Shown in pieces: positions 1-64,000 of a stretch of 64,000 nucleotides of DNA. A model generated the notes under the pieces. It searched no databases. It was given only the letters and a program-made list of their open reading frames with translations, and had not been told where the DNA came from. Numbering within the stretch: the first letter of the stretch is position 1; each line of letters opens with the position of its first letter. Made by a program: the position numbers and the translations under genes. This stretch comes from Prosopocoilus inquinatus (Eukaryota; Arthropoda; Insecta; Coleoptera; Lucanidae), in NCBI GenBank assembly GCA_036172665.1, contig CM069873.1, positions 38,802,001-38,866,000 on the forward strand, given 5' to 3'.

Positions 1-81
1 AACCCTTTCCATTCTTTTGTTAACTGGTAAAGCAAGAAATTCATTTCATGAAAGCATGAAAATCTATTTTGCTGACTCGAC

Positions 82-953
82 TCACGAAAGTTGACACAAA
101 CGACTTATGTTTCTACTGAGTAAGATCACGTCTCTTTGACTTATGTTCACCTTTTCCAAGAAATCTGCATAACTCGAAAGAAACCGTTTAAACTCTGCTA
201 ATGTAGGAAGATCCCCTTTGAATTCCTGTTGTTCCCAACGTCTAATGGTCTCAGGATCTAACGTAGGAGTTACGAAATGAATAATAACTGGATCCCAAGA
301 ATCAGTTTTTACATCTAGAATTTCTAAAGATCGTAAATTTTTCGATAAAAAATCTACTAGATTTCTAAAAGCACCTGGGGAATCTGATCTGATTTCTTGA
401 AAGTTGAAAAGAGAATGAAGGTGATTATGAACCATTAAGCGTTTGTTCTCGAAACACAAAATGTCCCAAGCACAATATATATTTCTTACGAAAACTTAAT
501 TGAAGCGATGGTTTGAGCCGCAGCTCCATCTAAGGACGCCCTAAGATAATGGAATTTCTGAATTGGTTCAATGTACTTACAATTGTGAACCAAAGAAGTG
601 AAAAGATCTCTAAACTCTACCCACTGCTCGTAAAGACCTGAAAATATCGGCAACTCAATTGTGGGAAGCTTGACTCCCACTCTTTTTGCGAAAGGATTCT
701 CCACAACCCGATGGACTTCAGAGCTGGATTTTTTTGCATAAACTTTGAATTCAGTACAGCTGTACAGAGGCTCCTCGAGGTTTTCACTGCAATCAAGAAC
801 GATTTGCACAAAATTTTTCTAAACTTTCTAATTCTAACTGAATACTTGCAAAATCTGCTAGTAAATGAGACTCAATATTACTAATGCGCATTTCAATTTG
901 AAGCAATTTAGCTTGATCGATTCACTATCATTTTTGTTCTTTTTTAGTGACAT
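82..953 (-). pseudogene. BEL-A copy 1 gag (DUF1759-type), broken
   Basis: Structural (gag) protein of a BEL/Pao element. The start codon is the CAT at 951-953, matching the start of copy 2 at 19882. Two translated blocks remain: 486-809 with the DUF1759-like stretch FSGLYEQWVEFRDLF followed by IQKFHYLRASLDG, and 82-459 with FKGDLPTLAEFKRFLSS. These are the usual order of the family. Breaks: about 100 bp of the coiled-coil N-terminus is missing relative to copy 2 (which has it at 19740-19850), a foreign fragment replaces sequence near 757-827, and the two blocks lie in different frames. Confidence 0.75.
757..827 (+). repeat. Fragment of hammerhead-bearing repeat (retrozyme-like) inside BEL-A gag
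   Basis: About 70 bp matching the 3' half of the repeat unit described at 34321-35363: the end of the hammerhead (ACAGCTGTACAGAGGC) plus the following tail CAATCAAGAACGATTTGCAC. BEL-A copy 2 has about 20 different bases at this spot (around 19616-19640), so this is a secondary insertion or replacement in copy 1. The ribozyme core (CTGANGA) is absent, so this piece cannot cleave. No clean TSD was recognised. Confidence 0.6.
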
Positions 954-1298
954 ATTGATAAAAACGTAAATAAAGACAAATACAGTTAACACAAATGACC
1001 GTAACACAAACGAAAATTATCCTGCTCTGGATACCTGCATGTTTGTGCAGCGAATGCACTCTTGAATAATCGTAAAATGCAACTTGTCAACCATTCTTGA
1101 ACTTGATCAGCTCCTGCAGCTAACTTTACAAAGCTTGGTGCATCTGATGCGCAGTCCTAAGTACGTCATCGGCTGCTTGAGACACTGCCACAGAGCATGC
1201 GTTGTGGTATCTTCGCTGAAGTTGCCACAATTTCGATTGCTGCTTCCAAAACATGTCGCCTGAACTGGTTTCGTGTCCTAATCGTTGGTCCCAATGTA

Positions 1299-1870
1299 CA
1301 GTTGGGGAAATAGAAAGCGGGACAGTAAACTTTCGTTAGTTTAAACCTTACTTCTAAATTTCGGTAACTATGGTAATTTATCAACCTTCACATTAAGTAA
1401 AATGATTAATCATTCCGTTTATAATTAAAAATTATAACGAACGAATACCTCATACAAATAAATCAGACTAGTGTAATAGTTAGTTTTTATTTTACTTACA
1501 ATTATTGCCACGCGAAATAAAATGAAACAAAATAAGTCATGCATCCTTTCGATTAAATTATTGAATGCAAATGTCCGGAGACTGATTGAATTAAGATTTA
1601 TAATATACATATTCCACATCCAAAATATCACATAGTTCTTCCAAAGGCTTCACTAATTCCATTTGATTCGCTGGTCGAAAATTTTCACTTACATTTCCCT
1701 TAGAAAGAGGATACATTCTTAAGAACTCAATTTGACAAGTTATTCCTGACGTTCACTGACGGTAATAAATTAATTAGAAGGGTCACGCCCGTCACCAAGG
1801 AAACTTCACACTATAAAAATAATCGGAAATTTCGTTATAAGACTTGTCCTGCTTTATGTTTCCGCAGCTC
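1299..1870. mobile_element. TA-flanked MITE in BEL-A leader (Tc1/mariner-like)
   Basis: The 572-bp insert is absent from BEL-A copy 2. Its ends are imperfect inverted repeats: left CAGTTGGGGAAATAGAAAGC, and right end in reverse complement GAGCTGCGGAAACATAAAGC. TA lies on both sides (1297-1298, 1871-1872), and the empty site in copy 2 reads CCAATGTACAATG (23201-23213). No transposase frame is visible; open stretches in it are short and featureless. A similar end occurs at 55855-55900. Confidence 0.7.
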
Positions 1871-1997
1871 TACAATGCTAACTTCCAGAGCACGTAGCCT
1901 GAACTGGTTCCATGTCCCAAAATTTCAACTGCTGTCTTTAGTTTCACACTTGCAACGTCAAATGCAAAAAATTCGGCTCGGAATGGACCAAAAATAA

Positions 1998-2192
1998 TGT
2001 AGAAATGATTCAGTGGACTGTATTTTAATATAAAGGAATTTTATTCTTTGACAACAGTTGTGTTTATACAAAAAGTTACAATTGAATATCGTTGTTATAA
2101 CAAAACGAAATCAACGCCGCACTCTAACATTTTTTAAAATTTTGAAGCGACGAATTAAATGTTTTACATATTGAATTCGTAAAGGTCAAACA
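1998..2192 (-). repeat. BEL-A copy 1 5' LTR
   Basis: 195 bp, beginning TGTAGAAATG and ending CAAACA on the plus strand (TGT...ACA termini). It aligns throughout with the LTRs at 11539-11733 and 23467-23650. Transcription of the element would start here and run leftwards. The right flank is GGCTG; the matching TSD lies outside the window. Confidence 0.75.
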
Positions 2193-2454
2193 GGCTGCAG
2201 TACAAATAACCCCAATAATTGATAAATGTGACATGATATATGGTGGTAAATGCATTTCCGTTTTAATTAATTATTATCTAATAATGGTAAAACCAAAGAT
2301 AAAATAAATTCTACATTTTTATTAAAAAGTCGAAATTTAATCGATAAAACAGAACAATAATTTCCGGGCGATATTCTACATTATCGCAAGAGGAGTGACA
2401 GATCTTATGATTACAAAATAAATATTTAAACGCCAATATCTCGGCCAATACATA
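2193..2454. other. Non-coding AT-rich spacer
   Basis: AT-rich sequence between the BEL-A LTR and the palindromic element. No coding potential or recognisable repeat was seen. Confidence 0.5.
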
Positions 2455-3532
2455 CCGGGTGTCCCGCGCCATTTGCTCACCCTTCTAGAATCTTTATTTA
2501 TTAATCGATTAACTTGAACTTTGGAGACAATAAATTAAACAAAAAATGGAATTTTTTAAGATACTGCTAGTCGTCAAAGGACTTCCGGTTTCGACGGAAG
2601 TGATATCAACTTTCTTATTTTAAATGTAACACCCTATGTATTTTTACATCTTTGAAATTTACGGATCATTATGAGTCCGAATACGTATAAATGTTAATTT
2701 TGGTTTCCATGAAAACGAAAAGAAAAAAAACTTTTTTATTTTTCAATCTAGAAGGCCGTGAATCGCATTTTTTCTGATCTAATGAGATTAAGTATTCGAG
2801 AAAGTCCCTCCTTTGATTGTATTTTGCTTTTTAACATTTTTACAGCATTTAAAATTTTCATTAGGTCGTAACTTATTTTTTTAAATAGAAATTCATATAT
2901 TTCTTAGTTCAGTTCAACAGAATATTTCTTTCTGAGTACGTTGGTATCAAATACATCATGTTTTCTTTGAAAGTTATTTAAAATAAAGGGAGTGTAAAAT
3001 TTCAATAAGACATGTTCTATTTTAAATTATTTTCAAAGAAACTATGAGGTGTTTGGTATCAGCGTACTCACAAAAAAATATTCTGTTGAAGTAAGCTTAG
3101 ACTATGGAGAAAAATGAGTTAAAGCCTAATGAAAATTTCGAATACTGTAAAAATGTTAAAAATCAAAATACCATCAAAGGAGTGATTTTCTCGAAACACT
3201 TGATCGCATTTGATCGAAAAAATGGGACTCATAGTTTTTTAGATTGAAAAATAAAATAGTTTTTTTTTTGTTGTCATGGAAACCAAAATTAACAATTGAT
3301 ACGTATTCGGATTCATAATGATCCGTAAATTATAAGTATGTAAAAATATATAGGGTGTTCCATTTAAAATAAGAAAGTTGATATCGCTTCCGGCGAAACC
3401 GGAAGTCCTATGACGACTAACGGTATGTCCAAAAATTCCAATTTTTGCTTAATTTATTGTCTCCAAAACTCAGGTTAATCGATTGATAAATAAAGAATCT
3501 GGAAGGGTGAGCACATGGCGCGGGACACCCGG
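2455..3532. mobile_element. 1.08-kb near-palindromic MITE with TA TSD
   Basis: The left arm starts CCGGGTGTCCCGCGCC and the right arm ends GGCGCGGGACACCCGG. The two arms (about 530 bp each) are inverted copies with scattered mismatches, meeting near 2993. TA flanks both ends (2453-2454, 3533-3534), as expected for Tc1/mariner transposition. There is no open frame of interest. If transcribed, the arms would fold into one long double-stranded hairpin. Confidence 0.75.
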
Positions 3533-3643
3533 TATAATAATTACAACTGGCTATTGGTACATCAAAATTATTAATGAATAATATTAATTAAAATACATAA
3601 AGTTAGATAATAATAGCAACAAGAAACAATACACACAGATATT

Positions 3644-4895
3644 CTACATTAAAAAAGTTACATACAGGGTGTTAGGACGCTTCGCTCTTCGATTTTATGG
3701 TACTTTCAAAAAAGCAAATGACAATCAGGTTTTCGAGATTTTCAATTGTTTTCATCTTTTTTAAATGGAATGTTAGATTTTTTATCATCGCATCGCGTTC
3801 AGGATGTCAAATTAATTATGTCTCTAAAATGTCATCTCCAAAAGCATACTATTTTATAAATGATTTAGTAACAAAATCTCGGTGTTCACGGGAAATGGCC
3901 ACGATAGCTAACTTTTTCATTTAAAATTTTACGAAGTAAAATTAGAAAAGTTTCAGGACCTTGTCTGCTCGATTTTGTAGTGCCCTCGGAGAAACAAACG
4001 ACTATCAGATTTTCGAAATTTTCAATTGTTTTCAACTTTTTTAAATGAACATTATATTTTTTATCAGCCGGTATAGAGAGATTGGCGATTATTCTCAAAG
4101 GTCTAGGAAAGGAAAACATAGTGAAACAACCCGTATTCAGACCATTTTTTGACACCTTTTGCTTTAGAACAGAGGTTCGTTATAAGCAAAAAATTCCAAT
4201 TTGAATTAAGGGAAGTGCATAGGGTTCCAATTATCATCCAAACTGTTTGTTAACGTCTTGGGGAAGCGAATTTGATGTCATATGTCTGTTCAAGGTCCAG
4301 CCTTGTCTACAGAACATCGCACAGATCACTTGGAATTTGTTAGATTTCACGTGATTGGTTACACGACGACTGGAGTCGAGTTCTCTTTGGAGGCGAATCT
4401 AGATGTTGTTTCTATAAGTGTGATAGACGTGTTCGTGTAAAATAACGACCAAATGAGCGGTATGCTCACTGCAACATTTGAATATCAAATCATTTGGCGG
4501 AAGCTTTTTTATGGCGTGAATAGGAATTTCTTTGACAGCGCGCACGGACGCACAGTGGTCTAGAATGAACATTTAGCGCGAAATAATTCGAGAAATTAAG
4601 TCTTCAATATCATGTAAATGAAAATAATTCTGTTAACAAACATCATAAAGAATATGAAAAAAATATAGGTTTGCATAGATATTGTTTTAATTCTGAATAA
4701 GCCATTGTCAAACTTATTAATTTATTAAATCGTCATTCGTATCGTCATCAGTCGTCTTTGAAAGATCTTGCTTTTCAAAGTTATCTGTGTTTATTTTTAT
4801 GTTGTGTTATATTTTTTGCAATGATAATCATATACTGAATATGTGACGGAGAGGTTGGCACGACTGGCAAGAGGTGCAGATCATTCGTGTGTAAT
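3644..4895. repeat. Tandem duplication, copy 1 (1252 bp)
   Basis: It repeats 4896-6147 with an exact 1252-bp offset and only a handful of substitutions (I counted about seven by eye). Bases 4842-4895 are the first 54 bp of the Gypsy-A LTR (starting TGTGACGGAGAGG), so the duplication took place after that element inserted. The breakpoint falls at a shared TCTA. Within each copy two diverged ~100-bp stretches (around 3690-3790 and 3968-4068) resemble each other. Open frames inside are short and lack any domain. Confidence 0.85.
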
Positions 4896-6147
4896 CTACA
4901 TTAAAAAAGTTACATACAGGGTGTTAGGACGCTTCGCTCTTCGATTTTATGGTACTTTCAAAAAAGCAAATGACAATCAGGTTTTCGAGATTTTCAATTG
5001 TTTTCATCTTTTTTAAATGGAATGTTAGATTTTTTATCATCGCATCGCGTTCAGGATGTCAAATTAATTATGTCTCTAAAATGTCATCTCCAAAAGCCTA
5101 CTATTTTATAAATGATTTAGTAACAAAATCTCGGTGTTCACGGGAAATGGCCACGATAGCTACCTTTTTCATTTAAAATTTTACGAAGTAAAATTAGAAA
5201 AGTTTCAGGACCTTGTCTGCTCGATTTTGTAGTGCCCTCGGAGAAACAAACGACTATCAGATTTTCGAAATTTTCAATTGTTTTCAACTTTTTTAAGTGA
5301 ACATTATATTTTTTATCAGCCGGTATAGAGAGATTGGCGATTATTCTCAAAGGTCTAGGAAAGGAAAACATAGTGAAACAACCCGTATTCAGACCATTTT
5401 TTGACACCTTTTGCTTTAGAACAGAGGTTCGTTATAAGCAAAAAATTCCAATTTGAATTAAGGGAAGTGCATAGGGTTCCAATTAGCATCCAAACTGTTT
5501 GTTAACGTCTTGGGGAAGCGAATTTGATGTCATATGTCTGTTCAAGGTCCAGCCTTGTCTACAGAACATCGCACAGATCACTTGGAATTTGTTAGATTTC
5601 ACGTGATTGGTTACACGACGACTGGAGTCGAGTTCTCTTTGGAGGCGAATCTAGATGTTGTTTCTATAAGTGTGATAGACGTGTTCGTGTAAAATAACGA
5701 CCAAATGAGCGGTATGCTCACTGCAACATTTGAATATCAAATCATTTGGCGGAAGCTTTTTTATGGCGTGAATAGGAATTTCTTTGACAGCGCGCACGGA
5801 CGCACAGTGGTTTAGAATGAACATTTAGCGCGAAATAATTCGAGAAATTAAGTCTTCAATATCATGTAAATGAAAATAATTCTGTTAACAAATATCATAA
5901 AGAATATGAAAAAAATATAGGTTTGCATAGATATTGTTTTAATTCTGAATAAGCCATTGTCAAACTTATTAATTTATTAAATCGTCATTCGTATCGTCAT
6001 CAGTCGTCTTTGAAAGATCTTGCTTTTCAAAGTTATCTCTGTTTATTTTTATGTTGTGTTATATTTTTTGCAATGATAATCATATACTGAATATGTGACG
6101 GAGAGGTTGGCACGACTGGCAAGAGGTGCAGATCATTCGTGTGTAAT
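4896..6147. repeat. Tandem duplication, copy 2 (1252 bp)
   Basis: Second copy of the unit at 3644. Its last 54 bp are the real beginning of the Gypsy-A 5' LTR (6094 onwards), which continues past the repeat. Substitutions include GCTAACTT to GCTACCTT near 5160 and GTGGTCTAG to GTGGTTTAG near 5812. Confidence 0.85.
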
Positions 6148-6237
6148 CTAGTTGTATACTTATTTTGGTAAACCAGGATATTATTAATAAAGTGCTATTA
6201 ATACTAATTGACTTCTTTAATAAAACATAATATAACA
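6094..6237 (+). repeat. Gypsy-A 5' LTR
   Basis: Begins TGTGACGG and ends ATATAACA. It matches the 3' LTR over all 144 bp. A very short LTR; it contains AATAAA-type motifs (AATAAAGTGC and AATAAAACAT) that could serve polyadenylation in the 3' copy. Confidence 0.9.
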
Positions 6238-6255
6238 TGGTGTCAGAAGTAAAGG
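6238..6255 (+). promoter_or_regulatory. Gypsy-A primer-binding site
   Basis: TGGTGTCAGAAGTAAAGG follows the 5' LTR with no gap. The leading TGG pairs with the CCA end of a tRNA, where minus-strand DNA synthesis would start. It resembles tRNA-Leu-type sites, but the tRNA identity needs a search against the host tRNA set. Confidence 0.7.
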
Positions 6256-6379
6256 CGGTGCCAAGGTAAAAGAAGTAAGAACGATAATAATAAAAAAAAA
6301 GCAAAAGTAAGGTTAGAAGTGTGCTTGAAGAATTGGGAGGGAAAATAAGAAAACCTCAAAGCAAGGTAATAATAAGATA

Positions 6380-8011
6380 ATGGATCACTTCAGGACTCTG
6401 GCACCTCTGAAGTTGGAGGGCAACTTGAGTGAAAATTGGAGAAAGTGTCAGCAAAGACTGGAATTGTTTCTCTTTGCAACTGGAAAAATGTCAGAGGATG
6501 ATAACGTTAAAATTGCAATACTATTAAATCTTATTGGAGACGAAGGGTTAGAGTTGTTTAACTCATTCACATTCTCAAGAGGCGAGGAAAAGAATTTTAA
6601 TAAGGTAATAAAAAAGTTTTCTTCATTCTGCGAACCAAAGAAAAACATTCTCTTTGAAAGATACAAATTTTACAGTGTAACACAAAAGCAATCACAAACT
6701 ATTGATCAATTTCTGACTGAAATTAAAAATTTAGCTAAAACGTGTGAATTCAAGGACCCAAATGAAATGATTCGTGACAAATTTGTATTGGGAATACAAG
6801 ATGAAGCTATAAAAGAAAGGTTACTACGGGAAACTGATCTTACTGTGGAAAAAGCTGTTGAGATCTACCACTCCTGGCAAATAAGCAAGCAGCAGGTTCA
6901 ACAAATGGCTGAAAAAGTAGGAAAAGTAGAAATTGATGCAATTGATAAAAAGAAGCAAGGTGTAAGTCAGCAGGCAAAACAACAAGAAATAAATAAGAGT
7001 GTTTTGTACAATTGTAAGAAATGTGGTCGGAAACATAAGCAGGGACAATGTGTGGCATTTGGCAAACAATGCAATAATTGCAAGGGTTTTAACCATTTCG
7101 CTGTGGGCTGTTTCAAGAAAAAAGTGGTAGGAGAAAAAAGCCAGAATAAAAAGAGAGTAAATGAGCTGCAAGAGGAGACTGATTTTTTCCTGGACTGGCT
7201 GTTTGAGGGAGAAGAGGAGTTTCCTAAGTTTGGGATCCATGAAGTAAAGAAGCAGTGGTTTCAATCAATCATCATTGAAGATGAAGAAATAAGTTGCAAA
7301 CTGGATACAGGAGCACAGTGTAATGTGTTGCCGTGGGATATTTTTAAAAAGTTGAATTGTAATAATAAAATAGAGAACTGTAACAGCAAGCTTTTAGCAT
7401 ATGGAAATGTGCCTATATCAGTTAAAGGTGTAGCTAATTTAAAATGCTCAGTGAAAGGTCAGAATTGTATAATTAGGTTTATAATAACAGAAACTGAAGG
7501 ACAACCGTTGTTAGGTTTAGATACTTGTAGTGAACTTAAGTTAGTTAAGAAACTTGAAGTTATTAATACGTTAGAAATTACAGATACTAAGCAGGAATTT
7601 ATAAGAAAAAATTTAGACGTTTTCCAAGGTGTGGGTAAGTTTAATGAACCATATAAATTAGAATTGTCAGATAATGCTAAGCCTGTAGTAAATGCTTTTC
7701 GTAGAGTTCCTGAGAAAATCAAACTTGCTCTAAAAGAAACATTAAGTGAATTGGTTGACAATGATATAATAGTTCCTGTTGATAAACCTACGGAATGGGT
7801 GAACAACTTTGTAGCAGTAGAAAAACAGTCCGGAGCTATAAGATTATGCCTAGATCCTAAATATTTAAATATTCATTTAAAACCAGATCATTTCCCTATA
7901 CCATCAGTTGAGGAAATAGAGATAAAATTGGCAGGTAAATCAGTATTCACAGTATTAGACATGAAAGACGGATTTTTACATGTACCTTTGACATTAGAAA
8001 GCAGTTATTAA
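6380..8011 (+). pseudogene. Gypsy-A gag-protease-RT (N-terminal part)
   Basis: 543 codons from an ATG. A gag region comes first, with two cysteine-histidine knuckles near residues 213-246 (CKKCGRKHKQGQC, then CNNCKGFNHFAVGC), which bind nucleic acid. The aspartic protease active site KLDTGAQCNVLP is near residue 310. Reverse transcriptase starts near residue 435, with VFTVLDMKDGFLHVPL carrying the first catalytic aspartate. The frame stops early near 8009 because about one base is missing; RT continues in another frame. Without that lesion gag and pol would be one long frame. Confidence 0.85.
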
Positions 8012-8082
8012 CAACTTTTATAACACCTTGGGGTAAGTACAGATACAGTAGATTACAATTTGGAATTTCTGTAAGTCCAGAG

Positions 8083-10266
8083 GTGTTCCAAAGATATAAT
8101 ACTAAAATCTTTGGTGATTTGCCTATTGGAATTTATTTTGATGATCTGATTATTGCTGGGAAAAATGAAGCAGAACATGATACTTTATTAGCAAAAGTAA
8201 TTGAAAGAGCAAGGAAAAATGGCGTCAAATTTAATAAAAATAAAGTTCAATACAAAGTGGGAAAAGTTAAATATTTAGGGAGAGTATTTTCAGGAAAAGG
8301 AGTTGAACCAGATCCTGATCATATTGAAGCCATTTTAAAGTTAGAAGAACCTAAAACTAAGATAGAATTAATGAGAATTTTGGGTATGTGTAATTTTTTA
8401 GGAAAATTTATTCCTAATATGTCAGAGTCTACAGAAGGTATGCGTAATTTATTAAAAAATAATGTTGTATGGCAGTGGACAGAAAATCATTCAAAAACAT
8501 TTTCAGATTTAAAAAAGAAAATTAGTCAGTCACCTACTTTAAAAATTTTTGATAATACCTTACCGATTGAAATTTTTGTGGATGCTTCACAAAAAGGCAT
8601 TGGAGCTTCATTAATTCAGAATAAACAACCTGTCGCGTTTATTTCTAGAGCATTAACAGAGACAGAGCAAAAATATGCTCAGATCGAAAAAGAATTCTTA
8701 TCAATTTGTTTCGCGGTTGAAAAATTCCACCAGTTTGTTTACGGCAGAAAGATTTTGGTTTTTACTGATCATAAGCCAATAGTATCGATTGTAAATAAAG
8801 ACATTCATAAAATCTCTTCACGATTACAAAGAATGCAGTTGAAAATACTTAAATATAATTTAGAAGTTAATTACTTACCTGGAAAAAAGAACATCTTAGC
8901 AGATTTGTTATCTAGATCTTTCATAAAAAGGGAAGTAAAGCACGATTCCTCATATCAAGAGACAGTTCACAATGTAGATGTAGAATTGGCTATGAGGAAA
9001 ACAAAATTAAAACTTTTCAAGGATCATACTAATAACGATGTTATTTTACAAAAAGTAAAAACTTACTATGAAAATGGATGGCCAGGAAGATATAACAAAG
9101 TTGACCCAGACTGTAAATATTACTGGAATAAAAGAGACTTACTTACCTGTAATAAAGACGGAATTATCTGTTTACAAAATAAAGTTATTGTACCAAATAG
9201 TCTAAGGAAATTGATGTTAAATATTTTGCATGAACCTCACCTAGGAATTAATAAAACAAAAGCGAGAGCTAGACAACTTCTGTTTTGGCCGAATATGAAT
9301 ACTGATATAGAAAATTGTATTAAAAAATGTTCAGTGTGTGAAACTTTTTCTAGGAATAATATAAAAGAACCTTTAATGAGTTACCAGGCTCCAAACTTAC
9401 CGTTTGAAAAAATCAGCATGGATATTTTACAATATAAAGGAGATACTTACCTGACTGTCGTTGATCACTATTCAAAGTGGTTGGATTTAATTAAAATGCA
9501 TTATAAAACAGCTGATGAAGTAATTAAAAAACTAAAAAGTTTGTTTGCAAATTTTGGAATACCTAGAGTACTGATAGCGGACAATAATCCTTTTGGCAGT
9601 CAAAAATTTAAGGACTTTGCAAATGAATGGGAATTTTTGTTAATTACATCCAGCCCAAATTACCATCAGTCTAATGGTCTTGCAGAAAAGGGTGTGGGGA
9701 TAGGGAAGATGTTGTTAAAAAAGGCGGAAGAAGATAGGACAGATTTAAGTGTTGTGTTACTTGAGTACAGAAATTCTAATGTTGCTAATTTAGGTGTCTC
9801 TCCAGCTGAATTACTGCAGAGTAGGAGGTTGCGTACTAAACTACCCATAGCTTGTAATTTGTTAAAACCGAAAATTAGTGATAACGTAGTTATTAGAGAT
9901 AGGATTGTAAGAAATCTGGAAAGAAGCAAACATTATTATGACAGAGGCGCACGGAACAGACAAGAGTTTAAAATTGGGGATCATATCTTGCACAAGAAAA
10001 ATAAATCTGATAGTTGGGAAAGAGGTGTTATTGTGGAAGTAGATAAGAACCCTAGGTCATACTGGATTAGAAATAGTTCGGGTAGAATTTTAAGAAGGAA
10101 TACATTTTTTATGAAACATTGTTTTAGTGATACAGATAGAGTGGTACATGATAGGAATAGGACTCTTGTCCATCAGGAAACTGTAATACCTAATGACAAT
10201 GTAAGGGTTCGAGGAAATAGAACAATTAAGCGTCCGTTATATTTAAAAGATTATATTTTAGCTTAA
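8083..10266 (+). pseudogene. Gypsy-A pol: RT core, RNase H, integrase
   Basis: Continuation of pol after the frameshift near 8010. The first codon shown is GTG, not a genuine start. In order: RT catalytic box IYFDDLIIAG (residue ~20); RNase H with FVDASQKGIGASL and FTDHKPIVSI; integrase zinc finger HEPHLGINKTK... followed by CSVCETF; integrase core with SMDILQYKGD, LIADNNPFGS and HQSNGLAEKG, supplying the D, D and E residues. The C-terminus has a KIGDHILHKKNKSD segment typical of Gypsy integrases. No env follows; the stop codon abuts the polypurine tract. Confidence 0.87.
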
Positions 10267-10275
10267 GGGGGAAGA
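10265..10275 (+). promoter_or_regulatory. Gypsy-A polypurine tract
   Basis: AAGGGGGAAGA directly upstream of the 3' LTR, the expected primer for plus-strand DNA synthesis. Confidence 0.8.
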
Positions 10276-10419
10276 TGTGACGGAGAGGTTGGCACGACTG
10301 GCAAGAGGTGCAGATCATTCGTGTGTAATCTAGTTGTATACTTATTTTGGTAAACCAGGATATTATTAATAAAGTGCTATTAATACTAATTGACTTCTTT
10401 AATAAAACATAATATAACA
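10276..10419 (+). repeat. Gypsy-A 3' LTR
   Basis: 144 bp, read as identical to the 5' LTR, and followed by the TSD GAATA at 10420-10424. Identity implies a recent insertion. Confidence 0.9.
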
Positions 10420-10424
10420 GAATA

Positions 10425-11533
10425 TGTAACACATTTGTTAGTATTCTGTCTTCAATGTAAATATTTTTCTGGCTTGCCAAATTACTTGCATGTCAAACAA
10501 AAATAATTTCAGAAATTAAGTGGACCCACAAAAAAGGGAAGATGTTTGCAGATGTGGAAATGTACTTTTTCGATCAATATATATTCAAAATTCATTATTA
10601 AAAAAAACAAACAATTTTTTTGTGGTGCACTACAACTGTTAAGCACACGGACTTGCTATGAAAAAAATATTGGAAGAGATTTGAACTCTTTTCTTAACTG
10701 AAAGAAATATACTGTTAAATGAAATAAAAATCTTAACTTACAGTTCCCTATTACATGCCCCGCTCTGCATATAAAACTAGGGTTTCCCCTATTAAATTAT
10801 TTTAATTCTCTGATTTTAAAAATTAAATAGATTCACGAAAAGGTGGGTCTCTGCAGATTTAGAAATGTCCTCTTTTACGATTAATGCATATTCAGAATAA
10901 AATATTTAAGAAAGTAAATGCGTCTATGTGCGACTTTCCAACTTATTTTAATTTTTTTAGGAACACGCATCACTAAACATAACCAATATTATAACTACAT
11001 TTACGTAGACCTGCTTGATGGATGTTAAGAACAGGAATATTTGAAGTGATCAGAACTCTTTTTAATTAAATTAAATATATTATTGAATAAAAAAAAACAA
11101 TTTGAAATTGATGTACCACAAATAAAATATATGGTTCATTTGTTAAATTAGTTTTTATTTTTAAATGAATAAAACATATGCATGAAGAATTAATTTTATT
11201 AATTTAAAGAATTATTAACGTTCTCTAAGAAAAGAACCGCAAAATGATTTTTCATTGTTATTTAATTTAGGAAAGTTTATAATAATCTAATAATAAATTT
11301 ACATATTAATTTTGAAGCATATTTAATTTATGATTTAAATAGTTCCCGACGTTATGTTAATATTTTTTTTCACCTTACGGCTTTTGTCCCATCTGCACTT
11401 TATTATTAATGTACACGCACGCACTCGTTCATGTATTTAACTCAACTCGACACTATACTTCCGTTTGTAATTGACATTTTCGAAAACACCAGACGTTATG
11501 TTTGCTGGTCTTTTGATCACTTCTGGGATAATA
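10425..11533. other. Non-coding AT-rich spacer with a diverged internal repeat
   Basis: No gene seen. Two stretches about 310 bp apart (near 10510-10590 and 10820-10900) share a similar order of short motifs (around GCAGATGTGGAAATGT and GCAGATTTAGAAATGT), suggesting an old tandem or satellite-like repeat. Near 11480-11530 ATGTTTGCTGG recurs in the other flank of BEL-A (23660-23671). Confidence 0.45.
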
Positions 11534-11538
11534 CCCGA

Positions 11539-11733
11539 TGTAGAAATGATTCAGCGGACTGTATTTTTAATGTAAAAGGAATTTTATTCTTTGACAGCAG
11601 TTGTGTTTATATTAAAAGTTACAATTGAATATCGTTGTTATAACAAAAGAAATCAACGCCGCACTCTAACATTTTTTTAATTTTGAAGCGACGAATTAAA
11701 TGTTTTACATATTGAATTCGTAAAGCTCAAACA
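11539..11733 (-). repeat. BEL-A copy 2 3' LTR
   Basis: 195 bp, TGTAGAAATG...CAAACA on the plus strand, closely similar to 23467-23650 and 1998-2192. Outside it lies the TSD CCCGA; inside it the internal end GGCGCCCAAC is cut by the P-like insertion. Confidence 0.8.
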
Positions 11734-11900
11734 TGGCGCCCAACCAGAGATAAAGGAGGTAACGAGATGGGCAACATATATGCTATGAAGTAGCGACAAA
11801 TTAGCACCGGAGCATACGGAGCTTGTCTCCAACTATTTAAACCGAAAAGGCGGCATATTTAAATATATTGTTCCAATATTAGTATGCAGAATTTAAATGT

Positions 11901-11991
11901 CCGGCTGCACCAACGTTCATCATTTCTAACAGACAATCATGTCATTAGATTGTCTGTTGAAAAATGTTATTGATGAACTTTGTGCAATCGG
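11901..11991. repeat. Short hairpin (~91 bp)
   Basis: Imperfect palindrome: left CCGGCTGCACCAACGTTCATC, right (reverse complement) CCGATTGCACAAAGTTCATC, with an inner stem ACAGACAATC/GATTGTCTGT. It lies in the 3' subterminal part of the P-like element. It could be a tiny MITE or a subterminal structure of its host. Confidence 0.5.
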
Positions 11992-12149
11992 ATATTAATC
12001 TTCAAATGGAAAATGTATAAACAAATTAAAATCATTTAAAATTTAACATATATTTATTACTTCCTCCTTCTTGATACATAGCTTTTAGCTGAAAGATAGA
12101 TACTATCTTTTCCTCTATATCTATTATCTTTTCCACTTAAAATTTTATT

Positions 12150-12217
12150 TATGCCATTTGCCCAGTTGTGGCTCAGTAGAAAACAGAATTCTTTTTAATA
12201 CAGTATTCAATTTCAGG

Positions 12218-12249
<32 letters not shown>

Positions 12250-15163
12250 GAAAATTGTTTTGCCTGAACGAAACTATGCCACTGATAATCTATGTTACTG
12301 CAAATTAAATTTCTTTTACATAAATCACATTGGTACAAATTTTTGAGTTTCTTACATAAGTAGCCGCTATATAGTATAACTTACTGCAAATGTGTCAATT
12401 TGTGTTAATCCTGCCTCTGTTGCTGAAAGCGTGGTTAATATCTCTTCTGATATTTGATCATAATTGCTTGTTGCAATTGGTTTTTCCCTTATAAAAGTTT
12501 TAATATTTGTTAATATTTGTGCTGAGTCCTCTTGACAATTTGCATTAATAGAATGTTTAGATGTGATATTGTTAATTAAAAGCGATTTAAAATGATTTGA
12601 AAATTGCACAGTAGTAGGATTGATATTTCTTGAACCTCTCTGTCGCAACTGCCCAAAAAAATTTTCTAGTGGGTCCTGGTTGAATACATGTGTTCTGTGT
12701 TCTTAAAAAAGATACGTGTGATTTTGTGTTTCTAAAAATAGCTTCCAGTCCTTCTATAGTAAAAATCCAATTTCTTAAGGACGGAGGAAAATGTTTTGTA
12801 TCATTTTTTTCCAAATACATATTTTGTAAAGCTTCTTTTGCTACCGGGAAAAAAAATGTGGTGTTGAGATTCTTTTGATAAAGCACATCTTAATAATTTT
12901 CCATCTCTTGCGTAGAAAGTGTTGCCATTGACGCTATCAAATAAGGAATCGAAGAATTTTAAAACTTTTGCGGTTCCAATTGCTGAGGGTTCTAAAGTTT
13001 CTCCTCTTTCCTTATTAAGATCTAAAAAGAAACAATTAGAAATATCACCTGTTTTCAAGCAATCATTAGGAAATACATTACCTGCTTTTATTAATATATT
13101 GATAGCAGAGGCAACAGAGTGGCTAAATACTTGAGTAGCATTTGCCACTTTCATCTTCTTGTTCGAATTGCAGTGTTCTTCTGTTAACCTTGGCATTAGT
13201 CTTAACTCTCCAGAAGCATTGTCTAATTTATAAGCAGTATAAATATCATTCCATTTTGCAATGTAAATAGTATTTTTATCATTCCATACTAAGTTTTTTG
13301 TCAGTAAATTGTTTCGTATCCCCTTTATTAAATGAGGTGGATCGAAAATGTGATAAATCACCTGACCACCGATTTTAAAACATTTTTTATTAACATATTC
13401 TGCCTCAACAATTGAATTTTTCATTAAATAATTTATTGCTGCTACATTTGCGCTTCCTTGATCACTCACAGTTGCAGTAATTTTTAAACCAATGTCTTGA
13501 CATTTCTGAATAATAAGTTTCAGCATTCTTACTAAGTCAATTGTTTTTAGACCACTTTGTGAGAAACCGTAGGCTATAGGTTGCTTCCAATCTTTCGTTA
13601 TTCCTCGAAGCATAAACACAATTGCATGGTCTGCTATTTTATTTGAATATTTATCACCCAAATCCGTCAAAGTACATTTTCGTGGCGTTAAATGAAATCT
13701 GGGGTTGTACTACCAATTCATCAAATAGCAATATACACAACTTTTCTTTTGAATTTAACGAATAAACAATCTCTTTCAGAGAATCCAGCAGATGTTCATT
13801 TAATCCCACATTTAAATGAATATGTTGTAACAGAGTGCTTATAGTTCTTCTGCGCGGTACATTAAACAACTTCGAAAACGTCTTATAAGCTTGAGGACTT
13901 TGTTTGTATAAAATGAGTCCCAAACATTTGTCATTTAATGTATATCGCCGGCCTTTGACATGTTTACCATGAAGACGGATTTGGCTCTTTACAAATTCAG
14001 CAACATGTGGTTCTAAATTGCTGGTTGCCCTGTTAACACTTTCTTCAAGAGTAAATTTTTGTAACTTGTTTCTTAAAGTAGAATTTCTTTTTTCAATCTC
14101 CTTATAGAACCTGTTAAGTTAACTGTTGTTTTATAGAGCTTCTTTGCTTTTGGACTTAACTGCCTAACTCTAGTCACACCGATGTTATGTAATGAAGAAC
14201 CGGAATCTATAAGAAAAATTAATCAAGAATACAAATAACCCCAAATCAAATATACATGAAATAGGTTTTATTATATATAATCTATGTGACAATTCCGTAA
14301 TAGAATTGTTACGTAGATTTAGATATTATTTTTGCTTTTTAAATATGTTACGAAGTCAACCAATATTTTAAAACACACAATACAAAACGCGTATTATTAT
14401 TATTAAGAAAAGTAAAGCAGTTCAAAATTTCTTTGAACATCTTTAAAAAGGAAAGCAAAGTTTTCTGATATCTCTCTCTTTAGTAAACAAATAATATTTC
14501 TTACATTTTCTTTTTTGAGATTCCTGTGGCTCTTTTGCACTGCTTATTGGCATCAAATGTGGATTCTCTGGAAAGACAATACAGTTTATTTGTTATGAAG
14601 AGAATAATGATTATAAAGATATGTAATGGGAACACCTTATTTCTCTCAGCTACAAAAACAGTTATTCCTTTTTCCATAACAGTTTTATGTTGTTGTATTA
14701 CTTCAAGAAAGTCTGCAGTACTTGTTGAAGGCTGACATATGTTAATCTCTAAAATAAAATAATAATTTAAATTGATTTGATAGATGACAGACACTGGTTA
14801 CAAAATTTTCAGCTTTTAAACCAAGATGTGTATGTATTGTTTTAACTCTGGGTAAAGAACTTACCTGCTGCATTAAGTTCTTGAACAGTTTCCACTACAC
14901 ACTCTTTTTGTGGTAAGTGTAATGATGGAACACTATCTTTTCTTAAATACATATTGGATGCAATATCGTTTGCTGTAAAATGTATACGGTAAAGTCTTTT
15001 CTTGCGATATAAATCTTCCGGATCCATTTCCAGTAAGCTCACGTTGTCAAGCTTTAATCCATTTTTGAAATGTTTTTGGAAACTTTCTTGGATTAGGGAA
15101 TATGTGTCGATGTGACAATTTATCTTCACAATTTCTAACTGAACACGTACGATACCGACTCAT
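12150..15163 (-). pseudogene. THAP9/P-element-type transposase, decayed, several exons
   Basis: The start codon at 15161-15163 opens a classic THAP zinc finger: CSVRNC, then HRHIFPNP and WIKA, then MDPEDLYRKKRLYRIHF and the closing SVPSLHLP. Exon 1 ends at 14865 with a clean donor (CAG|GTAAGT in sense); the next exon starts at 14748 after TTTTAG. A further acceptor lies near 14207. The catalytic P-type domain is best kept at 12801-13670 (TVSDQGSANVAAI, HIFDPPHLIKGIRNN) and 12367-12648 (FGQLRQRGSRNINPTTVQF). A conserved cysteine tail (LCKKL...CDLCKRN) extends to about 12260. Frameshifts occur near 15053 in the THAP domain, near 13660 and near 12650. Non-functional. Confidence 0.8.
12218..12249. 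repeat. (AT)n microsatellite
   Basis: Short run of AT repeats with one GT variant, located in the 3' end of the decayed P-type transposase frame. Confidence 0.8.
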
Positions 15164-15544
15164 GGTTTGTAAACAAAGGTAAATTATTGAAATAAAGAAC
15201 CATAAAACTTTGACAAATTTCAAATCAAATTTTTCCCCAGAGCTGACAATCTACAGTTAAAATGTCCCTAGTTCCGGTTAGGAACTTTTAATGTTATATT
15301 CAATGCCGACATTTGGCGAATTTGTCTCCAACTATTAGCACAGTTTCAAACAGGATATGAAGCTTCTTATATAAGTGAACGCCCCGTGCGCCCAACCTTG
15401 AAAGAATACTTTCAAAAGTTTGCTATGAAAACAAGAAATAGTCAAATTGCCAAAAAATGACATCAAAAATTTACAAATATTGTGATAAAATGAATCATGA
15501 CAATTATAAAAAGAAACCTTAATCTACGTACATGAACATTATCA

Positions 15545-18500
15545 ATTATTACAATAATCATTTGAGTCAAGTGGTAGTGGGCACTTTTGCAACGGCGCGC
15601 TTTATAATACCAGTTGACGTTTTGATGGATGCAATCCGTACTACATTGTCTGTACCCGTCAGTAATTCTATAATGCGACCGAATGGCCACTTAAACGCAG
15701 GCAAATTGTCATCCCGAAATAACACCATCGCACCAACACTAATATTGCTGATATTGGTCTTCCATTTAGTTCGCTGCTGTAATTAACTAACATATTCTTT
15801 CGACGATCTTCAGATGCTCCAGTTGAAAATGTGACAAACGGTTTTCAGGAATATGTTGGACGTCTGGGTAGGCTAATGCATGGAATGTTCTTCCGATGAG
15901 GAAATGTGCTGGCATCAGCACTTCTAAATCATTTGGGTCACTAGACATTTGTGTTAACGGCTTTGAATTTAAGATACTTTCTATCTGCGTTATTATTGTG
16001 TAAAGATTTTCAAAAGTTAAACATCGATTTAAAAGAACTCTTTTTATATGATATTTAGAAGACTTAACTCCAGCCTCCCAAAGTCCACCTAAATGTGGAG
16101 AACTTCTTATCCATGCTAATGCACACAACTCTAGTCAATAACAACTCTCGAATTTCGTCTGGAAAGGATTCGTTCTGAGCAATCTTAAGTAAAACTTCCA
16201 TTGAATGATTTAATTCATCTAGGGTTAAAATATCAAGTCTTCTCTGATCTGATCTTACCTTACAATTGTGTAAGCAACGAATACAAAATGCGGTTACTCT
16301 CTTAATGATTAAATGGAAACAGATCATTGTGTTTGACTTGAAGGAAGCATTGCGTTTGCTTGCGAATTTCCGGTAACTCGTCTAATTTGAAAGGATTGTG
16401 TAAAGAAATGTCAATTGGCGAAGAATCTGGCATATCACTAAGCCAACTAGGTCCATGAAACCAAGTCTTTAAATTTAAGAAAGCTCTTGCTGACATACCT
16501 CCGGAAAGTACATCAGCAGGATTTGAACTGGTTGGCACGTGCCTCCAATTCGAAATAAGCGTGTTTCTTTATATCTCAGCGACTCTGTTAGAAACGAAAG
16601 CCTGTAAATATGAAGGAGAACTTCTTATCCATGCTAATGCAACTGTTGAATCGCACCACATAACGTAATTGTTAAATTTGATTGAGAAGGAACTTTTAAC
16701 CTTCGCAACGAGTCGAGCAAGAAGTAGTGCTGCACACAACTCTAGTCTTGGAATAGTGACTGGCTTGATTGGAGCTCTTCTGGTTTTAGAACTCAAGAGA
16801 TGGACATTAACTTTGTGATCGGAATCGATGGTGCGAATGTAAACGCAAGCACCATATGCATTTTGTGACGCGTCTGAAAAGTCATGTAACTCGATTTGAA
16901 TTGGATTTTTACATGTCGTTAAATTTTCAAAAATTTTAATTCTAAAATATCTGACCTGAGAGATAACCACTTTCGTCCCAGTTCGTCAGGAACTTCTTGA
17001 TCCCACGACAAGTTCAAAGACCATAATGACTGTAGACGAATTCTCGCCGTTATAACTACAGGGCTGATCAAGCCTAAGGGATCAAAAATCCTGGAAGTTT
17101 CTGAAAGAATTACTCGTTTGGTGATTTTTCGAACGTAAGTAGGTAGACTGATTTGAAATAAAAAATGATCTTCTGTACTAGAACAAATTAATCCAAGTGT
17201 TTTACTTGTCTCTTCAGGACTAAAATAGAAGACATCATTGCAAGAACTGGAGGCCTTGATACCTTCTAGCACCTCTTGACTGTTAGATTTCCATTTTCTC
17301 AATGGAAAACATCCTGATTGAAGAATTGATTCGACCTGTCGGGCTAGTTGAATTGCATCTTCAATAGAATTTGCTCCTGATAGTAAATCATCTACATAAA
17401 AATTAAGACAACGTTTAGCAAGAAATGGAGCACTGGCAGTACCATATGTCAAAGTATTGAGTGAAAATATTTGAAGTTCTTGTTCTGGATCAGATCTCCA
17501 AAAAATCAACCGAAGTGGTCTGAAATCTTCATCGATTAGAATTTGTCTATACATTTTACAAATGTCAGCAGAAATAACTTATGAATGTTGCCTAAATCTA
17601 ATTATAATCGATAAAAGATCATCGTGAACGACTGGACTAACCATTTGTAATGAATTGTACGATACACCAGAAGATGAATTTGCTGAGCAATTGAAACCAC
17701 TCTTAACTTTGTGGTATAATTGTGATTTCTTAGCACATCATGATGAGGTGAATAGTAAACGATTTGATCCTCTGACGTCTTAAATAGAGACATATGTGAA
17801 AGGTGCTCATACTCGTTCATGAAATCCGTATACAAATGTTTCAACTCATGATTTGAAATGAATTTTCTTTCAATGTTTAGGAATTGATTTCTTGCTAAAT
17901 CTTTGGAGTCGCCTAACTTGCTAATCGAATCCCTTAACGGAACTGAAACAATGAATCTTCCTTCAGGATTGCGCCTAAATGTTTCGCTAAAATATTTCTC
18001 TGCCTGATCTTGCTCAGTTGACAAAGATGGTTTACTTGACAGTTCTTCAATTTCCCGAAACCTAACCAGGTTTGGATTTCTGAATTTTTGCTAAAGTGAC
18101 AAGATGTGATTCTACATTCTGAAGAACATAAAGGACCTGAAACAATCCACCCAAGTTTGGATTTTTGTAAAATCGGCTTGTTGCGCCCTAAATACCTTGT
18201 GCCTGGACATATTAATCTCCAGAAAATGTTTGCACCAATTAAAAGATCAATTTTGTTTGGAATGTTAAAAGTTGGATCAGCCAACTTAACGTTATATGGT
18301 ATCCAAAGACACGATGGATCAAATTGTATGCCTGGAATATTCCCTGTGATATCTGGGATTACCAAACACTGAATATCCGCATGAAACTTAGAGTGTAAAG
18401 ATTTAATTTAAACATTGCAAGATTTGTTCAAACCCGATTGAGAAGAACCAATACCTAACACCATAATGTTAATGTCCTTTTGCGACAAACCTAATTGGTC

Positions 18501-18838
18501 AACAAGTTCTTTGGAAATTAAATTGGTCATGGAAGCATTGTAGTAGTGCCCTACAATTATGGAAATTACCATGAACGTCAGAAATTTGAACTACAGCAGT
18601 GGCAAGTAATACTTGACCTTGAGAAGAATAGTTACAGACTATGGTACTAACTTGATTCTGGTTCGTACCTTGACTTGAAACCTGCTTTGGAATTGAAATG
18701 TCCAATGCCTTATTAGATGAAGTATCTGAAATAGGATGCGGTAGGTTTTTGTGTTTTACGCCACAACGCTTGCAATGTCCTAACTTGTAAATCTGAATCT
18801 GATGATTTTCTGTAAACAATTGTAGCACAGTATTAAAG
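15545..18838 (-). pseudogene. BEL-A copy 2 pol: protease, RT, RNase H, partial integrase
   Basis: Read leftwards. A zinc-knuckle remnant GHCKRCGVKHKNLPH (~18780) comes first. The protease/linker region 17934-18365 holds NIPNKIDLLIGANIFWRL. RT spans 16919-18024, with FYVDDLLSG (YVDD) near 17395. RNase H at 16569-16970 has ELHDFSDASQNAYGACVYI. The RNase H-integrase linker is at 16150-16540. The integrase end (HLGGLWEAGVKSSKYH near 16080) continues to the DUF5641-like tail at about 15550-15790. The integrase zinc finger and most of the catalytic core are missing, replaced by a short block copied from the RNase H region. Frames change at least five times. Confidence 0.82.
16098..16136. other. Chimeric filler copied from the RNase H region
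   Basis: The sequence from GGAGAACTTCTTATCC through CACACAACTCTAGTC at the integrase break repeats two pieces of the RNase H region, 16616-16642 and 16732-16746, joined with the 89 bp between them left out. It sits exactly where the integrase core is deleted. Confidence 0.7.
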
Positions 18839-19882
18839 CTTAAACCCTTTCCATTCTTTTGTTAACTGGTAAAGCAAGAAATTCATTACAAGTGTAAATG
18901 GAATGAGGTCTCTGACAATGAAAGCGTGAAAATCTATTCTTCTGACTCAACTCACTAAAGTTGATAACAAACGACTTCTGCTTCTGCTGATTAATATCAC
19001 ATCCCATTCACTTAGGCTTGTGCACATTCACCTTTTCCAAGAAATCTGCATGACTCGAAAGAAACTGTTTAAACTCTGCTAATGTAGGAAGATCGTCTTT
19101 GAATTCCTGTTGTTCCCAACGTCTAAATGTCTCAAGATCTAACTTAGGAGTTACGAAATGAATAATAATTGGATCCCAGAAATCAGTTTTTACACCTAGA
19201 ATTTCTAAAGATCGTAAATTTTTCGATAAAATATCTACTAGATTTCTAAAAGCAGCTGGAGAATCAGTTCTGATTTTTTGAAAACTGAAAAGAGAATTAA
19301 GGTGATTATGAACCATTAAGCGTTTGTTCTCGAAACGCTCGCATAAAATGTCCCAAGGGACAATATATATTTCTTACGAAAACTTAATTGAAGCGATGGT
19401 TTGAGCCGCAGATCCATCTAAGGAAGCCCTAAGATAATGAAATTTCTGAATTGGTTCAATGTACTTACAATTGTGAACCAAAGAAGTGAAAAGATCTCTA
19501 AACTCTACCCACTGCTCGTAAAGTCAATTGTGGGAAGCTTAACTCCCACTCTTTTTGTGAAAGGATTCTCCACACCCCGACGGACTTCAGAGCTGAATTT
19601 TTCTTGCGTAAACTGTGAATTCAGAAGGAACTGTTTAGAAACCTAATCTTTCTAATTCAAACTGAGTACTTGCAAAATCTGTAAATGAGACTCAATAGTA
19701 CTAATGCGAATTTCAATTTGAAGCAATTTAGCTTGATCGATGTCGGTTCTAGTGACTTCACGGAAAAATTTAGAAAAGTTTTGTAACTTTGATTCTAACA
19801 CTGCTTTTTTGCGCGATAAAATAGCTTGTTCTTTTTGCATTGTTACAATTTCACTATCATTTTTGTTCTTTTTTGGTGACAT
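18839..19882 (-). pseudogene. BEL-A copy 2 gag
   Basis: Starts at the ATG at 19880-19882 (MSPKKNKNDSEIV). Residues 1-75 are rich in charged and leucine residues and look coiled-coil (ERKKAVLESK-like heptads). The DUF1759-type part follows: IQKFHYLRASLDG region near 19400-19530 and 19008-19316 with DLPTLAEFKQFLSSHADFLEKV. The frame is broken several times, and about 100 bp between 19520 and 19620 differ from copy 1. It would form the virus-like particle of the retroelement if intact. Confidence 0.75.
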
Positions 19883-20482
19883 ATTGATAAAAACGTAAAT
19901 AAAGACAAATGCAGTTAACACAAATGACCGTAACACAAACGAAAATTATCCTGCTCTGGATACCTGCATGTTTGTGCAGCGAATGCACTCTTGAATAATC
20001 GTAAAATGCAACTTGTCAACCAGTCCTGAACTTGATCAGCTCCTACAGCTAACGTTACAAAGCTTGGTGCATCTGATGCGCAGCCCTAAGTACGTCAGTC
20101 GGCTGCTTGAGACACTGCCACAGAGCGTGCGTTGTGGTCAATGATCTGGTATGGGTTGGATGGAATGTAGAGTGAGAGGCATCGCGACGAACATTAGAGA
20201 GAGAGAGAAAACTAGCCTCGATCAGCTGGGTTGGGGCAAAACGTCAAAATTAGTTTGACAGTGTCAAAACGTGAAAATATTCGTTGACTGTGCGTTTAGT
20301 CTGTTAGTTTTAAAATTGGATTTTGTGGGGTCGTTTTCTCGATTTTAAGTTATTTGAAGTGACTTATCAAGTTTTTGTTTATTATTTAATTAAAGTTCAA
20401 CATCCATTGATTTCGCTTCTAGTTTTCACGGGATGTTTTAAATTGATTTTGAATGTCATTTTATTAGATTTTTAGTTTTATG

Positions 20483-21735
20483 CAATGATGTAATAAGGTT
20501 AGATGGAGTCTAGCGTCATTTTGAATCGAACTGCATCGGCTTTAACATTAGATAGAGAAAGATAATATGAGCATTCCCTAAGAGTAACAAAGATCAGAAA
20601 TGGCCTATACCACGTGGTTTGGGGCAAATGAAAGCTTAGTTCAGATGCATCCGGATACGCAAAAAACTAGCCAATTAAAAACAAATTGCAATAAATATTT
20701 TGCATATTCGGAATGCATCTCAACTAAGCGTAATGCGTTTGCAAACACCGTTGCCATGTCGAGTAAGTGGTTGAATAGCGAATTGTCAAAAATTAATGAA
20801 CTTCGTAATTTATAGTTCATATTCCAATTTTAAATTAGACTATCGAATCGCGTGTAATACGAAATATATTCAATATTTTAAGTAATTTTAAAATGCCTCT
20901 ACCCTCTTTGTGGATGAATACATTTACATCTTTTTGTCGCATATTTATGCAATCATCAGCAAAACAAGTAGGTATTCTAGTGCTTGGTTTATACAGTCAC
21001 TAAAACTAAAACTAAAAATTAACTAAAACTAAAATTAAAACTATGCAAAATTTTCCGTTTATGCAAGCAAAAAATACGAATGCTCGTTGCACACCTAGCT
21101 GTGAAAATTCCGTGGAGGGAATATTAACTGGAGAGAAAGTACAGTCAAATTTACGGTCATCCCGTCTTTTCCACTAAGAATTGAAATAAACGAATTCTCA
21201 ATTTTTAGTGAAGTTGTATAAACCGCTTCGTATCAGTACGGCCTTTTAATTTCTTAGTTGATAATTATTAATGTTTAGTTATTAGTTTTAGTGACTGTAT
21301 AAACCACACTTACATTTTATTAATGCGATTATTGAAATATTATAATAAAAAATATTTAAGAAACCTGCTTATCTTCTTAGAGTAAAATAGTCACTTACAT
21401 AAAACTAAAAATCTAATAAAATGACATTCAAAATCAATTTAAAACATCCCGTAAAAACTAGAAGCGAAATCAATGGATGTTGAACTTTAATTAAATAATA
21501 AAAAAAAGCTTGATAAGTCACTTCAAATAACTTAAAATCGAGAAAACGATCCCACAAAATCCAATTTGAAAACTAACAGACTAAACGCACAACGAATGTT
21601 TTCACGTTTGGACATTGTCAAACTAATTTTGACGTTTTGCCCCAACCCAGCTGATCGAGGCTAGTTATCTCTCTCTCTAATGTTCGTCGCGATACCTCTC
21701 ACTCTACGTTCCATCCACCCCATACCAGATCATTG
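20483..21735. mobile_element. Same family, nested copy 1 (inverted)
   Basis: Begins CAATGATGTAATAAGG and ends CCAGATCATTG, opposite in orientation to the outer copy, with TSD GTTTTATG at 20475-20482 and 21736-21743. Its 1253 bp include a smaller TA-flanked MITE (20980-21310); without it the length (about 920 bp) matches the outer copy. An open frame at 20600-20815 shows no domain and is probably chance. Confidence 0.85.
20980..21310. mobile_element. 331-bp TA-flanked MITE inside nested copy 1
   Basis: Ends share GGTTTATACAGTCAC in inverted orientation, followed by ACTAAAAC-type repeats. TA lies on both sides (20978-20979, 21311-21312), and the uninterrupted sequence ATTCTACATTTT is seen in inverted form in sister copies (near 21828). 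No coding sequence. Confidence 0.75.
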
Positions 21736-22281
21736 GTTTTATGTAAGTGACTATTTTACTCTAAAAAGATAAGCAGGTTTCTTAAATATCTTTTATTATA
21801 ATATTTCAATAATCGCGTTAATAAAATGTAGAATACCTACTTGTTTCGCTGATGATTGCATGAATATGCGATAAAAAGATGTAAGTATATCCATCCACAG
21901 AGAGGGTAGACGCATTTTAAAATTACTTAAAATATTGAATATATTTCGTATTACACGCATATGCAAATTGTAAAAATAGATTCGATAGTCTAATTTAAAA
22001 TTGTAATATGAACTATAAATTACGAAGTTCATTAATTTTTGACAATTCGTCATTCAACCACTTACTCGCCATGGCAACGGTGTTTGCAAACGCATTAAGC
22101 GAATATGCAAAATATTTATTGCAATTTGTTTTTGATTGGCTAGGTTTTTGTGTATCCGGATGCATCTGAACTAAGCTTTCATTTGCCCCAAACCACGTGG
22201 TATCGACCGTTTCTGATCTTTGTTACTCTTACGGAATGCTTATATTATCTTTCTCTCTCTAATGTTAAAGCCAATGCAGTC

Positions 22282-23056
22282 CAATGATCTGGTATGGATT
22301 GGATGGAATGTAGAGTGAGAGGTATCGCGACGAACATTAGAGAGAGAGAGAAAACTAGCCTCGATCAGCTGGGTTGGGGCAAAACGTCAAAATTAGTTTG
22401 ACAATGTCAAAACGTGAAAACATTCGTTGTCTGTGCGTTTAGTCTGTTAGTTTTCAAATTGGATTTTGTGGGGTCGTTTTCTCGATTTTAAGTTATTTGA
22501 AGTGACTTATCAAGGTTTTGTTTATTATTTAATTAAAGTTCAACATCCATTGACTTCGCTTCTAGTTTTCACGGGATGTTTTAAATTGATTTTGAATGTC
22601 ATTTTATTAGATTTTTAGTTTTATGTAAGTGACTATTTTACTCTAAAAAAATAAGCAGGTTTCTTAAATATCTTTTATTATAATATTTTAATAATCGCGT
22701 TAATAAAATGTAGAATACCTACTTGTTTCCCTGATGATTGCCTAAATATGCGACAAAAAGATGTAAAAGTATCCATCCACAGAGAGGGTAGACGCATTTT
22801 AAAATTACTTAAAATATTGAATATATTTCGTATTACATGCATGTGCAAATTGTAAAAATAGATTCGATAGTCTAATTTAAAATTGGAATATGAATGGAAC
22901 TAAGCTTTCATTTGCCCCAAACCACGTGGTATCGGCCATTTCTGATCTTTGTTACTCTTAGGGAATGCTCATATTATCTTTTTCTATCTAATGTTAAAGC
23001 AGATGCAGTCCTATTCAAAATGACGCTAGACTCTATCTAACCTTATTACATCATTG
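22282..23056. mobile_element. Same family, nested copy 2
   Basis: Begins CAATGATCTGG and ends ACATCATTG, TSD ATGCAGTC at 22274-22281 and 23057-23064. At 775 bp it is shorter than its sisters because about 150 bp near 22892 are deleted (the part found at 21960-22180 in the outer copy). Confidence 0.85.
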
Positions 23057-23202
23057 ATGCAGTCCTATTCAAAATGCTGCTAGACTCCATCTGACCTTAT
23101 TACATCATTGGTTGTGGTATCTTCGCTGAACTTGCCTCACTTTCGATTGCTGCTTCCAAAACACGTTGCCTCAACTGGTTTCGTGTCCTAATAGTTGGTC
23201 CC

Positions 23203-23466
23203 AATGTACAATGTTTATTTCCAGAACACGTAGCCTGAACTGAATCCGTGTCCCAAAATTTCAACTACTGCCCTTAGTTTTACACTTCCAACGTTAAATG
23301 CAAAAAAATCGGCTCGGAATGAACCAACAATAATGTACAATGTATATTTCCAGAACACGTAGCCTGAACTGGATCCGTGTCCCAAAATTTCAACTACTGC
23401 CCTTAGTTTTACACGTTTTAACACCAATGTTAAATGCAAAAAAATCGGCTCGGAATGAACCAAAAA
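23203..23466 (-). repeat. Tandem duplication of BEL-A primer-site/leader region
   Basis: A ~129-bp unit starting AATGTACAATGT occurs twice (23203-23331 and 23332-23466). Each unit ends with the primer-site-like sequence (sense TTGGTTCATTCCGAGCCGA). Only the second abuts the LTR. A related third stretch lies upstream in sense (CACGTTGCCTCAACTGG near 23162). Confidence 0.75.
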
Positions 23467-23650
23467 TGATTTAGTGGACTGTATTTTTAATGTAAAATGA
23501 ACTTTATTCTTTGACAGCAGTTGTGTTTATATTAAAAGTTACAATTGAATATCGTTATAACAAAAGAAATCAACGCCGCACTCTAACATTTTTTAAATTT
23601 TGAAGCGACGAATTAAATGTTTTACATATTGAATTCGTAAAACTCAAACA
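23467..23650 (-). repeat. BEL-A copy 2 5' LTR
   Basis: 184 bp, TGATTTAGTGG...CAAACA on the plus strand. It lacks the first ~10 bp of the other two LTRs but otherwise matches them. It is followed by the TSD CCCGA at 23651-23655. Transcription would run leftwards. Confidence 0.8.
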
Positions 23651-23716
23651 CCCGACGCGGATGTTTGCTGGATATTTTGTGTCTTTTGAAAATCGCTCCA
23701 TCCCCTTTATATAGAT

Positions 23717-24742
23717 TGTTGACGATGGCACGTCTGATTCACCACCCACGGGTTGTAAGGCCGTATAGGTATATTGTTAACTTTGTTGGTGACAGTTATT
23801 AATTGGAAAGGCACTAAGAAACATTAACACCTTTATTTCTAGTTTAATGATAGCACTAACAAAACTCAGAACTACACGAAACTTAAAGTTAATTACACTA
23901 AAATCACTTCAAATACAGAATATTAATAACGATGTGAAAATGTATTTACTTGACTGTTTGTATATTATGTGAACTGCTGTTCAACTTGTGAATTAATATA
24001 AGTGTATGTATGATCACCGTTTGTGTTATTATGATGATCGTTGAGTATGTGTGATGACTGAAATGAATGAATGTATATGTCTCTGCGTTTTAAGACGTTA
24101 CAGAATATATAGCTCAATACGAAGGGGAGATGGAAAAAATGCATAAAGTAATTCGTAGAAAATTAATAAAATGGGAAACAAAATGACTTTAAGTTGTTTT
24201 GTCGTTGTGATGAAAATTCAAAGAAGCTCGTAGGATTTTAAATGCACTTAATGCTTGTGAACTAGATGAGCGGTGACTTCCGCGAATAGTTAAGAAAAAA
24301 TGGTCTGATATCTTAGACCGTCGAAAAGCAGGTACAACGCTTTATGCGTATAGCACGTGTATTTCTAATACGAAGAAAATAAGAATCGCATGAAAGACAG
24401 GTGAGTTTGTTCGAAGAAAATGTGGGGCTTAACTTGTTATGTTTAAGTGATTTTTAGAAGTTGACAATTCAGTGTTCAGATAAAAAATAATAGATTTTTA
24501 CGTGGTGCATTCTTATTAATGTATACGCGGAAGAGCAAAACGCTAAAATTCCAAATAAGATTTACTCGGAAGGACGATATAAAGAATGCGTAAACATTTC
24601 GGTGGAAATTAAGCCGAATGATTTTAAAGTATAATACTAAACCAAATACCTGAACTAATTTATCGGAACTGAAGTGCGTTCTTATTAATAAATTAATATT
24701 TGAATAAAATAAACTAAACACATTTGCATATTGTCCTGAACA
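23717..24742 (-). repeat. BEL-B 3' LTR
   Basis: TGTTGACGATGG...CCTGAACA on the plus strand. About eight differences from the other LTR, judged by eye, over 1026 bp, suggesting a young insertion. Its open frames are not genes. Confidence 0.9.
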
Positions 24743-24760
24743 TATATCGGCCGCCTTGAA
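24743..24760 (-). promoter_or_regulatory. BEL-B polypurine-type 3' internal end
   Basis: Sense TTCAAGGCGGCCGATATA immediately before the 3' LTR; AAGGCGGCCG is the recurring plus-strand primer motif of BEL/Pao elements as far as I recall. Confidence 0.65.
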
Positions 24761-24816
24761 AGACCTGGCTTTCAAAACGACCAAAAAAAAACAATAATGA
24801 CGTTGATGCAAATAGT

Positions 24817-25623
24817 TTACAGCGGTAATACACATAATTTGGTCGCCGGCCTCTTGAACATTTCGCCTCGAACACGGACAGTGGCTGTCCGGACTACTCC
24901 GTCGGCTCCCGGATGGACCTTCTCGATACGCCCCGTCTTCCATCGTAACGGTGGTGCGTTGTCGATGATAACCAATTGTCCTGGACATAAATTGGTTTTT
25001 CCCTTGGTGACCCATTTCGTGCGCTGCTGAAGCTGGTTGAGGTACTCCTTGTGCCATCGATTCCAAAAATGCTGCTTTAACATTTCAATTTGTTGCCAAT
25101 AAGATAAACGATTGGTATTTAAATGCAATAAATTTGGCTCTGGCATGGCTGTGAGAGAGTCTCCAATTAGGAAATGGCCAGGTGTTAAGTATGATTGGTC
25201 GTTGGGATCTTCAGAGATGGGAGTTAGAGGTCGGGAATTGAGGATTGCTTCGATTTGAACAATTAAAGTGTGAAATTGCTCAAATGTAAGTGATGCATTT
25301 CCTGCTACTCTTCGCAAATGGTGTTTCATACTCTTTACGGCAGCTTCCCATAGGCCACCAAAATGGGGACTTCTTGGAGGGATGAAATGCCACGTTATGT
25401 TGTGTTCAGCGTAATATGTTGATAAGGCAGTTTGAGATATTTGCGAATAAAATTGTTGATATAATTTTTTAATTGCATTTTTTGATCCTACGAAATTAGT
25501 TGCATTGTCAGAGAAGAGGTTTGATACATTTCCTCTTCTCGCCATAAATCTTTTTAAAGTGCTCAAGAATGCTTCGCTGGAGAGGTCGCTGACTGCTTCA
25601 ATGTGGACCGCCTTTGTTACCAT
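24817..25623 (-). pseudogene. BEL-B integrase, C-terminal part
   Basis: 268 codons after the mariner insertion. Core motifs are TKAVHIEAVSDLSSEAF, FSDNATNFVGSKN (second catalytic D) and HFGGLWEAAVKSMKHHL (catalytic E). Then comes the conserved PLTPISEDPND...LTPGHFLIG block, followed by a DUF5641-type tail with WKTGRIEKVHPGADGVVR and the end PATKLCVLPL. The tail directs integration complexes and is typical of BEL/Pao. The N-terminal zinc-binding part lies on the other side of the insertion (27590-27760). The reading frame itself is intact. Confidence 0.88.
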
Positions 25624-25646
25624 GCAAACGAATATGGCTACATATA

Positions 25647-27584
25647 CAGCGTGGAAATAAGTAGCGGATAAAATCCATAACTCCGTTAATATTTGTAATA
25701 AAGCAAAAATCTAAAAGGGGTATAGTGATTCAAATTACAGCGCATAAGAAGAAATATATCTTGAGATATTTTCATGAATTTTTTTTAAGTTATGACGTCA
25801 TCAAGATTTTTTTAAATAACAACCTATATTTTTTATTTTTTATTTCGGTGGGATTCTTTAACCTGCTTTCAACAGTATAAAATTTTGGATCAATTACATA
25901 ACAAAAAATTCAAGAAAAACCGCCATAAAAGTTTAATTGTAAAGTTGAAGAAATAAACAGAACATCTAGTTAGCTAGGTTTAAAACGAAACAAAATTAAG
26001 GTGTAAATAAACAAAATTTGATTTTGACAGTCATTGAAATCACAATAAATGTTCAAACTGACGACCATGCACCAACTGACAATACCCAAGACGCTCATAA
26101 AATTCATTTATACATTTTGAATAGTTTGAGGTGTTATTAACCTACACTCCTGTCGAATTCTTTCTTTAAGATCGTCTAAGTTGTTAGGTCTATTTTTATA
26201 CACCTTGCTTTTTAAGTACCCCCATAGAAAAAAGTCTAATGGTGTTAGATCAGGGGATCTAGCTGGCCATTACATTCGACCTCTTCTTCCTATCCATCTA
26301 CCTGGGAACATCTCGTCCAAATAACGTCGCACATGAACTGCGTAGTGTGGCGGAGCACCGTCGTGTTGCATCCAAATGTTATTGTTTGGTACGTCACAGT
26401 CATTTTCATTAGGAAATAATATCGCCAATGCAGGTACTAATTCGAATTGTAAGAAGTGTAAATATTTCTCACCAGTTAAATTACCTTCGATAAAGAATGG
26501 ACCTAAAATTCTGTCACCGACAATTCCTGTCCATACGTTGAGCTTCTGGGGATGTTGAGTATGAGCTTCTTGCATCCAGTGGGGATTTTCCCTAGACCAA
26601 TATCGACAATTATGTCTGTTAACAGTTCCATGTAAAGTAAAACTTGCCTCATCAGAAAAAATTATACGCTGCGAGAACGTTGGATCACGATTGCAAATTT
26701 CCAACATTTCTTCACAAAATTCTTGTCTATGATCATAGTCAGTTTCTGCTAACTCATGGACTAATTTTACTTTATACGGATGAAACTTTTGCATTTTTAA
26801 AAGTTTCAGTACCGAGGTATGGCTCAGGTTGTGCTCTAAAGCAATGTCTCGACTAGTCGAATGCGGATTATTTTCTATTTCTAGTAAAATATCAAGCTGC
26901 ACATCGTCAATTAATTTTGTCTTAGGGTGGCCAGTTTTTGGAAGGTCTTTCACAATACCGTAATTTCGAAATTTATTTTCTATTCTGCTGACTGTGGATT
27001 GACTTATTTGCTGATCAGGATATTTGTCTATAAAAAGTCGACACACCTCTTGATGAGTTCTAATTCGATCGCCATACCCAATCATCATTAGAACTTCAAT
27101 TCTTTGTTTTTCAGTCAGCAACACCATTTTGGTAAAAGGTTTTTAATAATTAGTGTAACTCCTACTATCCACGGGGAATAAAAATACTCACTTTATTGTG
27201 ATAGGTATTTACAAGTTCTCGTCATTGAAACAAATTTTGTTTGTTTTACACCTAGCTAACTAGATATTCTGTTAATTTCTTCAACTTTACAATTAAACTT
27301 TTATGGCCGTTTTTCTTGAATTTTTTGTTATGTAATCGATTCAAAAGTTTATACTGTTGAAAGTAGGTTAAAAACACCCACCGAAATCAAAAATAAAAAA
27401 TATAGGTTGTCATTTAAAAAAAATCTTGATGACGTCATAACTTAAAAAAAATTCATGAAAATATCTCAAAATATACTTCTTCTTATGCGCTGTAATTTGA
27501 ATCGCTATACCCCTTTTAGATTTTTGCTTTATTACAAATATTAACGGAGTTATGGATTTTATCCGCTACTTAGTTTCCACGCTG
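25647..27584 (-). mobile_element. Tc1/mariner-type transposon with ~355-bp inverted repeats
   Basis: 1938-bp insert in the BEL-B integrase. Both ends read CAGCGTGGAAA and are flanked by TA (25645-25646, 27585-27586). The two arms stay alignable for about 355 bp (25647-~26000 and ~27230-27584), which is unusually long for mariner elements. One transposase frame lies between, on the same strand as the host element. Confidence 0.9.
26040..27127 (-). pseudogene. Tc1/mariner-superfamily transposase, one stop and one frameshift
   Basis: From the ATG at 27127: a helix-turn-helix region with THQEVCRLFIDKYPD and STVSRIENKFRNYG, a second HTH with STSRDIALEHNLSHTSVLKLL, then the DDE/D domain with IIFSDEASFTLHG (first D), QKLNVWTGIVGDRILGPFF, and WMQHDGAPPHYAVHVRRYL (second D). 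A TAA at about 26270-26272 interrupts the frame, which then continues with WPARSPDLTPLDFFLWG (third D) to a frameshift near 26110. Counting the stop as one residue there are 41 residues between the second and third D, so it looks DD41D rather than DD34D. Confidence 0.82.
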
Positions 27585-27725
27585 TATTTTGTACGTTTTT
27601 GCGTTTCGAATCTTGCGCTCGCGAACTTGGAAAAGTCAACGCCGCTGTTGCTGAATGGCCGCGCCCTTTCCAATCGCGCGCGTGGCAAATTGCCCATAAC
27701 AGGGTTGTCTATAGTTGGATTTGAC

Positions 27726-29900
27726 TTAAAGCAAATGATGCATCTTCTTATAGTGTTTTGCAGAATTTCTAATGGACAATTGCCAATAGTCATTTCTAAT
27801 GGCAGCGATTGTACCTTGAACGCCAGAATGAAGTTCTCTTCGATGGTAATGTTCTATTACCAGCGTTGTGAATGCGTGTTTGGCTGGTAATAAAATAGGA
27901 TGCCGATGAGAATATGACAAATCAGCATGCTTAAGGCGACCGCCAACTCTGATGAGTCCCTCTTCATCAAGAAACGGATTTAAAGATAGAAGCTTGCTTC
28001 TTCGATTCACTGAGCCAGAAAGTTCGAGTTGTCTTAAATCGGACTTGAATTCTTCCTTTTGCATTATTTTAAGTAGCTGGATGCGAGTGTTTTCAATTTC
28101 AACCAATGTGAGACATTCGTGGTGTATTCGTGACTCATCATTAGCTAAGCGTCCCTTTATGTTATTGATAAAGCGCCTGCAATAGGCCGTGATTCTAAGA
28201 AGCTTTGTGTATGAAGAATGTAACGAGAATATTTCGCAATGGCCTTCATTAGCGATGTGACAAACAGTTGTCAATTTTTCCTCTGGAATGGGATCATTTA
28301 ATTGGATGGTGTCAAAAACTGTGGGTTTTTGTAGAGCCTTTGAAGTCCACACTGGACCGTGCCACCAGATGAAACACTTAGAGAGATTTTCGGGCTCAAT
28401 ACCGCGGGATATTATATCAGCTGGATTGTTTTCTGATATTACGTGATTCCAAGCCTTTGCGTCGGACAATTCCCTTATTTCACCTATTCTATTCGCCATG
28501 AATGGTTTCCATCTTCTGTTGGTCGCCTTAATCCAAGTTAGTACAATCGTGGAATCAATCCAGTATCTGATGCAACTGAAATTCACATTTATCGTCTCCG
28601 TTACCTTATCAACTAAGCGGGCTAAAAGTACAGCACCACATAATTCTAATCTTGGAAGAGACGTTGGTTTTAATGGCGCAACTTTGGATTTGGCACAAAG
28701 TAGTTGACTTGAAATGTTACCTTCCAGCGAAATCGTCTTGATGTAGATGCAACAACCATAAGCCAGTTCACTGCTGTCGCAAAACCCATGAAGTTCTACT
28801 TGCACAATGTCATTGGTGGGAATTACCTTTCTTGGAATTCTCAGAGATGTAAGTGTATTGATCTGATTTTTCCACGCCATGAAGTGGGAATGAATTTCAA
28901 GTGGCACTGATTCGTCCCAATCAAGTTTCAATTGCCAAAGCCTTTGCATTAAGATTTTGGCCGTTATGATTACAGGTCCTAGTAGACCTAGTGGATCGTA
29001 CATACTAGCAATAAAAGCCAGTACACACCTTTTTGTTAGTTTGTCGCTAATTTGTCTCTGTGGAACATCAAACAGGAGAACATCGCTCTGGGAGTTCCAT
29101 GATATACCTAATGTTTTTGTGACTTCCTTATCTAAAGAATAGTTTGATGCCTCGCATGTGGCGTCTTGATCATTGAGTAATTGGGGAACGTTAGAATTCC
29201 ACTTCCTCAATTCAAAACCTCCTGACTGAAGAAGTTTTGAAGTTTCAGACATAATTACCTTCGCTTCATCGACTGTGCAAGCACCAGAAATCAAGTCGTC
29301 TACGTAAAAGTCCCTGAGGGTTACAGCGGACCCAGTAGGAAAGTTTTTCTTTTCTTCCTCAGCTAATAGTTGAAGACACCTAGTAGCTAAATAAGAGGCT
29401 GCAGCTGTCCCATATGTGACCGTAGTTAATTCGAAGGTCTGGACTGGTTGATGCTTGTCTGTTCTCCAAAGAATCCTTTGAAAGTGCCTATCAGATTTAT
29501 CCACGAGAATTTGCCGATACATTTTAGCTATGTCCGCGGTGATGACAACCTGATGTGTTCTAAATCTAGTAATAATGCTAAACAAATCCTGTTGTAATGT
29601 TGGCCCAACCATCAATAGATCGTTCAAAGCAACACCGGATGAACTTTTTGCGGATCCATCGAATACCACGCGCAGTTTTGTAGTAGAGCTGTCAGGCTTC
29701 TGCACGCAATGATGAGGTAAGTAGAATCCCGATGAGATGTCATACACAGGATCTGATATGTCCACTGATTTCATGTGTCCTAACATTAAATATTCTTTCA
29801 AAAAATTTGAATATTGATTATTCAATTCGGAGTTTTGTTTCAATCGCTTCTCAAGGTTGTAGAATCTTTTCAATGCCAAGCTGTAGGATTCACCTAGCAT
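27726..29900 (-). pseudogene. BEL-B RT and RNase H
   Basis: 724 codons in the same frame as the upstream gag-protease frame, separated only by a TAA. RT: KLRVVFDGSAKSSSGVALND, QVVITADIAKMYRQILVD (first catalytic D), YGTAAASYLATRCLQ and FYVDDLISGACT (YVDD). RNase H: VELHGFCDSSELAYGCCIYI and YWIDSTIVLTWI. The linker with NPADIISRGIEPENL, typical of BEL/Pao, follows. The frame ends after YWQLSIRNSAKHYKKM because of a one-base shift; the integrase zinc finger (TIRRCIICFKSNPT) resumes in another frame at 27590-27760. Confidence 0.88.
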
Positions 29901-29945
29901 TTCTGAATCTCGTTTGAACGGAAGTCTGACTGTGAAACGTCCGTG

Positions 29946-31844
29946 TTAATTTCTCCTAACGGTCCTTTTGAAGTGATCTTCACAAAGCTGCTCTTCAGGC
30001 GTGAAATGAACGCGCTTGCAACAATCTTCAAGCTTCCAAAACGTTGTAAGTTTGTCATCAAGAGAAGCATTCGTGATAAAATTGCAAACAGTAGAGCTGT
30101 GGCTCGACTTTTGTAATGAAGTACCCGCTATTATCCAACCGAAATGAGTTTTCTGAAGAAATGGGTGGTTGTTGGTTGCCTTTATTTGACCAACACACAA
30201 CAACTTCCAAAAGAGATCAGCTCCGATAAGCATATCGATTGGACCTGGGATGTTAAATTTTGGATCAGCTAGCCTTATGTTTTTAGGAATGTCGAAATTT
30301 GAAATGCTAACTGGTTTCAATGGTATCCTTTCTGTAATTTGATCAATGATAAGGCATTTGAGATTCGCGCGAAAGGCACTGAGACGTGATTTAATCTCAG
30401 TTTTAATAGAACGTTTGATTGACGATGTTGAATTGTTTATTCCTACCATTGGAATATGTAACGATTCTTGAATGATACCTAATTGATTTGCGAGATTTGT
30501 AGTGATAAAGTTGGATTGGAAACCCGAATCAAGAAGCGCTCTGCATGATTGCAATTTGTGTTTCGCATCGTAAACGTCAATTAAAACCGTGGACAGAAAT
30601 ACTTCGGATGAAATGTCATGGTTTGCTGAGTGATTATTAACCGTCATACTTTCTGTCGACGTTGATGGCTGCTGAGAAATTTCATATGTGATGTGCAATA
30701 ATGTGTTATGCCTTTTCTTGCATTTTTTACAGGAACTGCTGACGCATTGACTTGAATGGTGACCTCCCTTCAAGCAATTTACGCAGAGTCTTTTTGCTTT
30801 TATTTCCCTTAGGCGTTGATCTGCGCTCATATTTAAGAATTTATCGCACTGAAAAATCATATGTTTGCCCGTGCAGATCGGACAAATAACATTTGTAATC
30901 ATCACGTGATTTATGCTTTTGTGTGATTTACTTTGTAGTGCTTGTGATAAACTTGATCCTTCGAACTTTCTAGAGATTGACTCTAGCGTTTGACACTTTT
31001 TGTTTAAAAATTTAATCATGTCGTCGAATGCAGGAATTGTCGTGGAAGATGGCAAATCAGTCTCCCAGTCCTTGAATGTAGCAGAATCAAGTTTGCTTGT
31101 AATCAAGTGAATGAGTAAGTCATCCCATGTGTCAACTGGTCTGCCTAGTGATTTCAAAGCTCGTGTATGTTTCAAGATCCCGTCGAGTATTTGGCGTAAA
31201 CCGACGTGATTTTCTTTGACGACCGTTGGTAAATTGAAGATTGACTTAACGTGATTTTGAATGATTATACGTTTGTTATCATATCTCGATTTTAACATAT
31301 CCCATGCAACTTGGCAATTTTCATTTGAGACCGTTAAGGAATCAAGTATTTGACTGGCGGTGCCTTTTAAAGCTGACTTTAAGTAGTGAAACTTTTGAAT
31401 ATCCGGAATCGATGTGTTTGAATGTATGAGTGAATTAAATGTATCGAAAAAAGGAACCCATTCTTCGTATCTTCCAGAAAAATGAGGTAATTCAATTTTA
31501 GGAAGACGCACGTTATTTTTTGTTTGCTCTTCAGATGCTTGATTGTTGATAGATATGGATTCACCTTTTAAAAGAATTCGTTTGGACTGTCCCAATAATT
31601 GAAAATAATTATCTTCAAATTCATTTCTTAGCTCTTCTTGATATTCAGAATTTTCAAGACATTCAATTTGTGTTTGCACGTCGCTGAATTGATCCAAAAT
31701 GCTAGTAAATTTGTCTTGGCGCTCTTTTAATATAATTAAATCTATTTCCGAGCTCAATGAATCAAGATATGTAGCAAATCTAGTGATTGATGATTTTAAA
31801 TGCTTCCGTTTGTTCTTGCAAGTTTTCAGTAGTGTTTCAGCCAT
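29946..31844 (-). CDS. BEL-B gag and A17-type protease
   Basis: 632 codons from MAETLLKTCKNKRKHLKSS. A coiled-coil-like N-terminus is followed by the DUF1759 gag core (HFSGRYEEWVPFFDTFNSLI, IQKFHYLKSALKGTASQIL). Zinc knuckles are CPICTGKHMIFQC, CVNCLKGGHHSSQC and CKKCKKRHNTLLH. The protease has CRALLDSGFQSNFITTNLA with the catalytic D-S-G, and ends with PGPIDMLIGADLFWKLL. The frame ends at a TAA (29946-29948); the next codons HGRFTVRLPFKRDSEML continue the family pattern in the same frame, so a single nonsense change separates it from RT. Confidence 0.88.
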   Translation of the reverse strand: MAETLLKTCKNKRKHLKSSITRFATYLDSLSSEIDLIILKERQDKFTSILDQFSDVQTQIECLENSEYQEELRNEFEDNYFQLLGQSKRILLKGESISINNQASEEQTKNNVRLPKIELPHFSGRYEEWVPFFDTFNSLIHSNTSIPDIQKFHYLKSALKGTASQILDSLTVSNENCQVAWDMLKSRYDNKRIIIQNHVKSIFNLPTVVKENHVGLRQILDGILKHTRALKSLGRPVDTWDDLLIHLITSKLDSATFKDWETDLPSSTTIPAFDDMIKFLNKKCQTLESISRKFEGSSLSQALQSKSHKSINHVMITNVICPICTGKHMIFQCDKFLNMSADQRLREIKAKRLCVNCLKGGHHSSQCVSSSCKKCKKRHNTLLHITYEISQQPSTSTESMTVNNHSANHDISSEVFLSTVLIDVYDAKHKLQSCRALLDSGFQSNFITTNLANQLGIIQESLHIPMVGINNSTSSIKRSIKTEIKSRLSAFRANLKCLIIDQITERIPLKPVSISNFDIPKNIRLADPKFNIPGPIDMLIGADLFWKLLCVGQIKATNNHPFLQKTHFGWIIAGTSLQKSSHSSTVCNFITNASLDDKLTTFWKLEDCCKRVHFTPEEQLCEDHFKRTVRRN

Positions 31845-31962
31845 GATGTATAAGAAGCGTGATTTTAGGAATTTGTGGAAAATGTAAATGGAGTAATTGG
31901 AGACTTACCTCTCGTTGTTGTTCGTAGTTCTGTGGCGTTGAAGGAGTTGTCGTTGGAGATCT

Positions 31963-31981
31963 GGCTCGAAGGACCAAAAAA
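31963..31981 (-). promoter_or_regulatory. BEL-B primer-binding region
   Basis: Sense TTTTTTGGTCCTTCGAGCC directly after the 5' LTR. TGGTCC... is complementary to a tRNA 3' end, and this exact style is common in BEL/Pao elements. Confidence 0.75.
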
Positions 31982-33007
31982 TGTTGACGATGGCACGTCT
32001 GATTCACCACCCACGGGTTGTAAGGCCGTATAGGTATATTGTTAACTTTGTTGGTGACAGTTATTAATTGGAAAGGCACTAAGAAACATTAACACCTTTA
32101 TTTCTAGTTTAATGATAGCACTAACAAAACTCAGAACTACACGAAACTTAAAGTTAATTACACTAAAATCACTTCAAATACAGAATATTAATAACGATGT
32201 GAAAATGTATTTACTTGACTGTTTGTATATTATGTGAACTGCTGTTCAACTTGTGAATTAATATAAGTGTATGTATGATCACCGTTTGTGTTATTATGAT
32301 GATCGTTGAGTATGTGTGATGACTGAAATGAATGAATGTATATGTCTCTGCGTTTTAAGACGTTACAGAATATATAGCTCAATACGAAGGGGAGATGGAA
32401 AAAATGCATAAAGTAATTCGTAGAAAATTAATAAAATGGGAAACAAAATGACTTTAAGTTGTTTTGTCGTTGTGATGAAAATTCAAAGAAGCTCGTAGGA
32501 TTTTAAATGCACTTAATGCTTGTGAATTAGATGAGCGGTGACTTCCGCGAATAGTTAAGAAAAAATGGTCTGATATCTTAGACCGTCGAAAAGCAGGTAC
32601 AACGCTTTATGCGTATAGCACGTGTATTTCTAATACGAAGAAAATAAGAATCGACTGAAAGATAGGTGAGTTTGTTCGAAGAAAATGTGGGGCTTAACTT
32701 GTTATGTTTAAGTGATTTTTAGAAGTTGACAATTCAGTGTTCAGATAAAAAATAATAGATTTTTACGTGGTACATTCTTATTAATGTATACGCGGAAGAG
32801 CAAAACGCTAAAATTCCAAATAAGATTTACTCGGAAGGACGATATAAAGAATGCGTAAACATTTCGGTGGAGATTAAGCCGAATGATTTTAAAGTATAAT
32901 ACTAAACCAAATACCTGAACTAATTTACCGGAACTGAAGTGCGTTCTTATTAATAAATTAATATTTGAATAAAATAAACTAAACACATTTGCATATTGTC
33001 CTCAACA
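31982..33007 (-). repeat. BEL-B 5' LTR
   Basis: TGTTGACGATGG...CCTCAACA on the plus strand, 1026 bp, the promoter LTR of this minus-strand element. It is followed by the TSD TAGAT. Confidence 0.9.
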
Positions 33008-33012
33008 TAGAT

Positions 33013-33529
33013 CACACAAGAAAAACGCCTTCCTCTCGTTTTCTGACTATCCTTAGAGCGCGTCATTCCCAATTTCTAGTAAACACTTTTTTGCTAAATG
33101 AGTTTTATTGCTTTTCACAAAAAACTACTTCCTTATTACTGTTGTTACCGACTTATGTAATGTTTTAAAATGTTCCTAAATAAATTCTCTTTACAGTTAT
33201 CAAACAATAATCTCCGTATATATTTTGTTTTGTTACCGCGAATGTTTTTCTTGTTGTCGTGTTGCTTGAAGACTTCTTGGCCGAAGACGACCATTTTGGC
33301 TTACAATGTCTTCACCTTTTGCTAGGCTTAAGAGATGCCTTCATATCAGCAAAGTCCTGCATCCTTTGTTACATCGTAGAAGCTTCAAAACTGACTTTAG
33401 ATTGCGGTTCAATGTATTATGTCCTAACCCATATCATTTAATTCATGGAACAAAATTTGTGTTTTGGTGTAAACATTATTTGAAGCAAAATACCTTGGAA
33501 TTACAATTCTCCCTTGATAAACAAAATTT
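33013..33529. other. Non-coding spacer
   Basis: Between BEL-B and the LINE fragment. Two overlapping open frames (33259-33536) have no recognisable domain and no start context. Nothing else seen. Confidence 0.4.
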
Positions 33530-34503
33530 ACACTGACTTTAAACAAAATTCTCATAAATCATAATAATACATCCCAAAAATGTAAACAAAACTTATTTAA
33601 CATAATCAAAATTAAATCTTCAACTAAAATAACATAGCTATACGTCGTCTGTAATATTTAAAATCGCCGTTGAGCAGTGGTCTGAAACCTGACTGTGTGG
33701 TTGGCAATAAGTTATTTTTTATTAAAAAGGTTTGCAAATTGTTGGGACATTATTTTTTCTAAAATTTTCGACATTACAGGTAAAATATTTAAATTTATTT
33801 ATTTAAATCCTTTAAGTTCAGTAGGTGAGCGAATTTTAGGTATCGGGATTATGTTAGCAATCTTCCATGCTGACGGATAACACTTTATAGTTCAAACAAA
33901 AGTTAATAATATGAGCTACGTTAGGTAGAATGAAAGGGCAACTTAATTTTAAAAACAAAATACTTATAACATCAGAGCCCACCGCATTCGTTTTAATAGA
34001 CAATAATAATTTAAAAACTGAGTGATCACTAACCGGGCTGAAATCAAATGAATCAGTGTTATTTTTTGTATTATTTTCATAGAATTGAATTAACTGAGGT
34101 TTGTTAGCATTGGGCATTATAGTAGGGGAAGTAAAAAAAAATATTTATTTCCTCAGGATTTGTCAGTTGTGCTTGTAAATTATGATTTGTAGTGTTCTTA
34201 ATAAAATTAAGTTAAAAGTTTCTCAGTCCTTTATAATATATCCAGTCACTTTCAGTTTTGGTTGTTTTATATTTCTTTAGTGCATTATCTCGCAGGAACA
34301 TTAAATACATTAAATTTTTGAACATATAAAATAGCGACATCTTACTATCGCTTTTTGACCTAACATTGCAGTAGGATAGACAAATTGAAGCGGGATTTGC
34401 TCCTAATGAGTCCCCCATGCAAGGCGGCCATGCTTGCTGTCAAAGCATAATGAAAGATTTTAGAAAAATTTTGTGCAAATCGTTTTTGATTGCAGTGAGA
34501 ACC

Positions 34504-34568
34504 TCGAGCAGCCTCTGGACAGCTGTTTCAGCCCTGCTTGGGGCTTCTTCAGCAGAAACGTAGCTCGA
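34504..34568 (-). ncRNA. Hammerhead ribozyme, retrozyme-type, unit a
   Basis: Reverse complement of the two ribozymes at 34947 and 35257. Core CTGAAGA (CUGANGA), 5-bp stem II AGCCC/GGGCT with loop CAAGCA, GAAAC, four-base loop AGCT, cleavage triplet GTC. Stem I pairs TCTG with CAGA and, after an internal loop, TCGAG with CTCGA. Confidence 0.85.
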
Positions 34569-34946
34569 CATTCCCACTGCAGACCAAAAACGACTTGCCC
34601 AATTTATTCGCAAATGCGATGTAAGAATGATGAACATATAAAATAGCGACATCTTACTATCGCTTTTTGACCTAACATTGCAGTAGGATAGACAAATTGA
34701 AGCGGGATTTGCTCCTAATGAGTTTTAGAAAAATTTTGTGCAAATCGTTTTTGATTGCAATCAAAAACGATTTGCACAAAATTTTTCTAAAACTCATTAG
34801 GAGCAAATCCCGCTTCAATTTGTCTATCCTACTGCAATGTTAGGTCAAAAAGCGATAGTAAGATGTCGCTATTTTATATGTTCATCATTCTTACATCGCA
34901 TTTGCGAATAAATTGGGCAAGTCGTTTTTGGTCTGCAGTGGGAATG

Positions 34947-35011
34947 TCGAGCTACGTTTCTGCTGAAGAAGCCCCAAGCAGGGCTGAAACAGCTGTCCAG
35001 AGGCTGCTCGA
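34947..35011 (+). ncRNA. Hammerhead ribozyme, retrozyme-type, unit b
   Basis: Core CTGAAGA at 34963-34969. Stem II AGCCC/GGGCT. GAAAC at 34986-34990. Cleavage predicted after C34997 (GTC). Stem I TCTG/CAGA plus TCGAG/CTCGA separated by an asymmetric internal loop, the place where natural type I hammerheads make tertiary contacts. All invariant core residues are present. Position 7 of the core is A here and T in the 57-kb copy; that position is free to vary. Confidence 0.87.
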
Positions 35012-35256
35012 GGTTCTCACTGCAATCAAAAACGATTTGCACAAAATTTTTCTAAAATCTTTCATTATGCTTTGACAGCAAGCATGGCCGCCTTGCATGG
35101 GGGACTCATTAGGAGCAAATCTCGCTTCAATTTGTCTATCCTACTGCAATGTTAGGTCAAAAAGCGATAGTAAGATGTCGCTATTTTATATTCATCATTC
35201 TTACATCGCATTTGCGAATAAATTGGGCAAGTCGTTTTTGGTCTGCAGTGGGAATG

Positions 35257-35321
35257 TCGAGCTACGTTTCTGCTGAAGAAGCCCCAAGCAGGGCTGAAAC
35301 AGCTGTCCAGAGGCTGCTCGA
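35257..35321 (+). ncRNA. Hammerhead ribozyme, retrozyme-type, unit c
   Basis: Same sequence as unit b, 310 bp downstream. Cutting at both would release a 310-nt linear RNA with ends suited for circularisation. Confidence 0.87.
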
Positions 35322-35960
35322 GGTTCTCACTGCAATCAAAAACGATTTGCACAAAATTTTTTTATTAAATTTTTGGTTAGCCACGGAGAAGGTGGTTTAG
35401 TAATTTGCTGAATTTTTAGAGGCGCATATAGATTAAAAAGTGTGAGCATATTACAATTGAAAAAATCTATTTTGTCATTAATATCATTTAAGTCATAAAT
35501 ATTTCGCTACGGTATAGAACACAGATCACTATTAAATTGGTAATACAGAAAATCTTTGAAACTTCTGTAAGTTTGTTTTGTAGAAACACGTTTAGAAGTA
35601 AATACACTCTTACAAAATACCAGTTCATGATCCGAGTAATCATGCAAACTTACCGTATCAGCAGTGGTAAAAATATTCTTATTTGATACTATTAGTACAT
35701 CTAAAAGTGTCGAGGATAAATTAGTTACTCTTGTTGGCTTCTTAACAAGTTGCACAAGATTATAAGACTCTAACAGGGTGAAAAATTTTTCGCTAATTAA
35801 CTGTCAGTATCCAGCAGATCAATATTTAAGTCGCCCATACAAATCATTTCATCAGATGTTGAGGCAACAATATTTAGATGAATTGTCTAATTCTTTTATT
35901 TTCTGTTTATGTACATTTCCGATAAGATTTGGTGACTTCATACTTTGGAATTTTGGCCGC

Positions 35961-36786
35961 AAATTGAAGAAATTGGCCCACCGCGCAGTGGCGTAAACCC
36001 AGGGCAGTAGGTTATCATTTTAGTAAATAATTTTCTTATTTCCACTTTTTAAAAAGAACTGAAACAAGAATTTAAAAGTTCGAATAAAATTGTAAAATGA
36101 TAAGTAAGTTCCATCTACGTCAGAATAACCGTTTTCGAGATAATTAGATTGAAAGTTCACATTGCTGCAGAAACTCGAAATTTCGTAAAGCTCTGACATG
36201 CCTTGAAAGCATTAACTGAAATTTTACGTGTGCATTTTACATGTCAATATACAATACATGAGTGTTGCACAGTTTTTTTTTTCTCAAAATATGTTTTTCA
36301 AGTGGCTTTTATGCCTCAGAAACGAAAAACTTTTGCATGTAAGTAAATTAGGTTAAGTAGTAATATTTTGACGCCGTCAATACGTGGTATAATTATTGCC
36401 ATCATATTAGATAACAGCCTGCAGAGACGACGTACGAAACAGGAAAATCTTTTTGAATGTCAACTTCGCAAAATAAAACCTATTCTTTACAAACGGTTCT
36501 ACTTGTTGAGATACTCCAAAAGCAACGCTTAAATTTAAACTCTTAACTACGGTATATCAAGAATTTCCAATTTCTTAGTTTTATGTTGCAGAAATCAAAG
36601 TAACGTTTTTATTATGAGGTCCTGACAATTCTATGACTTAGGACCCCGTTGGTCAACTACCACAAATAAAAAGAAAATATTGATTTTAAGCAAAAAACGA
36701 ATTCTTAAAAAATCTACTGTTCGAAGAACTTCAGAGATCCGACAGTATCACTTATTGCATTCTATGTCTTGTATTAGTAATATGAC
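35961..36786. other. Non-coding region
   Basis: AT-rich, no gene or repeat recognised. It may hold upstream regulatory sequence of the bHLH gene; no convincing binding-site cluster was seen. Confidence 0.4.
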
Positions 36787-36789
36787 TTA

Positions 36790-36995
36790 TGCCCGGTTTC
36801 TGAAACGATACATAACTTTATATAGAGATAAACTCAGGGTCAACTCACCATAACTTCTAAAAACCATTTCTCAAAACTTTGTCCGTGGATAGAGCGTATA
36901 CGTAGCAACATAAACGATTTATACTTTTCATAAAGTTACCTGTCAATAAAAATTTATCTTTACATGAAATTATTTATTGTTTCAGAAACCAGGCA
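36790..36995. mobile_element. PIF/Harbinger-like MITE (206 bp)
   Basis: Inverted ends TGCCCGGTTTCTGAAACGAT and (reverse complement of right) TGCCTGGTTTCTGAAACAAT, flanked by the 3-bp TSD TTA (36787-36789, 36996-36998), as expected for PIF/Harbinger. It lies about 760 bp upstream of the bHLH start codon. Confidence 0.8.
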
Positions 36996-36998
36996 TTA

Positions 36999-37754
36999 AT
37001 TTATCTTTCTGACATTCATAAAGTTACTTTTTCAAATAACCCCACAAATAACCAACCCAATTGATGGGACTTATCTTAATAAACTTTAGTTATTATTTTT
37101 TAACCATTGCTTTCAAAGTTAAAAAAATTTTTGGAAAAACAATGGAAATGTTTATACTAAAGGAAAATATCCACCAATTGTGGAAATATTTATTTTGCAA
37201 TCGATTTCGTACTCTGTAGAGGCTAACAATCAGCTTATAAACGAAGGATTCCATTTTTGAGCCACACTTTATACTTATACTATACTTTACTAATTTAGTA
37301 AATAATTTATTGCAACGTAGTTGTTTAATACCTAACTTTTTCGTTACAGGTTCAACAGTATTCAGCACCCAGTCACTCAGAAAAATATGTTATCAAGTAT
37401 AAAGTTAACAAGAGGTTAGCCGACGAAAAGTTATAGAAACCAAACTTTCCGTATGGATTTGATCTTGAACACAATTCGAACAAAATATGTAATAAATTCT
37501 GCAGAAGAATAGAACAGCAGCTACAAGTAAATAAAATATGTAAAGCAAGACATTCTATGCGCAATTAGAAACAAATTGCTTAAATGCAAGAAAGGAATAT
37601 TACCTACTTTAATTGAAATATTTCGTTTACTTGATGCGATGTAGTGCTACGCGATACCTGATCATTGAATTAAACATGCGTAATATTTTTGCCAAACTTT
37701 ATATTAGTTTGAATCACACAATATTAAGAATGAAATTAATCATCGAACATAAAT
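36999..37754. other. Upstream region of the bHLH gene
   Basis: AT-rich, no other gene. It contains a CAATTG (37154-37159), a generic E-box form, but E-boxes of this kind arise often by chance. The transcription start cannot be placed from the sequence. Confidence 0.4.
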
Positions 37755-38321
37755 ATGTTCCTTTACCGGCGAGGTTATAGCTCAATGTCTAACGAAACTT
37801 CCTCTGATGGTTACAACTCGCCACGCGGTTCAAGTCCGGAAAGTTCTTATAGATACACCTTATCGAGTCCTAGCCCCTCAGAATCAGGGATGTCCTCACA
37901 ACCTTACATTCCGAATTGTTACAAACAGGATGATCCGTGGTCTCGTCAACAGTACTATGGTGAGAACAATAACGTGTACCACAAGTACGATTACAGGTAT
38001 AAATCTTCTCGTACTGAATCGTCCAATTCTACGCATGGATACGGAAATCAGGACTATTACAAGACTAACTGCGAGAACAAGTACAAAAAGGAGAATAAAA
38101 AGAGCACGACGGCTCAAGCAGGAATGGAGGTCATGAAGAAACGACGACTAGCAGCCAATGCAAGAGAAAGGAGACGTATGAATAGTTTGAACGACGCGTT
38201 TGACAGATTAAGGGATGTTGTTCCTTCTTTGGGGAACGATAGGAAGCTGTCAAAGTTTGAAACCTTGCAGATGGCTCAGACCTATATATCTGCGCTTCAT
38301 GAACTCCTGCAGAGAGATTAA
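37755..38321 (+). CDS. amos: Atonal-family proneural bHLH transcription factor (amos/atonal-like)
   Basis: 188 codons, single exon, ending exactly at the end of the bHLH domain, as atonal-family proteins do. Residues 1-60 are serine-rich ([16 protein letters not shown]); 60-115 are tyrosine- and asparagine-rich. The basic region and helices fill residues 130-188: [20 protein letters not shown], then [17 protein letters not shown] and [26 protein letters not shown] is the atonal-group DNA-contact signature. The family makes sense-organ precursors and acts in the nucleus as a heterodimer with a Daughterless/E protein on E-boxes. MNSLNDAFD and DVVPSLG look closest to Amos from memory, but ato or cato are possible. 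The first ATG is chosen; a second is at codon 11. The frame is uninterrupted and this is the only convincing host gene in the window. Confidence 0.9.
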
Positions 38322-38673
38322 AGGCGAAACGTAAGGTGTACTTATTTTGTCTTAATCAATTAAGTCAATTCCTTGTTATAATTTTGTTTTAAAAACAATG
38401 TGATTTTTATGAAAAGATATTAGAAGTTAATGTTAATACCTTTGTGCAATATTTTGTTTCTTATTAGGTAATTAGGTTAGTATAGCGCTAAAAGACAAAT
38501 ACGCTACTTCGTGTCATCTGGGTCACTTCAGTTTTTTTCTGAATTGGAGGTGTTCATTAAGCCCTAAAATGAAACTATGTTTAAAGCTTTAAATATTCAC
38601 ATGTACAATAATTAAATGGCGATTAGAAAAAAATAACTTTATTTGAATTTACGAAAATTTTTGATTAATAAAG
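38322..38673 (+). other. Probable 3' UTR of the bHLH gene
   Basis: No coding sequence. An AATAAA polyadenylation signal occurs at 38667-38672, 346 bp after the stop codon and just before the insertion at 38686. Transcript end is not demonstrated. Confidence 0.45.
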
Positions 38674-38685
38674 TTCATTTTAATA

Positions 38686-39053
38686 GAGAATATGAAACAA
38701 ATAAAAAAAAAAACTTTTTAAAACGAACTAAACGAGTAATTTATTGACTTACATGACGTTTCGCAAATATAATTATTTTATTATTATTTTTTTTTTCTAT
38801 ATTTTCTTTGAGAAAGCAAATAATTATATTTGCGAACTTTTTAAAACGAGCTAAAAGAGTAATTTATTGACTTACTTGACGTTTCGCAAATATAATTATT
38901 TTATTATTATTATTTATTTGAGAAACCAAATAATTCTATTTGCAAAACGTCAAGTAAGTCTATAAATTACTCTTTTAGCTCGTTTTAAAAAGTTTTTTTT
39001 TTATTTGTTTCATATTCTCTGCAATTATCACGAGCAAGAACTACCCAAAAAAT
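38686..39053. mobile_element. 368-bp inverted-repeat insertion with 12-bp TSD next to the bHLH gene
   Basis: TSD TTCATTTTAATA at 38674-38685 and 39054-39065. The left end GAGAATATGAAACAAAT is repeated inverted near 39005-39021, and a second direct copy of the arm lies in between (38839-38905). In reverse complement the arms read GCGAAACGTCATGTAAGTC, the 3' half of a PLE-type hammerhead (GAAAC-GTC), but no CTGANGA core is present. The TSD length and inverted arrangement match the PLE-type insertions elsewhere in this window. No coding sequence. Confidence 0.6.
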
Positions 39054-39065
39054 TTCATTTTAATA

Positions 39066-40208
39066 ATTGATTCCGAAATTCAAGTAATGATAATTATATA
39101 ATCTTCTCTCTGATGTGCCCCTAAAATTTGTATGACTATTTTCACTATCTATGAAGATACACTTTTTACAAAGATAAACCAGACGTATTAAAATCCGCTA
39201 CGAATAAGCGTTTTCGATCCTCATCTCAATTTATTCCGAAATGAAGATACACTCTGTGTACGTAGTGTACTCCAATCGAAAACGCTAAAAATTACATCAT
39301 GCTATTTAAAAAAAAATAGAAGACATACATCACGCTATGTAAAAAACAGAAAAAGGAAACAATTGAAGAACGAGGTCTTAAAAATGATGAAGACTATATC
39401 CTTAACATCCTACACAACTTTTCTTAAGCATTTTTGCTCTATCTCTTAAAATAAGAAAATTATTTTAAACGTGGAATCACGAAACAACCTAACATGGCGT
39501 AATAGTTTTCCGCTTTTTTCTCTAAATTTATGGGAGTAAACATTTTTCACGGTTCAAGTCAGATTTTTATGTCTATTAAGATTTGCTATAAAAATACACT
39601 ATGCAATTAAAAAATAGGTCAAACACGGAGCTGGCATGGCTGTTTAAAGGCAATTGAAGATCGAATCATTACAGTTCTCCGGGTTGTTCAATGTAGATTT
39701 TCTCAAAAATTTTACGCTGCAGCTCTCAGAAGTTATTTTGGAAAAATAGAACCGTCACTGAACCGGTGTATTTGCATTTTAGATCTCAAACGACCGTGAA
39801 ATATCTTATGTCATATGTTAGCTAACAATCACAGGGTGTTCCAGTGAAATATCTTATGTCATATGTTAGCTAACAATCACAGGGTGTTCCACTTAAAGTG
39901 GCTTCCTTCATAACTCTCTAGTTATAACGTTTTGGTGTAGAGCATATTTTGAAATTTGTTTAAGAATTATGACTATATCGTAGAGATATTTCTAAAAATT
40001 AATTTTGTGAATTTTATAAATTTCAAAATTTAATTATTTGTAGTTTTCACAGTGACTTTTCTTAGTTTATATTTTATGTAAGCATAGCAATCAACAAATG
40101 TCACAATATTTAATGTATTTTTAAAAATTGTAAAGAAAGTACATACTGAAGAAACTATTCATCTAAAAGAGAATGAAACAGCGCGTTTACTAAAGGTAAA
40201 AAACATAC
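39066..40208. other. Non-coding region
   Basis: AT-rich, no gene. It contains the 48-bp tandem duplication listed separately and remnants of mariner-type ends (CAGGGTGTTCC). Confidence 0.45.
39796..39891. repeat. 48-bp tandem duplication
   Basis: The unit starting GTGAAATATCTTATGTC and ending CAGGGTGTTCCA occurs twice in a row (39796-39843, 39844-39891) without differences. The end resembles a mariner-type terminal motif. Confidence 0.85.
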
Positions 40209-40212
40209 GGTA

Positions 40213-40540
40213 AGTTATATCTTACAGAGCGGTTAAGGCGTTTTTTAAAAATTATTTTATTATTTACTTGGAAATATAACAAATATAAATTAATTACAAC
40301 TTTATTTATTTATTTAACACTATTACGTAAAAACTTCGTACAACACTAATACTATAGCCAAGACTATTCAAAGACTACTCTCCGATTAAAATGTGAACAA
40401 GGGTATTTATAGCGAATACACCTACACATTAATACAGTAAGCATTATACATGACCATGACCGTTATATGAATCAGCGAAGAGAGTTATATAATTAAATAA
40501 GTTACTAACAAAGAATCTATTGTTTTAATGTAATATAACT
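40213..40540 (-). repeat. Gypsy-B 3' LTR
   Basis: 328 bp, AGTTATATC...ATATAACT. It matches 49317-49624 plus the tail after the MITE, with many small differences, so the insertion is older than Gypsy-A or BEL-B. Confidence 0.8.
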
Positions 40541-40551
40541 CCTCCATCCTC
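40541..40551 (-). promoter_or_regulatory. Gypsy-B polypurine tract
   Basis: Sense GAGGATGGAGG immediately before the 3' LTR. Confidence 0.7.
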
Positions 40552-40782
40552 AAATTCGAGCATTTTTTCAAGAAGTTACAAATGCTTGAACTGGCTCCTG
40601 CGTGGAGGGTGTTGTATTCTTTATCAGCTAGGTAGAGCCTGTAGATTATGCCGACCATGAAACTGGTGCAGTCTAGTAGTGGATCTCGAGGGTTCATGAT
40701 ATGTAGGTTCCATAGGGGTACTTGTGGGGTTTGTGGATTTTGTCCAGAGGAATATTTTAAATAACCATTTTTTTGGCGGGTT

Positions 40783-41500
40783 TTATTGTAGAGTTCGTAG
40801 ATATAATCTTGATTTCGGGTAGGAACATTGGTTTTCCTTGGGTAACTGCTTTTGTGTTGATGTATGTGTTTTCGTTGTTTCTACTGGGATATATTGACAG
40901 TTTTCATAAACAGATTTTAATTGCAGTATTTGAAATATGCGATTTCCTTTTTGTATCCCTTTAATCAGATTATTTTGTTGACAGTAGTAATTTTGGTTCA
41001 GCCACTTACATGGTGCTGATGTGTATTCGTAGAAGTTCGGATTCATTATTAGGAAGGAATTTTTAGGAATGATTATTGTTTGATTTTTGGTTGGGATTAA
41101 ATACAAGTGATAATATGAAAATATTTCTGGATGTACCATAGGAAAGTTGATTGCGAAAACGATCCTATTACGTGAATAATAAGCTTTGACTTCTAGCACT
41201 TCATAATAATATATATTTTCATAAAAATTTGGAAACAATAAATTTTCTGATAAATAATACTTTAGAATTGTCTCTACGATTCATTCAAGTTCATTTATTT
41301 TTATATACAATATTTAACCTAGCAAATATTAAATTTTCAATATCCTCTAATAATTGGAAAATGATGTTTAACCTTAAAGTAATTTGATCAACTACAATTC
41401 CAATTTCAACATAGTTACTGTAATTGAAGACAAATTTGTGTGAGTCGTGACTTATTTTTTCAATCCTACAGTTATCACGTCTTGATTATATTTTATTAAA
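40783..41500 (-). pseudogene. Gypsy-B env-like remnant
   Basis: Located between pol and the 3' LTR, where insect errantivirus-type elements keep env. The clearest stretch (40783-41238, 151 codons) contains SYYHLYLIPTKNQTIIIPKN followed by PCKWLNQNYYCQ, a spacing of short motifs and paired cysteines that I associate with baculovirus-F-like Env proteins. Upstream sequence to about 41500 is broken by stops. No signal peptide, fusion site or membrane anchor can be shown. Assignment rests mainly on position plus these motifs. Confidence 0.55.
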
Positions 41501-41537
41501 ATTTCAATGATCTCCATAGTAAAGAATATTTCCTTAT

Positions 41538-44500
41538 TTAATCGTTTGCAACGTCAGTATCATGAGGTAACATCTGTAATAATTCAGGTCTGTTAGCTAA
41601 AGGTCTTCTTAAATTTTGTTTATGATAGTACGTTTGAGTTGTAATTTTCAATTGTTCATTTTCAGCTACTTTTTCTTTTATGAATCTTGGAGCTAATTTA
41701 TTTCGTGGAATTGTTTTCCTTTTTTCTTTTATGAATCTTGGAGCTAATTTATTTCGTGGAATTGTTTTCCTATAAGCGTCTGTGTCAGGCATATGTATGT
41801 ATATCCAAGTGGGTCATGTCTACTTCCATTGTGCTTAGTAATTGTTTGTTCTTTTCAATTAGTTAATTGTTCATTTAATTTTTCATAAATTGCTCTAGTT
41901 TTTTCGTGATGTTCTTGAATGTAATTATTTAAAAATTGTGCATTAATAATTATGTTAAAGGGATCTTTTGTATTTAGATGTCCGTTATTTATGTCAATTG
42001 GTTTTTGTTTTGTAACCGAATATATGGAATTATTGTATCCAAGAATTGCGTACGGTATTTGATTTAATATGTCGATTTTATTATTATTTAAAATTAAAAC
42101 AATTAAAACTCTCAGATATTCAATTAATGTAGAATGAAATCTTTCAATTGCACCGTTTGATTGTGGATTATTTGGTGTCGTATAATGTGTATTAATTTGT
42201 TGTAATTTTAAGAATTCTTGAACAATTGTATTTTTAAATTCAGTCCCATTGTCCACAACAATTAATGTAGGTAGTCCATGATGAGAAAAATTATTAGGGA
42301 ATTTACAATTTCGATTCCATTTAATCCGCGTAATGGATATGCTTGTGCGTATTTTGAAAATGTTTCAATTAAGGTCAGAAATGTTTGTCCTTGTACCTGA
42401 AATGTATCAATATGAATTATTTCAAAGGGTTTTGATGGTGTAGGCGTAATCATTAGTTGTTGTTGTGGTGGGTAACTATCATATGATGATTAGTTTTGCC
42501 TTCGTATTAATTTTTAGTATGTCATCTTCTAAAACTTGATTACATTTTACTAATTTAAAAAAGTTTCTAAATATTCCGCTTATAATTCGACATATTCGGG
42601 GGAAATTTGTTTCGTCTTTGAAATGAATTGCATAGGTAACTGAGGTTGAATATAATTTTTGAAAATATTTATAATGTCTTCCTCCTAAATTATTAGTTAA
42701 TATTTGGAAATATGTGTTCTACTATGGGATTTCGTAGTGAATGTAAAACATGCTTTATTATAATTTGATGATTAAAAGCATGAAGTGGTTTCTCGGAAAT
42801 CGGTATATTTAACATCGATTCTTCTTGACTCGTATGGAGTGTGTCGTTTGTTTTTGCATCCACAGCACTATGGGGTACTAATTCATCTGGTTCAATGTCT
42901 TTTATTCTAGGAATATACGAACAATTACCTTGCACTGATATGTTATCGGCTAGATTTGTTTGCAGGGATTGTTCTGAAGTAGCATCGTCTGAGTTGAGTA
43001 GGCACACTTTAATTTGAATATGTGTATCATAGAATATGTATTCAATCACGCGATTAATAATCTGTCAATTTTTATTATCTAATCCGCAGCAATTTTTTGG
43101 TAATGCTAATTGAGTTACATTATGTTGTATTAACAATTGAAGGGGTCAATGCAAAAAGTGGTTAAGTCCATATTTTGAATTTTTGAGATAATCATTGTCA
43201 AGTACATTAATTTTCATGTGCTATCGTCTGGTAAACTTAGATAAACTCCAAGAAGTCGATAAATTTACCAAAGAACTACAGTAACAATTAAAGTCGAATT
43301 CCAATTCAGTGCAAGAAATTGCTAAGTAGCAAAATATGCCTCTAATCCCTGGAAATAACTACTTCTTGATGCGAATGTCGCATAAAAAGTTGTTTCAGTA
43401 TCAAATTCTGTTATCCTAATTTACCAAATTTGTCGAAATACGTGTGCTATTATTTATATTTATATTAAATTCTTGTCCGGATTTTCTTGTCCGCTACCAT
43501 ACCTTCATTTTGTTAAAATTTAAATGCTCTGTTTTTTAACTGTTTATAACATAAGTTCCAGGTCTCATGTTGCTAGGAATAAATTTCATATCTTAGCTAA
43601 ATACAGATATTGTTGTTAACTTGATAGCGCATATCATTTCCTAATTCAAATATTATACCACTACTTTAATATAACAAATTTTTACTTCATACTTTTACAA
43701 ATTGTTTTTTTTACAACGAACACAAAGCTTACAACACGGAGTATTACTTTAGTACTGGTATATCTATTCTAAGTTAAAACATGAGTTTTTTCTTACCCAA
43801 GCAACTGAGATTTTAAATTTACAGTCATACGTTACTGTTCTAAACAAAATTAAAAAAATATTCTTCTCTGAAATATTTCTATCTACTGTAAATGATCGAC
43901 ATTACTGAAATTCAGTGCAAAAAGAGGCTAAGTCCAAAACAATTTTGTATTATTTTTCAAGGCCTAAACAAATTTGAACTTTGGCTTTTTATTGTACACC
44001 AATGTATTTCTGTGTGCAAAAAATATAAAATGTCTGGAGTAATAAATAAAAATGTGGGAGCATATTGAAATATTCAGTTCAAAATAGCTCGAAAACATAA
44101 AAGTGTGATTGAGCTACTTCTTGTCGAAAATTAACTAATGTTTTGAAAATGTCTGAATAAGTTGGTTTATCAAAATAATTTTGTTTTTTTTTTATTAAAT
44201 AATAAATTTTTCTTTGATTTGATGTTATGAATGCTATTTCCGTTACTTGTTTCTATTGATGTTTTAAATTATCTAAAAAGTCGTATTCATTTTTAAATTT
44301 GAGCGCTATTCCTTTATTCATTTGAAGGCCTTGAGATACAGAATGTGCTAATGCGAAATTATTTGGTGTTCGAAAGAGGTCGTCTTGAGTTTCTTGAACG
44401 TTAGGAACAATTAATTCTTCTCTGCAATTTTGAAAATCTGTGTAAGAAATTCCAGTTCGATCTAAAACGTGAAGTGTATAATCAAATAATTTTTTTGTGT

Positions 44501-45470
44501 GTATTTCTAAAAATCAAATTCTTCAAGTTTAAGTTTCCATCGAATAAGTTTTAATTCGGTTCTTTTAAATTCATGAGTCATTGAAGTGGTTCGTGATCGG
44601 TAATAATTTTAAATTTTCTTCCATATAAATATGGTCGAAAGAATTTAGTTGCCCAAACTATTGCTAATAATTCTTTTTCAATTGTACTATAATTTTGTTC
44701 AGATTCGTTTAACGTTCTTGAGGCATACGCGACTGGTTTGTCCGTTCCGATTGGACTTTGTGATCAAATAGCTCCTACAGCTACGTTACTAGCATCTGTA
44801 GTTAAATTAAAACCTATAGAAAAATCTGGATATTGTAAAATTGGTTCATTAGTTAATAACTGCTAACAATTTTCGAAGCATTAAATGAACTGAAGGGCGT
44901 ATTCGATTTTAGAATTTTTCTTTAAACAAAGTGTGGGGTTTTGTGATTTTAGTAAAATCTTTAATAAATTTTCGATAATAACCTAATAAGCCAAGAAATC
45001 CTTTAATTTCTTTTGTAGTTTTTGGAAGTGGATATTTTTGACTTTGATTTTGTCAGGGTTAGGTTTTACTCCTTCTGGCGTTACGATGTATCCTAAATAA
45101 ACTACTTCTTTCTTTAAAAATTCTGATTTATTTATTCTGACTTTTTGAAGATTAACAATGTGTTCTTGAAGAGATGCAGAAAAAATAATGATGTCGTCTA
45201 AATAAACTAAGCAAAATTCGTTTTGTAAACCTCTTAAAATATTGTCCATTACTCTTTGAAATGTCGATGGTACATTTTTTAAACCGAATGGCATTCGAAG
45301 ATATTCGTAATGACCATTTTAGACGTTGAAACGTATGGCGTTTCGTTTGGTTTTTGTCTTAAATTTGCTAAATCTCGATTTAAAGAATTTACATCTCTTT
45401 GATCAGCAAAATGTGTAGTATTTTTTGATATTTAGCCAATTATCCGAGCCGTGGAGAGCAACAACTTCTT
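41538..45470 (-). pseudogene. Gypsy-B pol: RT, RNase H, integrase fragments
   Basis: RT remnant at 44983-45294 with FGLKNVPSTFQRVMDNIL and CLVYLDDIIIFSAS (YLDD), followed by [19 protein letters not shown]. RNase H near 44590-44830 with [17 protein letters not shown] and [15 protein letters not shown]. Integrase at 42262-42453 (FEIIHIDTFQVQGQTFLTLI, first D) and 41855-42256 (DNGTEFKNTI, second D; SNGAIERFHSTL, catalytic E). The C-terminus at 41538-41792 contains an internal repeat of about 48 bp encoding RKTIPRNKLAPRFIKE twice. Numerous stops and frameshifts. Confidence 0.75.
43060..44150. other. Unassigned 1.1-kb stretch inside Gypsy-B
   Basis: Longer than the expected RNase H-integrase linker and without clear pol motifs. 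The phrase TGCAAAAAGTGGTTAAGTCC (43148-43167) recurs as TGCAAAAAGAGGCTAAGTCC near 43917, same orientation. It may be a further insertion with subterminal direct repeats; ends not identified. Confidence 0.4.
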
Positions 45471-45668
45471 CAGCTCTGCCTTCTAATTTATTTAACATAC
45501 CATTGAATAAAAAAAGTATTGTGCAAATTATTAGCATTTGCTTGATCATAATAATGATTTAAAATAAATTCTGCAGCGCTAATAAATCGATACAATTTGC
45601 TTAGGTCACCGTTAAATTGTGGAAATTACACTTAGATTTTTAAAATCTAATACGGGAACTTGAGCCAT
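45425..45668 (-). pseudogene. Gypsy-B gag start, fused to RT by deletion
   Basis: The ATG at 45666-45668 opens MAQVPVLDFKNLSV, a beginning typical of 17.6/297-type gag. Similarity continues weakly to about 45430, after which RT sequence follows, so most of gag and the protease have been lost. Confidence 0.5.
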
Positions 45669-45990
45669 TTCTAAAATATTATTTTTATTTTTTAAATTAA
45701 AAATTATAAAAATTATTTAATGAAAATAAAATTTTTTCAATAAAAATTATTAATTCAATTTAATTAATTATTTATTCAATACAATTATTTGAAGAAAATA
45801 AACAATTTATTTATTTTATTTTTAAATTAAATTTATTCTTAATTAATTCAACCACTTTCGTTTTCACTGAAGGATTTTGAAAAATGAAAGAAAATAAAAA
45901 TTATATAATTGAAGTTTGTTCTTGTCCGATGAAAATAGTAAGTACAAAGTTTTTTTAATCTCAAACCGGACAGAAAAATGAAGGGAAACA

Positions 45991-46032
45991 CATTCAACGT
46001 TTCGCTATAGATTTATAGCTTCGTCAGGAGTG
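45991..46032 (-). ncRNA. PLE-type hammerhead ribozyme, left arm of PLE-1
   Basis: Sense: stem I strand CACTC, core CTGACGA, stem II GCTATA/TATAGC, then GAAACGTT with cleavage triplet GTT, and stem I return GAATG. One stem I mismatch compared with the other copies (GAGTG). Stem III has no loop: AACGTT is self-complementary, so activity would be expected from a dimer. Confidence 0.75.
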
Positions 46033-46200
46033 AAAAAAAATAAATAAACAAGTTGTCAAGAGAAACAAGTCGTCAAGAGAAACGAAAAGGTAACATGATT
46101 TTTAAACTAAACTACGAGTTGTTCGGAATAAAAGTAACGAGAACTAATTAAAGCTACTTTTTTTTTTTTTAATATATATATAATTAATTAATTGACAGAT

Positions 46201-46554
46201 CTATATCTTGTTTAAAGAGTCCAGAAAACTACAAAATATGTCATTTAAATTTACAAAGTCCGTACGTTTATTAATAGAATTTCCAGACATTTTAATTTTA
46301 CACATTTCTATGAAACGTCTTTTAAAAATATTAGATTCACTGTACAAAATGTCAGTATTATCAAAATCAAAATTATGATTATTTACTAATGAATGCTCTA
46401 CAAGCATTGAATGATTTTGATAATTTTTTTGAATATGATATTTATGTTGGTCTAAACGTATTTTTAAATTTTGGCTCGTTTCACCTATATAAACAGAATT
46501 ACAATTTGAACATTTGATTTCATAAACCACGTTAGGTTGTTTTAATTTCGGCAT
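46201..46554 (-). pseudogene. Inverted copy of PLE-1 GIY-YIG endonuclease end
   Basis: 117 codons nearly identical to the C-terminus of the frame at 46570-48687 (KCSNCNSVYIGETSQNLK, then DQHKYHIQKN), but on the opposite strand and without the RT. It belongs to the inverted leading arm and is not an independent gene. Confidence 0.88.
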
Positions 46555-46569
46555 TTTGATAATATCACA

Positions 46570-48687
46570 TTGACTAATTTTCTAAATTTTGAAAATCAAA
46601 AAAATGAAAGGTATTTTAATAAAATTCGATTAACACAGATTAAAAAGTTAGATAATCTTATTTCTATTAGAGATAAAAATTTTTACATTAAATTTGATCA
46701 AAATATAATAAATAAGTGGCTTGTAAATTATACAAAAACTGAGATTCCGTCAAATTTAAAATACATTTTCGCTTTAGGCAAAAAATTTTCATTACCTTAT
46801 TTTCATAAACAACAAGTAGATTTCTTAAAAGTATTAAGTAGCTTAGAGTTTGGTATTAAATCTTTAGATTCACCTTCAAAAATACAAATAAGAAATAAAT
46901 TTTGTTCTAATTTTTTAAATTATATTAGAAATATTGATAAAACTTTTGAAAAATCAAAGTATAAGATTCTTATTAGAGATGTTTTGTCTTGTAAAAAATT
47001 TCTTAAAGATAATCCTAATATTATTGTTACTACAGCTGATAAAAGCAATGTAACTGTTTTAATTGATAAAACTGATTATTTTTCAAAAGTTCAAACTATG
47101 CTGTCTGATAATAATACATATGTAGAATTAGCTAACGATCCCACCGAATCTTATCAACGTAAAACTTTCAGTATTATTAATAAGATAGAGAAATCCGTTG
47201 AAATTAGTAATATTGTTGCTAAATCTCTTAAAGTACAACATCCCATATTTCCTAAATTATACTGCATTCCAAAAATTCATAAACCTAATACACCTCTTCG
47301 TCCTATAGTTTCCACTATTGGTTCTTCTCCATATTTCTTATCTAAATTTATTTCAAAAATCATTACTCAGGTTACTAGTAAATCAGAATATTTTATAAAA
47401 AATTCTTTTGAACTCGTACAAAAATTAAAACAAATAACTGTACCAAATAATTGCATTATAATTTCTTTAGATGTTATTTCTTTATTTACTAACATTCCTA
47501 AAGATTTAGCTTTAAAAAGTATAAATGATAGGTGGTTAGAGATTAAAGATTTTACTGATATTTCCAAAGGTAACTTTTTAGAAATAGTTGATTTATGTTT
47601 TGAAACATCTTATTTTGCTTTCAATGATAAATTTTATAAACAGATTTTTGGTACAGCAATGGGTTCTCCTTTATCTCCGGCTTTAGCTGAAATTGTTATG
47701 CAAGAACTAGAAAAATCTGTTATTAACTCTTTATCATTCGATTTAACGTTATATTTTCGTTATGTGGATGACATTTTATTGATTTTGCCTTCTGATAAGG
47801 TAGATTTTGTTTTAAATAAATTTAATTCTTTTCATAATAGATTACAATTTACAGTAGAAAAAGAAAATAATAATTCATTGAGTTTTCTTGATGTAAATAT
47901 TATCAGACAGAATGATAAATTAATTACTAATTGGTTTCATAAACCTACCTGGTCAGGTAGGTACATAAATTTTCACTCGTACACACCTAAAAATTATAAA
48001 ATTGCAACTATTATTTCATTAACTGATCGAGCTATTTTACTTTCTGATAAAGTTTTCATTTATGATAACTTAAATTTAATAAAGAAAACTCTTATTCAAA
48101 ATTCTTATCCAATAAATCTTATTGAATCAGTAATTAAAAATCGTATTAAATACTTACAAAATTCAAATGTCTCTAAAAACATTAGACAAACTTCGAATCA
48201 TAAATACATATCTTTGCCTTATATTGAACCATTACGCAATACATTTAAACACATTTTCAAAAAACATAATTTAATTTTAGCCAGTAAATCTGTGAATAAT
48301 TTAAATTTAATTTTTTCGAATTTAAAAACCAAAATACCGAAATTAAAACAACCTAACGTGGTTTATGAAATCAAATGTTCAAATTGTAATTCTGTTTATA
48401 TAGGTGAAACGAGCCAAAATTTAAAAAAACGTTTAGACCAACATAAATATCATATTCAAAAAAATAATCAAAATCATTCAATGCTTGTAGAGCATTCATT
48501 AGTAAATAATCATAATTTTGATTTTGATAATACTGACATTTTGTACAGTGAATCTAATATTTTTAAAAGACGTTTCATAGAAATGTGTAAAATTAAAATG
48601 TCTGGAAATTCTATTAATAAACGTACGGACTTTGAAAATTTAAATGACATATTTTGTAGTTTTCTGGACTCTTTAAACAAGATATAG
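46570..48687 (+). CDS. PLE reverse transcriptase with GIY-YIG endonuclease
   Basis: 705 codons. The frame opens with TTG and has no early ATG; it runs back into the junction with the inverted arm, so the true N-terminus is probably truncated. RT: CIPKIHKPNTPLRPIVST, IISLDVISLFTNIPKDLALK (first catalytic D), FGTAMGSPLSPALAEIVM, FRYVDDILLILPSDK (YVDD), SLSFLDVNIIRQND. GIY-YIG domain from about residue 595: VVYEIKCSNCNSVYIGETSQ, then RLDQHKYH and a conserved E in MLVEHSLVNN, the metal-binding glutamate. The endonuclease nicks the target and RT copies RNA there. No internal stop or frameshift; it could supply activity if expressed with a start codon. Confidence 0.9.
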   Translation: MTNFLNFENQKNERYFNKIRLTQIKKLDNLISIRDKNFYIKFDQNIINKWLVNYTKTEIPSNLKYIFALGKKFSLPYFHKQQVDFLKVLSSLEFGIKSLDSPSKIQIRNKFCSNFLNYIRNIDKTFEKSKYKILIRDVLSCKKFLKDNPNIIVTTADKSNVTVLIDKTDYFSKVQTMLSDNNTYVELANDPTESYQRKTFSIINKIEKSVEISNIVAKSLKVQHPIFPKLYCIPKIHKPNTPLRPIVSTIGSSPYFLSKFISKIITQVTSKSEYFIKNSFELVQKLKQITVPNNCIIISLDVISLFTNIPKDLALKSINDRWLEIKDFTDISKGNFLEIVDLCFETSYFAFNDKFYKQIFGTAMGSPLSPALAEIVMQELEKSVINSLSFDLTLYFRYVDDILLILPSDKVDFVLNKFNSFHNRLQFTVEKENNNSLSFLDVNIIRQNDKLITNWFHKPTWSGRYINFHSYTPKNYKIATIISLTDRAILLSDKVFIYDNLNLIKKTLIQNSYPINLIESVIKNRIKYLQNSNVSKNIRQTSNHKYISLPYIEPLRNTFKHIFKKHNLILASKSVNNLNLIFSNLKTKIPKLKQPNVVYEIKCSNCNSVYIGETSQNLKKRLDQHKYHIQKNNQNHSMLVEHSLVNNHNFDFDNTDILYSESNIFKRRFIEMCKIKMSGNSINKRTDFENLNDIFCSFLDSLNKI

Positions 48688-48857
48688 ATCTGTCAATTAA
48701 TTAATTATATATATATAAAAAAAAAAAAAAAAAGTAGCTTTAATTAGTTCTCGTTACTTTTATTCCGAACAACTCGTAGTTTAGTTTAAAAATCATGTTA
48801 CCTTTTCGTTTCTCTTGACGACTTGTTTCTCTTGACAACTTGTTTATTTATTTTTTT

Positions 48858-48899
48858 CACTCCTGACGAAGCTATAAATCTATAGCGAAACGTTGAGTG
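48858..48899 (+). ncRNA. PLE-type hammerhead ribozyme, right end of PLE-1
   Basis: CACTC (48858-48862), CTGACGA (48863-48869), stem II GCTATA/TATAGC, GAAA (48887-48890), CGTT, GAGTG (48895-48899). Stem I is a perfect 5-bp pairing; cleavage is predicted after GTT (48894). The minimal loop-free stem III with self-complementary AACGTT is the form reported for PLE hammerheads that act as dimers. Confidence 0.82.
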
Positions 48900-48964
48900 T
48901 GTTTCCCTTCATTTTTCTGTCCGGTTTGAGATTAAAAAAAACTTTGTACTTAAAAATTATATAA

Positions 48965-49316
48965 ATTAATAAATGTATTATTTCAAGAAAATTGATTAAA
49001 TGCAATAAAAATTATTTTAATAGTGTTTGTACGATTAAATATTTATTATTCAAATAATTTAATCACTTTCGCTATCGCTAAAGGATTCGAAAATGAACGG
49101 AGAGTCTGGGAAAAAATTGAACGTCTACTTATAGTAATATCGTCGGTGTCAACATTACTTTTCGGGTTCTGGAATCTCTGTTCTCCTCGATGGATTTTCA
49201 GGAATCTTCAGAAGTCCGCTTCTTTTGGATTTGTCGTCCGGGATTCGCTTAGGAGTAGAAATTCGAAGGGTTGTCTGCGACAGAAGTCCCGCAAAAAAAT
49301 CCGTTATGATTGCGCC
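48965..49316 (-). other. Gypsy-B leader (untranslated) after the PLE insertion
   Basis: Joins in sense to 45669-45908 when the PLE is removed. ACTTTCGCTATCGCTAAAGG here resembles ACTTTCGTTTTCACTGAAGG at 45852, a leader repeat. An opposite-strand open frame (49023-49340) has no domain. The primer-binding region is at the right end. Confidence 0.5.
49299..49316 (-). promoter_or_regulatory. Gypsy-B primer-binding site
   Basis: Sense GGCGCAATCATAACGGAT follows the LTR end (ATAACT), like the GGCGCAGTC-type sites of the 17.6/297 group. The priming tRNA is not determined here. Confidence 0.6.
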
Positions 49317-50177
49317 AGTTATGTCTTCCATAGCGGTTAAGGCGTTTTTTTTTTAATTATTTTATTATTTACTTAGAGGTAAAACAAATATTAATTATTT
49401 AATGACAACTTTTTTATTTAACACTATTACATACACTTCGTACAACACTAATACAATAGCCAAGACTATTCGAAGACTACTCTCCGATTGAAATGTGAAC
49501 AAGGGTATTTATAGCGAAATATACCTGCATATTAATACAGCTAGCATCATACGTGACAATATGTATCAGCGATGTGAGTTACATAATTAATTAGGTCACG
49601 AACAAAGAATCTATTGTTTTAATGCAGGGTTCGGAAATGCTCACTCATGAACCACTGGCAAGTGAGTAATGAAAAATGTGCTCCAAAAAAAATGCTCGTC
49701 TTCGTGAGAATGAACGTTATCATTTCGTGTGCGCACATGAACGAACAATAAAACTCATTCCGTAAGAGGTCATGATTCATGAGAGAGCAGCGGCCATCAC
49801 ACAGGGGTTGCTCGGGAGATAGTACATGCGAAGTGTTTACGTGCATCGTGCAGACAAGCCATTAAAAATTCTCAATAATTTCATATGGTGCCGTTCGTTT
49901 CCCGCATTTAAATCGATGAACAATACACAATTATTTATTAATCATTAATTTTATTAGCAAAATAAGCCTTTTTATAATATTAATAATAGGCTTAATCCGC
50001 AAAATAAATAACTGCTTACATGTTTTTGTGAAAGAGTAATATTCGGAGAGAAACATTTGCAAATTTTATTGAGATTGATTCGTAAATTAAAAAAAAGAAC
50101 TAAAAGTTACTAAGGCCTGTTTCATGTGCGCACATGAGTGAACAGTTTCGAACCTTGTTTTTGTAATATGTATAACT
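49317..50177 (-). repeat. Gypsy-B 5' LTR, interrupted by a MITE
   Basis: 49317-49624 plus the terminal bases after the MITE (about 50163-50177, TAATATGTATAACT). Together they match the 3' LTR at 40213-40540. Followed by the TSD GGTA. Confidence 0.78.
49625..50157. mobile_element. hAT-like MITE in the Gypsy-B LTR (533 bp)
   Basis: Ends CAGGGTTCGGAAATGCTCAC and (reverse complement) CAAGGTTCGAAACTGTTCAC, both continuing into TCATG; CA(G/A)GGTTCG is a common hAT end. It cuts the LTR 8-10 bp before its end. The expected 8-bp TSD TTTTAATG is present on the left and only partly preserved on the right (TTTTTG), so it is old. An open frame at 49619-49846 is not a gene. Confidence 0.75.
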
Positions 50178-50181
50178 GGTA

Positions 50182-50849
50182 ATCCAATAAAAACAAATTA
50201 GTTACTGTAGTTTGAATATTCTCATGTTTTTGAATTATTTGTAAGAACTTGTGATGTTATTTGAAATGTTTCTTAACTTTTTCTAAGGGCTAATCTCATC
50301 TCTCATTAATTTTAATCGTTGATTTATTCCCATAGTTACAATTATAGATACAATTGTTTCTACAGGAATTAATCAAAGGTTAAAGTTAATCAGAGATGAA
50401 AAGACAGGGCCTAAGCGAAAAAGCATTTCAAGATGAAACTTTTGCAAAAAAACGCAAGCCTAACGTAATTCGATCGAAAGATAGTTGCATTTGTTTGAAG
50501 TGCTGATGACTTTTATAAGTTGAATAACACAAAACATTACCTTACATTAGGCCTTATGTGTGACACATAAACTCACCTTAAAATTTAGTCCATAATCCGA
50601 AAATGTAGAAATAAATAGGGGTTCAATTTAAAGTATAATTTCCAGACCAAAAGGAATACTCTATATACAACAAACTAATTTTAAACCATGCTACAAATAA
50701 TACGAAGTAACTTTTTTAAAAAGAGTAACTAGAGAGTTATGAACGAATTCGCCTTAATAGGAACTGCCGGTATACGTTGTACTATGAAGTTGGCATTTTC
50801 AATTCAAAATTTATTTACTTTATTTTTATATCATTTATTGACTTAAATG
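50182..50849. other. Non-coding region
   Basis: No gene or complete repeat recognised. AACTAGAGAGTTATGAACGAA near 50727 is an inverted, diverged match to a stretch near 39912-39930, so both probably derive from one old element. Confidence 0.4.
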
Positions 50850-50851
50850 TA

Positions 50852-51321
50852 CTGGGTAAGTCGCGAGGAATTAATCAAACTGGAGGAGTATATTCTAACC
50901 ATTAATATCAAAGAAAAGAAACTCAAAAGTTGTAACCCGATTTTCATTTGTTTTCGAATTGTAACTTTTTAACAAAATACCTTACGCAATACTTTTTTTC
51001 TCAATTAAAGTATTCAGACCAAAAATACTTGCTTTCAAATATTAAAATGTTCCTTAGATGTTTTGATTTCATTGTTTTGCATTATAAATAATATACACAA
51101 ATTGCACAATTCTGAAATATTCAAATTTCGTAAAAAAACAGCATTTGTGTACTAGCGAATCTTTTGATCTGAATACTTTATAATAATAATTTATAATTTT
51201 GTTAACACGTTACAACACGAAAACAAATTAACATCGGATTATGACTTTTGTGATATTTTCTCTTATATTGACGGGTATAACATGCTTCTACAATTTGGTT
51301 CATTCCTCTCGACTCACCCTG
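50852..51321. mobile_element. TA-flanked MITE (470 bp)
   Basis: Left end CTGGGTAAGTCGCGAGGAAT, right end in reverse complement CAGGGTGAGTCGAGAGGAAT, with diverged inverted arms of over 100 bp. TA on both sides (50850-50851, 51322-51323). No coding sequence; Tc1/mariner-like. Confidence 0.75.
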
Positions 51322-51323
51322 TA

Positions 51324-52820
51324 TAATAAATGAAACTTTAATATCAATCTTTTTAGATTTCAAAATAACATATCTCGATTCAGTGCCGTAACTAGATACC
51401 AAGTTGCCAGGTTGCAAATGTTTTACCGATGCCTTTAATAAATTACACTATTTAGTTTTTTTAGTTTTATAGGTATTAAAAAATCATTCTAACTGTTTTA
51501 CAACAAAGTAGTCGTCATTATTGTCATATCCATAACAGCAGTTGATTCTTGTCCGATAAAAATTGTTTTTAAGAGGAATCCCACCGAATAATGCCATATA
51601 CGAAAACCATTAAAACGCGCGAAGTCGTAGAGGCTTTAGTTCTTAATCAATTTATTTCATTTTTTTACACCACATATTTAAGGACTAGAACTACAAAATG
51701 ACCAATGGAAATTTCGCTACGATTAGTTGTTAATTAGAAAAAAAATAATTAACATTTAAAAATCGTAGTTGAACTTTACAGTAAAATTAAATATACTTCC
51801 AGTTCATATTTTCGAAAACGCGTTGGTCACTTTGTAGATTGAAGTTTTGTTAACAAAACCGCGAAAACAGCTTTAAAAAATATGTATATATAATGTAGTT
51901 ATGAATTCGCGCGTTTTGCATGTTTTTCATGAATTATTTTCATGAGGCGTGGACGGATTTCTCCCACTATCAATTGTGGGGGAGGTAACGAAAGAGGAAG
52001 CAAACATATCTTCTCTTTCTGTTCCTCTAAAAATTGTTTAAGAGAATATTGCGGCTGGAAACAAAAATTAGCTTGTGACAGGCTGGTGGCAGGTCGGATC
52101 CGAGCCGGGAGTGACCGAATATTGTCGATGTTTGAAAAATACTTCGAAAGCATTTTGAATCATTTATTTACGTGAATTGTAATTTTAACATAGATATAGG
52201 CAAAAGAAACGAAAAATTGAAATTACACTTGTACATACTATAAAATTGAAATGTTTGTTGGAAGTATGAATGTTAGAAATGTTTGCAACAATGACAATAA
52301 AGAGAATATAATAATAGAAGAAAATATTTTTAAATTAATTACAAAATATTTAAATGTTTGTCAATAAATTTCGAACTCCGTTACTAAATTTTTCTAAGTG
52401 GAGTTTTATTAATGTGTTAATAAAATTTAATTATGTAAAAGTTTTTGTTATGAATGAATATGTCTTCATGTAAATAAGCTGTAACACTAATTATGTTTCT
52501 ACAAAAATTACTAATTAAAACTTAGAAAAAAATATTAAATTAAAAATATGCGTTGTTAATGAGGACAATAAATAATACTAGCAATTGAATATATTTTCGG
52601 AAAAAAAATTCAAGTTCAATATTGTTAGTAATTTGACATTACTTCTATAAAGATATTTTTGCGTTGAAATCGAGACTCCAAAATTAACAATAATTAGAGT
52701 CAATAGAATAACCAAGTGCTAATTAATATAGTTCTTCTAGAAGAAATCCGAGACATGTGGTTCTAACCGGAAGCCAAGAATTCAACCGTAGTTCTTTATA
52801 ATAAAGGAGTTGATCGCATG
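51324..52820. other. Non-coding region with a GC-richer patch
   Basis: Mostly AT-rich. 51940-52150 is richer in G and C and has overlapping open frames on both strands (51942-52175 plus; 51899-52153 minus) without a recognisable domain. It could be an exon or a repeat remnant; I cannot support either. Confidence 0.35.
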
Positions 52821-52822
52821 TA

Positions 52823-53523
52823 CAGGGTGATTACGCGAGAATTCCTACCCCCCTTAACTACTTTATTTTTGATTTCAAGAAAAAATGTTTAATACAAACC
52901 TTGTAGGGACTAATTCAAAGTTTTTCCGTGTGCTCACAGAAAAACAATTTGTTGTCGGATAAACGAGATATGAACTAAGTTTTTTTTTTAATGGAACACC
53001 CTATATATTATTAAGATTTTCGATTTTAAATTAAGTTCTACTGGGACTACGTATATAATAAAACTAATAATGTAAAAGGTGTCTATAAAATAATTCCTAT
53101 TTAATTTATTTTATTTTTGAATTTTAGATGTAGAAAACTCCCATTTAAACAAGAGATATGATTCAAAATATCTTAAAAACTTTTACATTTTGCGTAAAAA
53201 AAATTGAGAACGCTTTAAATATGTTTTACGTTAAATTTTCATTTATTTTTTAAAGTTCAATTTTTCCGAATTATTTGTTGTTTCTAGCTTAAACGTTAAT
53301 TTTTAGAAAATATCTAAATCGATTTAATATGTTAATGGTAAAATTTTATTCAATGTTATTTTATTTAAAATCAAAACTTCGTTTATTTTTTTGAGTGTCC
53401 GACACTCAATTGTTTTTTGTGAATGTCTATAGCAGTACTGAAATAAATTGTACGACTTCTTTTATCTTTTTTTTTTCTAAAATCAAAGTAAAAGGAGGTA
53501 GGAATTCTCTCGTAGTGACCCTG
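52823..53523. mobile_element. TA-flanked MITE (701 bp)
   Basis: Left CAGGGTGATTACGCGAGAAT and right (reverse complement) CAGGGTCACTACGAGAGAAT, both followed by TCCTACC. TA at 52821-52822 and 53524-53525. It sits inside the left inverted repeat of the larger fold-back structure that ends near 54410. Confidence 0.8.
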
Positions 53524-53525
53524 TA

Positions 53526-54412
53526 CGGTGCCCGAAAAAAGGAATGTCTTCCCCATAAAATGCAAATGTTTGGGCTAAGCTGTCGAGACCCACATTACAG
53601 AGAGGCGGCCAAGCATTGCGAGCAGGTAATCCCGCTTGCGAAATGTGTCTGAGAGATATTCGAAACGTTAGACTGCCAGCTACCGTAAATATAATTATAA
53701 AACAAAGCGTTGTATTGTAACAATTTTATCGAATCACATTTTTCGTTTTTAATTCCAAGATAAAAATATAAATACGCATGATGGCCGTAATCAGAAACAG
53801 CTACAGTACAGGATTCCAGAGAAAAATTGTATTATTGATTTTAAAAATTATCGATGATGCCACATCAACTTATTCTATTTAATTTTGTGTATTCCTAATT
53901 TAAAATAATTTAAATCGATATTTCATTTGGTCCTGGCAAAATAAAATTCATAAAACGAACTATGACACAATCCAAAAGAGTTTATATTTGAAATGAACAC
54001 TGAACCTTTACAATTTAAAAATAAAACGAATAACAATAAAATATTAAATGAATATTACTGCTTAAACACAAGTTAAAGGCCGAAATAAATCTTTGCAGAA
54101 TTCTAATACTCAAATATTGAAATAATTTTTTTAATTAATAATTAATTACCATATGAGAATTTTTATAATTTTATAAAAAAAATAAAAATTTACTTTTATT
54201 GTTCATGTATTGCATAGCAAAAAATGTATGACTTTACCAAACAAATAACACTTTGTTGTATAATTATATTTACAGAATTTAGCAGTCGTACGTTTCGAAT
54301 TTATCTCAGGCAGATTTCGCAAGCAGGATTACCTGCTCGCAATGCTTGTCTTGGCTTGCTGTAAGCATTTTATGGAGGAGACATTCCTTTTTTCGGGTAC
54401 TGTACTTTAGAG
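53526..54412. repeat. Fold-back element with ~130-bp inverted repeats
   Basis: 53526-53670 and 54288-54412 are inverted copies: both contain CCCGAAAAAAGGAATGTCT, GCATTGCGAGCAGGTAATCC and GCTTGCGAAAT. The left arm continues into GTAC on the other side of the 52823-53523 MITE. The 620 bp between is AT-rich and non-coding. The arms are GC-richer than the surroundings and one frame reads ALRAGNPACEMCLRDIRN, whose origin I do not recognise. Confidence 0.65.
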
Positions 54413-55139
54413 TTGGAATTCGTGAACATTTTCCTACAAAATATATTAAACATTCTTTATTCTAATTCACACATAAATGACGTATATAAAAATAAAAATT
54501 TAATTAAATTCTATAATAAAATTTAACTATATTAATTTATTAAAACTGTTCATCTCATCTTAAACAAGTTATGTCTTCATCATTATTATTTTAAAATTCC
54601 CTCCCAAGGATCGTGAATTATCGTGTGCTGAGACCCGTTCAGGAATAAGAAAGTGCGCGCTCTGGGTAATATACTTTCTCTCTCATGTAAATTATTTTGC
54701 CTGTTTTGCTTTCCATTTTAAACGCCCAAAGTGCAATCGCAATGCAGTTTCTGAACGCGCCTCAGTGGCCTCTCGAATCGTCATGAACGACTCGGATTTC
54801 ATCGAACGGCCAGCCTGCTGCGCCCACATTATTTACAGTAGATATTTGTAATTGTAAAAATATTGTAAACATGCTGATACTGCCGAAGATTATTTCTTAC
54901 AATTTGTATGTGGAGCTTATTTCTGCTTCAAAAATTTTAATTTCGTTAGAAGCCGACGACGCCGAAAGACAATGCAACAACATGCTAAAGGGTAACCAAT
55001 GAAATGTTTGGAGCGCACCTACAGCCCAGGCCAACCAATAATAAAATTCGAAACATTTCCCCTTAAATGTCGTAGTGTTGGGGATTAACAAGCAAGTAAA
55101 ATACCAACCCGAGAGGGGTACCTTCGCAAGGATTCCTCT
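54413..55139. other. Non-coding region, partly GC-richer
   Basis: 54600-55090 is less AT-rich than its surroundings, with an open frame on the minus strand (54897-55091) lacking any domain. Possibly host sequence; nothing firm. Confidence 0.35.
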
Positions 55140-55210
55140 TAATCTATAACCGGACAGAACATAAATGGAAAAACACTCACCGTTTCGCTATCGTCACTTT
55201 TTTTCTCTCA
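55140..55210 (-). repeat. PLE terminal remnant
   Basis: ACCGGACAGAACATAAATGG and CACTCACCGTTTCGCTAT follow the same order as in the PLE-1 left end (ACCGGACAGAAAAATGAAGG, CATTCAACGTTTCGCTAT). Only the 3' half of the hammerhead is kept, so it is an old fragment. Confidence 0.55.
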
Positions 55211-56875
55211 AAATTGTAGGTATTACGGTTCGCTATAAGTATATCGCCGGTCGCCGTTATTATTGAGACACCAATATATCTGAAAAAGTTTCCCTTAAAC
55301 AATTTTACTAATGGAGGAATCACAGTATTTACAAATATTTAATGTGCATTTATTTAATTAAATATCAAATTTGTGGTAACGTAATTTTTTTCTTAAATAT
55401 AAAATACTATCGGCGATTTCAGAATAAAATTGTTTCTTCAAAGATCTGTAAAACGCAGTAAGTTATAATTCTCACACATAGTTTGGATGTCTAAATTACG
55501 TGTGGGTTGGTACCGTTAATAAATAAACGTGTTTGAGATTGTCGCCATAGGCAAGGCATTGACTTATATTACTAATTTCTATGAATTTTGCTCCATTGGG
55601 ATTCGATGAAATGAAATTTAAATTATACTGACAGAGAACAATGATGTGATATGAAAATTTAAATTTTGATGAGGAAATCGAAATCAGCATTTATTAATAC
55701 GTATGTCGTTCTCGACAAATATCTGCATGGGCTAATCAAATTCGAAAACACGCTATTAATTACTGAGTCGGCTTGGTTTAGCGAAAACATTTCTATTTGA
55801 TACGATTTGTTAATATAATTATTAATTACTTCGTAAAAACTTTGTATAATTGTCGACCCATAAAGCGAGACAGTAAACTTTCTTCAGTTTAAATCACCTC
55901 CCAACGAGGTCAATATTGATACCTTGGGGTCGACGAACCTTTATTGGTTACCTAGCTGTGAATGAACCTATCGGAGTGTTTTAGAGGGTTGGAGTTATGA
56001 ATTCTTGTTTAGTGGAGATCTATCTGAATATTTTATTGAAAGAACAGAAAAAGAAGAAGGAATCGAGTAAAAGAAAACAAAAACACACCAATCAATTGAT
56101 TATATAGAGTCTTATAACCTACCGAGGAGATTAAGAGGGTAGCTAGGTAGCTAGCTAGGTAGAGTTTTTCTTAATAAATTTTTGGTAAAAACGCAATAAC
56201 TAAAAAGTTACAAGAGTTTAAAGCGAAATTAATGAACAAGAAAAGTTACTCCCTGTAGTAATATTTTAGGTTTTAAATTAAAATTTGAGGAATTTATGAG
56301 TTAATTGTAATAAACAACTATTTTAAAAAAACGTAGTCACGTTAAAGTTATAGCTATTTCATTTTTTCTTCTAATGCCCAGAAACGAGTTTTCATGTCGT
56401 TGTTCACCGCCTACTAATTAAAAACAAAACCAGGAAACAGATTAACATGGACATTTTATGAATGGTGGTTTTGATAAATTTAGAGTTTATTTAATAATAA
56501 AGTTGCATTTTGTGAAATAATTTTTATTAATTAAGAAGCTACAGGTGTAAATTAGAGAAGAAATTAAGAAAGTTGAGCTGCTGTAACTTCCTTATTATTG
56601 GGTTTTGGTCAAAAGCCATTTAAGGAAAAAGCTTTATTTTGATGTCCCATAGCTGCCCTTTCAATCTCCTCCATAGGTTGTGAGACACCCAGTATATACA
56701 GTGTGGGCCAATAGTGCGTATTCGGTAGATAGCGCCTATGTTAACCCAGATTTCTTAAATCTGTTTTAGCTATTACTTACCTATGGTATGGAAGCATGAT
56801 TTAAAATTAGTTACAATTATACAGAGTGTTCCATCTGGCTGTGCCAGACCAAAGTTATGGTTTTTTTAAATAACA
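55211..56875. other. Non-coding region with MITE remnants
   Basis: 55855-55900 (AAAGCGAGACAGTAAACTTT) matches the end of the MITE at 1299-1870 (AAAGCGGGACAGTAAACTTT). Around 56690 and 56820 there are mariner-type end motifs (CAGAGTGTTCC). No gene recognised. Confidence 0.4.
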
Positions 56876-57214
56876 CACAGTATACAGGGTATTTCATGAT
56901 TAACCGGCAGCAGACGAAGTGTGGATAGAGCACAGGAAATGGAACCATTTTTGTTAAAAAAACAAAAAAAAAATAATCTCATCTTTAGAGGCCGGAAAGC
57001 CGTCCTGAGTACGTGTAAATACGCCAACCATGACTTACCCTAATCCATATTGGGAACTTGGCAATAAACTGTGTGCGATGATGGCAATAAACAGATTAAG
57101 ACGGCCATAAAAAGGACAAAAATAGTCCGAGAAAACTGGTGGTGATGCAAGTCTATAAAATGACGTAACAAAATAATACCGATCTAAGAATGTACCTGAC
57201 AAACAATAATTTTT

Positions 57215-57465
57215 GCGAATAGATAAAACAGCGACATCCTACGACCGCTTTTTGACCTGCTTTTGTGTGTGTTTTTGTTGCTGTTTTATCTATTCACCAT
57301 TATTACATCGCATTTGCGAATAAATTGGTCAAGTCGTTTGTGGTTTGCAGTGGGAATTTCGAGCTACGTCTCTACTGATGAAGCCCCAAACAGGGCTGAA
57401 ACAGCTGTATAGAGGCTGCTCGAGGTTTTCACTGCAATCATTAACGATTTGGAACAATTTTTTTT
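57215..57465 (+). mobile_element. Old retrozyme-like unit with one hammerhead
   Basis: Diverged relative of the 34321-35363 repeat: CATCGCATTTGCGAATAAAT, GTCAAGTCGTTTGTGG, one hammerhead, and the tail GAGGTTTTCACTGCAATCA. Flanked by AATAATTTTT (57205-57214, 57466-57475), a TSD of at least 10 bp. The left end carries a small inverted piece (GAATAGATAAAACAGC and GCTGTTTTATCTATTC). Confidence 0.75.
57359..57423 (+). ncRNA. Hammerhead ribozyme, retrozyme-type, 57-kb copy
   Basis: Core CTGATGA (57375-57381), the textbook form. Stem II AGCCC/GGGCT, GAAAC (57398-57402), loop AGCT, triplet GTA (cleavage after A57409). Stem I TCTA/TAGA and TCGAG/CTCGA. Relative to the array copies, TCTG/CAGA has become TCTA/TAGA: a paired change that keeps the stem, which supports a selected RNA structure. 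Confidence 0.88.
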
Positions 57466-57790
57466 AATAATTTTTCGCTTAGGCAAAACTATTCCGCGAA
57501 AGGTCCTATGCGTCAGAGTAAATTCTGAAACTGATCTACTGAGCTAAACGTTCAGAGACAAGTGACCCACCCTTCATGAGCGCATGTCGCTCTTATACGG
57601 TAGGTCGGGACCTGCTAAGCCATTCGGATTTGTTTCACACCACAGGGCCGCACTCGCCCCATCGCTCTTTTTTTAACGTCCATTTGTATGGTAACTACGG
57701 GTTTTTGGTTAATATATTGTTAACAAAATTGGTTCAATTTTCTGTGCTCTACCCGTACTTCGTTTGCTGCCGATTAATCATGATTGATTA

Positions 57791-59990
57791 TTATGTATTA
57801 TGGTTTATTTCGATTCGTCTTTAAGATTAAGAAAAATTTATTATGAGGATATTATGTACCTAGACCTAATAATTTTTGAGATATTGACATTTCAATGTAA
57901 AAAAGTGGTATTATTTGATGTTTTACAGATCAGATGTTTACAGAAATTCGGCATTTACATTTTACAGTAACATAACATAACCTCTATACAACAGAAAAAA
58001 ATTTCCATCGCGAAAATATTCTTATTATTTTACACAGGATGATTCATAACTCCAAATGTTTATTTTACTTGGTTAGTTTAAATGGAACACCCCATATTTT
58101 ATGACTGAATTTAATAGGTTTTTGATTAAGCTTTACAATGATATAGGGTTCAGTATTTATTACACAACAAGCCTACACACAGTAAAATGTCAAAATCGTA
58201 GATTCATAAATCAGCATTTATTCTATCTTCCAGTGGAATATTTTGTCTATAATTTAGTTGATTTTAATTAAAAAATCTCTATTGAGTCTATTTCTAGTTT
58301 CTAGTCTGTTAGAAATAACATTTCATTTGATTTATGACATCACAGACCATATGCATCTTAATTTTTATTTCACCAACATTGATTATTTTAAGTAAGATTA
58401 AGTAACGCTAAGGAATGCAACAAACGACAATAACAATATCAATGAAAATAACTGTAAAATTGTACCCTCTATCGCCCCAACTTGCTTATTCACGCGCTTA
58501 ACCCGGATTGACGCGAATGGGGTGAAGAGGCGAGGGGGGGCGTGGCTTGATTATTATTACTCTTCTTACTAATAGGCGGCGCTGCGGAGTGGTGGTTCTG
58601 TACCAATGGTTCGAGTCTAAGCTTAATGTAAATTTAACATGGCAAACTTTAATTTGTTAATTATTCATTAATTAATGCTGCAGTTTTAAATCTGCTTAGA
58701 TGTACTGATACAGGAGTTCCTACAGACAATTGTACCCAAAAATTGTATAGGAAAGAAGCGTATGAATCGAATTAGGTAAACATTTCAGATGGCACATATT
58801 TGAAAGTTTCAAGTAGGCTTACTCATTATTGTAAAAATTGTTTTATATACAACACAAATTATTTACCTTACAATAAGGCAGCACATTGTGTATACGCTTA
58901 ATAAAAACAGAGTTAGTTATACTTAGCTAATACTTAATTAGTCAATTAAAGCAAATGATAATTATTAATAATTGCAATTATCAAAAGAGAAATGGGTTCG
59001 ATGAAGTACATGAAATGCTTTTAATTGTTGACTTATTCAATGATGCCCACAGCGAAGTGAAACACGCAAAATTTTAATTATGTACCTTTAATGCTGACAA
59101 AATTGGTCATCTGTTTATCAATGTACGATCTCATCCGCATGTAAAATAGCAAATGGCTCAGGTACCGGCTGATTCAATTCAGTTGCAATACTTAGAATTG
59201 TTCGAATGCTAATTCTGTCTTGCCAACGCATTTGAATTATGGCTTTTCTAATTGCATCATCTCAACTGGGGCATTTTTATTTGGCTTGTCAAAATGACAC
59301 CAGTGTTAAAATGACAAGAATACATTTCGAAGCACGCTTCAAATAACAAACTACATATTTTGAATGTAGTCGGTTTTTGTCACTACGATGGTACAATTCA
59401 TACAAGTCTCAAACTCGAGAAGAATAAAAGACAGTATCTACCTATGTTTGAAAATTAAATAACATTTGCTTAGCTGATAATGAGGTTACTTTAAATGTCA
59501 TGGTTTAAGCCTTAACACTTTATGGTACTAGGTTTTCCGTTTTAACCATCAGGTGTTTTAACGTAATTCATTCTACCTGAAACGGAAACAATAAAATACC
59601 TTGTAAATGCCAAATATGTTTCAATATCAGTTCTGAAACTTTACGTATTTGCCATTTCAATTTAGAAATGATTAATGTCCTTCTCGCGCGCCTGAAGCAA
59701 CTTCCATCGTCCAACAGTCTAAAGAATTAATCTTTTTACCCTTCAGGAATTTCGGTAACCTAAAAATTATAAAAGAAACGCGGTCATGTTGCCGCACTTG
59801 CGGCGGAATGCGGAAGCTTGCGACGTTGCAATTTACACATCTGATAATTTGTTTATTGAAATTCTATATAGTGAATTTTACAAGCAATTAGTTGTAAAAA
59901 CAACTGTTTATAAGGTATCAGATTATAAAATAAATGCTTTCTTAAACCGTAGGTACTTGTTAGTTAGGAGGAAATGACATCTCACATTTC
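57791..59990. other. Non-coding region
   Basis: No supported gene. 58460-58620 is GC-richer (GGCGAGGGGGGGCGTGG, GGCGGCGCTGCGG) and could be a promoter-type patch of a gene outside the window, but no start signal or exon can be shown. The rest is AT-rich; one short frame (59786-59977) has no domain. Confidence 0.4.
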
Positions 59991-60750
59991 GATCTTTTTA
60001 AGTAAAATACAGCTTTATTTTGATACTGACAACGTGTCTACTATATCTGACCGTCAACAACGCCCTTTATAAAAGCAAAGCTGCGAAATAATCTCCGCAT
60101 GGATTTATTTCGCGCTTACAAAATAATTTTTGACATTTTGACTTTCTGGTTCTATATAACTTATATAACTCTAGGGGCGGTATTCATAGTCGTGACTTAA
60201 GCAAGTGCTTAAGACCGTCTTACGTAAGTTCATCTTAAATATTTAAGATTGTCCTAAGTTGCCGCGTATTCATAGACGTCAACTTTGACAAGTCGATGTC
60301 AAAATTTTCGGTATTAATATCGTCAATATCTCGTATACTCTGAGACAGAATCTAAAATTGTTTATCGTTTGAAAGAATTCTTTATTATTTTCTTCCTTCG
60401 AAGGCAATGTACAGGACTTAAGATGGTTTCAAATGATGACCGTGAAACGTTTTTAAATAAGATCGACTTACGTAAGTCTAGATTTTAAGCAACTACTCAA
60501 GTCTTTCTTAAAACCTGTCCATGAAACTACACCTTTTCAATTTCAAATTAGGAGTAAATAAAATCAAATTGGGAATAAACAAATTCAAATTGGGACTAAA
60601 TAAATTCAAATTGGGAATAAACAACTTCAAATTGGGTTTAAACAAGGTCAAATTGGAGCAAATATTTTAAAAGATTTTAATTCAGAAGAAATATAAGCTC
60701 GTACGTAATAAATAGTGAGAAAACCCCTCGACCACATTAATTCACTGAAA

Positions 60751-60791
60751 GCGAATACGTATTTCGGTAACGAAGTTACCATCTTCAGCGC
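60751..60791 (-). ncRNA. Hammerhead ribozyme, second PLE family, left arm
   Basis: Mirror copy of the ribozyme at 60810-60850, on the minus strand. Same core and stems. Confidence 0.68.
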
Positions 60792-60809
60792 TAAACTGAT
60801 ATCAGTTTA

Positions 60810-60850
60810 GCGCTGAAGATGGTAACTTCGTTACCGAAATACGTATTCGC
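60810..60850 (+). ncRNA. Hammerhead ribozyme, second PLE family, right arm
   Basis: Core CTGAAGA (60813-60819), stem II GGTAAC/GTTACC, GAAA (60836-60839), then self-complementary ATACGTAT forming a loop-free stem III, triplet ATT, stem I GCG/CGC. Stem I is short because the palindrome junction cut off its natural 5' strand. Activity of this truncated copy is doubtful. Confidence 0.68.
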
Positions 60851-61566
60851 TTTCAGTGAATTAATGTGGTCGAGGGGTTTTCTCACTATTTATTTGGATT
60901 ACAGCCACAGGTTTTGTGTTGCTTTGTGATTCTCGTACGTAATAATAACAAAACGACCTAACTAATAATTACTTACATGTCGAAACCAAAATTTTATATC
61001 AACCATATTAAACGCGTCAGGTAGGTATGATCTTAATTTAATTGATAATATTTGTCGCACTATATTTTCTAATTCTTGTAAACGATATTCCGTCTGCGCA
61101 TTGCTTATGATTATCAGCAAATTCGTATTCACTATGAATAGACATGGGCTTCACATAACTTTAAATTCGTTTGTTCCCAATTTGAATTTATTTATTCTCA
61201 ATTTGAATTTGATCAGTCCCAATTTGAATTTGTTTTTTCCCAATTTGAAATTGCTTCATCCCAATTTGAAATTGAAAAGGTATAGAAGACAATGCTTAAG
61301 AACCTCTTAAGTTTAAGAACTGACTATGAATTTCGGCCCAAATTAAAATTCGAAATTGTTGTTTCGCTTTACAAACGACAAACCACGTTCCTGGCTAGAT
61401 TCAAAGTAAAAATTCAAAAACGTAATAATTTAATCGGATGAAAAGTGAAACTTTTCTCATTTCTGTGAAGTTTACATTCTCTAATTGAAGTTTGTTCTTG
61501 TCCGATGAAAATAGTAAGTACAAAGTTTTTTTAATCTCAAACCGGACAGAAAAATGAAGGGAAACA

Positions 61567-61608
61567 CACTCAACGTTTCGCTATAGATTTATAGCTTCGT
61601 CAGGAGTG
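61567..61608 (-). ncRNA. PLE-type hammerhead ribozyme, left arm of PLE-2
   Basis: Same motif as at 48858-48899 on the minus strand: core CTGACGA, stem II GCTATA/TATAGC, GAAACGTT, with stem I CACTC/GAGTG fully paired. Confidence 0.8.
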
Positions 61609-61821
61609 AAAAAAAGTAAATAAACAAGTTGTCAAGAGAAACAAGTCGTCAAGAGAAACGAAAAGGTAACATGATTTTTAAACTAAACTACGAGTTGTTC
61701 GGAAAAAAAGTAACGAGAACTAATTAAAGCTACTTTTTTTTTTTTTTTTTTTTTATATATATATAATTAATTAATTGACAGATCTATATCTTGTTTAAAG
61801 AGTCCAGAAAACTACAAAATA

Positions 61822-62783
61822 CTCTTTATCATTCGATTTAACGTTATATTTTCGTTATGTAGATGACATTTTATTGATTTTGCCTTCTGATAAGGTAGAT
61901 TTTGTTTTAAATAAATTTAATTCTTTTCATAATAGATTACAATTTACAGTAGAAAAAGAAAATAATAATTCATTGAGTTTTCTTGATGTAAATATTATCA
62001 GACAGAATGATAAATTAATTACTAATTGGTTTCATAAACCTACCTGGTCAGGTAGGTACATAAATTTTCACTCGTACACACCTAAAAATTATAAAATTGC
62101 AACTATTATTTCATTAACTGATCGAGCTATTTTACTTTCTGATAAAGTTTTCATTTATGATAACTTAAATGTAATAAAGGAAACTCTTATTCAAAATTCT
62201 TATCCAATAAATCTTATTGAATCAGTAATTAAAAATCGTATTAAATACTTACAAAATTCAAATGTCTCTAAAAACATTAGACAAACTTCGAATCATAAAT
62301 ACATATCTTTGCCTTATATTGAACCATTACACAATACATTTAAACACATTTTCAAAAAACATAATTTAATTTTAGCCAGTAAATCTGTGATTAATTTAAA
62401 TTTAATTTTTTTCGAATTTAAAAACCAAAATACCGAAATTAAAACAACCTAACGTGGTTTATGAAATCAAATGTTCAAATTGTAATTCTGTTTATATAGG
62501 TGAAACGAGCCAAAATTTAAAAAAACGTTTAGACCAACATAAATATCATATTCAAAAAAATAATCAAAATCATTCAATGCTTGTAGAGCATTCATTAGTA
62601 AATAATCATAATTTTGATTTTGATAATACTGACATTTTGTACAGTGAATCTAATATTTTTAAAAGACGTTTCATAGAAATGTGTAAAATTAAAATGTCTG
62701 GAAATTCTATTAATAAACGTACGGACTTTGAAAATTTAAATGACATATTTTGTAGTTTTCTGGACTCTTTAAACAAGATATAG
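61822..62783 (+). pseudogene. PLE-2 RT C-terminus and GIY-YIG endonuclease
   Basis: Lacks the N-terminal two thirds of RT; starts around LTLYFRYVDDI, so YVDD is kept but the other catalytic aspartate is gone. A single extra T in a T-run near 62408-62411 shifts the frame, separating 61874-62452 from the GIY-YIG part at 62454-62783 (KCSNCNSVYIGETSQNLK). Otherwise nearly identical to PLE-1. Confidence 0.88.
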
Positions 62784-62960
62784 ATCTGTCAATTAATTAA
62801 TTATATATATATAAAAAAAAAAAAAAAAAAAAAAAGTAGCTTTAATTAGTTCTCGTTACTTTTTTTCCGAACAACTCGTAGTTTAGTTTAAAAATCATGT
62901 TACCTTTTCGTTTCTCTTGACGACTTGTTTCTCTTGACAACTTGTTTATTTACTTTTTTT

Positions 62961-63002
62961 CACTCCTGACGAAGCTATAAATCTATAGCGAAACGTTGAG
63001 TG
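62961..63002 (+). ncRNA. PLE-type hammerhead ribozyme, right end of PLE-2
   Basis: CACTC (62961-62965), CTGACGA, stem II GCTATA/TATAGC, GAAACGTT, GAGTG (62998-63002). Identical in motif to the PLE-1 right-end copy. Confidence 0.82.
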
Positions 63003-63450
63003 TGTTTCCCTTCATTTTTCTGTCCGGTTTGAGATTAAAAAAACTTTGTATTTACATTCTCTGGTTCCATATCATTCTAGAATGAAAGTTAGAAATTGTT
63101 GTTTCGCTTTACAGACAACAAACCACGTTCCTGGCTCGATTCAAACTAAAAGAAGAACGTTTACTAATTTACAGCAATTTAGAGGTTAGATGATACTTCG
63201 AAATTTCTAAGCAAAATACAGATTTGTATAGATATTGTAATCTATTCACTTAACTGACAGTCGACAACGTCCTTTGTAAAAGCAAAAATGCGAAATAATC
63301 TCCGCAAGGATTTATTTCGGGCTTACAAAATCATTTTGGACATTTTGGTTTTCTGGTTCCATATCACTCTAGAATGAAAGTTAGAAATTGTTGTTTCGCT
63401 TTACAGACGACAAACCACGTTCCTAGCTCAATTCAGACTAAAAGAAGAAC

Positions 63451-63652
63451 TTAGAAAAATTTTGTGCAAATCGTTTTTGATTGCAGTGAGAACGATTTGC
63501 ACAAAATTTTTCTAAAATCTTTCATTATGCTTTGACAGCAAGCATGGCCGCCTTGCATGGGGGACTCATTAGGAGCAAATCCCGCTTCAATTTGTCTATC
63601 CTACTGCAATGTTAGGTCAAAAAGCGATAGTAAGATGTCGCTATTTTATATG
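63451..63652. mobile_element. Retrozyme-like fragment without ribozyme
   Basis: TSD TAAAAGAAGAAC, 12 bp (63439-63450 and 63653-63664). The neighbouring satellite monomer shows the empty site near 63149-63165. Content: a 33-bp inverted piece of the unit tail, then the tail and constant part up to CTATTTTATATG, the same end as in the 34321 array. The hammerhead was lost at the inverted junction. Confidence 0.8.
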
Positions 63653-64000
63653 TAAAAGAAGAACGTTTGCTAATTTAGAGGTTAGATGATACTTCGAAAT
63701 TTCTAAGCAAAATACAGCTTTGTATAGATATTGTAATCTATTCACTTAACTGACAGTCGACAACGCCCTTTGCAAAAGCAAAGCTGCGAAATAATCTCTG
63801 CATGGATTTGTTTCGCGTTTATAAAATCATTTCTGACATTTTGATTTTCTTGTTCGAATTGACTCTGGATAAAAGATAGAATTGTTGATAACTTTTTAAT
63901 TGCTTTCTCGAATAAATTCTATTACTGAAAATATTTTTATATAAAATAGGGTGATCAGCGCGAATTAATTTGACATATAAATAGCTATAGACAGTCGCGA

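Follow-up and report, generated by a model that had tools for sequence, protein, structure and literature searches.

The 64-kb stretch of beetle DNA analysed here, hereafter the window, carries at 34321-35363 an insert of 1,043 nt that is bounded on both sides by a perfect 12-bp target-site duplication (TSD), ATTAAATTTTTG, and that is built from two opposed arms of a short repeated unit (Table 1). The unit measures 312 nt in the family to which the insert belongs, one unit in the window insert being 2 nt short, and the retrozyme (as we shall argue it to be) has a GC content of 43%. A Pfam search with two of its longest plus-strand frames returned no match, including none to a reverse transcriptase (RT) or a GIY-YIG endonuclease, and, taken with the perfect flanking repeat, this bears out an earlier sequence-only reading of the window, which had described a protein-free insert with a 12-bp duplication. 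The same reading held that the insert splits a LINE. A decayed minus-strand element does surround it, with a weakly recognisable endonuclease part, and the LINE assignment itself stays below threshold, the best of three sub-threshold Pfam matches being Exo_endo_phos_2 at 17.8 bits (cut-off 27.4). In the frames of this host element the repeated 12 bp encodes Lys-Asn-Leu at both sides. Inside the insert there is also a perfect palindrome with no spacer and arms of 434 nt (34324-34757/34758-35191), a feature absent from the earlier reading. Further along the window, at 37755-38318, lies an atonal-like bHLH protein whose closest named matches are from Popillia japonica (80% identity) and Trypoxylus dichotomus (78%), which indicates a scarab-like host.

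Table 1. Retrozyme insertions, hammerhead motifs and Penelope-like elements (PLEs) in the window
Feature	Position	Strand	Remarks
Left TSD	34309..34320	.	ATTAAATTTTTG
Minus-sense arm	34321..34757	-	outer (left) end = site B, RNA-sense end ...GCTATTTTATATGTT
Hammerhead motif (minus)	34504..34568	-	predicted cleavage after 34518
Plus-sense arm, ~2 units	34758..35363	+	outer (right) end = site A (...CACAAAATTTTTTT)
Internal site B copy	34879..34884	+	unit positions 194-199
Hammerhead motif 1	34947..35011	+	predicted cleavage after 34997
One unit between predicted cleavage sites	34998..35307	+	310 nt
Internal site A copy	35050..35058	+	unit positions 53-61
Hammerhead motif 2	35257..35321	+	predicted cleavage after 35307
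Right TSD	35364..35375	.
One-armed fragment, 73 nt	747..819	+	ends at site A; 8-bp candidate TSD
Second, older insertion	57215..57465	.	B end left, A end right; TSD AATAATTTTT (57205-57214, 57466-57475)
Hammerhead of second insertion	57359-57423		H17 = A, one paired change in helix I
Third insertion, 202 nt	63451..63652	.	A end left, B end right; TSD TAAAAGAAGAAC (63439-63450, 63653-63664)
PLE 1	45909..48950	+	RT + GIY-YIG, ORF 46546-48687; head-to-head, tail end left, short end right
PLE 1 TSD, 14 bp	45895-45908, 48951-48964
PLE 2, 5'-truncated	61483..63050	+	head-to-head, tail end left, short end right; TSD TTTACATTCTCT (61471-61482, 63051-63062)

The insert is marked by hammerhead ribozyme motifs. 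The pattern CTGANGA-N(8-30)-GAAA-N(2-12)-GTC has exactly three matches in the 64-kb window, at 34963-34997(+), 35273-35307(+) and 34552-34518(-), compared with 0.41 expected in the shuffled window, where three were reached in 1 of 100 shuffles. If helices I and II are also required, the window yields four matches, the fourth being a diverged copy at 57375-57409, and the background falls to one match in 60 Markov-shuffled 64-kb sequences (0.017 each). The 65-nt motif is identical in all three copies within the insert and the two plus-strand copies are spaced by 310 nt, in agreement with the sequence-only reading, which had placed here three hammerheads with the full invariant core, two of them in tandem 310 nt apart and one in the opposite sense. 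Read by eye, the core is CUGAAGA...GAAA...GUC, helix I comprises UCUG/CAGA and UCGAGC/GCUCGA with an internal loop between them, helix II is AGCCC/GGGCU, and helix III has two base pairs only (AC/GU) closing the loop AGCU. The minimum-energy fold of the 71-nt motif favours a different pairing around helix III; the hammerhead depends on tertiary contacts, which plain minimum-energy folding leaves out.

The covariance-model check that had been suggested gave an answer that depends on the curated Rfam cut-off, with no match anywhere in the window at gathering cut-offs and, below them, a full-length alignment (1-45/45) to Hammerhead_1 (RF00163) in a scan of 86 nt, scoring 23.8 bits (E = 3.4e-4; cut-off 34). 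The sole hammerhead family listed in a scan of 2.6 kb was Hammerhead_HH9, at 14.5 bits (E = 7.3). Some microRNA-like Rfam matches in the insert were rejected as the palindrome folding on itself. Conservation within the family follows the invariant core: the 97 copies of the 65-nt motif in the fetched loci and the window comprise 47 distinct sequences, with 40 copies identical, and among the distinct motifs there are 0.78 changes per invariant core column (nine columns) as against 2.14 per other column; N7, H17 (C to A), loop II and a position in the loop of helix I are among those that change recurrently. Viral contigs and a phage collection, when searched for the exact hammerhead pattern, contained none.

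With the 310-nt unit as query, a search of the window's own genome (649.6 Mb in 173 contigs) gave 628 first-look candidates, the best 40 of which were scored, and reveals a dispersed family of many copies; other tandem copies, the absence of which had been named as a point that would count against the sequence-only reading, are thus plentiful. The window itself holds further insertions (Table 1), and for the third of these an empty site can be recognised, as the adjoining host repeat at 63050-63373 reads through with the 12 bp present once. Folded as a circle, the 312-nt unit reaches -112.1 kcal/mol, compared with -76.2 kcal/mol (sd 4.9) for 100 dinucleotide shuffles (z -7.3). The earlier assignment to the metazoan (non-LTR) retrozymes is therefore supported by the hammerhead core with helices I and II, by tandem units of 310-312 nt and by the absence of a Pfam domain, and additionally by the GC content, TSDs longer than 4 bp, the dispersed copies and the self-paired predicted circle. 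No LTR-type ends were seen in the mapped loci.

Metazoan non-LTR retrozymes, as set out in the accessible text of Cervera & de la Pena 2020 (PMC7229834), likewise have a type I hammerhead, a unit of 170-400 nt, tandem copies, a GC content below 50%, TSDs longer than 4 bp, a self-paired predicted circle and co-existing PLEs; unlike them as described there, the beetle insertions are head-to-head and have two fixed RNA-3' ends. The plant LTR retrozymes resemble the beetle family in being non-coding and hammerhead-bearing with a circular RNA stage (PMC4918200, in part), which for the beetle is a predicted one, and differ in having type III hammerheads in LTRs, a unit of ~700 bp and a 4-bp TSD (PMC7229834 and PMC7761336, both in part). 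The hammerhead satellites of newt and axolotl share the type I hammerhead, the very short helix III and the palindromic loop, with a unit of 330-350 bp, and their description in the accessible text of PMC7229834 mentions no head-to-head insertions. Since retrozymes of this kind are already known in animals, including insects (same source), we regard the beetle element as a new retrozyme family; no name for it was found, and it is plausibly undescribed.

The minus-sense hammerhead turns out to belong to an architecture that is general to the family. The unit was mapped on 38 fetched loci together with the window insert, giving 46 clusters, and in 32 of the 33 two-armed clusters a minus arm is strictly followed by a plus arm, the exception (L021) being more complex inside. 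With arms in this order both outer ends are necessarily RNA-sense 3' ends, and these fall at two places in the unit, site A near unit position 57 (CACAAAATTTTTCTAAAA) and site B near position 197 (GCTATTTTATATGTTC). In the insertions with a TSD of 11-14 nt, 34 end reads place A at 53-66 (16 reads) and B at 194-199 (18 reads). Twenty-eight of the 46 clusters have one A and one B end, one has two B ends (L027) and none has two A ends; four combine a canonical end with another one (L018, L022, L025, L028), and 13 show a single outward RNA-3' end (nine B, four A). The scored loci were the best full-unit matches, so that short or old insertions are under-sampled, with no obvious bias towards A/B ends. 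Setting aside the likely duplicates (L016, L033, L039, L043), and counting the window copy and L011 as the one insertion that they represent, leaves 25 A/B insertions and one B/B; with the two further insertions of the window, 27 of the 28 distinct insertions that have two canonical ends are A/B, an outcome with a probability of 1.1e-7 under independent, equally likely choice of each end. Inner ends occupy scattered positions, and where the arms meet a few bases are often common to both.

The target sites carry a signature of their own. An exact TSD of 11-14 nt was found in 18 of 41 distinct clusters (ten of 12 nt, six of 13, one of 11 and one of 14), a further cluster having a TSD of 9 nt and another an ambiguous one of 21 nt, and the 21 without an exact duplication of at least 9 nt may reflect age, damage or one-sided ends. 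A repeat of at least 11 nt arose by chance in 4 of 400 random placements. The 11-14-nt TSDs are 83% A+T, compared with 68% in the window, and they tend to match the RNA just beyond the site at which the arm ends: over positions 2-6 beyond site B, 52 of 90 letters agree, against 34.4 when the duplications are shuffled among loci, a value reached in 0 of 5000 permutations. Beyond site A the match is weaker (39 of 80 over positions 2-6, against 29.6; 63 of 5000 permutations as high), and over positions 3-6 alone it is weak (292 of 5000). Position 1 was left out of these counts because the choice of the longest repeat inflates it.

The window insert has a close relative in the same genome, L011 (C5:47.29 Mb), which is the same insertion with the same TSD, located 8.45 Mb away in inverted orientation, in surroundings 99.6-99.96% identical to window positions 30976-41249. 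The L011 array comprises about seven units and the window copy is ~1.1 kb shorter; a 47-nt deletion common to both window arms is seen in a single unit of L011. On these two grounds the perfect 434-nt palindrome was dropped as a direct product of reverse transcription and is probably secondary, likely a later rearrangement of the centre and possibly an assembly effect. Three retrozyme loci occur in mirrored order on C6 and C15, duplicates that suggest unpurged haplotypes, whence the window copy and L011 may be alleles. It is this near-identical inverted locus with its longer array, together with the likelihood of unpurged haplotypes, that could make the window palindrome an artefact of assembly, a reading we consider very unlikely given that the flanks differ, that a direct TSD is present at both sides and that more than 20 independent head-to-head insertions exist elsewhere, so that doubt remains only for the exact centre of the window copy. 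A palindromic insert with a clean TSD and no Pfam match might also be taken for a DNA transposon (a MITE or foldback element) with inverted repeats, in which a hammerhead occurs by chance. Such an origin is scarcely credible: the two outer ends differ in sequence and are not inverted copies of one another, and copies differ in how long their arms are, how many units they contain and where the arms join, the TSD also ranging in length from 11 to 14.

The arms also bear on the form of the RNA that was copied. Of the 68 arms in 32 loci, with two complex ones excluded, 60 extend past the predicted site of cleavage, 44 are longer than one unit and 11 longer than two. No arm stops exactly at the predicted cut and three stop within 5 nt of it; of four arms listed at no more than 4 nt from the junction, three had been cut by the edge of the reference and run 13, 2 and 5 nt further, and the fourth, in L014, ends at position 5. 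Where inner ends were read at unit position 1, this is an edge effect of the rotated reference. Units inside one array differ by 0.3-4%, with means of 1.7% within an arm, 1.8% between arms and 2.8% between loci, so that a single circle need not have been the template. Minority alleles are confined to one unit in 20 of 22 cases in L013, 13 of 14 in L011 and 9 of 9 in L015, and 15, 11 and 7 of these, respectively, are absent from the units of other loci. We infer that the family makes a circular RNA of ~310 nt, as the sequence-only reading had proposed, because of what is known of retrozymes (PMC7229834, in part), the junction-crossing arms and the mostly private unit differences.

The pattern of two fixed ends is not confined to the retrozyme. 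The reading frame of PLE 1 encodes 710 aa with RVT_1 and GIY-YIG matches above cut-offs, and its protein was found in its own genome at 63 places scored of 7,682 candidates, with 99-100% identity and 60 without a stop. Several of these places lie in arrays in which minus copies precede plus copies, an example being the five and five at C3:41.90-41.93 Mb. Nineteen PLE insertions were inspected (17 fetched, two in the window), of which five were dropped with one end beyond the fetched stretch (the visible end being of the tail type in one and the short type in four), and all 14 readable insertions pair a short end with a tail end and are flanked by TSDs of 11-15 bp. The short end reads ...CTTTSTACTT, with small variations, and the tail end ...ACAAACTTCAATT. 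The 3' region of the PLE also contains a minimal hammerhead-like motif (CTGACGA...GAAACGTT), a lead that is matched by neither Rfam nor the structured scan.

This arrangement is in keeping with what is described of PLEs elsewhere. In the accessible text of PMC11167929, an anole PLE cuts and extends both strands of its target, reverse transcription starting from two internal RNA sites that bound the tail; it counts against a PLE origin of the beetle pattern that, in vitro, these start sites had no homology to the cut DNA, were alike on both strands and did not need the hammerhead. Where rotifer PLEs have inverted copies, these are mostly head-to-head, and one of the inverted ends may carry a tail (PMC3846280, in part). 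PLEs therefore resemble the retrozyme insertions in their head-to-head arms, two internal start sites with a 'tail' between them and AT-rich targets (PMC11167929 and PMC3846280, in part), the rotifer TSDs being of 8-10 bp and one rotifer family, Pen1, differing in having mostly direct repeats only (PMC3846280, in part). PLEs encode their own enzyme whereas the retrozyme encodes none, and it has no significant sequence in common with the 3' end of the PLE family examined: the best local score between that end and the retrozyme unit is 17, compared with a shuffled mean of 18.3 (373 of 500 shuffles as high), and by eye the start sites share only short TTTCTA and TTCA matches. If PLEs are nevertheless the partner, either another PLE family would be involved or recognition would depend on structure and not on sequence. 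A search of the junctions for retrozyme-PLE chimaeras found none; two of the 38 loci contain PLE fragments elsewhere.

Since PLEs of the same genome show the pattern that the retrozyme shows, they are likely to copy it, and we propose, at a probability of about three in four, that the retrozyme is mobilised by the genome's PLEs, by target-primed reverse transcription that starts at two sites within its predicted circular RNA. Retrozyme units would be transcribed, cut by the type I hammerhead into RNAs of ~312 nt and ligated into circles, and a PLE protein, judging from the end pattern, would make a staggered cut in AT-rich DNA. Two RNA-3' ends combined with a TSD of 11-14 bp imply, by geometry, 3' overhangs of the duplicated length. 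One target end is followed by site A and the opposite one by site B, where the overhangs would anneal over a few bases and prime synthesis. Each cDNA, presumably made by the PLE enzyme, extends back past the hammerhead junction and in many cases covers more than one unit; the two cDNAs would then meet in head-to-head orientation, at no fixed position and frequently sharing a few bases. On the simplest reading the PLE protein would act in trans, with retrozyme RNA as its template.

Two other accounts compete with mobilisation of a circle by PLEs, one differing in the enzyme and the other in the template. A LINE, acting by ordinary target-primed reverse transcription with twin priming, would also be expected to leave inverted structures and TSDs of such lengths; the 11-14-bp TSDs and the end microhomology are likewise compatible with LINEs, and the clusters with a single outward 3' end (13 of 46) also speak for them. 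Of the two ends that twin priming leaves, however, only the 3' end is fixed and the inner one falls at random, whereas both outer ends are fixed and different in 27 of 28 retrozyme insertions, no poly-A was seen among the insertion ends read, and PLEs of the same genome present exactly this end pattern in 14 of 14 cases, which together render a LINE improbable. If the PLE enzyme is right, the template might still be an uncleaved, multimeric linear transcript, in which case circularisation would be irrelevant: an uncut multimer also explains the 60 of 68 junction-crossing arms, differences of up to 4% between units of an array sit easily with it, and insertion by the anole PLE in vitro was independent of hammerhead activity (PMC11167929, in part). 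The unit differences are, on the other hand, mostly private, as would result from repeated copying of one template, although later mutation also fits, and circular forms are abundant among the metazoan retrozyme RNAs investigated to date (PMC7229834, in part); we judge a linear template unlikely, if less so than a LINE.

A more specific form of the PLE proposal can be put forward tentatively, at somewhat less than even confidence. The PLE enzyme may work as a two-slot machine that loads both 3' ends of a staggered break, always one at each of two dedicated template sites, and the ~312-nt circle may have evolved to offer both sites opposite each other in one loop, so that one circle could bridge the break and be copied round from both sides. 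The minimum-energy fold leaves both sites unpaired, A within 48-69 and B within 186-210, and places these two stretches in one multibranch loop, with unpaired probabilities of 0.5-1.0 at A and 0.3-1.0 at B. Against mobilisation by PLEs speaks the spacing of the two sites, 140 nt in the retrozyme unit as against only ~33 nt between the two PLE sites, as do the B/B insertion, the clusters with a non-canonical or a single outward end, those lacking an exact TSD and the weak target match at site A.

A 2020 review notes, in its accessible text, that the repeats of animal retrozymes hold no conserved motif that would reveal their autonomous partner (PMC7761336), and PLEs have been favoured because type I hammerheads occur in both, in tandem, and the two co-exist (PMC7229834, in part). 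Neither 'inverted' nor 'head-to-head' appears in the main text of PMC7229834, and no report of a two-ended PLE-type architecture for retrozymes was found in the open-licence PubMed Central literature; metazoan retrozymes themselves being already known, what seems to be new is this two-ended, PLE-type insertion signature. The head-to-head copy, whose importance went unnoticed in the sequence-only reading, follows the family's general rule and gives a hint as to which enzyme mobilises it. Two fixed ends, one of each kind, provide a signature for the autonomous partner that is common to the PLEs of the same genome, and the question of the partner becomes testable wherever a genome has both retrozymes and PLEs. 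The predicted cut geometry of the PLE endonuclease is one of 3' overhangs of ~12-13 nt, and the retrozyme offers a compact, non-coding template for PLE biochemistry. The two-slot machine, if true, would name the engine of animal retrozymes, and would mean that the 'tail' of Penelope elements, described as optional, obeys an obligatory rule of one short end and one tail.

Both Penelope-like elements (PLEs) of the window, whose arms lie head-to-head, carry a 17-nt tandem pair (GTTTCTCTTGACGACTT) in each of their two terminal regions, and a hammerhead-like motif, CTGACGA-AGCTATAAATCTATAGC-GAAACGTT, is found in the PLE 3' region, for which a helix I (CACTC/GAGTG) is possible. This motif, which Rfam does not recognise, is also present on the minus strand in the left arms of both elements. 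Another perfect palindrome, with no spacer between its arms, has an array of a 21-nt tandem repeat on either side, the two arrays being inverted relative to each other, and the BEL/Pao element contains two long open frames.

Features of the window (a, other mobile elements)
Feature	Position	Strand	Detail
Gypsy-like element, likely (a)	6329-10266		
P-element-like transposase (a)	12367-14118		
Tc1/mariner-like transposase, probable (a)	26270-27142		
BEL/Pao element (a)	27726-31904		
17-nt tandem pair	46046-46083, 48808-48845, 61622-61659, 62910-62947		
21-nt repeat arrays	60538-60656, 61160-61274		inverted
Palindrome	60707-60894		94-nt arms
Hammerhead-like motif	~62961-63003	+	PLE 3' region

The surroundings of the retrozyme insert (window 30976-41249), which include an atonal-like bHLH gene, are duplicated in inverted orientation on the same scaffold (C5, 47.281-47.293 Mb of the window's own genome) over at least 10 kb, with an identity of 99.6-99.96%, the retrozyme arrays of the two copies being unequal in length; the pair reflects a genuine segmental duplication or, alternatively, a haplotype left unpurged in the assembly. 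Elsewhere, the sole retrozyme insertion with both ends of the B type (RNA-3' end at ~194-199 of the unit), locus L027, may be two adjacent insertions. Contigs C6 and C15 of this genome have three retrozyme loci in common, their order being mirrored between the two; this suggests that C15 is a second haplotype of part of C6.
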